Positions 1 through 39,805 are shown, counted from the stretch's first letter. The stretch is 39,805 nt of DNA from a virus (IMGVR_UViG_3300043331_001695:1-39805); one strand, 5' to 3'. Notes: generated by a model not told the origin, from the sequence alone. Translations and numbers: made by a program.

Positions 1-47
1 GTGCCCTCTTAAGGCAACGGTTCGGGGTTCGAGTCCCTGGCGGCGCA
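1..47 (+). tRNA. tRNA-Lys(CTT), 3' part only
   Basis: The window opens inside a tRNA gene. Bases 2-5 pair with 13-16 as the anticodon stem; the 7-base loop 6-12 has T33 and the anticodon CTT at 8-10 (lysine, codon AAG). The T arm follows (stem 23-27 with 35-39, loop TTCGAGT) and the 3' acceptor strand GCGGCGC is at 40-46, discriminator A at 47. The next bases are CCC, so CCA is not encoded. The 5' half lies outside the window. tRNA 3' ends are common integration sites for actinobacterial phages and conjugative elements, so this may be one attachment boundary. Confidence 0.85.
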
Positions 48-183
48 CCCCGGCTGACCAGCACAGTTCATGATTCATGCTTCGCGGGTCGTGGCGGTTG
101 TGGGGCGAGCGCGGGGCAACCGCTGAGCTTGCCCTGCTACGACCAGGGCATCTAGCAAGGCAGGCACGAGGGGGGCACAGCCG

Positions 184-411
184 ATGACGCAACCTGACCC
201 GACCCGCTGGGGCGAAGGCCTCCCAACCGGACCAGCCAAGCCCACCCCACGGTGGCTGAAGGTCGCCTGGCCGATCTGGTCGGGGCTGTGGGCGCTGTTC
301 TGGATCACCGTCGGGTGGGCGATCGCGCCCGGGTTCAACGTGCTGTTCTTCGCGGTCTCGATCGCCGCCGCGGCCGCGTTCGGGAACTTCGGTCGGCCCC
401 TCCGCCGCTGA
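184..411 (+). CDS. small two-helix membrane protein, unknown
   Basis: A 75-residue protein on the plus strand, opposite to nearly all other genes. A GAGGGGGG ribosome site sits about 10 bases before the ATG. A polar, proline-rich N-terminus of about 25 residues is followed by two hydrophobic stretches, about 28-48 and 51-66, ending in RPLRR, as expected of a small inner-membrane protein. It lies directly after the tRNA and converges on the minus-strand operon at 432. It may belong to the host or to the element's edge. I do not recognise a family. Confidence 0.55.
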   Translation: MTQPDPTRWGEGLPTGPAKPTPRWLKVAWPIWSGLWALFWITVGWAIAPGFNVLFFAVSIAAAAAFGNFGRPLRR

Positions 412-431
412 CGGCCTGGCGCCGTAGCCGG

Positions 432-617
432 TCAGGCCGCGAGCAGCTCCACGACTCCGCATGCACAGAAACGGAAGGGCGGCAACGGCCCGTCCTGTGT
501 GCCGATGCCGCTGGCTTCGGACCAGGCGTGCGGCTCGCCAGGGTGGTCGACGATCTGCTGCTGGACGAATCCGTCGGCGATCACCAGCGTCCCGTCCTTC
601 ACCGTCCAGAAGTTCAT
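432..617 (-). CDS. hypothetical protein, 61 aa
   Basis: Last gene of the leftmost minus-strand operon. The product starts MNFWTVKDG and has an FRFCACG motif near the C-terminus (two Cys) but no complete zinc site. The GGAG upstream of the ATG is about 16 bases away, a weak position, so translation may depend on the gene ending at 645. No family recognised; coding is supported mainly by operon position and amino-acid composition. Confidence 0.5.
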   Translation of the reverse strand: MNFWTVKDGTLVIADGFVQQQIVDHPGEPHAWSEASGIGTQDGPLPPFRFCACGVVELLAA

Positions 618-644
618 GGGGGCATCCTATCTCCGGAGGGGGTG

Positions 645-809
645 TCAGCGCCGTCGGGGCCGGCCGGCAGGTTCCAGGAGCCGGAGCCGGCAGAACAGCT
701 GCGCGGCCCGCTCCAGCCACTCCCCCTCCGTGACGTGGCCGGCCAGGCGCCCCTGGTTCAGCCGGTCGATCTCGCGCTCGAGGTGGTCGAGGCGTTGGCC
801 GTGGGTCAC
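645..809 (-). CDS. small acidic/basic helical protein, 54 aa
   Basis: I place the start at the GTG whose GTGA overlaps the stop of the preceding gene, because residues upstream in this frame look like a shadow. The product has a helical section (DHLEREIDRLNQGRL) followed by EGEWLERAAQLFCRLRLLEP and an Arg tail, suggesting a short coiled coil. No known family. The 4-base overlap implies translational coupling to the gene at 806-1027. Confidence 0.5.
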   Translation of the reverse strand: MTHGQRLDHLEREIDRLNQGRLAGHVTEGEWLERAAQLFCRLRLLEPAGRPRRR

Positions 810-1027
810 GAGCTCGGCTCGGGGAGCTGGAGGCCGATGCGGGTCTTGGCCGGCAACCGGTCGCAGGCGATCCGCATCCCCAGCTGCAGGGGGAGCTCGG
901 CGGTGACGATCCACAGGTGCCGGCCGGCCACGGGATCCCAGCCGTCGTACACGCATTCGAGGGGCAGGGTGCGGCCGTCGGGGTAGATGACGCGCACGTT
1001 CGTTGGCGGCTCGGGGCTGGTGGTCAT
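806..1027 (-). CDS. hypothetical protein, 73 aa
   Basis: Starts MTTSPEPPTNVRVIYPDGR and looks like one small beta-rich domain (VRVIYPDGRTLPLECVYDGW, then RHLWIVTAELPL). The ATG is joined by an ATGA overlap to the stop of the upstream gene, which is why I prefer it to an in-frame start 39 bases earlier. No family recognised. Confidence 0.6.
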   Translation of the reverse strand: MTTSPEPPTNVRVIYPDGRTLPLECVYDGWDPVAGRHLWIVTAELPLQLGMRIACDRLPAKTRIGLQLPEPSS

Positions 1028-1290
1028 GGGAGCCACCAGCTGGCCAACACGATTAGCAGCGCCCACACCACCAGGACGCCGACACCGACGGCGGCGAGTT
1101 CAGCCCACCCCGGCCACGGCGCCACGTCAGCGGGGGCGGGGGCGCGGCGGAGGTGGCGGGCCCAGGTGGTGTCGAGGCAGTCCTCGGTGCAGAACTCCCC
1201 CGCCGGCGTCCTGATCACCGGCCGGCCGGTGGTGGCGAACAGACAGGCGCAGCCTGCGCACACCCGCACCTGGTCGGCTGGCCAGATCAC
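1024..1290 (-). CDS. zinc-ribbon plus C-terminal membrane anchor protein
   Basis: 88 residues, GTG start joined as GTGA to the upstream gene's stop. The N-terminal half has CAGC and later FCTEDC, giving paired cysteines about 20 residues apart that could hold zinc. The C-terminal 25 residues (from WAELAAVGVGVLVVW) form one transmembrane helix ending WWLP. It would be a tail-anchored protein with a cytoplasmic zinc ribbon. Function unknown. Confidence 0.6.
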   Translation of the reverse strand: MIWPADQVRVCAGCACLFATTGRPVIRTPAGEFCTEDCLDTTWARHLRRAPAPADVAPWPGWAELAAVGVGVLVVWALLIVLASWWLP

Positions 1291-1589
1291 CGGCCACCCC
1301 CACGCTCAGGGCTGGGGATGCGGAGCTGCTCGCGGACCTCGTCCAACGTCCCGATCGCCCGCTGCAACGCCGCCATGGCCTCACCGGCCAAGTCCTGATC
1401 ATGGGCGTGCCAGCCGGCCTGCAAGACCGGCACCGCCCGCTCCAGCGCCGCCGTGGCGAGCCGCCGGGCCAGCTCGGGCGACATCAGCAGCAGATGCCCA
1501 GCCGCCGGCCCATCAGGGTCGTCGGGCAGGTCCAGCAGCCCCTCGGCGGCGGCCACGATGGCGGCGTCGAGGGTCGGGTCAGCGGCCAC
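1287..1589 (-). CDS. hypothetical helical protein, 100 aa
   Basis: GTG start preceded by a good GGGAGGTGA ribosome site. The product is mostly helical, with acidic segments (GLLDLPDDPDGP) and Ala/Leu-rich helices (ARRLATAALERAVPVL). No catalytic motif or membrane segment is visible. It overlaps the gene upstream by 11 bases and the gene downstream by 4. Confidence 0.6.
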   Translation of the reverse strand: MAADPTLDAAIVAAAEGLLDLPDDPDGPAAGHLLLMSPELARRLATAALERAVPVLQAGWHAHDQDLAGEAMAALQRAIGTLDEVREQLRIPSPERGGGR

Positions 1590-1956
1590 CAGTCACCTCC
1601 CGATGTCGGTGGGGGGACCGGTTGGGGGCGGCGGCGTCGCGAACCACGCAGGAGTGGTCACCGTCGCCCCCGGGCCGGCTGGTGATGCTGGAGGGCGGTG
1701 CCTGCGTCACGCCGAGCAGGGTCGACGCCACCCCCCTCCAGCTCTGACGGGCTCGGAGATGCTGGGGCTCGCACGACCGCGGCCGCGGGCCGCCAAGCGC
1801 CGCCACGCGGCGGGTCTGTTCGCGTCGCTCGAGGGCGTTGGCGAGCGCCGGGATGGCCAGCAGCAGCACTGCGGCCACGCCGGCCAAGATGAGGGAGGGC
1901 GCCGGGCCTGCTGTCGTGGCCCAGGGCGCCGTGGCTATGATGCCCACGTCGGTCAC
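1579..1956 (-). CDS. single-span membrane protein, 125 aa
   Basis: The GTG start at 1956 (VTDVGIIATAPW) follows AGGAAG. One transmembrane helix is visible at about residues 19-37 (LILAGVAAVLLLAIPAL), followed by a positively charged segment (LERREQTRRV) and a long polar tail, so the bulk is probably cytoplasmic. The frame is open further upstream but that part reads like a shadow. A strong hairpin (1981-2016) lies just before the ribosome site. Confidence 0.5.
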   Translation of the reverse strand: MTDVGIIATAPWATTAGPAPSLILAGVAAVLLLAIPALANALERREQTRRVAALGGPRPRSCEPQHLRARQSWRGVASTLLGVTQAPPSSITSRPGGDGDHSCVVRDAAAPNRSPHRHREVTGGR

Positions 1957-1980
1957 CTTCCTGTGTAGGTGGCCGGCACA

Positions 1981-2016
1981 GGCCCCAGGCCAGAGGTCGC
2001 GACTCTGCCTGGGGCC
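1981..2016 (-). terminator. long GC-rich hairpin between two operon genes
   Basis: Left arm 1981-1995 pairs with right arm 2003-2016 with one bulged base and a 7-base loop. It lies about 150 bases after the stop at 2169 and 25 bases before the GTG at 1956. There is no T tract on the minus strand, so it could be a terminator-like structure, an RNA end protector or a translational control element. The rest of the 212-base gap shows nothing I can identify. Confidence 0.45.
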
Positions 2017-2168
2017 GCCCATCTCCTGTCGCGAAGGGTCCGGGCGGTCCGGCCAAGGTTCCGGCGCCTGTTCTACCTTGTTCGGCTGTCGTGCGCCAGT
2101 CGCCCGATGTGCGGGTGTTGGGTGGGCCGAGCAGCCTACGGTGCCCGCCAGACTGCCCGGCCCTGGGT

Positions 2169-2672
2169 TCATCCGCCCGTGGCCAGCCGGACCACGGACT
2201 TGTGGCCGTCGGGGAACCGGATCACGAACACCGCGCGGGTGTCGTCGACCCCGCGGCCGGCGGGGCGCCAGCGGCCCCGGACGACCAGCCGCTTGCGCTT
2301 GCCGGCCTTGGCGAGCCCACGGCCTGCCTTGTGGAGCCCGATGGCGAACCGCATCGTCCGCCGCCCCTGGGCGTTGTACCCGGCGACCGCTGCGGCGGGC
2401 TGGACCCACCAGCGGCCCCCGACCTTGCGGGCCCGCAGCGTCACGCAGTACTGCGCGCCCCAGAGCAGGTGCTCGGTGTGCCGGCAGTTGAGCCCGACCC
2501 GCTGGACGGGGACGACCGGCTGGTAGGCCGGCACTGTGAGCCGCATGGCCTGGACGGTGGTCCGCGCCTCCGCCTGGCTGCGGGCAGTCACGAGGCCGCC
2601 GGCGACCGCCAGCGCCAGCCCGGCCGCGACGGCTGCCCGCAGCGCCCAGCGCATCCTCGTCGGGGTCAGCAT
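2169..2672 (-). CDS. secreted or membrane-anchored protein, 167 aa
   Basis: ATG start with GAGG five bases upstream, overlapping the previous stop by 7 bases. Residues 1-8 are basic and residues 9-27 hydrophobic (ALRAAVAAGLALAVAGGLV), a signal peptide or N-terminal anchor. The exported part is basic and beta-rich, with two Cys (LNCRHTEHL and YCVTLRARK) that could form a disulfide. It sits beside another predicted exported protein, so the two may act together at the cell surface. No family recognised. Confidence 0.6.
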   Translation of the reverse strand: MLTPTRMRWALRAAVAAGLALAVAGGLVTARSQAEARTTVQAMRLTVPAYQPVVPVQRVGLNCRHTEHLLWGAQYCVTLRARKVGGRWWVQPAAAVAGYNAQGRRTMRFAIGLHKAGRGLAKAGKRKRLVVRGRWRPAGRGVDDTRAVFVIRFPDGHKSVVRLATGG

Positions 2673-3589
2673 CCCGACCTCGGGTTCCCCCACGGAGCCC
2701 GCTGCCCCCGGCGGATCACGTAGGAGTCGAGGCAGCGCTGGCCGGTGGAGCGGCCGGTGACATAGCTCACGTTCACCTTCGCACTCACGGTGGCCAGGTC
2801 CTCGACCGGATGCCAGCCACCGACCTTGTAGACGGTTGGGCCGTCGTCGGTGGCCACGGTCGTCGGCCCCCACCGGCCCGGCGAGGCGGTCACCACGACC
2901 TGGGAGAAGATCGCCACGATCGGGCGGCCGTCACCGGAGCACTTCCCCCACCACCGGTACCAGCCATCGCTGGGGCGCCGCTGCAGCCCCAGCGAGCAGT
3001 TGGTGGTCGCGCCGACCTGCTTGGTGTGGCGGCCGAACAGCTCATAGCCACCCGGCTGGCTCTTGGACACGTAGGACGGTGCGGTGTCGTGGGTCTGGAC
3101 GCTCACCACCGCACGCTGGTCGCGTGGGGCCGCGTCGGCCGGGCGGACCACCGCCAGGGCGATCACCACGGCCAGGGCGAGGGCGGCCGCCGCCACGGCC
3201 ACCACCCGCCAACGGAAACGGGGACGGGACAGGACCATCCTGCTGCTCCTTCCAGTCGGGCCAGGCGGCGGACTGGCAGGAAGCCGGCCGGCCCGCAGAC
3301 GGGTCCAGCCGACGATCGCCCAGGTCAGGGCGAACAACTTGACGTTGGAGATCCAGCGCCCCTGATGGCGGGCCGAGATCCGGTCATGCGCGGGCCAGCA
3401 CAGCGAGACCAGCTCCCACGGGGCCTCGACCCCGAAGGTCCGCCACCCGGCATAGGAACTGTGATGGACCGTCTGGGCCCGGCAGCCACGGCGGCGACCG
3501 TGGGCCAGGCACCAGGGATGCGCAGCCAGGTGCCGACGGCGGCGCTCAGCCCAGACCGGGCCGAGGATGTACTCCTGGTAGGCGGTCAA
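2666..3589 (-). CDS. HNH-like domain fused to a membrane-anchored exported domain
   Basis: One open frame of 307 codons holding two different parts. Residues 1-80 look like an HNH nuclease zinc fold: C27, C36, the H42-H43 pair, then LVSLCWPAHD with C64 and H68; the usual CxxCH is CxxxH here. After a Pro/Gly-rich linker comes MVLSRPRFRW and a hydrophobic helix at about 126-145 (signal anchor), then about 160 exported residues with several Cys. A strong ribosome site precedes the internal Met118, so the C-terminal part may be made alone (2666-3238, 190 aa). The upstream start is TTG within a TTGA overlap. The HNH assignment is moderate. Confidence 0.6.
   Translation of the reverse strand: MTAYQEYILGPVWAERRRRHLAAHPWCLAHGRRRGCRAQTVHHSSYAGWRTFGVEAPWELVSLCWPAHDRISARHQGRWISNVKLFALTWAIVGWTRLRAGRLPASPPPGPTGRSSRMVLSRPRFRWRVVAVAAAALALAVVIALAVVRPADAAPRDQRAVVSVQTHDTAPSYVSKSQPGGYELFGRHTKQVGATTNCSLGLQRRPSDGWYRWWGKCSGDGRPIVAIFSQVVVTASPGRWGPTTVATDDGPTVYKVGGWHPVEDLATVSAKVNVSYVTGRSTGQRCLDSYVIRRGQRAPWGNPRSGC
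3239..3256 (-). promoter_or_regulatory. internal ribosome site for the exported domain
   Basis: On the minus strand GGAAGGAG lies about 7 bases before the in-frame ATG at 3238, better than the TTG start of the whole frame. It suggests the exported half of the HNH fusion is, or once was, a separate gene. Confidence 0.45.
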
Positions 3590-3831
3590 TCCCAGCCCGC
3601 CTGCTTGCCGCGAGTCCAGATCGCCGCCTCGGCGGACTGCTCACCGCGGCTCTCCCACTCGATGGCTTCAGCGGCGCGGTAGTCGCGCTTCCACTCCTCC
3701 TCCACCTGGAGGCCTTGGTGGCAGGCGTCGCCCTGGAGGTGGTCGAAATCGGGGTTGAGCGTGTTGAAAGTGCCGCCGTCGTAGCCGTCGCGGTCGGTGT
3801 AGTCGGGCCAGGTACCCGACTCCGCGCTCAC
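3586..3831 (-). CDS. hypothetical acidic protein, 81 aa
   Basis: I choose the GTG at 3831, which gives a GTGA overlap with the upstream stop; an in-frame GTG at 3840 is the alternative. The product is Trp/Tyr/Asp-rich (TWPDYTDRDGYDGGTFNTLN) with EEEWKRDYRAAEAIEWES near the C-terminus. No Cys pair or membrane segment. It resembles the next gene upstream in style (aromatic, acidic), but I see no clear repeat between them. Confidence 0.55.
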   Translation of the reverse strand: MSAESGTWPDYTDRDGYDGGTFNTLNPDFDHLQGDACHQGLQVEEEWKRDYRAAEAIEWESRGEQSAEAAIWTRGKQAGWD

Positions 3832-4076
3832 TGCAGCCACCCGCCCTGGTCGGCCTCAGCGAAGGTCTCGCAGCCCGCCTCCGCCGCCGCGCGCCAGCCC
3901 TCCGGGACGGCGGCGCCGTCGCCACGGGCCTCGTTGTGGGCAATCGCCCGCTCCAACTCGCTCAGGTCGTCGCGGCCCCAGAGCCGATCCGACCAGCGGT
4001 CGAAAGACTGGACCCAGCCCCACTGCGGGCCCTCGCCGGCGTCGTTGCCCAGCAGGCCATCACGCAGCCAGCTCAC
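3828..4076 (-). CDS. hypothetical acidic protein, 82 aa
   Basis: The start at 4076 makes a GTGA overlap with the stop of the gene above; an in-frame GTG at 4085 is also possible. The product begins VSWLRDGLLGND, has many Trp and acidic residues (WGWVQSFDRWSDRLWGRDDL) and a helical middle (LSELERAIAHNEARG). Unknown family. Its place between small operon genes linked to an FtsK-like ATPase suggests an accessory role. Confidence 0.55.
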   Translation of the reverse strand: MSWLRDGLLGNDAGEGPQWGWVQSFDRWSDRLWGRDDLSELERAIAHNEARGDGAAVPEGWRAAAEAGCETFAEADQGGWLQ

Positions 4077-4231
4077 GTCAGCCACCCCTCATCCGGTCGC
4101 CCCAGCTCCTCGGCGTCGGCCCTCAACAGGTCGAGGAGGCCTTGGTCGTCGGTGCCGGTGTAGGCCTTCATCGTCTCGACCAGGTCGGCCTGCTCGTCGC
4201 CGGACAGGTCCTCCCAGCGCAGCTCGCTCAC
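4073..4231 (-). CDS. small acidic protein, 52 aa
   Basis: Short frame from the GTG at 4231 to the TGA at 4073, with 4-base GTGA overlaps at both ends. The product (VSELRWEDLSGDEQADLVET at its start) is strongly acidic and helical, ending GRPDEGWLT. Codon use has high GC in the third position, unlike the alternative frames. Function unknown. Confidence 0.5.
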   Translation of the reverse strand: MSELRWEDLSGDEQADLVETMKAYTGTDDQGLLDLLRADAEELGRPDEGWLT

Positions 4232-4389
4232 GAGCCCTCACCACCCCAGGGGTTCGGGATGTTCGGATCGCAGTGCCACTGATCCGCGTGGTAGACCCCG
4301 CACACCCCACAGCGGGTGCCAGACTCGAACTCGAACACGGCCTCCAGCGGCTGCTGCTCGTCGGTGAAGTTGTCCTCGAAGGCGCTCAT
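4228..4389 (-). CDS. small zinc-binding protein, 53 aa
   Basis: ATG with AAGGAG 8 bases upstream. The product starts MSAFEDNFTDEQQPLE and carries CGVCGVYHADQWHC, that is C-x2-C-x3-H-x5-C, a likely single zinc knuckle. The acidic N-terminus and zinc site suggest protein or nucleic-acid contact. Linked by ATGA to the membrane protein gene upstream and GTGA to the gene downstream. Confidence 0.6.
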   Translation of the reverse strand: MSAFEDNFTDEQQPLEAVFEFESGTRCGVCGVYHADQWHCDPNIPNPWGGEGS

Positions 4390-4646
4390 CGGTGCTCCTT
4401 GCTGGCCGGCTTCGAGCCCGTCTTGGGCTTTTTCCCGGCCGTCTTGGTGGCCCCCTTGGGCCGGTCGCAGTGGCCCACCCCGGTCACCGCCGCCGTCCGC
4501 CCACACACCGGCCCGTGGCTGTTCGCCTCCACGAAATTGCTCAGCGCGACCAGCAACCCACCCACGATCAGCACGTACAGGGCCGCCTGCAGCGGGTGCC
4601 GGAAGATGTTCGCGAGGTTGCTGGCCAGGGGGCCGAGGACGTCCAC
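4386..4646 (-). CDS. single-span membrane protein with basic tail
   Basis: 86 residues from a GTG at 4646. One transmembrane helix at about residues 20-38 (AALYVLIVGGLLVALSNF), two Cys after it, then a Lys/Gly-rich tail ending KTGSKPASKEHR. Four bases separate it from the membrane gene upstream. Small membrane proteins after an FtsK/Tra-type gene recall the Spd spread proteins of Streptomyces elements, but only by context. Confidence 0.6.
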   Translation of the reverse strand: MDVLGPLASNLANIFRHPLQAALYVLIVGGLLVALSNFVEANSHGPVCGRTAAVTGVGHCDRPKGATKTAGKKPKTGSKPASKEHR

Positions 4647-4650
4647 GGGG

Positions 4651-4947
4651 CTACTTCCCGCCCTTGGACAGCACCCAGGCGAGCACGCTGGCCACCCAGC
4701 CAAGGCCGAAGTCAGTGACCCCATTGGCCATGCTGGCGAACTCCTTCGGCGCCCCCGTATGGGCCCCGGCGGCGGTCTTGCCGAGGGTGAACGCCAGCAT
4801 CAGCCCCAGCACGATCTGGACCTTGTTCCAGGTCTTCAGCGGCGGCCCCGACGACAGGAACCGCCAGAAGATCGGCGCCGCGATGGCCGCCGCAGCGAGC
4901 AGCACCAGGGTGCTGGCAGCGGCGTGGGCAGAGTTGGGTGAGAGCAC
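4651..4947 (-). CDS. three-helix small membrane protein
   Basis: 98 residues; GTG start 7 bases after AAAGGAGG, the best ribosome site in this operon. Hydrophobic segments at about 11-30 (STLVLLAAAAIAAPIFWRFL), 42-60 (KVQIVLGLMLAFTLGKT) and 78-94 (DFGLGWVASVLAWVLSK). The size and layout suit a small pore, pilin-like or Spd-like protein. It lies after a structured RNA region and the FtsK-like gene. Confidence 0.65.
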   Translation of the reverse strand: MLSPNSAHAAASTLVLLAAAAIAAPIFWRFLSSGPPLKTWNKVQIVLGLMLAFTLGKTAAGAHTGAPKEFASMANGVTDFGLGWVASVLAWVLSKGGK

Positions 4948-4959
4948 GATGGCCTCCTT

Positions 4960-5130
4960 TCAGGCCAGAGGTGAGACGGCCGGCGCTCGCACTCCCTCGC
5001 CGGTGGTGGCGGTACGGCGGGCACGGCCCGAACGGTCCCGTCCCCGCGGAGCGGGGCGGGTGGGCTCCCTCGCCGGCGCCCGAGCGGTAGCGACAGGCGC
5101 CGGCGAGGGAGTGCGAGGAGCGAGGACCAT
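4960..5130 (-). CDS. Arg/Pro-rich 56-aa frame coupled to the translocase gene
   Basis: The ATG overlaps the FtsK-like gene's stop as TGATG, and the frame ends just before the ribosome site of the next gene. The product is basic and low in complexity (RTPSPAPVATARAPAREPTR), with no domain. The DNA beneath carries a triplicated repeat that can form alternative hairpins, so the frame may be real, or may be passing over an RNA structure. Confidence 0.35.
   Translation of the reverse strand: MVLAPRTPSPAPVATARAPAREPTRPAPRGRDRSGRARRTATTGEGVRAPAVSPLA
4986..5117 (-). repeat. triplicated repeat able to form two exclusive hairpins
   Basis: Copy C (5096-5117) is complementary both to copy B (5065-5080, 16 bp perfect, 15-base loop) and to copy A (4986-5003, 18 bp perfect with 5100-5117). 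In the minus-strand RNA the order is C, B, A, so C can pair with either. A further 6-bp hairpin lies between (5042-5056). The structure sits between the FtsK-like gene and the ribosome site of the membrane gene at 4947. Confidence 0.6.
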
Positions 5131-5984
5131 CAGGGGACGCTCCGTGGGCTGCCAGCCCGAAACGGGGCCGGGTCGACCCAATACAGCTGGGTTGGCTCGG
5201 TGAAGCCCCGCGGGCCGACCAGCCCCCGCCCCTTGATCGGGGGGAGGCTGGCGGCGGCTGGGTCATCCAGGACGGCCGGGCCGGCCGCGGTCTGGGTGAC
5301 GCGGTAGTGGATCCGGAAGTCGCTGGACACCTTGATGGCGGTGGTGACGACGTCGACCGAGGGGTACTGGGTCGAGAGCACGATGTGGCCGCCGGCGGCG
5401 CGGTCCTTCTGGGCGGCCAGGCGCAGGTTGCGGGCGTTGCGCTGGCGGGCCTGGTTTTCTTCCCAGTCGTCGGAGCCGCGCTCCAGCCCGGCCTCCTTGA
5501 AGGTGACGTCGGCGAGCTCGTCGACCAGGAGCCCGAGGCGGCCCTCGTGCTGGATGATGTGGTTGATGTCCTCGCCGGCGTAGTCGCGTTCGAAGCGGTG
5601 CTCGACCTCGCGGCGGAAGCTGGCGATGGCCCGTTCGATGTCGCCGGGGAGCACGCACAGCTCGACCCCGGGAGGGGCCTGGAAGCGGAGGGCCTTGAAG
5701 TCGACCATCTTGGGGTCGCAGACCCAGATGCGGGAGAAGACGCCGGAGCGGACCCAGTGGTGGTAGATGCCGTAGAGGGTGATGGTCTTGCCGGCGCCGG
5801 GGGTGCCAGCGACGAGCGCGTTGGGCTGCTCGTCCATGGGCCAGTAGCGGACCAGGCCACCCTCTGGGTCCTCGCCGAGGGGGGCGCGGTGGGGCTGGCC
5901 GGTGTGGTCGTAGCGGGCCGGGTAGGGGAGCTTGTTGGGGTCCCGGAGCCCGAACGCGACGCGGAGGAGCTGGCCCACGTTCAC
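5130..5984 (-). CDS. FtsK/SpoIIIE (TraSA-like) DNA translocase
   Basis: A 284-residue ATPase of the FtsK/SpoIIIE/Tra motor family, which pumps double-stranded DNA. Walker A GTPGAGKT at 60-67, Walker B LLVDE at 152-156, and the family's HIVLSTQYPS motif at 200-209. It lacks the long membrane N-terminus of cellular FtsK and the gamma domain, so it is close in size to the short Tra proteins of actinomycete integrative conjugative elements. The preceding gene encodes a membrane-anchored protein that could tether it, and small membrane genes follow. GTG start within a GTGA overlap. Transfer, segregation or packaging-related roles are all possible; transfer is my preferred guess from context. Confidence 0.85.
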   Translation of the reverse strand: MNVGQLLRVAFGLRDPNKLPYPARYDHTGQPHRAPLGEDPEGGLVRYWPMDEQPNALVAGTPGAGKTITLYGIYHHWVRSGVFSRIWVCDPKMVDFKALRFQAPPGVELCVLPGDIERAIASFRREVEHRFERDYAGEDINHIIQHEGRLGLLVDELADVTFKEAGLERGSDDWEENQARQRNARNLRLAAQKDRAAGGHIVLSTQYPSVDVVTTAIKVSSDFRIHYRVTQTAAGPAVLDDPAAASLPPIKGRGLVGPRGFTEPTQLYWVDPAPFRAGSPRSVP

Positions 5985-6403
5985 CCCAGCCCCTCGTGGT
6001 CACGGGCTGGCCAGGTGTCGGTGCTGGCGGTCGTTCCCCCCACCATGGCTTCGCGGGCGACGATTGCGCCGCCGGCGGCGACGGCGTCGGCGAGGAGGCC
6101 GCGGGCGGCCCGGCAGCTGGTCTCCTCGCAGCGGGTGGCGGGGCGGTCGGGGCCGTGCTGGTGCAGCTCCCAGGCGGCGACGAGGTGGTCGACGAGGCCG
6201 TCGAGGCGCTGCTCCAGCTGGCTGGCCATGGTGACGTCGCCCCTTCGCTGCAGCTGGAACGGCTGGAGCCGTTGCAGGACGGTGCGTGGCGCGGTGGGAG
6301 GTGGGGTGGGCTGCGTGGAACGGTTGGGGAGCAGGGACGGCGCGGCCGCGACGATGGCGGCCCCCAGGGCCAGGAAGAGCAGGGGCAGAAGGGGCGAGTC
6401 CAT
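5981..6403 (-). CDS. N-terminally membrane-anchored protein, 140 aa
   Basis: ATG with GAGG about 11 bases upstream. Residues 3-21 are hydrophobic (SPLLPLLFLALGAAIVAAA), followed by a Pro/Thr-rich linker and a helical domain (ASQLEQRLDGLVDHLVAAWE) with one Cys pair (RCEETSC). The GTGA overlap with the FtsK-like gene suggests the two proteins work together, perhaps as membrane tether and motor. No family recognised. Confidence 0.6.
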   Translation of the reverse strand: MDSPLLPLLFLALGAAIVAAAPSLLPNRSTQPTPPPTAPRTVLQRLQPFQLQRRGDVTMASQLEQRLDGLVDHLVAAWELHQHGPDRPATRCEETSCRAARGLLADAVAAGGAIVAREAMVGGTTASTDTWPARDHEGLG

Positions 6404-6405
6404 GA

Positions 6406-6474
6406 CTACTGGACCTCGTCGAGGACGGTCGGCCAGCCCGGAGCCGGCGCGGTGGCGGTGAGGGGCCAGGTCAC
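6406..6474 (-). CDS. 22-codon linking mini-ORF
   Basis: From a GTG that forms GTGA with the stop of the gene at 6471 to a TAG two bases before the next ATG (6403). It fills the intergenic gap exactly and keeps high third-position GC (WPLTATAPAPGWPTVLDE). It could be a real microprotein, or a reading frame that keeps ribosomes moving to the next gene. Confidence 0.3.
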   Translation of the reverse strand: MTWPLTATAPAPGWPTVLDEVQ

Positions 6475-6590
6475 CTGCGGCTCCAGGGCATGACGGGGCT
6501 GACGGCGGCGTGGCCGAGGCAGTCGGTGAGGCCAGGGTGGCGGGGGCCGCTGCAGCCAGGCCGCGAGCAGGTGGGGGGACGCCGTCGCAT
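6471..6590 (-). CDS. 39-aa zinc-knuckle protein
   Basis: Starts MRRRPPTCSRPGCSG and contains CSRPGC and DCLGH, a C-x4-C-x10-C-x2-H arrangement that could bind one zinc. The ATG lies two bases after the stop of the gene at 6593, so translation is probably coupled. Such small basic zinc knuckles are typical of plasmid and phage operons; no function can be given. Confidence 0.45.
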   Translation of the reverse strand: MRRRPPTCSRPGCSGPRHPGLTDCLGHAAVSPVMPWSRR

Positions 6591-6592
6591 GG

Positions 6593-6748
6593 CTACGCCT
6601 TCTTGAGGGTGTAGCCGAGGGTGTCGGCGGCGAAGCGGACGACGCGTTCGCGGACGTCGTCGGGGAGCTTGGCCAGGCCGTCGATGAGCTGGCCGGCGGT
6701 GGGGGTGCTGGTGGACTCGGCACCCGCGGCGGTGGGATCGTCGTACAT
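6593..6748 (-). CDS. small helical protein, 51 aa
   Basis: ATG with GGGAGG about 9 bases upstream. After an unstructured Thr/Ser/Pro start (MYDDPTAAGAESTSTPTAG) comes a helical part, LIDGLAKLPDDVRERVVRFA, ending LGYTLKKA. No known domain. It lies between the RHH-like regulator and the FtsK module and is probably on the same transcript. Confidence 0.55.
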   Translation of the reverse strand: MYDDPTAAGAESTSTPTAGQLIDGLAKLPDDVRERVVRFAADTLGYTLKKA

Positions 6749-6825
6749 AGCCCATGGCCTCCCTACAGGCTCTGGGTTAGGCCTCCGGGGGCTGGTTGGC
6801 GCCGGCCCTCGGGGGTCGCCTCCGG

Positions 6826-7008
6826 TTACTCCACCAGCAGTTGCCGGATGGAGTCGTCGCTCGCCAGCGCGTGCTGGAGGGCGACGGTGACGTACTTGCT
6901 GCGGTCGACGCGGATCCCGGCCCGTCGGAGGTCGAGGATGCGCTGGTCGACGTCATGGACCAGGTCGTGGGGGCAGTAGGCCGCGAGTTTGGTCCGGTCT
7001 GCTGCCAC
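6826..7008 (-). CDS. ribbon-helix-helix-like small regulator
   Basis: 60 residues, first gene of the leftmost operon. GTG start 8 bases after GGAAGGAGG. The sequence fits a short strand with basic residues followed by two helices: VDQRILDLRRAG, then RVDRSKYVTVALQHAL. This resembles RHH DNA-binding proteins of mobile elements, which act as dimers on short repeats and often repress their own operon. A promoter with nested direct and inverted repeats lies just upstream (7050-7090). The family assignment is by pattern only; it could instead be a partition accessory protein. Confidence 0.6.
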   Translation of the reverse strand: MAADRTKLAAYCPHDLVHDVDQRILDLRRAGIRVDRSKYVTVALQHALASDDSIRQLLVE

Positions 7009-7049
7009 CCGGGTGCCTCCTTCCGCTGGTGTGTGTCGACTAGGGGCTA

Positions 7050-7078
7050 AGTGTCCTGCTGCTGGACGGTACTGTCAA
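7050..7078 (-). promoter_or_regulatory. promoter for the RHH/FtsK operon
   Basis: On the minus strand TTGACA (7073-7078) is followed after 17 bases by GACACT (7050-7055). The -35 is perfect; the -10 matches TATAAT at three of six positions. It points to the gene starting at 7008. Confidence 0.55.
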
Positions 7079-7090
7079 GCTGCTGGACAC
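7051..7090. promoter_or_regulatory. operator-like repeats over the promoter
   Basis: GCTGCTGGAC occurs at 7058-7067 and 7079-7088, exactly 21 bp (two turns) apart, and GTGTCC (7051-7056) is inverted as GGACAC (7085-7090). The repeats cover the -35 and -10, so a protein bound here would block the promoter. The RHH-like product is the obvious candidate. Confidence 0.5.
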
Positions 7091-7091
7091 C

Positions 7092-7108
7092 TGATCCCGC
7101 CGGAATCA
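7092..7108. repeat. 17-bp palindrome, copy A
   Basis: TGATCCCGCCGGAATCA, one base from the consensus TGATTCCGNCGGAATCA. It lies 14 bp upstream of the -35 of the RHH/FtsK promoter and is the only copy outside a gene. Confidence 0.7.
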
Positions 7109-7125
7109 GCCCCGGGAACGAAGAC

Positions 7126-7171
7126 GCCGCCCCCTCGACCTGGTCCCGGTCCAGCCCAGGGAGGGGGCGGC
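7126..7171 (-). terminator. hairpin after the lysis operon
   Basis: Perfect 11-bp stem, 7126-7136 with 7161-7171, loop 24 bases. It is the second of two hairpins after the stop at 7204. No T tract follows. It separates the late (lysis) operon from the promoter at 7078. Confidence 0.5.
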
Positions 7172-7173
7172 TG

Positions 7174-7200
7174 CGGTGGGGGCCGCCGGGTCCCCCACCG
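7174..7200 (-). terminator. hairpin directly after the holin-like gene
   Basis: Perfect 9-bp stem, CGGTGGGGG at 7174-7182 with CCCCCACCG at 7192-7200, 9-base loop, starting 4 bases after the stop codon. With its neighbour it forms a tandem terminator typical of high-GC bacteria, where T tracts are often missing. Confidence 0.55.
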
Positions 7201-7203
7201 GTC

Positions 7204-7548
7204 CTACGGGGTGTCCGGTGGGGCGTTGTGCAGATGCGTCGCCGGGACCAGCAGCCCGGCGAGGAAGGTGATGATCCCGACCAGCCATGCGGCGGTGGTG
7301 CTGCCGGCGGTGGACTGGACCACCAGCCAGTCCAGCAGCCCCCCGACCAGCACCGCGACCACGCTGAGGAGCTGGGCCTTGTAGGGGTCGGGGATCCGGA
7401 TGGCCGAGGGTGCGACCCAGCCGGCCAGCGCCACCAGGCCGGCGGTGACGAGGGCCTTGGTGTCCTCGGGCAGCCGGCCGTTGACGGTGCCGACGCTGAC
7501 GCCGGTGATGCCGAGGGCGGCCAGCAGCGAGGCGATGCGAGCGTTCAC
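7204..7548 (-). CDS. holin-like membrane protein
   Basis: 114 residues; GTG start 5-6 bases after AGGAGG. Hydrophobic stretches at about 3-22, 34-53 (VTAGLVALAGWVAPSAIRI), 60-79 (LLSVVAVLVGGLLDWLVV) and 86-103 (AAWLVGIITFLAGLLVP), then a short polar tail. It lies directly after the endolysin gene and is the last lysis gene, as expected of a holin, which makes the membrane pores that release or activate endolysin. Assignment is by size, topology and position. Confidence 0.7.
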   Translation of the reverse strand: MNARIASLLAALGITGVSVGTVNGRLPEDTKALVTAGLVALAGWVAPSAIRIPDPYKAQLLSVVAVLVGGLLDWLVVQSTAGSTTAAWLVGIITFLAGLLVPATHLHNAPPDTP

Positions 7549-7556
7549 CTGTCCTC

Positions 7557-8372
7557 CTACGAGGTCGGGTCAGCGATGGGGGCGAGTGGGTTGGCCCGCA
7601 GTGCCTGCAGGATCGACTGTGGGTCGATGGCCACGCCTTGGGTGTCGAGGAGTTCCTTGACCTTGGCGGCCACGGCGTCCTCGTCGACGTCCGGCGGGGG
7701 AAGGGCGGTGAGGGCGCCCAGCACGGCCTCCTTGGAGGCGCCCACGGTCGAGATCGCCGTCTGGACCGCGTTGTAGACCTGGCCGGCCTTGATGTTGACC
7801 TGGTTGAAGGTGGTCTCGATCTTGCGGCGGACCACGGCCAGGTCGCGGTCGATGTTGTCGAAGCGGGCCTTGACGTCGGCGTCCAAGTGGAGCCCTCCTT
7901 GGTCGGCCGCCTCCAGGCGGCGGGTGAGTGCATCGGCGTCCTGGGGGGTCCCGACCCACTCGAAGTGCATCGGGTCCTTGCGGTCCTGGTAGTTACCGCC
8001 CCAGCGGAGCCGGTAGCGGGCAGCGAGGTCGGGCATCCAGGACGGCATGTCGGAGATGAGCCGCTCCGACATGGGGTTGCGGGTGGCGTTGAGGTCGACG
8101 GCGAGGCCCCAGGCGTGATTGCTCATCTTGTCGGGATCCGCCAGGGCCTGAGCCATGGTGTAGCCGCGGATGGGCCGGTAGGCGTGGCCCCAGTCGTCGG
8201 CGACCTGGTCGACGGGGTAGCCCTTGGCCGCCATGGCCTCGATGAACCGGGTGAAGATCAGGGCGACGCGGCGGTGGACGCGGAGGCGGATCCCGGCAGC
8301 CTCGATGGTGACCAGGTCGGGGTGGCCGGGGGGACGAGGCGGGCCCCAGCCGCGCTCTTGGGCGTTGCTCAC
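7557..8372 (-). CDS. endolysin, M15 (VanY-type) peptidase
   Basis: 271 residues. Residues 20-150 form a peptidase M15 domain that cuts peptidoglycan peptides: HAWGLAVD gives H86 and D93, and DPMHFEW gives H136, the three zinc ligands of this family. The VanY/L-alanyl-D-glutamate peptidase group is widely used by phages as endolysin. No signal peptide, so release would need a holin. The C-terminal 120 residues are helical, probably a coiled-coil oligomerisation or wall-binding part. GTG start in a GTGA overlap with the membrane gene upstream. Confidence 0.85.
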   Translation of the reverse strand: MSNAQERGWGPPRPPGHPDLVTIEAAGIRLRVHRRVALIFTRFIEAMAAKGYPVDQVADDWGHAYRPIRGYTMAQALADPDKMSNHAWGLAVDLNATRNPMSERLISDMPSWMPDLAARYRLRWGGNYQDRKDPMHFEWVGTPQDADALTRRLEAADQGGLHLDADVKARFDNIDRDLAVVRRKIETTFNQVNIKAGQVYNAVQTAISTVGASKEAVLGALTALPPPDVDEDAVAAKVKELLDTQGVAIDPQSILQALRANPLAPIADPTS

Positions 8373-8812
8373 CGGTCAGCCACCTCAGACGGTGGCTGCC
8401 AGCCGCGGGCCTTGGCCCACTCCCGCAGGTCGGCGAAGTCGCCGGTGGCGTCGCGGCTGCGCTGCTGCAGCTGCAGGTACTCGTGCCCGATGGGGCTGAA
8501 CCGCCGGTCGCAGGCCTGGGCGACCTGCGGGGTGACCTGGCCGGGTCGCAGGAAGCAGGTCAGCACGGACTGGCTCATGTCGCGCTGGGAGGCCTTGAGG
8601 GTGGTGATGCCGGTGACGGCCAAGGCGGCCAGCAGGAGCAGCGCGAGCACGGCAGCGCCGGCGAGGGTCTTGCCGAGCTGATGTCGGGACGCGGCCGCCT
8701 CGGCCTTGGGCTTGACCTCCTTGAGGGTATCGGTCAGCTCCTGGACGCGACGGCCGAGGACCTGGAGGTCGACCGGCCGCGGCTGATCTGGCTGGGGCTC
8801 GTCGAAGGTCAT
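8369..8812 (-). CDS. membrane protein with coiled coil, lysis cassette
   Basis: 147 residues; ATG after AGGAGG. An N-terminal coiled coil (RRVQELTDTLKEVKPKAEAA) is followed by one transmembrane helix at about 50-70 (LAGAAVLALLLLAALAVTGI) and an outer domain of about 75 residues with two Cys. Topology and place before the endolysin suggest a holin partner or a regulator of lysis; no exact family. Confidence 0.6.
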   Translation of the reverse strand: MTFDEPQPDQPRPVDLQVLGRRVQELTDTLKEVKPKAEAAASRHQLGKTLAGAAVLALLLLAALAVTGITTLKASQRDMSQSVLTCFLRPGQVTPQVAQACDRRFSPIGHEYLQLQQRSRDATGDFADLREWAKARGWQPPSEVADR

Positions 8813-8991
8813 CGGGTCCCCCTCCTGGCTGGGACGGCACCGTTGCGGGGCGGCTGCTGGCGCTGCAGCTGGGCCACGGCCACCCTGAGGTCGGAGAGGA
8901 GCGCGTCGACCTGGGGCAGGATCTCGTCAACCGCCGGCCGGCGGCGCTCACGCTGCAGCCAGCTCGGGACCAGCCGCAGCCGGAGCCTCAT
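8809..8991 (-). CDS. small basic protein, 60 aa, lysis region
   Basis: ATGA-linked on both sides, with GGAGG before the ATG. The product starts MRLRLRLVPSWLQRERRR and has one helix with heptad character (ILPQVDALLSDLRVAVAQLQ). Strongly basic ends. Unknown; may bind membrane surface or nucleic acid. Confidence 0.5.
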   Translation of the reverse strand: MRLRLRLVPSWLQRERRRPAVDEILPQVDALLSDLRVAVAQLQRQQPPRNGAVPARRGTR

Positions 8992-9305
8992 GGGGCCTCC
9001 TGGGGGGCGGAGGACCGGCGCTCGGGGATGTAGTAGGCGAGCACGTTGGTGGAGTCGATCAGCGCCGGCAGGACCCGCTCCTCGAGGGCCTTCTCGGCCT
9101 TGTCGGCCCGGGCGACCTCGCGGCGGTAGGCCTTGCCGGGGACGACCCATTCCTGCCAGAACGCGACCGCGACCAGCAGGGCGCCGCCGGCCCAGGCGGG
9201 CGCGGCGGAGAGGGGGAGGTCGTTGGCTTGGAGGAGCAGCCCCGGGAGGTCTGGGGAGGTGCGGAGGAGGAGGGCGGCGAGGACCCCGAGGGTCAGGGGG
9301 TCCAT
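8988..9305 (-). CDS. two-helix membrane protein, holin-like
   Basis: 105 residues, first gene of the lysis run. Hydrophobic segments at about 5-16 with 21-28 (LGVLAALLLRT; GLLLQAND) and 37-54 (WAGGALLVAVAFWQEWVV), then a charged helical tail (REVARADKAEKALEERVLPA). This organisation, short hydrophobic N-part plus charged coiled C-tail, is common in actinophage holins. The ribosome site is weak. Confidence 0.55.
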   Translation of the reverse strand: MDPLTLGVLAALLLRTSPDLPGLLLQANDLPLSAAPAWAGGALLVAVAFWQEWVVPGKAYRREVARADKAEKALEERVLPALIDSTNVLAYYIPERRSSAPQEAP

Positions 9306-9504
9306 GTCACCGGGGCCTGCAGCTGGGGATCACCGGGGCTCCTCGGACCGGGCGGCGGACGGGCAGGTGTTCGGCTGCCGTGCGGTGCTGATCGGCTACA
9401 GGATACCTGCTGGGCCGCGCACCGATGGCAAGGACCGGGTCGCCATCCGCTGGTACTTGTCCGGGTGACATGTCCCCTTGAGGACTTGACGAGGGTCAGG
9501 GAGA
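9306..9504. other. divergent intergenic region, lysis genes / ligase gene
   Basis: This 199-base gap lies between the minus-strand lysis run and the plus-strand ligase gene and must hold the plus-strand promoter if the ligase is expressed from here. TTGACG ends about 10 bases before the ATG at 9505 and is too close to serve it. I see no convincing -35/-10 pair and no strong hairpin. Confidence 0.4.
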
Positions 9505-11118
9505 ATGCGCCCCTTCCGGTTCGAGAGGGGGCTCGTGGCGGCAACATCCCAACCCGCAGACAGGACTGGCCGGTGGCTGCTGGCCGGGGGCGCTCTGGCC
9601 TGCATCGTGGCAGGGGCGGCGGTGACCCTGCCGATGCCGTGGCCGCTGGTCCTGATCGGCCTGGTGGGGACTGGGGTGCTGGGCGCCGCAGCGGCGCGGC
9701 GGTTGGCCTTGACGCGGGAGCTGGCGGCCAGGCGGCTGCTGTGGCTTGGCCTGCTCGTGCCGTTTGTCTGGGCCCAGCCAAAGACGCACGAGCAGGTCAG
9801 CGCAGGTGGCGCGCTGTCCCTGCTCGACCTCGTCCGCGGGGGTGGCGGCCTGGCCTGCCTGCTGCTGGCCGTGCTGCTGCAGCGGCCACCGGGCCGGCTT
9901 CGCTTGGGTGGCCTGACGGTGGGGCTGATCGTCTACCTTGGGACGGCCTCAGCCAGCACCCTGTGGTCGGTCAACCCGAACGCCACAGTACTGAAGGCGG
10001 CCGTGCTGGTCGTGGCCTACCTGACCCTGCTGTTGCTGGTCAGCTCCTACCTCAGCTTCGAGCAGGCCATCTCGGCGTTGGCCATGTTCGTCCACGGGGT
10101 GCTCCTGAGCCTGCCCGTGCAGCTGCTCATCGTGCCGTCGGTGGCCTACCACGCGACCGCGCTGCCACGGTTGCAGAGCGCGGTGCCCTACATCCATGCC
10201 AACCTGCTGGCCCTCGTCGCCGTCGTCGGCATCCTCGCGCTGCTGCTGCGGCTGGGACCGCGGTGGATCCTGCGGGCGCGACCAGCACTGTTGGTGCTGT
10301 ATGCCGCCGAGCTCCTGGCCACCCGGGCACGGTCGGCAGCGTTCGTTGGGCTGCTGATCGTCGTTGTGGTCGCTGGCCGAGCGGCCGCCAGGAGCCGCCC
10401 GGTGGCCGCAGCGTGCTGCTTGACCGCCGCGGCCGCACTGGCCGGGATGCTGTTGCTGGTCAACCTCGGCGGCAGCGACGATGCCACCGGGTTTGTGCGT
10501 CGCGGGCAGGACGATCAGGGAATCGCGACGCTCACCGGGCGGACGCTGGTGTGGGAACGGTCCTTGGACGTCTGGAAGGATCACCAGCTGTTGGGGACGG
10601 GCTATTACAGCGGCCATCGGCTCGGGCTGGTCCCCTACCTGCATGGCATCGGGGACGACCGCGCGAACTTGGATTCGACCTGGGTGGAGAGCCTGGTCGA
10701 CGTGGGCATCCTGGGCACCGCCGGGCTGGCAGCGTTTGTGCTGGCCGGGCTGGCCCGGTTGGCCCGTCAGCCTTCCAGCCCGGCGCGGACCCTGGCCGGC
10801 TGTGTGGCCGTGCTGGGCGTGGCGATGTCTTTGGTGAACTCTTCTCTGCAGCATCCCAATTCCACGATGGTGCTGTTGGGGTTCGTGCTGTGCGCCGGGA
10901 GCACGCTGCCGGCGACGACAGAACCAACCCCAGCGGGACTAGGCGGCGCGCAGCAGCGCCCGGACCGCCTGGGTGGCGGCGGTCACGGTGCCAGTGAACG
11001 TGCTCGGGAGCGCCCCCGACACGCTGGTCTGGGAGTAGCCGGCCCACAGGGCCTGGGCCAGGGTGGTGACCCCGATCCCGATCCCAAGCGCCGAGCCGGT
11101 GGAGACATGCACCACTGA
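9505..11118 (+). CDS. O-antigen ligase/polymerase-like (Wzy/WaaL) membrane protein
   Basis: 537 codons, plus strand, with GGGAG just before the ATG. About eleven hydrophobic helices span residues 20-460. A large loop precedes GTGYYSGHRLG and then DSTWVESLVDVGILGTAG, the typical end of the Wzy_C (O-antigen ligase) domain. Such proteins join or polymerise surface glycans. Its place between lysis genes and tailspike, against the direction of the phage genes, marks it as cargo that could alter the host surface after lysogeny. The last 60 residues read antisense through the tailspike gene and are low in complexity, so the original C-terminus was probably near codon 475. Confidence 0.8.
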   Translation: MRPFRFERGLVAATSQPADRTGRWLLAGGALACIVAGAAVTLPMPWPLVLIGLVGTGVLGAAAARRLALTRELAARRLLWLGLLVPFVWAQPKTHEQVSAGGALSLLDLVRGGGGLACLLLAVLLQRPPGRLRLGGLTVGLIVYLGTASASTLWSVNPNATVLKAAVLVVAYLTLLLLVSSYLSFEQAISALAMFVHGVLLSLPVQLLIVPSVAYHATALPRLQSAVPYIHANLLALVAVVGILALLLRLGPRWILRARPALLVLYAAELLATRARSAAFVGLLIVVVVAGRAAARSRPVAAACCLTAAAALAGMLLLVNLGGSDDATGFVRRGQDDQGIATLTGRTLVWERSLDVWKDHQLLGTGYYSGHRLGLVPYLHGIGDDRANLDSTWVESLVDVGILGTAGLAAFVLAGLARLARQPSSPARTLAGCVAVLGVAMSLVNSSLQHPNSTMVLLGFVLCAGSTLPATTEPTPAGLGGAQQRPDRLGGGGHGASERARERPRHAGLGVAGPQGLGQGGDPDPDPKRRAGGDMHH

Positions 11119-13200
11119 GGTGGCGACCTGGGGTACTCCCCCGATCCAGTAGAGGCCGGGGGTGAGCTGCTGGTTGATGGTGATGGTCAGCAAGCCCGTG
11201 GCCGTGGCGTCAACTGTGCCGGCGTCCAGGATCAGGGCTCCCGGGTAGCCGTCGCCGCTGTCGGCGTAGATCCCCAACCGCACGACCGCGCCCGCCGAGC
11301 CGCCGGTGTTCACGTCCACAGCGATCCGGTCGAAGGTGGTCGTCTCACCGAGCAGGAACGGCGCCAGGCGCAGGTCATTCAGGGTCGGGGTACCGGTGGC
11401 CCGGCTGACCACCGGTGCGGCGTAGTACAGGCCGGTCTTGGTGAGCTGCCCGGAAGGGACCTGGGTGGCGAAGATGTCGACGCTGTTGATCGAGCTGGTC
11501 GAGCCGCCGTTGGCGTAGGCGACCGGGGACACCATGCTCGTCGTCACCAGGGTTGCGCCGCCGACAAAGGTGTTGTCGTGGATGCGGACCCCAGTAGGGG
11601 TGGAGCCGTTGGAGGACACCCCGATCGGGACTGACGGGCTGATCACCCCGCCGCCGTCGAACAGGTTGCCGAAGATCCGGGCGTAGTCGGCCGTCGAGGT
11701 TGGCCGCACGCAGATCATGGAGCCGGTACCGCCCCCGGCGCCGGACTCCCAGGCAAAGGTGTTCCCCGCGACGATCGAGTTGGGGCCAGCGTTGATCCCG
11801 ACCCTGGCGCCCGATCCGGCGACGGTCCAGCGGAACTGGTTGCCGATCGCGGTGAGGTGACCAGTGGTAAAAGTGTCGATCCCGGTCGTGCAGTTCACGA
11901 AGCCGTTGCTGATCACCCGCACCGAGAGGACGGTGGAGGCGAAGGAGATCCCGACGGCAGCACCCTCGACGTAGTTACCGATCAGAGCGCAGCCCTTGAA
12001 TGCCAAGCTCGCATTGCCGTTGACGCTGATCGCGGTCGTCGGGGTCGCAGTGACGTAGCGGATGCTGTTGCCGACGACCCGCATGCCGTTGGAGGCGACC
12101 TCGATCCCGACCGTCAACGCCGGGTCCAGGATCGTGTTGCCCTGAATCAGGGTTTCCCGCCCGACCGCGCTAATGGAGTAGTGCGCGGTGTTGCGGATGC
12201 GGTTGTTGCGGATGACCGTCCCGCGGGTGAGAGACCAGTCCTCGATCCCCATGCGAGCGGGCGAATCGATGTAGTTGTCAGCGACGAGGCAGTCCTGGTT
12301 GTAGGCGCCGCCGCCGTTGTTCCCGGTCCCGGTGAGCGCGTTGTCCGGGGCGTTGAGGATGGTGTTGCCGACACAGAAGGTGCGGGAGGCGCCGTCGTAG
12401 CTGTAGCGGATCCCAGACCCGTCCAGGTAGTTGCCTTCGACTCGGTTGTCCCGGGCGCTGGTGCCACGCACGAAGACTGCTTCGCGGACCCCGGTCGTCT
12501 CGAACCGGCAGCGGCGCACCTGGCAGTCGACCGCGTTCGAGAGCCAGATCGTCGCGCGATCGGCGGTGGCGGCGGTGAAGGCCGTGACCGGGGCGAGGAA
12601 CCGGAGTCCTTCGACGACCACGCCGGTGACGCTGGACAGGCTGAGCTGGCGGGCGTCGGTATCGAGGTTCCCGGTCTTGGCGGAGCCGGCTTTGAGGGCG
12701 GCGCCGTTGCCGCGGATGATCGTGTTGTTGGCCGGACTCAGGGTGTTGTTGTGGACGTAGGTTTTGCCCTGCTCGAACTCCAATACCTTGCCGGCCGCGG
12801 CGGCCACCGCGGCCGCGAGGCCAGCGGTCTGCTGGGCCTCAGTCTCTCCGGACCCGTCCCCTTTGGTGTAGTCACTGACATAGACCACCGCCCCCAAGCG
12901 GCCCTCAACGACATCCAGGCGGCTGTCGGGGTCGGCGGTGATCCGCTGCCAGCCGAGGGTCTGGTCGTTGACCGAGCGGACGTAGAGCTCGTCGGTGTCG
13001 TCGGTTGGCCCCCAGAGGTCGAGGGAGCCCTGGGCGGGGTCGGTGAGCACGATCGACCCGGCCACCTGCGGGCCACCGTTGGTGAGGGAGACATACGCAA
13101 GGGCTCCGCCGGCGGTGAGGCGGACCTCGTAGGGTTCGCCGGTGGCGACGGGGCCGGAGCGGCGCCGGACCGCCTGGACGAGGAAGTGCTTCTGGGCCAT
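10939..13200 (-). CDS. tailspike / receptor-binding protein, beta-helix
   Basis: 753 residues. The N-terminal 110 residues probably attach to the tail tip; residues 105-150 (YVSDYTKGDGSGETEAQQTA) are the typical lead into a pectate-lyase-like helix; residues 150-560 contain regularly spaced Asn turns such as VIRNNRIRN, LIQGNTIL and RVVGNSI, a right-handed parallel beta-helix. The C-terminal 180 residues look like a beta-sandwich (DRIAVDVNTGGSAGAVVRLG). Proteins of this fold bind and often cleave surface polysaccharides. Catalytic residues cannot be assigned by eye. AGGAG lies 11 bases before the ATG. Confidence 0.8.
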   Translation of the reverse strand: MAQKHFLVQAVRRRSGPVATGEPYEVRLTAGGALAYVSLTNGGPQVAGSIVLTDPAQGSLDLWGPTDDTDELYVRSVNDQTLGWQRITADPDSRLDVVEGRLGAVVYVSDYTKGDGSGETEAQQTAGLAAAVAAAAGKVLEFEQGKTYVHNNTLSPANNTIIRGNGAALKAGSAKTGNLDTDARQLSLSSVTGVVVEGLRFLAPVTAFTAATADRATIWLSNAVDCQVRRCRFETTGVREAVFVRGTSARDNRVEGNYLDGSGIRYSYDGASRTFCVGNTILNAPDNALTGTGNNGGGAYNQDCLVADNYIDSPARMGIEDWSLTRGTVIRNNRIRNTAHYSISAVGRETLIQGNTILDPALTVGIEVASNGMRVVGNSIRYVTATPTTAISVNGNASLAFKGCALIGNYVEGAAVGISFASTVLSVRVISNGFVNCTTGIDTFTTGHLTAIGNQFRWTVAGSGARVGINAGPNSIVAGNTFAWESGAGGGTGSMICVRPTSTADYARIFGNLFDGGGVISPSVPIGVSSNGSTPTGVRIHDNTFVGGATLVTTSMVSPVAYANGGSTSSINSVDIFATQVPSGQLTKTGLYYAAPVVSRATGTPTLNDLRLAPFLLGETTTFDRIAVDVNTGGSAGAVVRLGIYADSGDGYPGALILDAGTVDATATGLLTITINQQLTPGLYWIGGVPQVATSVVHVSTGSALGIGIGVTTLAQALWAGYSQTSVSGALPSTFTGTVTAATQAVRALLRAA

Positions 13201-13215
13201 CAGGCGCGCTCCTGG

Positions 13216-13443
13216 CTAGGTGATGGTGTCGTAGAGGGGCAGGAACCCGAGCGAGGTCCCGTCAGGGGCGAAGAGCTCGACCCGGCCGACCACGCTGCCG
13301 GGGGTGGTGGCGGCCTGCGGGACGTCGAGGCGGCTCCCAGCGGCCCGCTCCAAGTCGCCGAGGCGGCGGTCGTGGTCGGCGAGGGTGTCGGCCAGCCAGG
13401 CGTCGGGGTTGCCGCCGACGGTGGGGCCGAGGTCGTGACCCAT
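13216..13443 (-). CDS. small tail-associated protein, 75 aa
   Basis: Starts MGHDLGPTVGGNPDAWLADT; the ATG overlaps the upstream stop as TGATG. A short helix (DTLADHDRRLGDLERAAG) could be a trimeric coiled coil, followed by a beta segment (VVGRVELFAPDGTSLGFLPL). Its place between a tail protein and the tailspike suggests a connector or chaperone for the spike. Unknown family. Confidence 0.6.
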   Translation of the reverse strand: MGHDLGPTVGGNPDAWLADTLADHDRRLGDLERAAGSRLDVPQAATTPGSVVGRVELFAPDGTSLGFLPLYDTIT

Positions 13444-14498
13444 CAGGCCGCCTCTTCCTCGAGGACCCGGGGCTCGGTCGGGTCGTTGAGGAGCACGCGG
13501 ACCTGTTCGCCGCCGGCGGCATCCGGTTCGACCTCCAGGCCGACGGCCCGGTAGCGGCCGTCGAGGCGCAGCTGGCCGCGGCTGGCGCGGGCGGGGAGGG
13601 TGTCGCCGAGCCAGAAGTCGCCCAGCTGCGGCTCGGTGTCCGGGCGGAGCAGGACCGAGGGGACCATGCGCGGCTTGGCCTTGCGGGCCAGGTAGGCCTT
13701 GGTGTTGGCGAGCAGGGTCGAGGGGGCCGAGACGCCCTTGAACGACACGGCGGCGTCGCGGGTGCCGTAGGCGGGGACCTGGTCGGGGGCGCTGAGGGCC
13801 GCCGTCAGCATGGCGGGGCCGTCGCCGGCGCCGAACCCGACCGCCCAGGTCGCCAGCGTCCCCGGGCTGGCGTCGATCTCGAACGGCTCCACCAGACAGT
13901 TGTCCCCATGCACCAGCGGCAGGTCGAGGTCCTGGCCGCGGGCCGGGTACCAGAGGCGGGCCTGGCGGGTGGCGTAGTCCAGATGCCAGTCGAACCCGTC
14001 CAGCACCCCGCCGAGCTGGCTGATGAGGGTGGCCAGGGGCGGGTAGTCGAAGCCCTTGACGGGGTCGTTGAAGGTGCGGTCCCGGGTCACCCCGGTCGGG
14101 GTCGGGGTGGGGCAGGTGATGGCGGCCTCGGCGGCGCGCTCCTCGACCAGGGCCTGGAAGATGCTGGCCTGGTCCACGGCTGTGTAGGTGAGGGTGCGCT
14201 TGAGCCGCTTGTCGACCAGGTAGGTGGCCAGCCCGCCGGCGTGGACGCCGACGGTCCCGGCGGAGAGGTCGGGGGTGAGCCGCCAGATCGGCCCGGCCCA
14301 GACCAGGGCGCCGTCGCGGCGGACGTGGAGCTCGCTCTGGCCGGCGACGACGTGGGCGAGGTCGGCGGTGTCGAGGTCCAGGGTGATCTCGGCCACATCG
14401 GCGAGAGGGTCGAGGTAGGTGGCCCACTTGCGGTTGGTGCCGTCGAGGGGGCCGACGCGGAGGCCGGTGCGGGTGGCGACCTCGAACTGGGTGGCCAT
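13443..14498 (-). CDS. minor tail protein (ReqiPepy6 Gp37-like)
   Basis: 351 residues from the ATG at 14498 (TGATG with the preceding stop); a GTG 12 bases earlier is an alternative. The layout, an N-terminal beta domain with WAGPIWRLTPDL, a central GFDYPPLATLISQLGG stretch and GFDWHLDY, resembles the Gp37/gp29-type tail-hub proteins of actinophages. It would be part of the tail tip between the distal tail protein and the spike. Family call is moderate. Confidence 0.65.
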   Translation of the reverse strand: MATQFEVATRTGLRVGPLDGTNRKWATYLDPLADVAEITLDLDTADLAHVVAGQSELHVRRDGALVWAGPIWRLTPDLSAGTVGVHAGGLATYLVDKRLKRTLTYTAVDQASIFQALVEERAAEAAITCPTPTPTGVTRDRTFNDPVKGFDYPPLATLISQLGGVLDGFDWHLDYATRQARLWYPARGQDLDLPLVHGDNCLVEPFEIDASPGTLATWAVGFGAGDGPAMLTAALSAPDQVPAYGTRDAAVSFKGVSAPSTLLANTKAYLARKAKPRMVPSVLLRPDTEPQLGDFWLGDTLPARASRGQLRLDGRYRAVGLEVEPDAAGGEQVRVLLNDPTEPRVLEEEAA

Positions 14499-15403
14499 CA
14501 GGGCTCCCACCAGACCTGGACGGCGACGTGGGTGGTGGTGTCGGCGCGGAACATGCCGGTCCCGCCGGTCTTGTTGTTCTCGATCACGACGCTCTGGGCG
14601 CCGGCGGACAGGCCGGTGATCTTGCCCTGCCAGCTGGTCGTGCGGCGGTCGTTGACGACCCCGGAGACCTCGGGGGCGGCGTCGTCAGCGACCGCACCGA
14701 TCTTGAGCCGCAGCTTGTTGGTCTCGGCCGCAGTGATCCCGAACCAGCCGCTGACCGTGACCATGAAGCGGGCCTTGGACGCCCAAGCCGGGACGGTGAG
14801 GCTGCCGAGGGTGAGCCAGGTCGTCCAGGAGCCGGTGAAGGCGGGGCTGTCGGTGTTGCTGCCGGGGACGTACTCGAGCAGGTCGCTGGAGCTGGCCAGC
14901 TTGGACGCGGCGACCACGCGGCGGTCGGTGATCTTGCCGCTGGTGATGGTGGTCGCGGCGGCGTCGATGCGGACCTCGGCCAGGGCCAGGCAGCGCGCCG
15001 GGACCGCCGGCGCCGCCGGGCTGGCCGCGGGGGTGCCGGTGATGTAGGTGAGCTGGGGGGTGAGCGAGCCGTCGCCGGCGTCGGTGTCCTGGACCTTGGC
15101 CACGATCAGGTCGATCCGCGGGTTCCCGGGGTCGCTGGCGGTGACGGGGCCGACGGTGGCCTGGGCGTCACTCTCGAACCAGTACTTGCCGTCGCCGAAG
15201 CTGACGCCGTCGTCGATGAGGGCGCCGGATATGGCCGCGACCCGGACGGTCATGTCGGGGGTGGGGGCGGCCGTGACTTGGCCGTCGCCGGTGGCCAGGA
15301 CGCCGGCGGTGAGGTGGCTGTAGCGGGCGCGGCGGTCGACGGTCGGGGTGATCTTCTTGTCCCCGCTGGTGGGGGTGGGCAGCGGGCCGGCGATGATCGT
15401 CAT
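14498..15403 (-). CDS. tail tip / upper fibre protein
   Basis: 301 residues, ATG at 15403 with GGAG 9 bases upstream. N-terminal half: ITPTVDRRARYSHLTAGVL and NPRIDLIVAKVQD, a pattern seen in phage tail proteins that carry receptor-binding parts. The C-terminal 110 residues form a beta-sandwich-like domain (PAFTGSWTTWLTLGSLTVP to the WWEP end). Probably a structural part of the tail tip; carbohydrate binding by the last domain is possible but unproven. Confidence 0.65.
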   Translation of the reverse strand: MTIIAGPLPTPTSGDKKITPTVDRRARYSHLTAGVLATGDGQVTAAPTPDMTVRVAAISGALIDDGVSFGDGKYWFESDAQATVGPVTASDPGNPRIDLIVAKVQDTDAGDGSLTPQLTYITGTPAASPAAPAVPARCLALAEVRIDAAATTITSGKITDRRVVAASKLASSSDLLEYVPGSNTDSPAFTGSWTTWLTLGSLTVPAWASKARFMVTVSGWFGITAAETNKLRLKIGAVADDAAPEVSGVVNDRRTTSWQGKITGLSAGAQSVVIENNKTGGTGMFRADTTTHVAVQVWWEP

Positions 15404-15474
15404 GGGAGGGCTCCGATCGCGGCTGGGGTGTCGAGGCGGACGGCCGTGGTTGAGGACGTCACGGTCGTGTTCAC
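15400..15474 (-). CDS. 24-codon linking mini-ORF in the tail operon
   Basis: GTG start overlapping the upstream stop as GTGA, stop overlapping the downstream ATG as ATGA, so it fills the gap exactly. The peptide (VNTTVTSSTTAVRLDTP and seven more residues) has no Cys or membrane helix. It may be a microprotein or a translational bridge. Confidence 0.35.
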   Translation of the reverse strand: MNTTVTSSTTAVRLDTPAAIGALP

Positions 15475-16373
15475 CACCAGGCGCTCCTCGCGGTAACCGC
15501 GGCCTGGGAGCCGCTGGAGCCCTGGGCGCGGTAGGCGAGCACGTTGGCGCCCGGCGCCAGCTGCAACCACGGCGAGTCCGGGCTCTTGGCCGCATAGCGG
15601 CTGGCGGTGGCGTCGAGGGTGATCGTCTTGGCCCCGGTGTCGACGGCCAGGGTGTGGCCCGGCTCGAGGGTGAAGTCGAGGGTCAGCAGCTCGCTGGTGG
15701 TCTGGTTGTGCAGCACCAGCTGGGTCACCGACCCGGCCGGCGGTCCAGTAAAGGTCGCGGCCAGCGGTGTGGGCGCGGTGCCCTCGTTGACCAGGATCAG
15801 CAGGGTGCCTTCGGCGCCGGCGCCGTAGTCGAGGGGGTAGTCGAGGGGGTAGTCGAGGCCGCCGCCGGCTTCGGCCGGGTCGATCGTCCCCGAGGCCTCC
15901 TCGAGGGCGTACCAGCGGGGGTCGTCGGCCTGCAGCTGGAGCTGGAACGGGCACAGCCCGGCCCGCCACAGCCCGGTGGAGACCCCAAGGTCGGGGGGGC
16001 CGGCCGGCCGCATCAGGGCTTGCATGGTGCGGCCGCCGCGCCACCTGAGCGAGACGGGGTAGGCGGGCTGGGCCGCCAACGCCCGGCTGAGGGCCTGCAC
16101 AGCCGTATACAGCAGGTCGGGGGTGTCGACCCGGACCCGGCCGGTGACGGTGACGGTGCGGGCGGTGTGCCAGAGGCCGTGGGACACACCGCCGTGCTGC
16201 TCGGGGAGCTCGAGCTCGGTGACCTTGATCCCCGGCGGCCCCAGCCCGGAGATGCTGTCGATCAGGTACTCAGACCCGGAGCCGAGCTCCACGCTGCCCG
16301 ACGGCGGTTGGAGGACGAGCTGCCAGGGCAGGCCGAGGGCATCGGCGGTGACGTCGGGGGCGATCACGCTCAT
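15471..16373 (-). CDS. distal tail protein (Dit-like)
   Basis: 300 residues directly after the tape measure gene, the standard place for Dit. The N-terminal 125 residues (SEYLIDSISGLGPPGIKVTE, later GRVRVDTP and LQADDPRWYALEE) match the phage tail family that forms the ring between tube and tip. The C-terminal half is a beta-sandwich (TFTGPPAGSVTQLVLHNQTT) that may bind sugars. A short tandem repeat (DYPL three times) lies in the linker. ATGA overlap with the tape measure stop. Confidence 0.75.
   Translation of the reverse strand: MSVIAPDVTADALGLPWQLVLQPPSGSVELGSGSEYLIDSISGLGPPGIKVTELELPEQHGGVSHGLWHTARTVTVTGRVRVDTPDLLYTAVQALSRALAAQPAYPVSLRWRGGRTMQALMRPAGPPDLGVSTGLWRAGLCPFQLQLQADDPRWYALEEASGTIDPAEAGGGLDYPLDYPLDYGAGAEGTLLILVNEGTAPTPLAATFTGPPAGSVTQLVLHNQTTSELLTLDFTLEPGHTLAVDTGAKTITLDATASRYAAKSPDSPWLQLAPGANVLAYRAQGSSGSQAAVTARSAWW
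15829..15862 (-). repeat. 12-bp tandem repeat, three units
   Basis: GTAGTCGAGGGG occurs nearly three times head to tail and encodes the DYPLDYPLDY linker of the Dit-like protein. Copy number could vary by slippage in whole codons. Confidence 0.6.
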
Positions 16374-19312
16374 CCGGCGGCCCCGGCGGTGGCGAGGCGA
16401 TGGCGGGTCGCGAAGCTGATCCGATCAGCCAGCGCGCGGGGGTCCTCACCCTGACGTTGGACGATCGTCTGGTTGACCGTCATGGCGGCGGCCTGGCCGG
16501 CGGCCGCCCGGGCGGGACCGGGGAGGCGGGCGTGGGCGACCTGGCCGCCGACCCGGTCCAGGGCCCGGGCCAGGGCACCGGTCTCAGCGTCGATCCCGGC
16601 CAGCAGCCCCCGCATGATGGCGCGGCCGTGGGGCACCAGCAGCCGCCGGTCCTTGGGGAGGGGGCCCTTGTGGTCGGCGATGAACCCGCCGATCCCGCCC
16701 AGCACCCGGCCGAGGGCGCCGAGCTGGCTCTTGACCCCGTTGATGAGCCCGCGGATGAGGGCCTTGCCGGCCTCCAGCAGGGTCGAGCCGAGGTTCCCGA
16801 CCGCCGCGCGGATCCGCGCGGGGATGCCTCGCAGGAACGACAGGACGGCCTCGAAGGCGGTCCGGGCGCCGGCCCGGATCTTGTCCCAGTTGCGGACGAT
16901 CAGGACGGCCGCGGCGACGACCGGGCCACCCAAGATGCTGAGGATGAGGGGCCAGTGGCCGCGGATCCAGGAGAGGACGGCCTGGACGGCGCCGGTGATG
17001 GCGGTCTTGACCGCGTTCCAGGCCCGAGCGGCGATCCCCTTGAGGCTGTTCCACAGCCGGGAGAGGAACGGGCCGATCTTGCTCCAGTTGCGGATGATCA
17101 GGACGACGGCGGCGACCACGGCCGCGACCACGATCGCGATCGGGCCGAGGCTGATGAGCCAGGCGGCCGCGACCCGGGCGGCGTTGGCGAGGGCCTGGGC
17201 GCCGAGGAACACCCAGCGGGCGACCTGGATGGCGACCTGGGCGACGACGCGGCCGGTGGCGGCGGCGGCCTGGGCGGCCATCTGGGCGAACGCGACCGCC
17301 CCCCGCGCGGCCGCGGCAGCGGCGGCGGCGACCATGCGGCCAACCGCGGCCGCGACCGATCCCACCGCTGACGCCACACTGGTGGCGGCGCCGGCGGCGC
17401 CGGCGCCGAGGGTCCGGAGGATGCTGCCGGCCCGGGCGGCACCCCCGGCCGCGCCTTCCACGCGGCGGAAGCCGTCGACCAGGCCCTTGATGCCCTTGCC
17501 GGCCCCCACCGCCATCGACGCCAGCCCCTTGAGGCCAGAGAGGGCGCTGGCGAACTTGAGGGCCTTGCCGGCCCCGGCCATGGCCAGCAGCGAGATGGTC
17601 GCCGTCTGGACCCCGGGGGCGGAGGTCAGCAGCCCATGCAGGGCCCGGGCGAGCAGGTCGATGGTGCCGACGAAGGTGTTCAAGGTGCCCGAGTCGCCGG
17701 CCAGGTCCGCGAACACCTGCCCGACGGAGGCGACCGCCGAGATGAGCGCGGGGGTGAAGGCCCCCGACACCGAGTTGCCCACCTGGACCAGGACCGGGAG
17801 GAGCTGGGTGCGGAGCTGGTCGATGGTCGGGCCGAGGTTGGTGCCGCCGCTGAGCCCGGCGAAGGCCTTGGTGACGTCGCCGAGCAGGCGACCGACGGCC
17901 TCGATGGCCGGCCGGGCCCGCTCGAACACCTGGGCGATGCTGCGGCGGCCCTCAGCCGAGCCGGTGAAGGCGGCCCACTGGCCGGTGAGGCGGGTCAGGG
18001 TGGCCAGCAGGTGCTCACCGAGGGGGCGGGCGGCGCCGAGGACGTCACCGAGGATCCGGCCGAGATTGCCGACGATGGTGCCGAGCTGGCCGGCGACGGT
18101 CCGGGTGCGGGCGAAGAAGCTGGCCAGAGCACCGGAGGCGCGGGCGGCGCGGATGGCGTGGTCGGCCTGGGTGGCCAGGTGGTTCCCGAGCCGGGCCAGC
18201 CACAGCACCAGCGGCTGGGCGGCGACCAGCAGGTGCCGCAACGCATCGGCGAGGCGGAGCCCACCGGCGCCGAGCAGGCGGATGACCCGGACGTTGCCGG
18301 CCATGATGGTGGCGGCGTCGCGGCGGAACAGCGGGGTGGCGGTCATGGCGCCGGCGCGGCGGGCCAGCTCCCCCAGCGCCCCGGCCGTCCCGGCGACCCC
18401 GGCGCGGACGGCCGGGAGCAGCCCCCGGGCGTCTTTGAGGGCGGCGGTGAGGCCGGGGAACAGCCCGGCAGCGGCGACGGTCCGGAGGCGGGCGAGTTCG
18501 GGTCGCAGCGAGGCGAGTTCGCGGGCGAACCCCCGCGCCGGCGGGGGCAGCGCGGCGATCGCCTCCTGGAGTTTCTTGGCCGCGTCGGGGCCGCTGTCGC
18601 CGAGGGCCTTGACGACGTCGCCCATGCCGGCCAGGGCGAGGGAGGCGACGCCGCCGGCCTGGCCGACGGCCAGCAGCCCGGAGGCGGTGGCGGGGCCGAG
18701 CCCAGCCAGCGGGGCCAGGCTGGCCAGCAGCGCGGTCGCGGCCGCCCCGGTGGCCGAGAGGGCCGCGGCGGCCAGATGCAGGCCGGCGACCAGGGCGGGG
18801 AGCTTGAGCAGCGACAGGAGCCGCCCCCCGGCGCCGGCGAGGGCCCCGAACTCCTTGAACGCGCCCTTGAATTGGCCGCCGGCGTCGTTGAGGTCGGCGC
18901 GCATCTGGGTCAGGGCGCGGCGCAGCCGGTTGCGGTCGACCTCGACCGGGACCCGGATCGGGTGGCGTTTGGCCAGGGCCTTGGCTTCGGCGAGGGTCTT
19001 GGCGAAGTCGGCCCGGTCCAGGCCGGCGACGACCTTGACCCGCTCCTCGAGGCTGAGGCTGGCCAGATAGGCGCGGACCTCGGCCGAGAACCCGGACAGG
19101 TCGGGTTCGGTGGGGATCTTGACCTTCTCGCGCCGTGGCCGGCGGGTCTGCTCCCGCAGGCCCTCGTCGAGGCTGTCGCGGAGGCTGTCGCGGTCGACGT
19201 CGACGCGCAGGGTCAAGCGTTCGCGGGCGACCTTGACCTGCACTTTGCGGAGGTCGCGCCAGAACCCGGCGTCGTCCAGGCGCAGGGCGGCGAGCAGCTC
19301 CCCCACCTTCAC
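16370..19312 (-). CDS. tail tape measure protein
   Basis: 980 residues, the longest gene. A charged N-terminal third (WRDLRKVQVKVARERLTLRV), long Ala/Leu/Gly-rich helical stretches and hydrophobic segments near 720-765 (GPIAIVVAAVVAAVVLIIRN) are typical of tape measures, which set tail length and cross the membrane at infection. At about 0.15 nm per residue the tail would be about 145 nm. It follows the frameshifted chaperone genes and precedes Dit, as in most siphoviruses. GTG start. No lysozyme or peptidase motif seen. Confidence 0.9.
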   Translation of the reverse strand: MKVGELLAALRLDDAGFWRDLRKVQVKVARERLTLRVDVDRDSLRDSLDEGLREQTRRPRREKVKIPTEPDLSGFSAEVRAYLASLSLEERVKVVAGLDRADFAKTLAEAKALAKRHPIRVPVEVDRNRLRRALTQMRADLNDAGGQFKGAFKEFGALAGAGGRLLSLLKLPALVAGLHLAAAALSATGAAATALLASLAPLAGLGPATASGLLAVGQAGGVASLALAGMGDVVKALGDSGPDAAKKLQEAIAALPPPARGFARELASLRPELARLRTVAAAGLFPGLTAALKDARGLLPAVRAGVAGTAGALGELARRAGAMTATPLFRRDAATIMAGNVRVIRLLGAGGLRLADALRHLLVAAQPLVLWLARLGNHLATQADHAIRAARASGALASFFARTRTVAGQLGTIVGNLGRILGDVLGAARPLGEHLLATLTRLTGQWAAFTGSAEGRRSIAQVFERARPAIEAVGRLLGDVTKAFAGLSGGTNLGPTIDQLRTQLLPVLVQVGNSVSGAFTPALISAVASVGQVFADLAGDSGTLNTFVGTIDLLARALHGLLTSAPGVQTATISLLAMAGAGKALKFASALSGLKGLASMAVGAGKGIKGLVDGFRRVEGAAGGAARAGSILRTLGAGAAGAATSVASAVGSVAAAVGRMVAAAAAAAARGAVAFAQMAAQAAAATGRVVAQVAIQVARWVFLGAQALANAARVAAAWLISLGPIAIVVAAVVAAVVLIIRNWSKIGPFLSRLWNSLKGIAARAWNAVKTAITGAVQAVLSWIRGHWPLILSILGGPVVAAAVLIVRNWDKIRAGARTAFEAVLSFLRGIPARIRAAVGNLGSTLLEAGKALIRGLINGVKSQLGALGRVLGGIGGFIADHKGPLPKDRRLLVPHGRAIMRGLLAGIDAETGALARALDRVGGQVAHARLPGPARAAAGQAAAMTVNQTIVQRQGEDPRALADRISFATRHRLATAGAAG

Positions 19313-19336
19313 CGGCCCGCCCCCCTTCCCTGCTCG

Positions 19337-19965
19337 TTATCTGGCCCAGCGGCGGAACGCCTGCTGGGCCTCACCCGGGTCGGTGATGACCCGGCCCTGC
19401 TCCTCCTCCTCGCCCAAGCTCGCGGCCAGGCGGCTGTTGCTGCTCAGGCCGGCCAGGAGCCACCGGAATCGGGTCCAGCCGAGCCGGCCCCGCTCGGCGA
19501 AGAGGTCGAGGCCGTATTCGCGTTGGAAGTCGGCGACGACGAGCCCCCACCGTTGGAGGACGGCCCCGAACCCGGGGCCGCCGCTTCCCCCTCACCACCG
19601 GCCGTGGCCTCCTCGTTCAGCCCCCAGAACTCGATCGCCTTGGTCATGATCAGCTTGGCCACCCCGAGCCCGATCCCCCGGGATCGCCACCGCTGGAAGG
19701 CCTCGGGGCCGACGGCGGCCGCGACGACCTCCATGACCAGCTCCGGGTCGGCCTCGAGCTCGTCGTCCTTGCCCTTGGTCCCCTGCTCGAGCTCGCGGTA
19801 GAGCCGCAGGATGAGGTCGAAGGGGGCCTCGGCCTGGCAGCGGATGGTGTCGCCGTGCAACCGGAACCGCGGCGCGGTGGCGGTCTGGTCGGCCAGGTAC
19901 TGGTCGAGGTCGACCAGCTGCCCGCCGGCGAGGGCGTCGACGATCCGGTCGGTGGCTCCCTCCAT
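19337..19965 (-). CDS. tail assembly chaperone, -1 frameshift product (gpGT-like)
   Basis: Reading begins with the shorter chaperone, then shifts -1 at GGGGGAA (19585-19591) into a frame ending at TAA 19337, about 209 residues in all. The -1 frame has a TGA immediately before the slip site and is open after it. Its product, RWGLVVADFQREYGLDLF followed by WTRFRWLLAGLSSNS, is a recognisable chaperone C-terminal domain (aDf.r.Yg.dl, then W.rf..ll.gL). Programmed frameshifting here is known in lambda and many siphoviruses. Confidence 0.75.
19444..19965 (-). CDS. tail assembly chaperone, unshifted product (gpG-like)
   Basis: 173 residues; ATG overlaps the tail tube stop as TGATG with GGAGAG upstream. 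Residues 1-125 are a helical domain (RFRLHGDTIRCQAEAPFDLI, GLGVAKLIMTKAIEFWG). The last 45 residues are Gly/Ser/Thr-rich and low in complexity, as expected where the DNA is really selected in the overlapping -1 frame. It would coat the tape measure during tail assembly. Confidence 0.8.
   Translation of the reverse strand: MEGATDRIVDALAGGQLVDLDQYLADQTATAPRFRLHGDTIRCQAEAPFDLILRLYRELEQGTKGKDDELEADPELVMEVVAAAVGPEAFQRWRSRGIGLGVAKLIMTKAIEFWGLNEEATAGGEGEAAAPGSGPSSNGGGSSSPTSNANTASTSSPSGAGSAGPDSGGSWPA
19585..19591 (-). promoter_or_regulatory. -1 frameshift slippery site GGGGGAA
   Basis: In frame 0 the codons are GAG GGG GAA. tRNA-Gly on GGG can re-pair perfectly one base back. A -1 frame stop lies just upstream and the -1 frame is open to 19337, so the shift must occur at or after this point. 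Confidence 0.65.
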
Positions 19966-20411
19966 CAGCTCTCCACCGGCTTCTCGGTGATGGACAGGGT
20001 CGCCTCCCACGGCGACAGGCCTTTGGCCTCGCCACCGCCGGCCTTGACCTCGACCGTCGCCTTGAAGGTGATCGCCCCACCCCAGGCCTTCTCCAGCCGG
20101 TACTGGAGGACGTGGCCGGACTCGCCGGTGATGGTGTCGGCGGCGGCTTCGACGGCTTCCTGGCCGGGGTCGCGGTCGCCGGTGTCGGGGTCGACCAGGT
20201 AGAACCCAGTCCAGCTCATAGTCTTGCCGCGGGACACGATGCGGTCCTGGGTCCACCCTGGGCTGTCGAAGTCGGTGGCGTCGACACTCTCGGAGGAGAC
20301 GTCGAAGGAGACCTCGTTGAGGCCTTTGACGTCGGTCCAGGTTGGGGAGCCTTCGGTGCCGGTGTTGACCTGGGGCTTGAACAGGGTAGGTGAGACCTTG
20401 TCGGTGGCCAT
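19965..20411 (-). CDS. major tail (tube) protein
   Basis: 148 residues, ATG with AGGAGG upstream. The sequence (LNEVSFDVSSESVDATDFDS, later SMTWTGFYLVDPD-like MSWTGFYLVDPD and GGAITFKATVEVKAGG) is the beta-sandwich pattern of siphovirus tube proteins, including the conserved V-D-T/S-D segment. Located between the tail terminator and the chaperones. It would form stacked hexamers around the tape measure. Confidence 0.85.
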   Translation of the reverse strand: MATDKVSPTLFKPQVNTGTEGSPTWTDVKGLNEVSFDVSSESVDATDFDSPGWTQDRIVSRGKTMSWTGFYLVDPDTGDRDPGQEAVEAAADTITGESGHVLQYRLEKAWGGAITFKATVEVKAGGGEAKGLSPWEATLSITEKPVES

Positions 20412-20423
20412 CGCGGGTGCCTC

Positions 20424-20843
20424 CTAGAGGGCGGGCCGGTGGGTGGTGGGGACGCGGCAGTGGGCGAGGAAGTTGACGCTGTGGCGGTGCCGCCCGGCCG
20501 GGTCGGGGCCGAGCCGGGTCGGGGGCTGTTGGGCGTCGCAGCGGACCAGCCACAGCCCGCCGGGGAGCTCGACCGCGGCCAGGCCCTCCAGCGCCCCGTA
20601 GATGGCCCAGGCCCGCTCGGCCGAGCTGCCGGGGGTGCGGGTGCCGCGCACGATGATCTGGAGGCCGAGCCAGTCGTAGGGGAGCTGGTCGGTGGGCTGG
20701 AGGCCGTCGGTGTCGCGCAGGGCGACGGCCTCGTCGGGGCGGTCGGGGAGCTCGTCCAGGAAGCCGTCGCCGCCGGGTTGGTCGGGGCGGTAGTCGAGCA
20801 GCCCCGCCTGGGCGAGGTACTGGGCGGCGGCCTGGGCGAGCAT
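20424..20843 (-). CDS. tail terminator / minor capsid protein
   Basis: 139 residues starting MLAQAAAQYLAQAGLLDYRP. The pattern LQIIVRGTR then AERAWAIYGAL matches phage minor capsid/tail terminator proteins of about this size, which cap the tail tube at the head side. Position before the tube gene agrees. ATG in a TGATG overlap. Confidence 0.75.
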   Translation of the reverse strand: MLAQAAAQYLAQAGLLDYRPDQPGGDGFLDELPDRPDEAVALRDTDGLQPTDQLPYDWLGLQIIVRGTRTPGSSAERAWAIYGALEGLAAVELPGGLWLVRCDAQQPPTRLGPDPAGRHRHSVNFLAHCRVPTTHRPAL

Positions 20844-21163
20844 CAGCCGGTGGAGACGGCGGCCACGGTCACGGTGGTGACGTCGGAGTAGGCGACGCTG
20901 ACCGGGTCGCCGAAGCGGGCGACGGGGAACGGACCGATGCGACGGCTGCCGGCGGCGGGGACGGCCACGACCACGTTGTGGTCGGCGCCGTAGCTGCAGG
21001 GGCGGGTGGAGTCGACGGTGACGTTGATCGAGCCGCCGGAGCCGTTGGTAACCTCCAGGACGGTCTTGCCGTCGTTAGTGAAGGTGTCGCCGCCGGCGCC
21101 GGCGGAGGCGGTGGCGACATTCAGGCCGGTGAGGCTGAGCTTCTGGACGGTCAGGGCGGCCAT
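20843..21163 (-). CDS. small beta-rich virion protein
   Basis: 106 residues, ATG with AAGGAG upstream. Thr/Val/Gly-rich and probably an immunoglobulin-like sandwich (TVLEVTNGSGGSINVTVDST, RRIGPFPVARFGDPVSVAYS). Such short proteins in the connector region are often decoration or minor tail subunits; the exact role is unclear. Confidence 0.65.
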   Translation of the reverse strand: MAALTVQKLSLTGLNVATASAGAGGDTFTNDGKTVLEVTNGSGGSINVTVDSTRPCSYGADHNVVVAVPAAGSRRIGPFPVARFGDPVSVAYSDVTTVTVAAVSTG

Positions 21164-21165
21164 GG

Positions 21166-21519
21166 TCAGGCTCCTTCCAGGTGCGCCCGGACCGTCCGGG
21201 CCATGGTCTCGGTGAGCTGGCGGGCATTGGCGCGCAGGGGGCCCTCGAGGTACTTGGCGACCCGGCCGGGGGCGTGGCGGAACTCGAGGTGTTCGTGCTG
21301 GACGATGGCGTAGGCGTTGGCGGGGCCGCGGCCGTACCACACCTGGGCCTCGCCGGGGCCGACGAGCTCGACGCCGCTGTCGTTCTGGAGGGTGCCTTCC
21401 TCGAGGGGGACCACCTGCTGGGAGAGACCGTGGAGCTGGTGGGCGGCCGTCAGGGCGGCGTCGTCGGCGGCCGCATTGAGCAGGGCGGTGATTCGGGCGG
21501 AATCAAGCTCCAGCCTCAC
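21166..21519 (-). CDS. HK97 gp10-like head-tail protein
   Basis: 117 residues; GTG start in a GTGA overlap. Sequence pattern QQVVPLEEGTLQNDSGVELV followed by WYGRGPANAYAIVQHE is typical of the HK97 gp10 family (P...G.L..S......YA..qE), which joins the head-tail interface. Copy B of the 17-bp palindrome covers codons near the N-terminus (LDSARIT). Confidence 0.8.
   Translation of the reverse strand: MRLELDSARITALLNAAADDAALTAAHQLHGLSQQVVPLEEGTLQNDSGVELVGPGEAQVWYGRGPANAYAIVQHEHLEFRHAPGRVAKYLEGPLRANARQLTETMARTVRAHLEGA
21489..21505. repeat. 17-bp palindrome, copy B
   Basis: TGATTCGGGCGGAATCA, one base from the consensus. It lies inside the gp10-like gene and uses codons GAT TCC .. CGA ATC where this genome normally prefers GAC, CGG or CGC, suggesting selection on the DNA itself. 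Confidence 0.7.
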
Positions 21520-21839
21520 CGGACCGGCTCCAGGTCGGCCTCAAGGTGGGTCGGGCCGTCCAGGCCTCGGAGGGCCTCGACCGCGGCCGCGGTGTAGGGC
21601 TGGCCGGCGACGGTCACCCGGTCCCCCACGGCCAGGGCGGTGTCGGGCGGCAGGAACAGGGGGCCGTAGCGGGTGACTGTCTGGCCGGCCGGGTCGCGGG
21701 TGGTGCGGGCGGTGGCCTCGAACCGGCACGCCACGGCGACCGGGGCGCCGTAGACGGCCTCGCCGGCGCCGGTGGTGCCCTGCAGGACCTCGACCGTGCA
21801 GACCTGGGCGAGGAGCTCGGTGGGGATGGTGAGGCTCAC
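21516..21839 (-). CDS. head closure (stopper) protein
   Basis: 107 residues, GTG start. A small beta-barrel pattern: CTVEVLQGTTGAG at the front, RFEATARTTRDPAGQTV in the middle and GDRVTVAGQPYTAAAVEALR at the end matches phage head-tail joining proteins (SPP1 gp16-like). Lies between adaptor and gp10-like genes, the usual order. Confidence 0.75.
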   Translation of the reverse strand: MSLTIPTELLAQVCTVEVLQGTTGAGEAVYGAPVAVACRFEATARTTRDPAGQTVTRYGPLFLPPDTALAVGDRVTVAGQPYTAAAVEALRGLDGPTHLEADLEPVR

Positions 21840-22235
21840 CTAGACCGCCACCTTCCCGCCGAGCAGGCCGGCGCGGGCGAGCAGCAGCGAAGCGCGGGGG
21901 GCGAGCTGGTCGCTGCGGCCACCGGCAGCGCTGCCCTGCGCGTAGGTCACCGACAGCTTCCCGCTGGTGAACGACCGCACCTGGCCGCCCTTGACGGCGG
22001 CGGTGTCGCCGCCGTGGGCGATCCAGGCCTCGACCTGGGCGCAGGTCGCGCCGGCGAACGCCGCGGCGATGTCCGGATCCGACGGTAGGCCGGCATCGTC
22101 GACGTCGTAAGGGACGCGGACGCGGCTGTCGACCACCTCCGAGGCGCGCTCGAGCAGCCGGTCGGCGTCGTCGGGCAGGTCTGCCTCGTCGACGTCGAGG
22201 AAGCTGGCCAGCTGGGCGGTGGTCGCGTACGCCAC
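21840..22235 (-). CDS. head-tail adaptor (connector) protein
   Basis: 131 residues, GTG start. Begins AYATTAQLASFLDVDEADLP, then LLERASEVVDSRVRVPYDVD, the helical pattern of gp6/gp15-type adaptors that attach below the portal. The C-terminus (PRASLLLARAGLLGGKVAV) is also typical. Confidence 0.8.
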   Translation of the reverse strand: MAYATTAQLASFLDVDEADLPDDADRLLERASEVVDSRVRVPYDVDDAGLPSDPDIAAAFAGATCAQVEAWIAHGGDTAAVKGGQVRSFTSGKLSVTYAQGSAAGGRSDQLAPRASLLLARAGLLGGKVAV

Positions 22236-22240
22236 CCCGC

Positions 22241-22906
22241 TCAGGCCTCCGTGCGGGCCTTGATCCGCTCCCGCAGCTCGCTGGCGGTCCCTGAGGGGTC
22301 GAGGCCGAGCTGCTCGGCCAGGGCGGCCAGCTCCTCCTTTTTGCGGGGCAGTGACGCGCCTTCGGGGAGGACCAGGGCGGCGGCGTCGTTGGGGTCGTCG
22401 CCGGCCAGGATCCGCTGGGCCGCGTCGGTCTCGCGGCGCTCCTGGGTCTCCAGGGCCTCGGCCTGCTCGGCCTCCACCTGCTCGGTGTGCTCGGGGTCCG
22501 CCGGATCCAGGTCGCCGCGGGGGGCGACGGCCCCGGGGAGGATCGGCCCGGGCGGCACCCCATGCAGCCCGGGGGCGACGACCTCCGGGCCGTGGGGGTC
22601 GAGGCCCTGGCCGGCCCCGACGGGGGGCAGGTAGGCGTCGCTGTTCGGCCCCGCCGCCTGCTTGCCGAGCACGGCCGCGTCCCGGCTGGCGGGCGCGCGG
22701 CCGCCGGGGCCGCCGTCGGGGTGTACCGAGGCCGGGACCCGCTCGGGCCCCTTGCCACCCTGGGTCACCTCGTAGCCGGTCTGGCGGAAGTAGGCCAGCG
22801 CGCCGGGGGCCAGCTCCGCCGCGTAGCCGACACCCTGCTCGAAGACGACCCCGCAGCTCGTGCCGGTGTAGTCGCCCTGCGGCGCCCGGACCGTCCAGCC
22901 CGCCAT
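22241..22906 (-). CDS. head protein with C-terminal HeH/SAP-like motif
   Basis: 221 residues, ATG in a TGATG overlap with the major capsid stop. Residues 1-50 look like a small beta domain (QGDYTGTSCGVVFEQGVGYA), the middle is Pro/Gly-rich, and the last 35 residues (KEELAALAEQLGLDPSGTAS and RERIKA) form a helix-extended loop-helix as in phage HeH/LEM-like proteins, perhaps contacting DNA. Role in the capsid unknown. Confidence 0.6.
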   Translation of the reverse strand: MAGWTVRAPQGDYTGTSCGVVFEQGVGYAAELAPGALAYFRQTGYEVTQGGKGPERVPASVHPDGGPGGRAPASRDAAVLGKQAAGPNSDAYLPPVGAGQGLDPHGPEVVAPGLHGVPPGPILPGAVAPRGDLDPADPEHTEQVEAEQAEALETQERRETDAAQRILAGDDPNDAAALVLPEGASLPRKKEELAALAEQLGLDPSGTASELRERIKARTEA

Positions 22907-24072
22907 CAGGCGACCTTGACGTTGGTCAGCTTCGCGGCCGCCTTCGTGGCCTTGAGGGCGATCGCGACCGGGCCCATCTCGACCTCGCCGGTCTTGACCG
23001 CGCCGGCGGTGGTGAAGTCAGGCAGCCACGTGCGGACCAGGGGGCTGTTGACCTCGGCGACGCCGTGGAAGCCGTCCATGCCGAGGCGGACCGCGTAGAT
23101 GTCGGTCAGGCCGGTGACGTTGGTGGTGCCGGCCCCCAGGTCCAGGTCGCGGGTCTCGGTCGGGATGATCCAGGAGCTGGAGCCGGCCTTCTCGCCCAGG
23201 TCGACGAACCGGATGCCGTTGTAGCCGTCGACGCGGCGGCCGAAGGCGTCCTCGGAGGGGGTGAGGTAGCCGGCCCACTTGGCCAGCGCCCGGATCCGGC
23301 CGATGCCCTGGGTGTTGGCGAGGATGAGGACGTTCTCGCGGCTGTCGAGGGCGTCCAGCAGCGCGTCCAGCCACTCCATGGCCGCGAACGCCTCGGCCTG
23401 GGTGTCGATCGTGGCCGAGCGCCAGTCCAGCCCGGCGGTGACGCTGCCGTCGGTGATGCCGAGCTCAGTGGAGGAGCCGACGAGGGCCTTCTTGAGGCCA
23501 TCGAAGCCGTTGGCGTCCACGGCAGTGTCGCCGTTGATGGCGGCGTCGGCGAACTTGGTCCGGGTGGCCTTGACCAGCTCGGCGAGCTGGAAGCTGGTTT
23601 CGGCGGCGGCGCGGCCCAGGCGGTGGGAGACGCGGTCGATCTGGAAGCTGCCGCCCAGCGGCTTGAGCTCGACGGTGTAGCGGGCCTTGGTGACCTCGGT
23701 GGGGGTGTACTCGGCGTTGATCGCGCGGAACGCGGCGGCGCGCTGGCTGGTCTGGCGGGTGTAGCCGTAGATCAGGGTGCCGCCGCCGGTTGGGGAGACG
23801 GCGTCGTCGAAGGTGAGGGCGTCGAGCAGGGCCGAGGACTTGCGGAACTCGTCGATGATGTTGACGTCGATGTCGTCGGTGGCGTTCAGCTTGGCCTGGG
23901 CCAGGGTGACGACCCCGGCCTCGGCGCCGAGGGAGGCGACCGCCAGGCGCAGGCGCTGGTGGAGGCGGTCGGCGAGGCGGGCGGGCGCGGGCGAGCCGAG
24001 GATGGCGGCCAAGAACGAACCAACGAGGACGAGGGCGGCGGCCGAGCCGGCCAGCACCGAGAGCCGAAGCAC
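22906..24072 (-). CDS. major capsid protein, HK97-type
   Basis: 388 residues. From residue 55 on (LAQAKLNATDDIDVNIIDEF) it is a recognisable actinophage capsid protein, with E-loop-like and P-domain regions and the C-terminal VEMGPVAIALKATKAA. Location after the scaffold supports this. Odd: the start with the best ribosome site (AGGAGG 9 bases before GTG 24072) adds about 50 residues containing a strong hydrophobic segment at 5-25, like a signal anchor. No start codon lies close to residue 55. The extension may be a delta-like region removed on maturation, or an annotation trap. Confidence 0.9.
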   Translation of the reverse strand: MLRLSVLAGSAAALVLVGSFLAAILGSPAPARLADRLHQRLRLAVASLGAEAGVVTLAQAKLNATDDIDVNIIDEFRKSSALLDALTFDDAVSPTGGGTLIYGYTRQTSQRAAAFRAINAEYTPTEVTKARYTVELKPLGGSFQIDRVSHRLGRAAAETSFQLAELVKATRTKFADAAINGDTAVDANGFDGLKKALVGSSTELGITDGSVTAGLDWRSATIDTQAEAFAAMEWLDALLDALDSRENVLILANTQGIGRIRALAKWAGYLTPSEDAFGRRVDGYNGIRFVDLGEKAGSSSWIIPTETRDLDLGAGTTNVTGLTDIYAVRLGMDGFHGVAEVNSPLVRTWLPDFTTAGAVKTGEVEMGPVAIALKATKAAAKLTNVKVA

Positions 24073-24080
24073 GGGAGGTG

Positions 24081-24213
24081 GCCTCCTGGAGGCGAGAGAA
24101 GAGCACGCGAGAACGGAGGGTCCCGGTTCGCCACTCCAGGTGGCCCGTCGGGTCTCGCGTCCGCCTCCAGGGCGGTCCTACGAGCTGCTCGTCCGCGTCC
24201 ACCTCCAGGGTGG
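24081..24213 (-). repeat. hairpin array in the capsid gene leader
   Basis: Three small stem-loops share the plus-strand loop TCCAG: CCAC/GTGG at 24131-24143, CCGCC/GGCGG at 24161-24175 and CCACC/GGTGG at 24199-24213; the last two have stems that co-vary. A 13-bp palindrome at 24081-24093 overlaps the capsid ribosome site. The 205-base gap between scaffold and capsid genes holds nothing else I can identify. Confidence 0.55.
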
Positions 24214-24277
24214 CCTGTGCGGCTGCTGAGCGGGATGGTGCGGCAGCCGAACAGTGGCTGTCAAGCAGCCGGGCCGG

Positions 24278-25057
24278 TCATCGCTGGTAGCGGGCGGCGA
24301 TCGCCTCCTCGAGGGTCTTGGCCTTGCCGCCGGAGCCGCCGTTGCCGCCCTCGAACCCGCCCCCGCCGCCGGCGCCCGGGTACTTGGTGAGCTTGAGGCC
24401 GGGCTCGTCTTTGACCGCGGCGTCGAGGGCCTTGCCGATGGCCTTCTTGGCCTCGGCCTCATCAGCGGGGTCGACGTCCTTCAGGGTCTCGGCGAGGTAG
24501 GGCCAGGCAAGGCGGCCGTTGATCTCCTTGGTGGCGGCGACGTCGTTGAAGACGCCGCGGAGGGCGAGGCGCCGGTTCTCCCGCTTGAGGTCGGCCAGCT
24601 CCCGCTGTTCCTTGCGGCGTTCGGCCTCGGCCTCCTCCCGCGCCTTGGCCTCAGCTTGGCGCTTGGCCTCGTCCGGCTCGTGCTTGGCCCGCAGCTCCTG
24701 GGCTTCCTTCTCGGCTTTCTCGCGGGCCTCGCGTTCGGCCTTGGACTCGGTGCGGAACCGGCCGGCCTCATCCCGGGCCCGCTTCAGCTCGGCGTTGACC
24801 TTGCGGAGCGCGGCCCGTTCGGCCTCGGTGGGGGTCTCGTTCTTGTCGAGCTTGTCGAGGGCGGCTTGGGCTTGCTCGTCGAGCGATCGGGTGTCGGGGG
24901 GCGGGTCGCTGGAGCCGCCCTGGCCGCCTTGGCCGCCCGCTCCCCCACCGTCACCGTCGCCGTCGGGGGCGCCGCCGGCGATGACCGGCATGAGGGGTCG
25001 GCCGGCCCGGGCCCACCAGCGGCGGCCGCGGACGAGCATGGTGTGGAACTCAGGCAT
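24278..25057 (-). CDS. capsid scaffold protein
   Basis: 259 residues; I choose the ATG at 25057 with GGAAGGAG upstream. A Gly/Asp-rich N-terminal part is followed by a long charged coiled coil (residues 70-165, e.g. AEREAREKAEKEAQELRAKH) and a C-terminal TLEEAIAARYQR helix, the usual scaffold design. Located before the major capsid gene. No protease domain is visible, so capsid assembly may not use a separate prohead protease. Confidence 0.85.
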   Translation of the reverse strand: MPEFHTMLVRGRRWWARAGRPLMPVIAGGAPDGDGDGGGAGGQGGQGGSSDPPPDTRSLDEQAQAALDKLDKNETPTEAERAALRKVNAELKRARDEAGRFRTESKAEREAREKAEKEAQELRAKHEPDEAKRQAEAKAREEAEAERRKEQRELADLKRENRRLALRGVFNDVAATKEINGRLAWPYLAETLKDVDPADEAEAKKAIGKALDAAVKDEPGLKLTKYPGAGGGGGFEGGNGGSGGKAKTLEEAIAARYQR

Positions 25058-25334
25058 CGGGTGCTCCTTCCGGGTCGACGACGACCACATCGAAGGGGTG
25101 CAGGTGGTCGCCGTACCAGGTCAGCCAAACGTGGGGGTCCTCGGCCAGCCGCTCCAGGTCGCCATCTTCGAGCACCAGGCGGACGCAGATCCTCGGGTGG
25201 CCAGTGGACTGGCCGACGTCGACCAGGGTCTCGACCGGGCGGATCTCGCCGGTAGGGTCGCCGTCGGGTGGGGCGAAGACGACACGACGGGCGCCTTCCC
25301 AGATGAGGTCGTCGGGGATCGGGACCGGCCGCAT
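25050..25334 (-). CDS. hypothetical protein, 94 aa, head region
   Basis: Starts MRPVPIPDDLIWEGARRVVF; compact alpha/beta with RICVRLVLEDGDLERLAEDP and WLTWYGDHLHPFDVVVVDPE. No Cys or membrane helix. Similar small proteins occur between minor capsid and scaffold genes in actinophages, without known function. TGATG overlap upstream, 8-base overlap downstream. Confidence 0.65.
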   Translation of the reverse strand: MRPVPIPDDLIWEGARRVVFAPPDGDPTGEIRPVETLVDVGQSTGHPRICVRLVLEDGDLERLAEDPHVWLTWYGDHLHPFDVVVVDPEGAPDA

Positions 25335-25525
25335 CAGAACGTGCCCGGCTCCGAGACCGGCTTGGCCAGCTCCTCGTCGACCGGCTGCTGGACGGCGCCG
25401 CACTGGGCGCAGACGACCGGGCCGGCCTGGAGCAGGTCGGGGCCGACCTTGGCGGCCATGACCGCCCGGGGCTTGCCGTACCAGCGGCAGCTGCTGGTGG
25501 GGCAGCTGACGGTCGGGTAGATCAT
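25334..25525 (-). CDS. zinc-ribbon protein, 63 aa
   Basis: Contains SCPTSSC near residue 7 and VCAQCG near 39, that is C-x4-C and C-x2-C about 25 residues apart, a likely zinc ribbon. Starts MIYPTVSCPTSSCRWYG. Coupled by ATGA and TGATG to its neighbours. Function unknown; perhaps a minor virion or regulatory protein. Confidence 0.65.
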   Translation of the reverse strand: MIYPTVSCPTSSCRWYGKPRAVMAAKVGPDLLQAGPVVCAQCGAVQQPVDEELAKPVSEPGTF

Positions 25526-25701
25526 CGGCCCCTCCGGTTCCTGGTGCGGGCGGCCTTGCGGGCCATCCGGGAGCGGGTCGGGTGGCCCTTGGCCATGGCG
25601 TTGGAGATCCGGGCCGCCTTGCGCTTGCTCATCCCGCGGCGGCGCAGCGCCTCATACCAGCGGCTGTTCTTGATCGAGGGGCCGTGTCGGTGGCCGGGCA
25701 T
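25522..25701 (-). CDS. small basic helical protein (DUF7218-like)
   Basis: 59 residues, highly basic. The core SIKNSRWYEALRRRGMSKRK followed by AARISNAMAKG is a pattern seen in small phage and plasmid proteins of unknown role (helix-turn-helix-like, 'IKN...YEALR..G.SK.KAARI'). Starts at the ATG that overlaps the MuF-like stop. Nucleic-acid binding is likely from charge. Confidence 0.65.
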   Translation of the reverse strand: MPGHRHGPSIKNSRWYEALRRRGMSKRKAARISNAMAKGHPTRSRMARKAARTRNRRGR

Positions 25702-26834
25702 CAGCGGGCACCTCCGATCTGGGTCCGACCCTGGGAGTACCGGAGGCTGTTCGGCGACGTCGCGGCCACGTGCTCCCGCAGCCTGGCCATCGCCTGCTTG
25801 CGGTGACGGGTGGCCTTGGCCTTGGCGACGTCGTCGAGGGCGACCAGCTCGCGGCGGCGCCACTTGCGGACCAGCCGCTCCAGCGACCGCGCGTAGGCGC
25901 GGGCGGCCTCCCCCTCCGGATCCGCCGTCGGCCCCTCCAGGGATGGGGTGACGCCGGGCAGGTAGGCGGCGAGGCCGTGGCGGCAGCCCGGATGGAACAG
26001 CCCGGCCGCGGTGGCCTCGGCCAGACTCGCATACCCCTGGCCATCAGCACCGATGGACAGGATGCGGCCTTCCCAGGGGCGGCAGACCACGCACTCGCCG
26101 GGCACATCCGACACCCGGACCAGCCCGATCCCGTGGTCCTGCAAGCGGTCGAGGGCCGCGTTAAGCAGCGTCCGCTCGGTCACGGCACGGGTGGCCATCT
26201 CCACGTAGGCGGCGAGCTCCCAACGGCGGCCGCGGGCGTCGACGAACCCGGTGATGCCCTCGTCGGCGAGGCGGTCCAGGGCCCGCTGGGCGGCCTGCCG
26301 CCGCGTGGCACCGCCGGCGATCGCGTCGCGTACCGTCCCCTCCACCGACGGGAGGGCGGTGCCGGTCGGGAGGCGGCTGGCCTGGGTGGCGGCCCGCTGC
26401 CAGCCGCGGGCGGCCTGCCCCGGGGCGTCGGCGGCGGCGCGGTCGAGCCGCCACATGAGGTCGGTGACCTGCTGGCGGCGGGTCTGTTCGGCCCGGCCGG
26501 CACGCTCGAGGGCACGGCTGGCCGCGGCTGTCAGGGTCGCCCCGGCGCGTTGGAGCCGGTCGGCCTCCCCATCGGCGGCCCGCTCACCGGCGGTCCAGGC
26601 GTCGCCGACGGCCTCCACGGCCAAGGTGAGCATCCGGGGGCGGAGCGCGGCGAGGCGGCGTTCGGCGAGGCGGCGGAGGGCCTGGGCGTGGAGGGCGACC
26701 GCGACCAGCGGGTCAGCGGCCTTGAGGACGGCCAGCAGGAGCCGGGCGGCGGCAGGGAGGAGGGTGACCTCGAGGCCGGAGAGGAGCCGACGGAGGCGTT
26801 GGGCGGCCCGGGTGGCTGATTCCGGCCGAATCAC
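25701..26834 (-). CDS. minor capsid protein (phage_min_cap2 / MuF-like)
   Basis: 377 residues. The N-terminal 200 residues are Ala/Arg/Leu-rich helices; the C-terminal part (RWELAAYVEMATRAVTERTL, then GECVVCRPWEG and FHPGCRHGLAAYLPG) has the family's C-x2-C and HPxCRH motifs. These proteins sit inside the head near the portal and may enter the cell with DNA. The GTG at 26834 forms GTGA with the upstream stop, and copy C of the 17-bp palindrome covers its first six codons. Confidence 0.85.
   Translation of the reverse strand: MIRPESATRAAQRLRRLLSGLEVTLLPAAARLLLAVLKAADPLVAVALHAQALRRLAERRLAALRPRMLTLAVEAVGDAWTAGERAADGEADRLQRAGATLTAAASRALERAGRAEQTRRQQVTDLMWRLDRAAADAPGQAARGWQRAATQASRLPTGTALPSVEGTVRDAIAGGATRRQAAQRALDRLADEGITGFVDARGRRWELAAYVEMATRAVTERTLLNAALDRLQDHGIGLVRVSDVPGECVVCRPWEGRILSIGADGQGYASLAEATAAGLFHPGCRHGLAAYLPGVTPSLEGPTADPEGEAARAYARSLERLVRKWRRRELVALDDVAKAKATRHRKQAMARLREHVAATSPNSLRYSQGRTQIGGAR
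26817..26833. repeat. 17-bp palindrome, copy C
   Basis: TGATTCCGGCCGAATCA, one base from the consensus. It spans the start of the minor capsid gene (GTG ATT CGG CCG GAA TCA) and the stop of the gene before it, so a bound protein would meet polymerase in the middle of the head operon. Confidence 0.7.
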
Positions 26835-27196
26835 GCGCCGAGCCTCGCCCTGCGCCGAGCGTCCTGCTCCTGATGCCAAGCCTCGCGAGTTCGCCGCTGA
26901 CGCCGCGTCATGGCCGGCGTGCGCGACCAGGCCCGCGGCTGGGCAGCGCCCTGCGGGTGGCCGTAGGGCAGCGGCAGGTAGGACGTGTTGCCGTCGTCGG
27001 TCCAGACGTAGTTGTTGGACCGGTGCAGCCCGTCGTGGCCGCGGCGCAGGCCGCAGCGCCAGAAGGTGTAGCCGCCGCTGCCAGGCGTACCGTCGTTGGG
27101 GCAGTGGTTGCAGTAGCCGGCCAGCATGGCCCGCAGGTCGTACCAGGCGTTCTTGACGCGATGAATGGCCCGCCAGGCCTTCCCGGGCAGCCTCAC
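26831..27196 (-). CDS. Cys/His-rich 'GHDGLH' protein, 121 aa
   Basis: Start at the GTG that overlaps the portal stop as GTGA. Residues 27-60 have CNHC and WRCGLRRGHDGLHRSNNYVW: C-x2-C, then C and H residues of a zinc site, a signature I know from actinophage proteins next to portal genes. The C-terminus is Arg/Gln-rich and helical. Function unknown. Confidence 0.65.
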   Translation of the reverse strand: MRLPGKAWRAIHRVKNAWYDLRAMLAGYCNHCPNDGTPGSGGYTFWRCGLRRGHDGLHRSNNYVWTDDGNTSYLPLPYGHPQGAAQPRAWSRTPAMTRRQRRTREAWHQEQDARRRARLGA

Positions 27197-28755
27197 TCCG
27201 GTTCGCCTCCTTCCCCCTCGCCCTGGCCGCCGCCGCCCTGGCCGAACGGCTCGGGTGGCCGCTCGGCCTCGCGGCGCTTGGCGATGCGGGCGACCTCCTC
27301 GGCCCGCTCCGCTTCCGTCCACCTGGGGTGGGCCATCTCGACCTTGATCTCGTCGGAGACGGCCTCGGCGCTGTCGAGCAGGGCGATCGTCTGGGCGACC
27401 TCGGCCAGGTCGCTCTCGAACACGTCGCCGGGCTCCAGGTTCGGCCGCTCGACGTCGGTGCTGCGGCCGAAGACCTCACGGTCGAACAGCAGCAGCCGCT
27501 CGGCCAGCCGCTCAGCCGCGGACTCCCAGTAGCCCCACTTCGCTCTCGTCGTCGCGACGGACTTGCGTTCCTTGATCCGCCGCGCCGTCCCGCTCTCGGC
27601 CGGCCCCTCGATCTCCAGCCCGAAGCTCTGGGGGGCGTAGCCGCTGGCGTTGACGATCTGGGCGAACAGCTCCCGGCACGCGCCGACCAGCTGCTCGGTG
27701 CGGATCTCGAACTGGACCGGCTCGATCGCCGGCGAGTCGGTCGACCCGGGTGGCAGGTCGAGGGGGGCGAAGACCTCGGCGTCCAGGTCGAAGGCCTTGC
27801 CGTCGCCGGCGCGGCCCTGGTCGAGATACTCGTCGGGGACCAGGATGCGGCCCTTGGCCAGGCGGATCTCCCGGATCAGGGCCGTGTAGGTCTCATCCAG
27901 GGCGTCCATGAGGCTCTCGGCGCCCTCGAAGTCGCTGCGGCCCCACATCGCCGCCGCCCGGTCAGCGCGAAGCCGCCGTGCTGGGCGCTGGTTGGCGACG
28001 TACTCGACGTCCAGCCCACCGAGGGGCGACAGGTCGGGGAGCTGGACGGTGACCTCCAGGCCCTGGCCGAGCGGCCGGGTCGCGTCCTGCTCGGCGAGGT
28101 TGACCTGGCGGCCGATCGCCTCGGCGGTGCCGAGATACAGGCGGTGGGCGACCCGGCCGGGCTCATGCAGCTCCAGGTGCCGCCAGGTCTTCTGGGGGTC
28201 GTCGTCGGGGCCGACCTGCCGCCAGAAGATCACCTCCGTGAGGCGGCCGCGGCGGAAGGTGGGAACGGCGGCGTCGGCGTGGACGAGCTCCCACAGGGGG
28301 TGGTCGGCGACGGCGGTGTCCCAGCTGGCGACCAGGTAGACGCCACCGAGGGCCCCTGAGACTTCCATGGCCTCGTGGAGGCGGTTGTTGCCGCCGTTGT
28401 CCCGCAGGATCTCATCCAGGCGCCGCTGGATGGGCCGCTGCTCCGAGGGGGCTTTGCCTTCGGAGGGGATGGACCAGACGGGGGGCTCGCCGACCAGCAT
28501 GTCGGCGCCGGACTTGGCGATGTCGGCGGCGGCGGGGAGGTGCAGGCGCTGCCGCGAGGTGGGGACGAGGGTGTCGACGGTCCGGGACCAGAATCCGCCG
28601 AGGACGCGGGTGGTGGTGCGGTTGACGGTGGCGTACAGCTTCCCCAGGCTCGCCGGGTCACCCTGGTACCAGGTGGCGGCCTCGGCCAGGGCCTCATAGG
28701 CGCGGGTGAACTCGGTGGGCGGCCAGGGCGCCCTGGTGTCGGTGGGGAACGGCAT
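27193..28755 (-). CDS. portal protein
   Basis: 520 residues, SPP1 gp6/PF05133-like. Recognisable parts: the early wing domain (ADIAKSGADMLVGEPPVWSI), the central SDFEGAESLMDALDETYTAL segment (the classic D..E....D.....l region) and the QLVGACRELFAQIVNASGYA stretch before the clip/stem. It forms the dodecameric DNA channel. The acidic Gly/Glu-rich C-terminus is probably disordered. ATG overlaps the upstream stop as TGATG. Confidence 0.92.
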   Translation of the reverse strand: MPFPTDTRAPWPPTEFTRAYEALAEAATWYQGDPASLGKLYATVNRTTTRVLGGFWSRTVDTLVPTSRQRLHLPAAADIAKSGADMLVGEPPVWSIPSEGKAPSEQRPIQRRLDEILRDNGGNNRLHEAMEVSGALGGVYLVASWDTAVADHPLWELVHADAAVPTFRRGRLTEVIFWRQVGPDDDPQKTWRHLELHEPGRVAHRLYLGTAEAIGRQVNLAEQDATRPLGQGLEVTVQLPDLSPLGGLDVEYVANQRPARRLRADRAAAMWGRSDFEGAESLMDALDETYTALIREIRLAKGRILVPDEYLDQGRAGDGKAFDLDAEVFAPLDLPPGSTDSPAIEPVQFEIRTEQLVGACRELFAQIVNASGYAPQSFGLEIEGPAESGTARRIKERKSVATTRAKWGYWESAAERLAERLLLFDREVFGRSTDVERPNLEPGDVFESDLAEVAQTIALLDSAEAVSDEIKVEMAHPRWTEAERAEEVARIAKRREAERPPEPFGQGGGGQGEGEGGEPE

Positions 28756-28979
28756 CAGGCGTCCCGCTCCATCAGCGCCTGCTTCAGGTAACAGGCCAGG
28801 TCCAGGGCTTCCTCGTAGGCGTCGCGGAGCGCGTCGCGGCCGTTGTGGGGCTGCAGCGGCGTCCCGTAGCGCTGGGTGCCGAGGCGCTTGCGGGACTGGA
28901 TGTCTGCCGAGACAGCGTCGTGCACCAGGGCGTGGTCGTTGGCGTCGGGCAGCGGCTGGTCTCCTTCACGGAGCCGCAC
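28755..28979 (-). CDS. small conserved phage protein (MazG-like helical fragment)
   Basis: 74 residues, GTG start. HDAVSADIQSRKRLGTQRYG followed by PLQPHNGRDALRDAYEEALD and LACYLKQAL is a pattern common to many actinophage proteins; the ..E..D...YL helix resembles the MazG/dUTPase-like nucleotide hydrolase fold, but a full active site (four acidic residues) is not evident. Located between terminase and portal. Confidence 0.65.
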   Translation of the reverse strand: MRLREGDQPLPDANDHALVHDAVSADIQSRKRLGTQRYGTPLQPHNGRDALRDAYEEALDLACYLKQALMERDA

Positions 28980-29162
28980 CTACTGCCTCGTCTGCTCGAC
29001 CGGCTCGTCGTCGCGGTCCTCGACCTTGACCTCGACGACGCGGCCGCCGGCGAGCTCGATCGCGTCCAGGACCTGGCCGACCACGCCGCGGTCGAAGCTG
29101 GTGTGCTGCTGGATGAGCTCGATGAGGTCCTCGCGGGTCGCGCTGCGCTGCCGTCGTGGCAT
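28980..29162 (-). CDS. hypothetical helical protein, 60 aa
   Basis: ATG at 29162 with GGAGG upstream; an in-frame ATG 72 bases earlier lacks a ribosome site. Starts MPRRQRSATREDLIELIQQH, then GVVGQVLDAIELAGGRVVEV and an acidic tail. Looks like a small DNA-contacting or structural helix-strand protein. Unknown. Confidence 0.55.
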   Translation of the reverse strand: MPRRQRSATREDLIELIQQHTSFDRGVVGQVLDAIELAGGRVVEVKVEDRDDEPVEQTRQ

Positions 29163-29260
29163 CCTGCCCCCCTCCGTGCGGATGCTGCTCGCCTGCCGTG
29201 CATCATGCCACGAGACTGCCTGGCTGCCGAACACCAGACGGCCCGTTGGCGGCCTGTAAA

Positions 29261-29276
29261 GGGCCCTCAGAGGCCC
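29261..29276 (-). terminator. short hairpin after the large terminase gene
   Basis: GGGCC (29261-29265) pairs with GGCCC (29272-29276); on the minus strand it is followed by TTTA. It lies about 40 bases after the terminase stop in a 152-base gap and may be a weak terminator or processing site. Nothing else is seen in the gap. Confidence 0.35.
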
Positions 29277-29314
29277 GCAGCGCCTGTCCGGCGGGTCCTG
29301 AGACCTCCGGGCGC

Positions 29315-30592
29315 TCAGGCGGCGTCCTGTTCACGTCGCAGCCACCGGGCCCACTCGGCCCGGGCGGCCATCGTCCCGTAGCGGAGCGCGTCCAGGCTGT
29401 GGTCGGCCTGCTTGAGCGGGGCGTCCTCGCCCTTCTCGGCCTTGGCCGGATCCCACACGTACCCGGGCAGCTCCTCGAGGAGGCCGCGGCAGCGGCGGTG
29501 GATCCGCAGCCGATCCGCCCCGAGGATGCTGCTGACGGCTTGGATGCCGTCCAGGACCCGGTTGTCGGCATCCAGGACGCCGGTGAGGCCGTCGCGGCGG
29601 AGCTGGGCCTTGAACGAGGCGGCGGAAGGGTCGACGGCGACCCACCGGGGGGCGATCGCCAGGCGCTGGTGGAGGAGGCGGGGGCCGGCCGTCAGCAGCC
29701 ACATCCGCAGCGCGGCCGAGTACTCGAGGTCGGTCTTCTGCCGCATCGCCCGCGCGCTGTCCCAGCGCCACTCGTCAACCACCTGGAGGCGCGGGAGCCG
29801 CTCGTCGCTGATGCCGAGGAGGAGGGCGGCGAAGGGGTTGGCGGTGCCGTAGTCGACCCCGACCCACCACAGCTCCCGCATCGGGGGGAGCTGGTCGACC
29901 ACATGGCGGGTCCCGTCGAACATGTCGTAGATGGCGCCTTCGGCGGCGACCCAGAGGCCGAGGATGAAGCGTTTGAACCAGACCCCGGCGTACTCCTTAC
30001 GGATCTGGGCCTTGTACTCGCTGGTCAGATGCGGGTTGTCGTCCAGGGTGAAGTGATAGCGGGCCCAGGCGCGGTCACCGGCCATGCGGTCCAGGAACTT
30101 CTTCAGCCAGTGCACCGGGTTGTCCGGGTTGGTCGACGCGAAGAGGCGCGCGCCGGGGGGTGACAGGCGGGAGAGGAGCATCATCCACATGCTCTCGGGC
30201 CAGGTGGTGACCTCGTCGGCGTAGGCGCCGAGGATCGTCTTGCCGCGGATCTTGGTCTCGGCCTGAGCGTCGTTGGCCCCGACGAGCTGGACCGGGCGGC
30301 CGAAGATGGTGCACCACTTGGCCCCGCGGGTGTGCTGGAACAGGTGACCGGGGAGCATGCCGCGGATCAGCTCGACGGCGTTGTCCTCGATGGTCTGCTG
30401 GGTCTTGCCGATCATGACCAGCAGCTCGCCGGGCCCGGGGGTGACGTCGAGGAGCCAGAACAGCCACGCCCACACCGAGCTCCAGGTTTTGCCGGAGCGG
30501 ACGGCACCTTCGGCGACGACCTTGGGCGCGGGGTCGAAGATCACAGCGAGCTGCTTGGGGGAGACGGCCAGGTCGTCGAGGAGCGCGCTCAT
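29315..30592 (-). CDS. terminase large subunit
   Basis: 425 residues, PBSX/SPP1-type packaging motor. ATPase: Walker A-like AEGAVRSGKT at 27-36, Walker B ILGAYADE with D126-E127, and the coupling FASTNPDNP at 151-159. Nuclease: VGVDYGT with D247, VAVDPSA in the middle and D397/D401 in DHSLDALRYG. All expected residues are present. Joined by ATGA to the small subunit gene. Confidence 0.95.
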   Translation of the reverse strand: MSALLDDLAVSPKQLAVIFDPAPKVVAEGAVRSGKTWSSVWAWLFWLLDVTPGPGELLVMIGKTQQTIEDNAVELIRGMLPGHLFQHTRGAKWCTIFGRPVQLVGANDAQAETKIRGKTILGAYADEVTTWPESMWMMLLSRLSPPGARLFASTNPDNPVHWLKKFLDRMAGDRAWARYHFTLDDNPHLTSEYKAQIRKEYAGVWFKRFILGLWVAAEGAIYDMFDGTRHVVDQLPPMRELWWVGVDYGTANPFAALLLGISDERLPRLQVVDEWRWDSARAMRQKTDLEYSAALRMWLLTAGPRLLHQRLAIAPRWVAVDPSAASFKAQLRRDGLTGVLDADNRVLDGIQAVSSILGADRLRIHRRCRGLLEELPGYVWDPAKAEKGEDAPLKQADHSLDALRYGTMAARAEWARWLRREQDAA

Positions 30593-31119
30593 GCCGGCGG
30601 CAGGCTCTCCCCCACCGGGCCCTGTTGGAGGGCCTGGTGGACCCGGCGCATGCTCTCGCGCAGGTCCACCACCACACTGACGTCCGGGTCGCCGCTCTCA
30701 TGCCGCTCGGCCGCCAGATGCTTGTCGAAGGCGGTGGCCGCCGCGACCATCAGGTTCCGCAGATCCCCGGTCGGGGGCCGCTCCAGCTCATGCTCGTTGT
30801 AGGTGTTGTCGCGGCCGCCGAAGTTGAAGGCCAGGAACGGCCCCTCCATCTGGTCGAGCAACTCGTTCGCCTTGTCCAGGAACCGGGCCGACACGGCGGC
30901 GCGGCGGGCGGCGTTGTCGGCTTGGCGGGCCTGGGTCGCGTTTTTCGTTGCGGACCGGTCCCAGCTGTGACCAGCGGCTGCGCCGATGCGTTGGACGGTC
31001 TGGTGGCTGCGGCCGACCTCGCGGGCGATGGAGCCGGCGGAGCGGGTGGGGTCGGCGGTGATGAGGTCGAGGACGCGTTGGCGCTCGGCGTCGGTGACGG
31101 GGTTGCGGTCGCCGGGCAC
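30589..31119 (-). CDS. terminase small subunit
   Basis: 176 residues; GTG start 8 bases after AGGAGG. Residues 10-48 form a helix-turn-helix (VLDLITADPTRSAGSIAREV then GRSHQTVQRIG), the DNA-recognition part of small terminases. The middle is a helical oligomerisation region, and RDNTYNEHELERPP matches a motif often found in actinobacterial small terminases. Gene order (small then large) fits. Confidence 0.85.
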   Translation of the reverse strand: MPGDRNPVTDAERQRVLDLITADPTRSAGSIAREVGRSHQTVQRIGAAAGHSWDRSATKNATQARQADNAARRAAVSARFLDKANELLDQMEGPFLAFNFGGRDNTYNEHELERPPTGDLRNLMVAAATAFDKHLAAERHESGDPDVSVVVDLRESMRRVHQALQQGPVGESLPPA

Positions 31120-31139
31120 TCAGGCACCTCCTGCGGCGG

Positions 31140-33398
31140 TCATCGGGTGTGGCGTCCTGGGTCGGGGTCGGGCACGAACAGGCCCTCGGGTGGTTCGGGG
31201 CAGAGGGGGTGGCGGGCGCGGCCGCGGTCGTCGAGGGTGTGGCAGGGGTGGCCGCAGACGCAGCAGGTCCCGACCGGTTCGTCGGCGAAGGTCCATTCGG
31301 CGTGGGGGTGGCTTCCGTTGCCGTTCTCAGCTGGCGGGACCTGGCGCGAAAAGTGCGTCGTTCGTGCGTGCGCGTGTTCCTCTTCTCTTACTTGGGGGTG
31401 GAGGTGTGTGGGTAGTGCACTTTTCGTGTCAGGGGAATCCCCTGTTCCGCGCATAACCTGAACGATCAGGTCGACCAGGTCGGGATCGGACGGGGCGGCG
31501 AGCTGCCAGAGGCTCGGGGCCCACTGGCTGTCGCGGCTGCTGTCGTCGTCGTCGGGGCCTTCGCAGACGCCGATGGCGGCGAGCTCCTCGAGGGTGAAGC
31601 GGGCGACCTGGCGGTGGCATTCGACGCGGCGGGCGACCTCGGAGACGGAGACGGGTTCGCCGTGGGCGAGGATTTCCAGGGTGAGCCGGCGGGCCTGGGG
31701 CATGCTGTCGAGGGCGGCGCGGTGGCAGAGGGCCAGGGCCTGGTCGGCGGGCAAGCCGAGGCAGAGCAGGGCGCGGGCGAGGGCGACGAGCTGTTTGACG
31801 AGCCGTGGTGGTTCTTCGACGGTGGCGAGGCCTTCGATCTCTCGGCGGCCGTAGCCGGAGCGGGGGACGGCGGCGCGGCCGTAGCAGGTGACGACGGCGA
31901 TGTCGACGAGGCCGCGGCGCAGCTCCTCGGGGACCTGGACGGTGGGGGTGCGGTCGGCGGCTGCGCCGACCAGGGCCTCGGCGAGGGTGGCGGCCTGGCT
32001 GCGGGCGTCGGTGAGCCGGGCCTGGCCGGCGCGGTGGCCCATGACCTGTTTGCCGGCCGCGCGGCGGCCGCCGACGCGGTAGTAGAGCCAGCGGGGGCCG
32101 AGGGCGTCGGCGTGGCTGGAGTACTGGTCGATGATGGGGGTGCAGCAGGCCAGCAGGGTGACACGGCCGCGCCAGGAGAGCTGTTCGGCGTGGTTGCCGA
32201 GGTCGCGGGTGACGTGGCCGTCGTAGGCGCGGCGGAGCAGCGCGAACAGCAGGTCGCGGTTGCCTTTGTTGCTCATGGCCAGCACGGTGGAGAAGTCGCC
32301 GATGGTGAGCAGCCCGCGCCTGCCGAGGCGGTGGAGGGCGCCGGTCTGGGTGGCGTTCTTGCCTTTGGTCCAGGACAGGAGCCCGGAGGCGGTGAGGTCG
32401 TCGAGGTGGCCGGCCACGCTGCCGAGGGCGCGGACGGTTTCGGTCTTCCCGGAGGAGGGGGGGCCGACCAGCATGCCCCAGAGGGGGTCGTCGTCGAAGG
32501 CGAGCCCACTGACGGCGACGGCGAGGGCAAACCAGACGTGGCCGGTGTCGTCGAGGTCCTGGTAGCTGGCGAGGATCTCGATGAGGTCGGGGACGCCGGC
32601 CGGCGGCGGCGGCGATGGTGGTGGGTGGGTCGTGGCGTCGGTCTCGAGGTCGAGGGGTTGGAGGTCGGTGAGGGGGTGGCCGCCGGCGAGGTGGTCGGCG
32701 GCGTCCTTGCCGGCGGCGGCCTGGACGACCCGCACGGAGGCGGCGGTTCCGGTGAGGGTGGCGGCGACCCGGCGGGCGTGCTCGATCCCTGGGGGGTCGC
32801 GGTCGGCGATCACGATGACGTGGGCGCTGTGGAGGGGCTGGGCGTACTCGGCGCGCCATTTCCCGGCGCCGCCGGGGTTGCAGGTCGCAACGGCGCCGGC
32901 GGCCTCGATGGCGTGGACGTCCTTCTCGCCTTCGGCGATGTAGATGGGCTCGCCGGCGGCCGCGGCCGCGATGACCCGGGGGAGGCGGTAGAGGACGCGG
33001 CGGGTGTCGTCGAGCTTCCAGGAGCGGCCCTTGGCCTTGGTGGGGTCGGGTCGCCACTGGGGGAACTGTTTGTCGGCGGTCCTGGCGACGGCGAACAGGA
33101 GCCGCCCGTCTTCGTCGACGTAGCGGTAGGTGGCGATGGCGGGGCCGCGGGGGGTCCAGGTGTCGTCGTCGGCCTGGTCGTCGCGGGGGAAGAGGTCGGC
33201 CAGGCGCAGGCCGAGGGCGTCGAGGACCTGGGTGGTGTCGCAGCCGGCGTGGCAGTGGAGGACGACGCGGCCGTCGCGGCCTTCGTTGACGCTGAGGCTG
33301 GCGCGCTGGTCCTGGTGGGCGGGGCATTGCCAGTCGCGGGCGACGCGGCGGCTGCCGTGGGCCTCGAGGGCGCTGGTGACCTGTTGGAGCGGGGTCAC
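31140..33398 (-). CDS. primase-helicase (CHC2 zinc finger, TOPRIM, ATPase)
   Basis: 752 residues. Zinc finger with C25, H28, C49 and C53; TOPRIM domain with IAEGEKD (E156) and VIADRD (D199, D201), which makes RNA primers; then a P-loop ATPase with GPPSSGKT at 312-319, a helicase-like or phage DUF3987-like motor. A winged-helix segment (VSVSEVARRVECHRQVARFT) and a C-terminal zinc knuckle (CCVCGHPC) follow. It should start phage DNA replication. The GTG has a weak ribosome site and overlaps a 16-codon leader ORF as GTGA. Confidence 0.88.
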   Translation of the reverse strand: MTPLQQVTSALEAHGSRRVARDWQCPAHQDQRASLSVNEGRDGRVVLHCHAGCDTTQVLDALGLRLADLFPRDDQADDDTWTPRGPAIATYRYVDEDGRLLFAVARTADKQFPQWRPDPTKAKGRSWKLDDTRRVLYRLPRVIAAAAAGEPIYIAEGEKDVHAIEAAGAVATCNPGGAGKWRAEYAQPLHSAHVIVIADRDPPGIEHARRVAATLTGTAASVRVVQAAAGKDAADHLAGGHPLTDLQPLDLETDATTHPPPSPPPPAGVPDLIEILASYQDLDDTGHVWFALAVAVSGLAFDDDPLWGMLVGPPSSGKTETVRALGSVAGHLDDLTASGLLSWTKGKNATQTGALHRLGRRGLLTIGDFSTVLAMSNKGNRDLLFALLRRAYDGHVTRDLGNHAEQLSWRGRVTLLACCTPIIDQYSSHADALGPRWLYYRVGGRRAAGKQVMGHRAGQARLTDARSQAATLAEALVGAAADRTPTVQVPEELRRGLVDIAVVTCYGRAAVPRSGYGRREIEGLATVEEPPRLVKQLVALARALLCLGLPADQALALCHRAALDSMPQARRLTLEILAHGEPVSVSEVARRVECHRQVARFTLEELAAIGVCEGPDDDDSSRDSQWAPSLWQLAAPSDPDLVDLIVQVMRGTGDSPDTKSALPTHLHPQVREEEHAHARTTHFSRQVPPAENGNGSHPHAEWTFADEPVGTCCVCGHPCHTLDDRGRARHPLCPEPPEGLFVPDPDPGRHTR
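31347..31426. repeat. AT-rich inverted repeat inside the primase gene
   Basis: CGAAAAGTGC at 31347-31356 is perfectly inverted as GCACTTTTCG at 31417-31426, 60 bases apart, in a stretch clearly lower in GC than the surroundings. It encodes a variable linker of the primase, so it is free to hold a DNA signal such as an origin, or a promoter for the terminase genes. Confidence 0.5.
31430..31444. repeat. 15-bp perfect palindrome beside the inverted repeat
   Basis: CAGGGGAATCCCCTG is a perfect palindrome about its central base, three bases from the right arm of the 31347-31426 repeat. Likely part of the same site. Confidence 0.5.
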
Positions 33399-33445
33399 CG
33401 CGCTCGGTGGCCCCGTCGGGTGGCGGTGCGGGTGGTGTGGTGCAT
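33395..33445 (-). CDS. 16-codon leader ORF before the primase gene
   Basis: ATG at 33445 with AAGGGGAG 7 bases upstream, much better than the primase's own site. The peptide (MHHTTRTATRRGHRAR) is basic and ends in a TGA that overlaps the primase GTG as GTGA. It probably delivers ribosomes to the primase start. The region upstream to 33645 has two 6-bp hairpins (near 33480-33525) and TAGGAT on the minus strand but no clear -35. Confidence 0.45.
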   Translation of the reverse strand: MHHTTRTATRRGHRAR

Positions 33446-33645
33446 GCTGCTCCCCTTCTGTTCCGGGGGAGCCTGCCGTGCGCTACCCTTGGCGGTAGCA
33501 GGGACGGCGTGCTCCGTCCTAGGGGCTCCGGGCCGAGGTCGCTCTCGCCGGGGCCCCGTTGCTTTGCCGGTTCATCCTACCCCTCGGTCGTTCGGTGGGC
33601 GAGCATGAGCGTCCGGCTGCCAGACACGTGAGCCGAACACGGGAG

Positions 33646-33909
33646 TCAGCGACGCCGGCGCCGGCGTCGCCGTTGGGGGTCTGGCGGTGGCCGCAAGAGT
33701 GGCTGGTCGGTGGTGGTGCCGCCGCGGAGGGCGGCCTGCATCTCGTACTCGCTGGGGAGGGCTGGTTGGGGCTGGTGGGGGTCGCCGCCCGGGCGGTGCC
33801 AGGGCCCGGGCCCAGCGATGGGCTCGGGGTCGGGTGGTCGGAGCGGGTCGGCGAGGAGGGCTGGCCAGCCGTCGACGTGGGCGTCCGGGTTGAAGGCGTC
33901 GAGGGTCAC
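33646..33909 (-). CDS. hypothetical proline-rich protein with poly-Arg end
   Basis: 87 residues from the GTG at 33909 (GTGA overlap with the ASCH gene). Starts VTLDAFNPDAHVDGWPALLA, is rich in Pro, and ends in eight arginines encoded by a 22-bp perfect palindrome. No domain. The last gene of the early run, so the palindrome may serve as an RNA 3' hairpin. Confidence 0.55.
   Translation of the reverse strand: MTLDAFNPDAHVDGWPALLADPLRPPDPEPIAGPGPWHRPGGDPHQPQPALPSEYEMQAALRGGTTTDQPLLRPPPDPQRRRRRRRR
33649..33670 (-). terminator. 22-bp perfect palindrome at the end of the early run
   Basis: Perfect self-complementary GC-rich palindrome 3 bases inside the stop of the Pro-rich gene. As RNA it could form a hairpin closing the early transcript, but there is no T tract; it might also be a protein site. 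Confidence 0.4.
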
Positions 33910-34328
33910 GGGGTCCACTCCCACAGCCCGAGCGCGCCCCGGGCCGGGACCGGCCGGGGCAGGGGGTCGGCGTTGGCCAGGATCCAGGCGTAGCGGCCGT
34001 CGCTGTAGTCACCGAACGTCAGCTCGCGCCCACCAGGTGGCCGCCAACCCGAGCCAGTGGGGCCGATCCGGAGGATCTCGACCAGGTCCACGGTGGCCAG
34101 GACCTGCCCGAGTGGGAGGTCGAGGGCCTGCTGGGCGTGTCTCTCGCTGGTCAGGGCCGAGAAGAACGGCTCGTCGAGGCAGAGCGTCCTGGCCCAGCCG
34201 GGAAAGCCCTTGGCGGCATGAATGGCTAGCTTGCCTCGGTAGCTGGTCGACCAGCCGCGGGTCTCGATCCGCTTCGCCCCGATGGCCACGAGTGTGGCCC
34301 ATGGCTGGGTAAGGGTGAGCGCCTTCAT
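33906..34328 (-). CDS. ASCH-domain protein
   Basis: 140 residues. The N-terminus ALTLTQPWATLVAIGAKRIE, then TRGWSTSYRGKLAIHAAKG, is the ASCH (ASC-1 homology, PUA-like) signature of a small RNA- or modified-nucleotide-binding domain; the C-terminus YAWILANADPLPRPVPARGA completes it. Phage copies are common and may act on RNA. ATGA overlap with the gene upstream. Confidence 0.9.
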   Translation of the reverse strand: MKALTLTQPWATLVAIGAKRIETRGWSTSYRGKLAIHAAKGFPGWARTLCLDEPFFSALTSERHAQQALDLPLGQVLATVDLVEILRIGPTGSGWRPPGGRELTFGDYSDGRYAWILANADPLPRPVPARGALGLWEWTP

Positions 34329-34984
34329 GACCCGGTTCCGTGCTGGTCGAGGACCTGGCGGGCTTCCTGGAGGCGGACGAACAGCTCCGCGTTCCCGCCG
34401 TCGCGGTCGGGGTGGAGTCGGGCGGCGGCGAGCCGGTAGGTGGTCGTGCCCTGGCCGTGGTGCCAGCCGTCGAGGACCTGTTGGGCGGTGACGGCGCCGC
34501 CGCTGTGGTCGGCGATAAACCGGGCGGCGGCCTCGACGCTCATGGGGCCGGTGGTGGGGGCGGGGAGGGCCTGCCAGCCGCGGTACTGCTCGCCGGTCTT
34601 GGTGATGCCGTGCCGGTCGACCGCCCGCAGCGCCTCCAGTGACAGCGCGATGGCGCGGATGTTGGCCTGGAAGTGGTCGTAGGCGTCGCAGGCGTACCTG
34701 AGCGGCCCGTGCCGGGACTCGAAGGCGAGGATGACCCCGGGGCCGCTGGGGCGGGCGTTGGCCCGGGGGAGGCCGTCCTGGCGGATCTCGCCTTCGGTGA
34801 CGTCGACCTGGACGACGACCTGGCGGGCGTCGAGCAGGCGTAGTTCGCGCCAGAGCAGCTCGATGGTGTTCGGCCAAGAGGCGCGGAACCGGTAGGCGGG
34901 CATGCGGTCGCGCGGCTTGGTGGGGGTGCCCGGCCAGCTGTCGCCGATGGGGCGGAAGCGGGCGTTGGGCAGGGAGTAGCTCAC
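34325..34984 (-). CDS. protein with C-terminal DnaJ-like domain
   Basis: 219 residues if started at the GTG that overlaps the upstream stop as GTGA; an ATG 15 bases earlier is the alternative. The last 40 residues, YRLAAARLHPDRDGGNAELF and RLQEARQVL, carry the HPD motif and helix pattern of a J domain. The N-terminal 140 residues (FRPIGDSWPGTPTKPRDRMP; AYDHFQANIRAIALSLEALR) resemble a conserved actinobacterial mobile-element protein. It may recruit host DnaK to replication. Confidence 0.75.
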   Translation of the reverse strand: MSYSLPNARFRPIGDSWPGTPTKPRDRMPAYRFRASWPNTIELLWRELRLLDARQVVVQVDVTEGEIRQDGLPRANARPSGPGVILAFESRHGPLRYACDAYDHFQANIRAIALSLEALRAVDRHGITKTGEQYRGWQALPAPTTGPMSVEAAARFIADHSGGAVTAQQVLDGWHHGQGTTTYRLAAARLHPDRDGGNAELFVRLQEARQVLDQHGTGS

Positions 34985-35250
34985 GACCCACCGTCCCATC
35001 CGACCGGCTTGGAGGCCTCGACGGTGACCGTCGCGCCGAAGGATCGGAGCAGGTTGGCGCGCTGGACCGCGCCGCCCTTGGACAGATACAGCCGAGACCT
35101 CGGCCAGCTGAACGGCGCTGGACCCTCCTCCGGGTCGTAGGCGGCCGCTGGCGTCCAGCCGGGCGGCTCCCAGCCGGGCACGGGGAGGCCGTCGGCGTCG
35201 TGGGAGCCCTCGGGGTAGGTGACGACCAGGCGGTAGACGCGGACGCTCAT
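34981..35250 (-). CDS. hypothetical protein, 89 aa
   Basis: Starts MSVRVYRLVVTYPEGSHDAD and has WPRSRLYLSKGGAVQRANLL, a beta-alpha pattern found in many actinobacterial phage proteins of unknown function. No Cys or membrane helix. ATGA and GTGA overlaps on both sides. Confidence 0.65.
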   Translation of the reverse strand: MSVRVYRLVVTYPEGSHDADGLPVPGWEPPGWTPAAAYDPEEGPAPFSWPRSRLYLSKGGAVQRANLLRSFGATVTVEASKPVGWDGGS

Positions 35251-35660
35251 CCCAGCCTCACGATCGTGACCGGGAACACGCCGGGGCCTGGGCCGTCGAC
35301 GACCTTGGCGTAGCGCATCCCGTCCCATTCGCTGCCGGTGTCAGGTCGAGGTGGGAGCCAGCGCCACCACTCGTGCTTGACCTTGCGGAGCCGTCGGCAG
35401 CCGGCCGCTTGGTCGGGGTCGAGCCAGTCGACCTGGCCGTGCGGGTGGTCGGTGAACCAGCCGGAGCAGTCGTGGCGGCCGCAGCTCAGGACTGCTCGTC
35501 GCTGGGTGGCGGTCATGGTGTCCTGGTAGCTGATGTCGCCCTGCTCGCGCAGGTAGCGCACGGCTGCGGCCAGGAACGCGACGGGGGCGTGATGGCCGCG
35601 GCTGACCAGGTCCTCGCCGTCTTCACCCCAGGCTTCGATCTTGAGCGGGTGGACCTTCAT
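35247..35660 (-). CDS. hypothetical protein, 137 aa
   Basis: Starts MKVHPLKIEAWGEDGEDLVS. HAPVAFLAAAVRYLREQGD is helical; CGRHDCSGWFTDHPHGQVDW gives C-x4-C and His residues of a possible metal site; the C-terminus is aromatic and basic (KVKHEWWRWLPP). Lies beside a RuvC-like nuclease, on the same transcript. Not recognised. Confidence 0.6.
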   Translation of the reverse strand: MKVHPLKIEAWGEDGEDLVSRGHHAPVAFLAAAVRYLREQGDISYQDTMTATQRRAVLSCGRHDCSGWFTDHPHGQVDWLDPDQAAGCRRLRKVKHEWWRWLPPRPDTGSEWDGMRYAKVVDGPGPGVFPVTIVRLG

Positions 35661-36238
35661 AGCCGCCCTCCTACGTCGACGGTCTCGGCCAGGGCGGGCC
35701 AGTCGATGACGGGCTGGCCCTTGCGCGGGCCCTTCTTGGTGACCAGCTGGTGCAGCGCCGCCCGCTGGGTGGCGGGGATGGCGCAGAGGGGGTGGCCGTA
35801 GTGGTCCATGGCCATCGCCCTGAGCCACAGCGCATCGGCCTGGTTATGGTCGTGGCCCTGGTAGCCGAGCCGGCGGATCGCAGCCGCCAGGACCTCCTCC
35901 TTGCCGGCGTTCCCGCGGCCGGTGGCGTACTGCTTGAGCGTGGAGGGGGGGATGACCACGTAGGGGATCCGGCGCTCCCAGAACGCGAGGCGGAGGACGC
36001 CGCCGAGCTCGCCGAGCTGATGGGCAGCGTGGCCGCTGTCGTAGCTGTAGCCCTCCACCGCGGCCAGGGCGGTCCAGGCGGTGGGATCGTCGTGGAGGTC
36101 GAGGGCGGTGAGGACCTCGTCGCGGAGCCAGGCGAGCCGGACCGGGCCGCGGAGCCGCGTGGTGAGGGTCCGGGGGCCTTCGGGGGTGGCCAGACCCAGA
36201 GCGGTCAGCGAAGGGTCGCAGCCAACCACGCGGATCAT
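35657..36238 (-). CDS. RuvC-like Holliday junction resolvase
   Basis: 193 residues with an RNase H fold. GCDPSLTALG gives D8, AAVEGYSY gives E62, and GHDHNQADAL gives H130 and D134, the acidic catalytic set; STLKQYATGRGNAGKEEV is the RuvC substrate loop. Phage members resolve branched DNA before packaging. ATG in an ATGA overlap. Confidence 0.88.
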   Translation of the reverse strand: MIRVVGCDPSLTALGLATPEGPRTLTTRLRGPVRLAWLRDEVLTALDLHDDPTAWTALAAVEGYSYDSGHAAHQLGELGGVLRLAFWERRIPYVVIPPSTLKQYATGRGNAGKEEVLAAAIRRLGYQGHDHNQADALWLRAMAMDHYGHPLCAIPATQRAALHQLVTKKGPRKGQPVIDWPALAETVDVGGRL

Positions 36239-36636
36239 GCCAGCACCCGCTCTCGCCGCTCCTGCGGCTGGACCAGCGTGCGCCGGCCCGAGGGCGCGTC
36301 GAACAGCCGGTCCTGGCCGGGTGGGGCCGGCTTGGGCGCCGGCGTGGGGTTGCGCCAGCCGGGTGGCTTGAAGTCGAGGCAGGTGACCCAGCCCTCGACC
36401 CGGTTGGTGGCGTGGTCGTTGACCAGCCAGCGGTCGACCCGCTCGCCGATCAACGCCTGGACGAGCAGCGGGCAGCCGTGCTGGCTGATGTCGTTCTGGA
36501 AGGGGAGGTCGACCAGGCAGGGCCGGAAGCACCAGTGTTCCTGCCACCAGTGGAACTCGGTGCCGTTGGAGAAGTAGGCCCAGCCTTCGCAGGCTGTCTG
36601 GCGGCAGTCGGGGCCGTGCTTGGCGCAGCCGCTCAC
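36235..36636 (-). CDS. Cys-rich hypothetical protein, 133 aa
   Basis: I take the GTG at 36636 (GTGA overlap); a GTG 9 bases earlier is possible. The N-terminal half has Cys at CAKHGPDCRQTAC, HWCFRPC and HGC, with many Trp, suggesting one or two zinc sites. The C-terminal part is Pro-rich, ending LVQPQERRERVLA. Function unknown. Confidence 0.6.
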   Translation of the reverse strand: MSGCAKHGPDCRQTACEGWAYFSNGTEFHWWQEHWCFRPCLVDLPFQNDISQHGCPLLVQALIGERVDRWLVNDHATNRVEGWVTCLDFKPPGWRNPTPAPKPAPPGQDRLFDAPSGRRTLVQPQERRERVLA

Positions 36637-36842
36637 GATGCCCACTCCTCCATCGCAGCCTTGACCGCGTCCTGGCGCTCACGAGTCCCCAGCTGGCCGA
36701 CCGTGGTGTAGATGGCCGCCCTGACCGGCCGGGACAGTTGGAACCAGTGGGTGCGGCAGGCGAACAGCCGTCGTGAGATGCGCTGCTGACAGTCAGGGTG
36801 TGGGCAGGCCGTCGTGTAGCGAGGCTGATCCAGACGGTTCAT
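36633..36842 (-). CDS. small zinc-binding protein, 69 aa
   Basis: CPHPDC and FACRTHWFQL give C-x4-C and C-x2-H, a short zinc finger similar to small proteins found in actinobacterial mobile elements (HW..L....R). The C-terminal helix DAVKAAMEEWAS is acidic. ATGA overlap with the parB-like gene. Confidence 0.65.
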   Translation of the reverse strand: MNRLDQPRYTTACPHPDCQQRISRRLFACRTHWFQLSRPVRAAIYTTVGQLGTRERQDAVKAAMEEWAS

Positions 36843-38407
36843 GACCCGCCGTCCTCGTCGGTGGCCTCGTCCAGGTCCTCGTCGAGGTCCTCGGGATCGC
36901 CGGCGGGCTCGCTCTCGACGGCCGCGGCCAGCTTGGCCCGCTCGGCCTCGCCGAACTGGTAGCCGACCCCCTGGATGGTGGCGATGTACCGCTCGACCAG
37001 CCGGCCGCGCCAGTTGCCCCAGGTCCAGCGCATCCGGAACTCACCCTCGGCCAGGAACACCGCCCAGGCGGTCCGGGACAGGTCGTGGTCGGCGTGCTGG
37101 TGGAGGGTGAGCCGCCAGTCCTTGGTGGTGGCGTAGGCGTTCTTGACCTCGACCGGGTCGAGCTGCAGGAGCTTGCAGGCCAGCTTGGCCGCCTCAGACT
37201 CCAGCCGCTCGATCGCCACCGCGGTGACGTCGCGGAGCAGGAACTCGAGCCGCTCGGTGTCCCCGCCGAGCGGGAGGTCGCCGGCCAGGAGCTCGCCGAG
37301 GAAGGCGCCCCGGGCGGTGGCGGCCTTGCTCAGGGCCTTCTCGGCGGCCCTCTTCTCGGCCTGCTCGCGCTCGAAGGCCTCCCGCCGCTTCGCCTCCCGG
37401 GCGCTGTGCTCGTCCTGGCCGGCGTGCTGCTTGGGGTCGCGGCACATCCACACGACCTCGCCGTGCTCACACACCGCGGCCGCATGACACTTCAGCTTGG
37501 CGTGCTCGTCGACGGCCACGGTGACCTTCGGGTAGCCCCAGATGCAGCGCTGGTGGTCGAAGGCCTCGTCGAGATCCTCGTCCTCGCCCAGCTCCTGGTC
37601 CTCGAGCTCCGCCGGCTCCAACGGCCGGGGAGCCCGGTTGGCCCAGCCGCCCTTGGGCTCCTCCAGGATGGTGACGCCCTGGGCCTCGAGCTCGGCGCGG
37701 GTCTGCTCGCCGCGGCGGGCGGCCCGGGCTCGGTCGAGGTCCTCCTCGATCAGCTGGTCCAGGGACCGCCAACCGTTGGCGGGGAGCTCGCCGGCGACCT
37801 TCTGGCGGGCGAGCTCGGCGGCGCGGTCGGGAGCGCCGGCGTCGACGAGCTTGTGGAGCTCCTGCGCCTGCCCCAACGTGATTCCGCCGGAATCAAGCGC
37901 CTCCAGGGCCTCGACAGGGAGCTCGAGCAGGGCCAGGCGCTTGCTGATGGTGGCCTGGCTGACGCCGGTGAGGACGGCGAGGTCGCGTTGGGTGGCGCCG
38001 TCGTCGACCTCCAGGAGCCTGGCGAACGCCGCGGCCTCTTCCAACGGGGTGAGGTTGGAGCGTTGGACGTTCTCGACGAGCATGGCCGCGACCCGGGCGG
38101 GCTCGGTCAGGGTCTTGACCACGGCGGGGACCTGGGCGAGGCCGAGCTCGGTGGCGGCGGCCAGCCGCCGCGCGCCGCAGACCAGCAGGTACCGGTCCGG
38201 GTCCTCCGGATGCGGCATCACCAGGAGGGGTTCGAGGAGGCCGTGGGCCTCGATCGAGGCCTTGAGCTCGGTGAGGTCGCCGACCGAGCGGCGGGGGTTG
38301 TCGGGGGCGGGGACGACCTCGTCGACGTCGAGCATCGCCCAGGCGTCACCGCTGGGCTGGTCGTGCCAGCCGCCGGCGGGGACCGGGCGGGTGTCGGTGG
38401 TGGTCAT
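36839..38407 (-). CDS. ParB-like protein with long C-terminal extension
   Basis: 522 residues. ParB/Srx nuclease-like domain at 25-115 (PAPDNPRR, LVCGARRLAAA at 75-85, i.e. the GxRR CTP-binding motif), the ENVQRSNLTPLEEA box at 112-125, and a helix-turn-helix at 138-160. The last 270 residues are unusual: Asp/Glu-rich linkers, a CHAAAVCEHGEVVWMC cysteine segment and charged helices. No ParA gene lies in the window. Copy D of the 17-bp palindrome lies inside this gene (codons 171-176), as parS sites often lie near parB. Confidence 0.88.
   Translation of the reverse strand: MTTTDTRPVPAGGWHDQPSGDAWAMLDVDEVVPAPDNPRRSVGDLTELKASIEAHGLLEPLLVMPHPEDPDRYLLVCGARRLAAATELGLAQVPAVVKTLTEPARVAAMLVENVQRSNLTPLEEAAAFARLLEVDDGATQRDLAVLTGVSQATISKRLALLELPVEALEALDSGGITLGQAQELHKLVDAGAPDRAAELARQKVAGELPANGWRSLDQLIEEDLDRARAARRGEQTRAELEAQGVTILEEPKGGWANRAPRPLEPAELEDQELGEDEDLDEAFDHQRCIWGYPKVTVAVDEHAKLKCHAAAVCEHGEVVWMCRDPKQHAGQDEHSAREAKRREAFEREQAEKRAAEKALSKAATARGAFLGELLAGDLPLGGDTERLEFLLRDVTAVAIERLESEAAKLACKLLQLDPVEVKNAYATTKDWRLTLHQHADHDLSRTAWAVFLAEGEFRMRWTWGNWRGRLVERYIATIQGVGYQFGEAERAKLAAAVESEPAGDPEDLDEDLDEATDEDGGS
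37879..37895. repeat. 17-bp palindrome, copy D (perfect)
   Basis: TGATTCCGCCGGAATCA, exact match to the consensus, within the parB-like gene. The codons GAT TCC GGC GGA ATC include GAT and GGA, both uncommon here, suggesting DNA-level selection. Confidence 0.75.
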
Positions 38408-38670
38408 GTGGTGCCTCCGGGGCTGGTCTGGCAGGCGTGGAGGCGGCACCCGCGGCCGCCGTTGAGCGCCGCGATGTACCGGTGGTGGACCTCGACCTGA
38501 GTTCTGGCGGCGGCCAAGTCGGTCTGGACCGCGCGGAGCTCGCCCAGGACCTCCAGGAGGTCGCTGATGGTCTCGTTGAGGACGGCCTTGTTGGGGTCGC
38601 CGGCGAACTGCCGCCGGCGGGCCTCGTAGGTGGCCTGCAGCTCCTGGAGGTTCAGCGTGGTGGTGGTCAT
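38404..38670 (-). CDS. coiled-coil protein, 88 aa
   Basis: Starts MTTTTLNLQELQATYEARRR, followed by heptad-like helices (ETISDLLEVLGELRAVQTDL) and a C-terminus with two Cys (RGCRLHACQ). ATGA overlaps with both neighbours. Perhaps an oligomeric partner of the ParB-like protein; no family recognised. Confidence 0.6.
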   Translation of the reverse strand: MTTTTLNLQELQATYEARRRQFAGDPNKAVLNETISDLLEVLGELRAVQTDLAAARTQVEVHHRYIAALNGGRGCRLHACQTSPGGTT

Positions 38671-38807
38671 GGGGTGGTGGTCTCCTTGGGGACCGGCTGG
38701 TGGTCGCGGTCTCGGGCTGGTTGGCTGTGGATGAGGACGGGCTGGCCGTTGGGGTGCTCGCCCCAGCGGACGACCCGGCCGCCGCAGGTTGCACAGACCC
38801 AGATCAT
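38667..38807 (-). CDS. zinc-ribbon protein, 46 aa
   Basis: Starts MIWVCATCGGRVVRWGEHPN: one C-x2-C knuckle at the N-terminus and a His later (LIHSQ). ATG in an ATGA overlap; further upstream residues in frame look like a shadow. Small phage zinc protein of unknown role. Confidence 0.55.
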   Translation of the reverse strand: MIWVCATCGGRVVRWGEHPNGQPVLIHSQPARDRDHQPVPKETTTP

Positions 38808-39178
38808 GGGTCGGCCCCGACGAGCTGCTCGCGGCGCTCCTGGACGACCCGGCGCCACGCCTCAGCCAGCTCCTGGAACTCGCCGACGGTGGTGGCGTCG
38901 AAGCCGTGCTCCCAGGCCCACGTCCAGCTGTCGACGTCGGGGCCAAGCGCGACCGCGCGCATGAGGGCCTGGAGGCCGTGCTCGTACTCCCCGAACCGGC
39001 TACTCGGGGCGGCCCGGGTGTGGTCGAGCTGGGCGAGCACACACCCGCAGGCTCGGTCGGGGTGGTAGAAGCCCATCGACAGGTCGAGGTGCTCCAGGTC
39101 GAGGTGCTCATGCCAGCCGGGCCAGGCCCGGTCGAGGGCCTCGGCACCGGCCTCGACCCGGTCGGCGATCGTGGCCAT
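38804..39178 (-). CDS. hypothetical protein, 124 aa
   Basis: Starts MATIADRVEAGAEALDRAWP, then LDLEHLDLSMGFYHPDRACG and helical LQALMRAVALGPDVDSWTWA. A compact helical protein with one CGC; similar proteins are common in actinophage early regions without known function. TGATG overlap with the ATPase gene. Confidence 0.65.
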   Translation of the reverse strand: MATIADRVEAGAEALDRAWPGWHEHLDLEHLDLSMGFYHPDRACGCVLAQLDHTRAAPSSRFGEYEHGLQALMRAVALGPDVDSWTWAWEHGFDATTVGEFQELAEAWRRVVQERREQLVGADP

Positions 39179-39805
39179 CAGGCGCTCGCCCCCTCCCGGA
39201 TCGGGTGGCCAGCGGCGTCCCAGAAGGCCTCGGCCCGGGCCAGTGGCTCCCCCGTCAGGCGCATGGCCTCCTGGAAGGTGATCCCCGGGAAGGCCTCGGC
39301 GGCCTCGGCCTTGAGGATCTTGGCAGCCTCGTTCGCGGACAGCCCACGCTCCCGCAGCGCGTCACGGCCCGTCCTGGCCTGCTCCCCCGCCGCCGGTCGT
39401 TCGTCGTGGGGTGGGCCGCCCTCGGGCCCGACCGACCGCATCGAATCGCGGGGGGAAGGGCCCGAGGGGGAAGGGCCGGTCCTCCCCTCCCCCTCGGGCG
39501 GCTCGGCGGCCCCGTTCCGGGTCGCGGTCGCGGCGGCCTGCTCCTCCCGCAGCCGCTCGGCCGTCAGCCCCTCGACCGGCGCCGGTGGCGGGGTGGGTTC
39601 GGTGCCATCCTGCAGCCACCCGGCGACGACCGCGGCCAGCTCGGCCCCGGGCCGGTTGATCACCTTCCCCGAGAGGGCCTCGCAGCGGGTCTTGGTGACG
39701 ACCAGGGTGTTGTCGGCGTCCAGGTCCCCGACGATGTCGAACTCGTACTCCAACCCGTCCCGCTGCACCGGGGCGAGGCCGATCTTGCGGACCGAGGTCT
39801 TGCCG
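39178..39805 (-). CDS. phage RAD55/Sak4-like ATPase, C-terminal part
   Basis: The frame is open to the window edge, so the N-terminus (with the P-loop) is missing; 208 residues are visible. GLAPVQRDGLEYEFDIVGD, then LVVTKTRCEALSGKVINRPG and AAVVAGWLQDG, is the signature of AAA_24/Sak4-type recombination ATPases of phages. After that comes a Pro/Glu-rich linker and a helix-hairpin-like end (RERGLSANEAAKILKAEAAE). Such proteins act with a single-strand binding protein in annealing. Confidence 0.82.
   Translation of the reverse strand, partial: GKTSVRKIGLAPVQRDGLEYEFDIVGDLDADNTLVVTKTRCEALSGKVINRPGAELAAVVAGWLQDGTEPTPPPAPVEGLTAERLREEQAAATATRNGAAEPPEGEGRTGPSPSGPSPRDSMRSVGPEGGPPHDERPAAGEQARTGRDALRERGLSANEAAKILKAEAAEAFPGITFQEAMRLTGEPLARAEAFWDAAGHPIREGASA

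Follow-up and report, generated by a model that had tools for sequence, protein, structure and literature searches.

An FtsK-type motor gene followed by a conserved structured element in an operon of a temperate-looking SV1-like phage

We analyzed a DNA stretch of 39,805 nt, called the window below, which is the IMG/VR virus record IMGVR_UViG_3300043331_001695. The record comes from a tailed, SV1/REQ3-like phage, whose major capsid protein (22906-24072) was 47-54% identical to the capsid proteins of SV1, Raleigh and Picard (all Streptomyces phages), REQ3 (Rhodococcus) and GMA1 (Gordonia). The contig genes include terminase, portal, tape measure, endolysin, primase and a ParB-like ORF, and nearly all of them lie on the minus strand. 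A group of small genes around an FtsK-type ATPase gene is located between the lysis genes and one contig edge. The lysis genes are an M15 endolysin (7557-8372; family profile match) and a holin-like ORF (7204-7548) with four transmembrane (TM) segments by hydropathy. The same order of lysis genes, RHH-like gene, small ORF, Cys-rich ORF, coupled ORF, ATPase gene, structured element, two-TM ORF and one-TM ORF was observed in a related phage contig (IMGVR 3300005985_000039, further called L172). Since both order and sequence are kept in L172, we regard the module as above chance. The features are as follows.

1-47, plus strand: 3' half of a tRNA-Lys(CUU) gene, truncated on the 5' side, at the contig edge (Rfam RF00005, 22.5 bits).
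4386-4643, minus strand: one-TM membrane protein, 85-86 aa, 60% identical to that of L172, with conserved ANSHGPxCGRTAAVTGVGxCD.
4651-4947, minus strand: small membrane protein, 98 aa, by hydropathy; L172 has an 86-aa two-TM ORF at the corresponding place.
4985-5131, minus strand: conserved structured element of about 147 nt, starting at the ATPase stop codon (fold, covariation, alignment scan). Its parts are a closing helix (5115-5107/4996-4988), a long hairpin (5111-5065) and two further hairpins (5056-5042 and 5011-4998).
5130-5984, minus strand: motor-only FtsK/TcpA-type ATPase, 284 aa (PHROG, PDB, fold), with a homologue in L172.
5981-6403, minus strand: coupled ORF, 140 aa as annotated, overlapping the ATPase start (GTGA).
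6471-6590, minus strand: Cys-rich ORF, 39 aa, 93% identical to that of L172, with low dN/dS.
6593-6748, minus strand: small soluble ORF, 51 aa (52 aa in L172), by ORF call, order in L172 and hydropathy.
6826-7008, minus strand: RHH-like protein, 60 aa, probable autoregulator, 88% identical to that of L172 (weak two-helix model, no family match).
7050-7109, minus strand: putative promoter/operator, read from the sequence and the L172 alignment.
7126-7171, minus strand: G+C-rich hairpin with an 11-bp perfect stem after the holin-like ORF, a terminator-like end of the lysis operon.

The anticodon loop of the tRNA half at the edge reads CUCUUAA (Lys, CUU). We read bases 1-47 as the putative core of an attachment (att-like) site. 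The phage appears to integrate at a tRNA gene, and because of this edge it looks temperate. We found no integrase in the contig, which is unfinished at the end opposite to the tRNA edge. An earlier reading of this DNA from sequence only had placed the module between lysis genes and a tRNA end. The endolysin, the holin-like ORF and the tRNA 3' half agree with this, but no whole tRNA is present in the window. Two neighbouring proteins encoded near this edge (2169-3240, minus strand), downstream of an HNH-like ORF, carry hydrophobic, signal-like segments at the N-terminus and reached the cut-off of no family. The ParB-like ORF (36839-38794, minus strand; 651 aa) carries a ParB/Spo0J domain (TIGR00180, 126 bits), and no ParA was seen in the contig. 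A ParA-type partition system was considered and rejected, as there was no ParA match. An O-antigen ligase ORF (9505-11118, plus strand; PF04932 Wzy_C, 48.9 bits against a cut-off of 31.7) lies between the tail fibre and the lysis genes, in opposite orientation to the late genes. In L172 its place is taken by a methyltransferase (PF13489) and another ORF without family; the Wzy_C ORF looks like exchangeable surface-modifying cargo.

The FtsK-type operon looks like a transcription unit of its own after the lysis genes. The hairpin behind the holin-like ORF is modest when taken alone, as a few 11-bp stems arise in shuffles of the window too. Upstream of the RHH-like gene we read TTGACA-N17-GACACT at 7078-7050 (TTGACA at 7078-7073, GACACT at 7055-7050), together with an imperfect palindrome at 7091-7109 and a direct repeat, GTCCAGCAGC, at 7088-7079 and 7067-7058. 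The alignment with L172 gave TTGCAG-N17-TATCGT at a nearly equal place. A promoter before the RHH-like gene, as the sequence-only reading had proposed, is plausible only, as the automatic consensus promoter scan reported no site at its threshold.

The RHH identity of the first ORF, which had been called an RHH regulator, is plausible only. The sequence pattern fits, with a strand (TKITAYLP in L172), a helix and RSKYVTVALQ. In the weak model (pLDDT 69) the two helices were placed correctly, and the strand was modelled as a helix with low confidence. The protein had no RHH match in Pfam or NCBIfam and its model had no Foldseek match. Six of the seven changes between the window and L172 fall in residues 8-17, which by analogy with RHH proteins may be the DNA-reading part. 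Among viral contigs, only L172 was found to carry this protein besides the window. The second-best conserved-structure signal of the alignment scan (6754-6892, minus strand; z -4.35) covers the RHH-like gene at its 3' end together with the spacer that follows.

The ORF at 5130-5984 encodes an FtsK-superfamily ATPase with the motor fold. It scored 102 bits (E 3e-29) against phrog_1358 and 22.1 bits against Pfam PF01580 (FtsK_SpoIIIE), under the cut-off of 24. Sequence matches in the PDB were FtsK (E 9e-12) and, over the full length, TcpA (E 1.6e-6). The best Foldseek match of the AlphaFold model (pLDDT 83, pTM 0.84) was TcpA of pCW3 (6o1w, E 1.9e-16, TM 0.72), followed by FtsK; TcpA is the only conjugative FtsK-type motor among the PDB matches and is therefore favoured as the best match. 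The Walker motifs are intact, the Walker and FtsK motifs are kept in L172 at 54% identity, and the key motor residues are invariant across the relatives. Hydropathy analysis showed no hydrophobic stretch in the window protein or in its L172 homologue. A C-terminal winged helix is absent; the protein ends with the motor fold, and its last 20 residues are disordered in the model. The phrog_1358 score, the virion genes in the same record and the lack of TM segments fit the class of phage FtsK-like translocases that lack the membrane domain.

The sequence-only reading had named this protein an FtsK/TraSA ATPase. The FtsK-like motor is borne out by fold, phrog_1358 and PDB matches; membership in TraSA/TraB fails. 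The NCBIfam scores were 38.6 bits for FtsK and 12.8 bits for TraB (NF041214), whose cut-off is 800, and identity with pIJ101 Tra was 25% over 191 aa. In the tree, the window ATPase and its L172 homologue grouped in a separate clade, which lies on the FtsK side and outside TraB (support 90/86). The branches are long, and for this reason the deeper placement of the pair near some actinobacterial plasmid FtsK-type proteins is unsure. We also compared substitution rates with L172 (dN/dS 0.96 for the ATPase, 0.37 for the endolysin, 0.08 for the Cys-rich ORF). By this method, which is crude at this G+C content, the ATPase seems to evolve fast relative to the other two.

As regards the other small ORFs, the conserved part of the coupled ORF covers only the C-terminal 80 aa or so, with 36% identity to L172 over the 50 alignable codons. 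The hydrophobic segments in the ORFs at 4651-4947 and 4386-4643 confirmed the small membrane proteins noted before. None of the small membrane proteins reached the cut-off of Spd or any other family among the Pfam, NCBIfam and PHROG profiles, and the ATPase is not TraB, so the resemblance to tra-spd regions claimed from the sequence could not be confirmed. The one-TM protein was found in no viral contig other than L172. The module order was likewise found in no other relative searched, and the window and L172 are its only two known members. About 94 capsid/terminase relatives yielded no FtsK, but many of these are fragments, and this search had no match anywhere else. A genome scan with both ATPases returned only chromosomal-type FtsK from planctomycetes and uncultured bacteria. 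No relaxase was found among the window proteins scanned, in a contig that is incomplete at one end.

One arm of the structured element occurs three times, in two direct copies and an inverted one, and these copies co-vary. Between the window and L172, blocks of identical DNA are accompanied by arms that vary yet stay paired. The longest perfect stem of the whole window, 16 bp, lies here; 20 shuffles gave no more than 13 bp, and in L172 the stem has 17 bp. The fold of each sequence alone was better than those of all 200 shuffles (z -4.2 and -4.5). The consensus structure, derived from the two elements themselves, has 44 pairs formed in both sequences, seven of them with two-sided (compensatory) changes, and no such changes were left after shifting partners by 1-3 columns. 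Because this structure came from the two compared sequences, we also used a fold made from the window sequence alone. It gave seven pairs changed on both sides and 11 broken ones, and none of 20,000 random placements of the substitutions equalled it on both counts. A sliding scan over the 6 kb alignment gave z -9.7 at the element against a median of -0.36. The co-variation rests on one pair of sequences. Among 13 stretches in IMG/VR that share an 18-mer of the element, only the L172 contig carried the element.

The sequence-only reading had suggested a search for clt/TRS-like repeats. The structured element behind the motor gene bears repeats; the general repeat search gave only weak families. 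Since a triple 10-mer at the element was matched elsewhere in the window and in shuffles, pairing and conservation, not repeats, are the evidence for the element. A protein-coding ORF was rejected: an open frame overlaps the FtsK stop codon in both phages, but its product would be Pro/Ala/Arg-rich and the stems stay paired. The codon-position pattern of this frame was flat, which is indecisive because the FtsK gene is flat as well.

Our preferred explanation, held tentatively, is that the operon encodes an autoregulated phage DNA-translocase unit which acts on the phage's own DNA at the element. We infer the following course for this accessory operon of a temperate SV1-like phage, placed with its own promoter between lysis genes and attachment site. 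The RHH-like protein would control the operon promoter, the motor-only ATPase would form a dsDNA translocase, and the small membrane proteins encoded alongside may hold it at the membrane. The repeat-bearing structured element would be the cis site at which the translocase acts on DNA of the phage itself. Such a unit might work like TraB-clt, and its most likely task would be to pump phage or prophage DNA, or to position it, within the host cell. TraB recognises the clt/TRS repeats through its C-terminal winged helix. Since the motor described here has no winged helix, reading of the repeats would fall to the RHH-like protein or to the coupled small protein.

Several lines point to a translocase unit. 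The modelled motor fold is nearest to TcpA and FtsK, which are both DNA translocases. The motor motifs are kept at the divergence seen in L172, and so is the order with the RHH-like and membrane proteins. By analogy, inverted and direct repeats begin at the ATPase stop codon as in the pWTY27 clt (PMC3583192), and a Streptomyces plasmid carries genes for ParA, an RHH-like and an FtsK-type protein and a hairpin in corresponding order. Against it, the motor lacks a DNA-reading domain, the arms of the element can pair alternatively and may act as RNA, and gene neighbourhood alone suggests the membrane docking. A role in partition is unsupported, as no ParA was seen.

Two other explanations are, in our opinion, rather unlikely but deserve discussion. 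The ATPase and the small membrane proteins may be lysogenic-conversion cargo that protects the lysogen, for example by superinfection exclusion or defence against incoming phage DNA. The region between lysis genes and att edge is a usual place of cargo, and the operon is located there. The replacement of the neighbouring surface-modifying moron Wzy_C by a methyltransferase in L172 and the fast divergence of the ATPase relative to the endolysin are consistent with such a role. However, PADLOC gave only weak superfamily matches (mad8, 33 bits; SspH, 22 bits), no nuclease or toxin partner was recognised, and cargo leaves the element unexplained.

The other explanation, similarly doubtful, gives the element a role as RNA, either regulatory or structural (an attenuator, an I-shaped terminator, a stabiliser of the mRNA or a small RNA), and has the motor serve phage DNA metabolism without a cis site. 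The latter role is presumed for the motor of Cluster J phages, thought to move along phage DNA (PMC3706429). The strong fold with its compensatory changes and the position between two genes of one operon would suit an RNA, and two downstream copies are alternative partners for the 5' arm, with similar pairing energies. The antisense strand, however, folds as well as the sense strand or better, so that no RNA strand preference is apparent, there is no U-tract at the element and no family for it in Rfam, and the three arms vary in concert, as repeated DNA sites would. With alternative pairing and equal antisense folds, the element may act as DNA or as RNA.

True conjugation, in which the operon would pass the phage genome after its excision to other cells as dsDNA, like the TraB plasmids do, seems improbable to us. 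Among solved structures, the closest one belongs to a conjugation coupling protein, the element has a clt-like place and repeats, and the motor is adjoined by small membrane proteins. The first of these points is weakened by the favoured position of TcpA among the PDB matches. The membrane domain, winged helix and family score of TraB are all missing, the tree places the ATPase outside it, no Spd homologue accompanies it, and no relaxase was seen that would serve a TcpA-type route. We give an equally small chance to a tailed temperate phage that would spread not only by virions but also by DNA pumping between cells, for which a regulator, a motor, a clt-like cis site and membrane proteins would form a minimal dsDNA-transfer unit. 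The sequence-only reading had named close homologues confined to strictly lytic phages with an established non-transfer role as evidence against its interpretation. This was not the case: the sole close homologue is in a contig of a phage similar in kind to that of the window, which looks temperate from its tRNA edge. On the whole, the conjugation-like interpretation of the module is partly supported. A decaying remnant without function is very improbable: the ATPase dN/dS is near 1, but this value is crude at such G+C content, frames and catalytic motifs are kept open and intact despite the divergence, the Cys-rich ORF has a dN/dS of 0.08 and the pairing of the element is preserved.

If the element were a loading site, the phage would possess a minimal DNA pump made up of a motor and its site; if the element acted as RNA, it would be a structured element absent from Rfam.

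We compared the operon with Streptomyces TraB/TraSA and clt systems (pSVH1, pIJ101, pWTY27, pSAM2). They have in common an FtsK-type motor and small membrane proteins nearby, and the tRNA edge resembles that of many AICEs. The clt of pWTY27, with its direct and inverted repeats, extends over the final 16 bp of traA and the 159 bp next to them; clt sites vary among plasmids and share such repeats (PMC3583192). Similarly, the motor gene of the window is followed by about 150 bp of repeat-bearing sequence, from its stop codon on. In contrast, the window motor has neither membrane domain nor winged helix, there is no Spd homologue, and the carrier is a tailed phage. TcpA of pCW3 is alike in fold and full-length sequence, but the window ATPase lacks an N-terminal membrane segment, and no relaxase or secretion genes were seen. 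TcpA has been described as confined to Firmicutes (PMC5357655).

FtsK-like proteins that lack the membrane domain were known from phages before; they occur in many of them, without known transfer role. The FtsK-like protein of Cluster J mycobacteriophages (Omega gp203) is such a motor; its role is unclear (PMC3706429). It differs from the window ATPase in its location in the early region of phages of about 110 kb, in its size (442 aa with a gamma-like domain in phage Pound) and in sequence (28-30% identity). Six motor-only FtsK-like ORFs (L190, L208, L209, L212, L217, L231) are closer in design, with a single phage-encoded motor of about 240-290 aa and no TM segment. They differ in neighbourhoods, in tree placement (five of the six form their own clade) and, where checked, in their moderate G+C content, and the element was not seen there. 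A motor with a conserved structured element behind its gene was not met in our searches, which for the literature covered open-access papers; the combination may have been described earlier elsewhere. Such phage motors are common, yet no function is known among those described (Cluster J, PMC3706429). Here the motor is tied to a conserved element, which makes a DNA target testable with a 150-bp fragment. A possible parallel to the window operon is found in the Streptomyces plasmid NZ_CP029542.1, where 477-4600 contains, in order, ParA, an ORF of RHH-like pattern, an FtsK-type ORF that includes TM segments and, behind the latter, a perfect hairpin of 18 bp.
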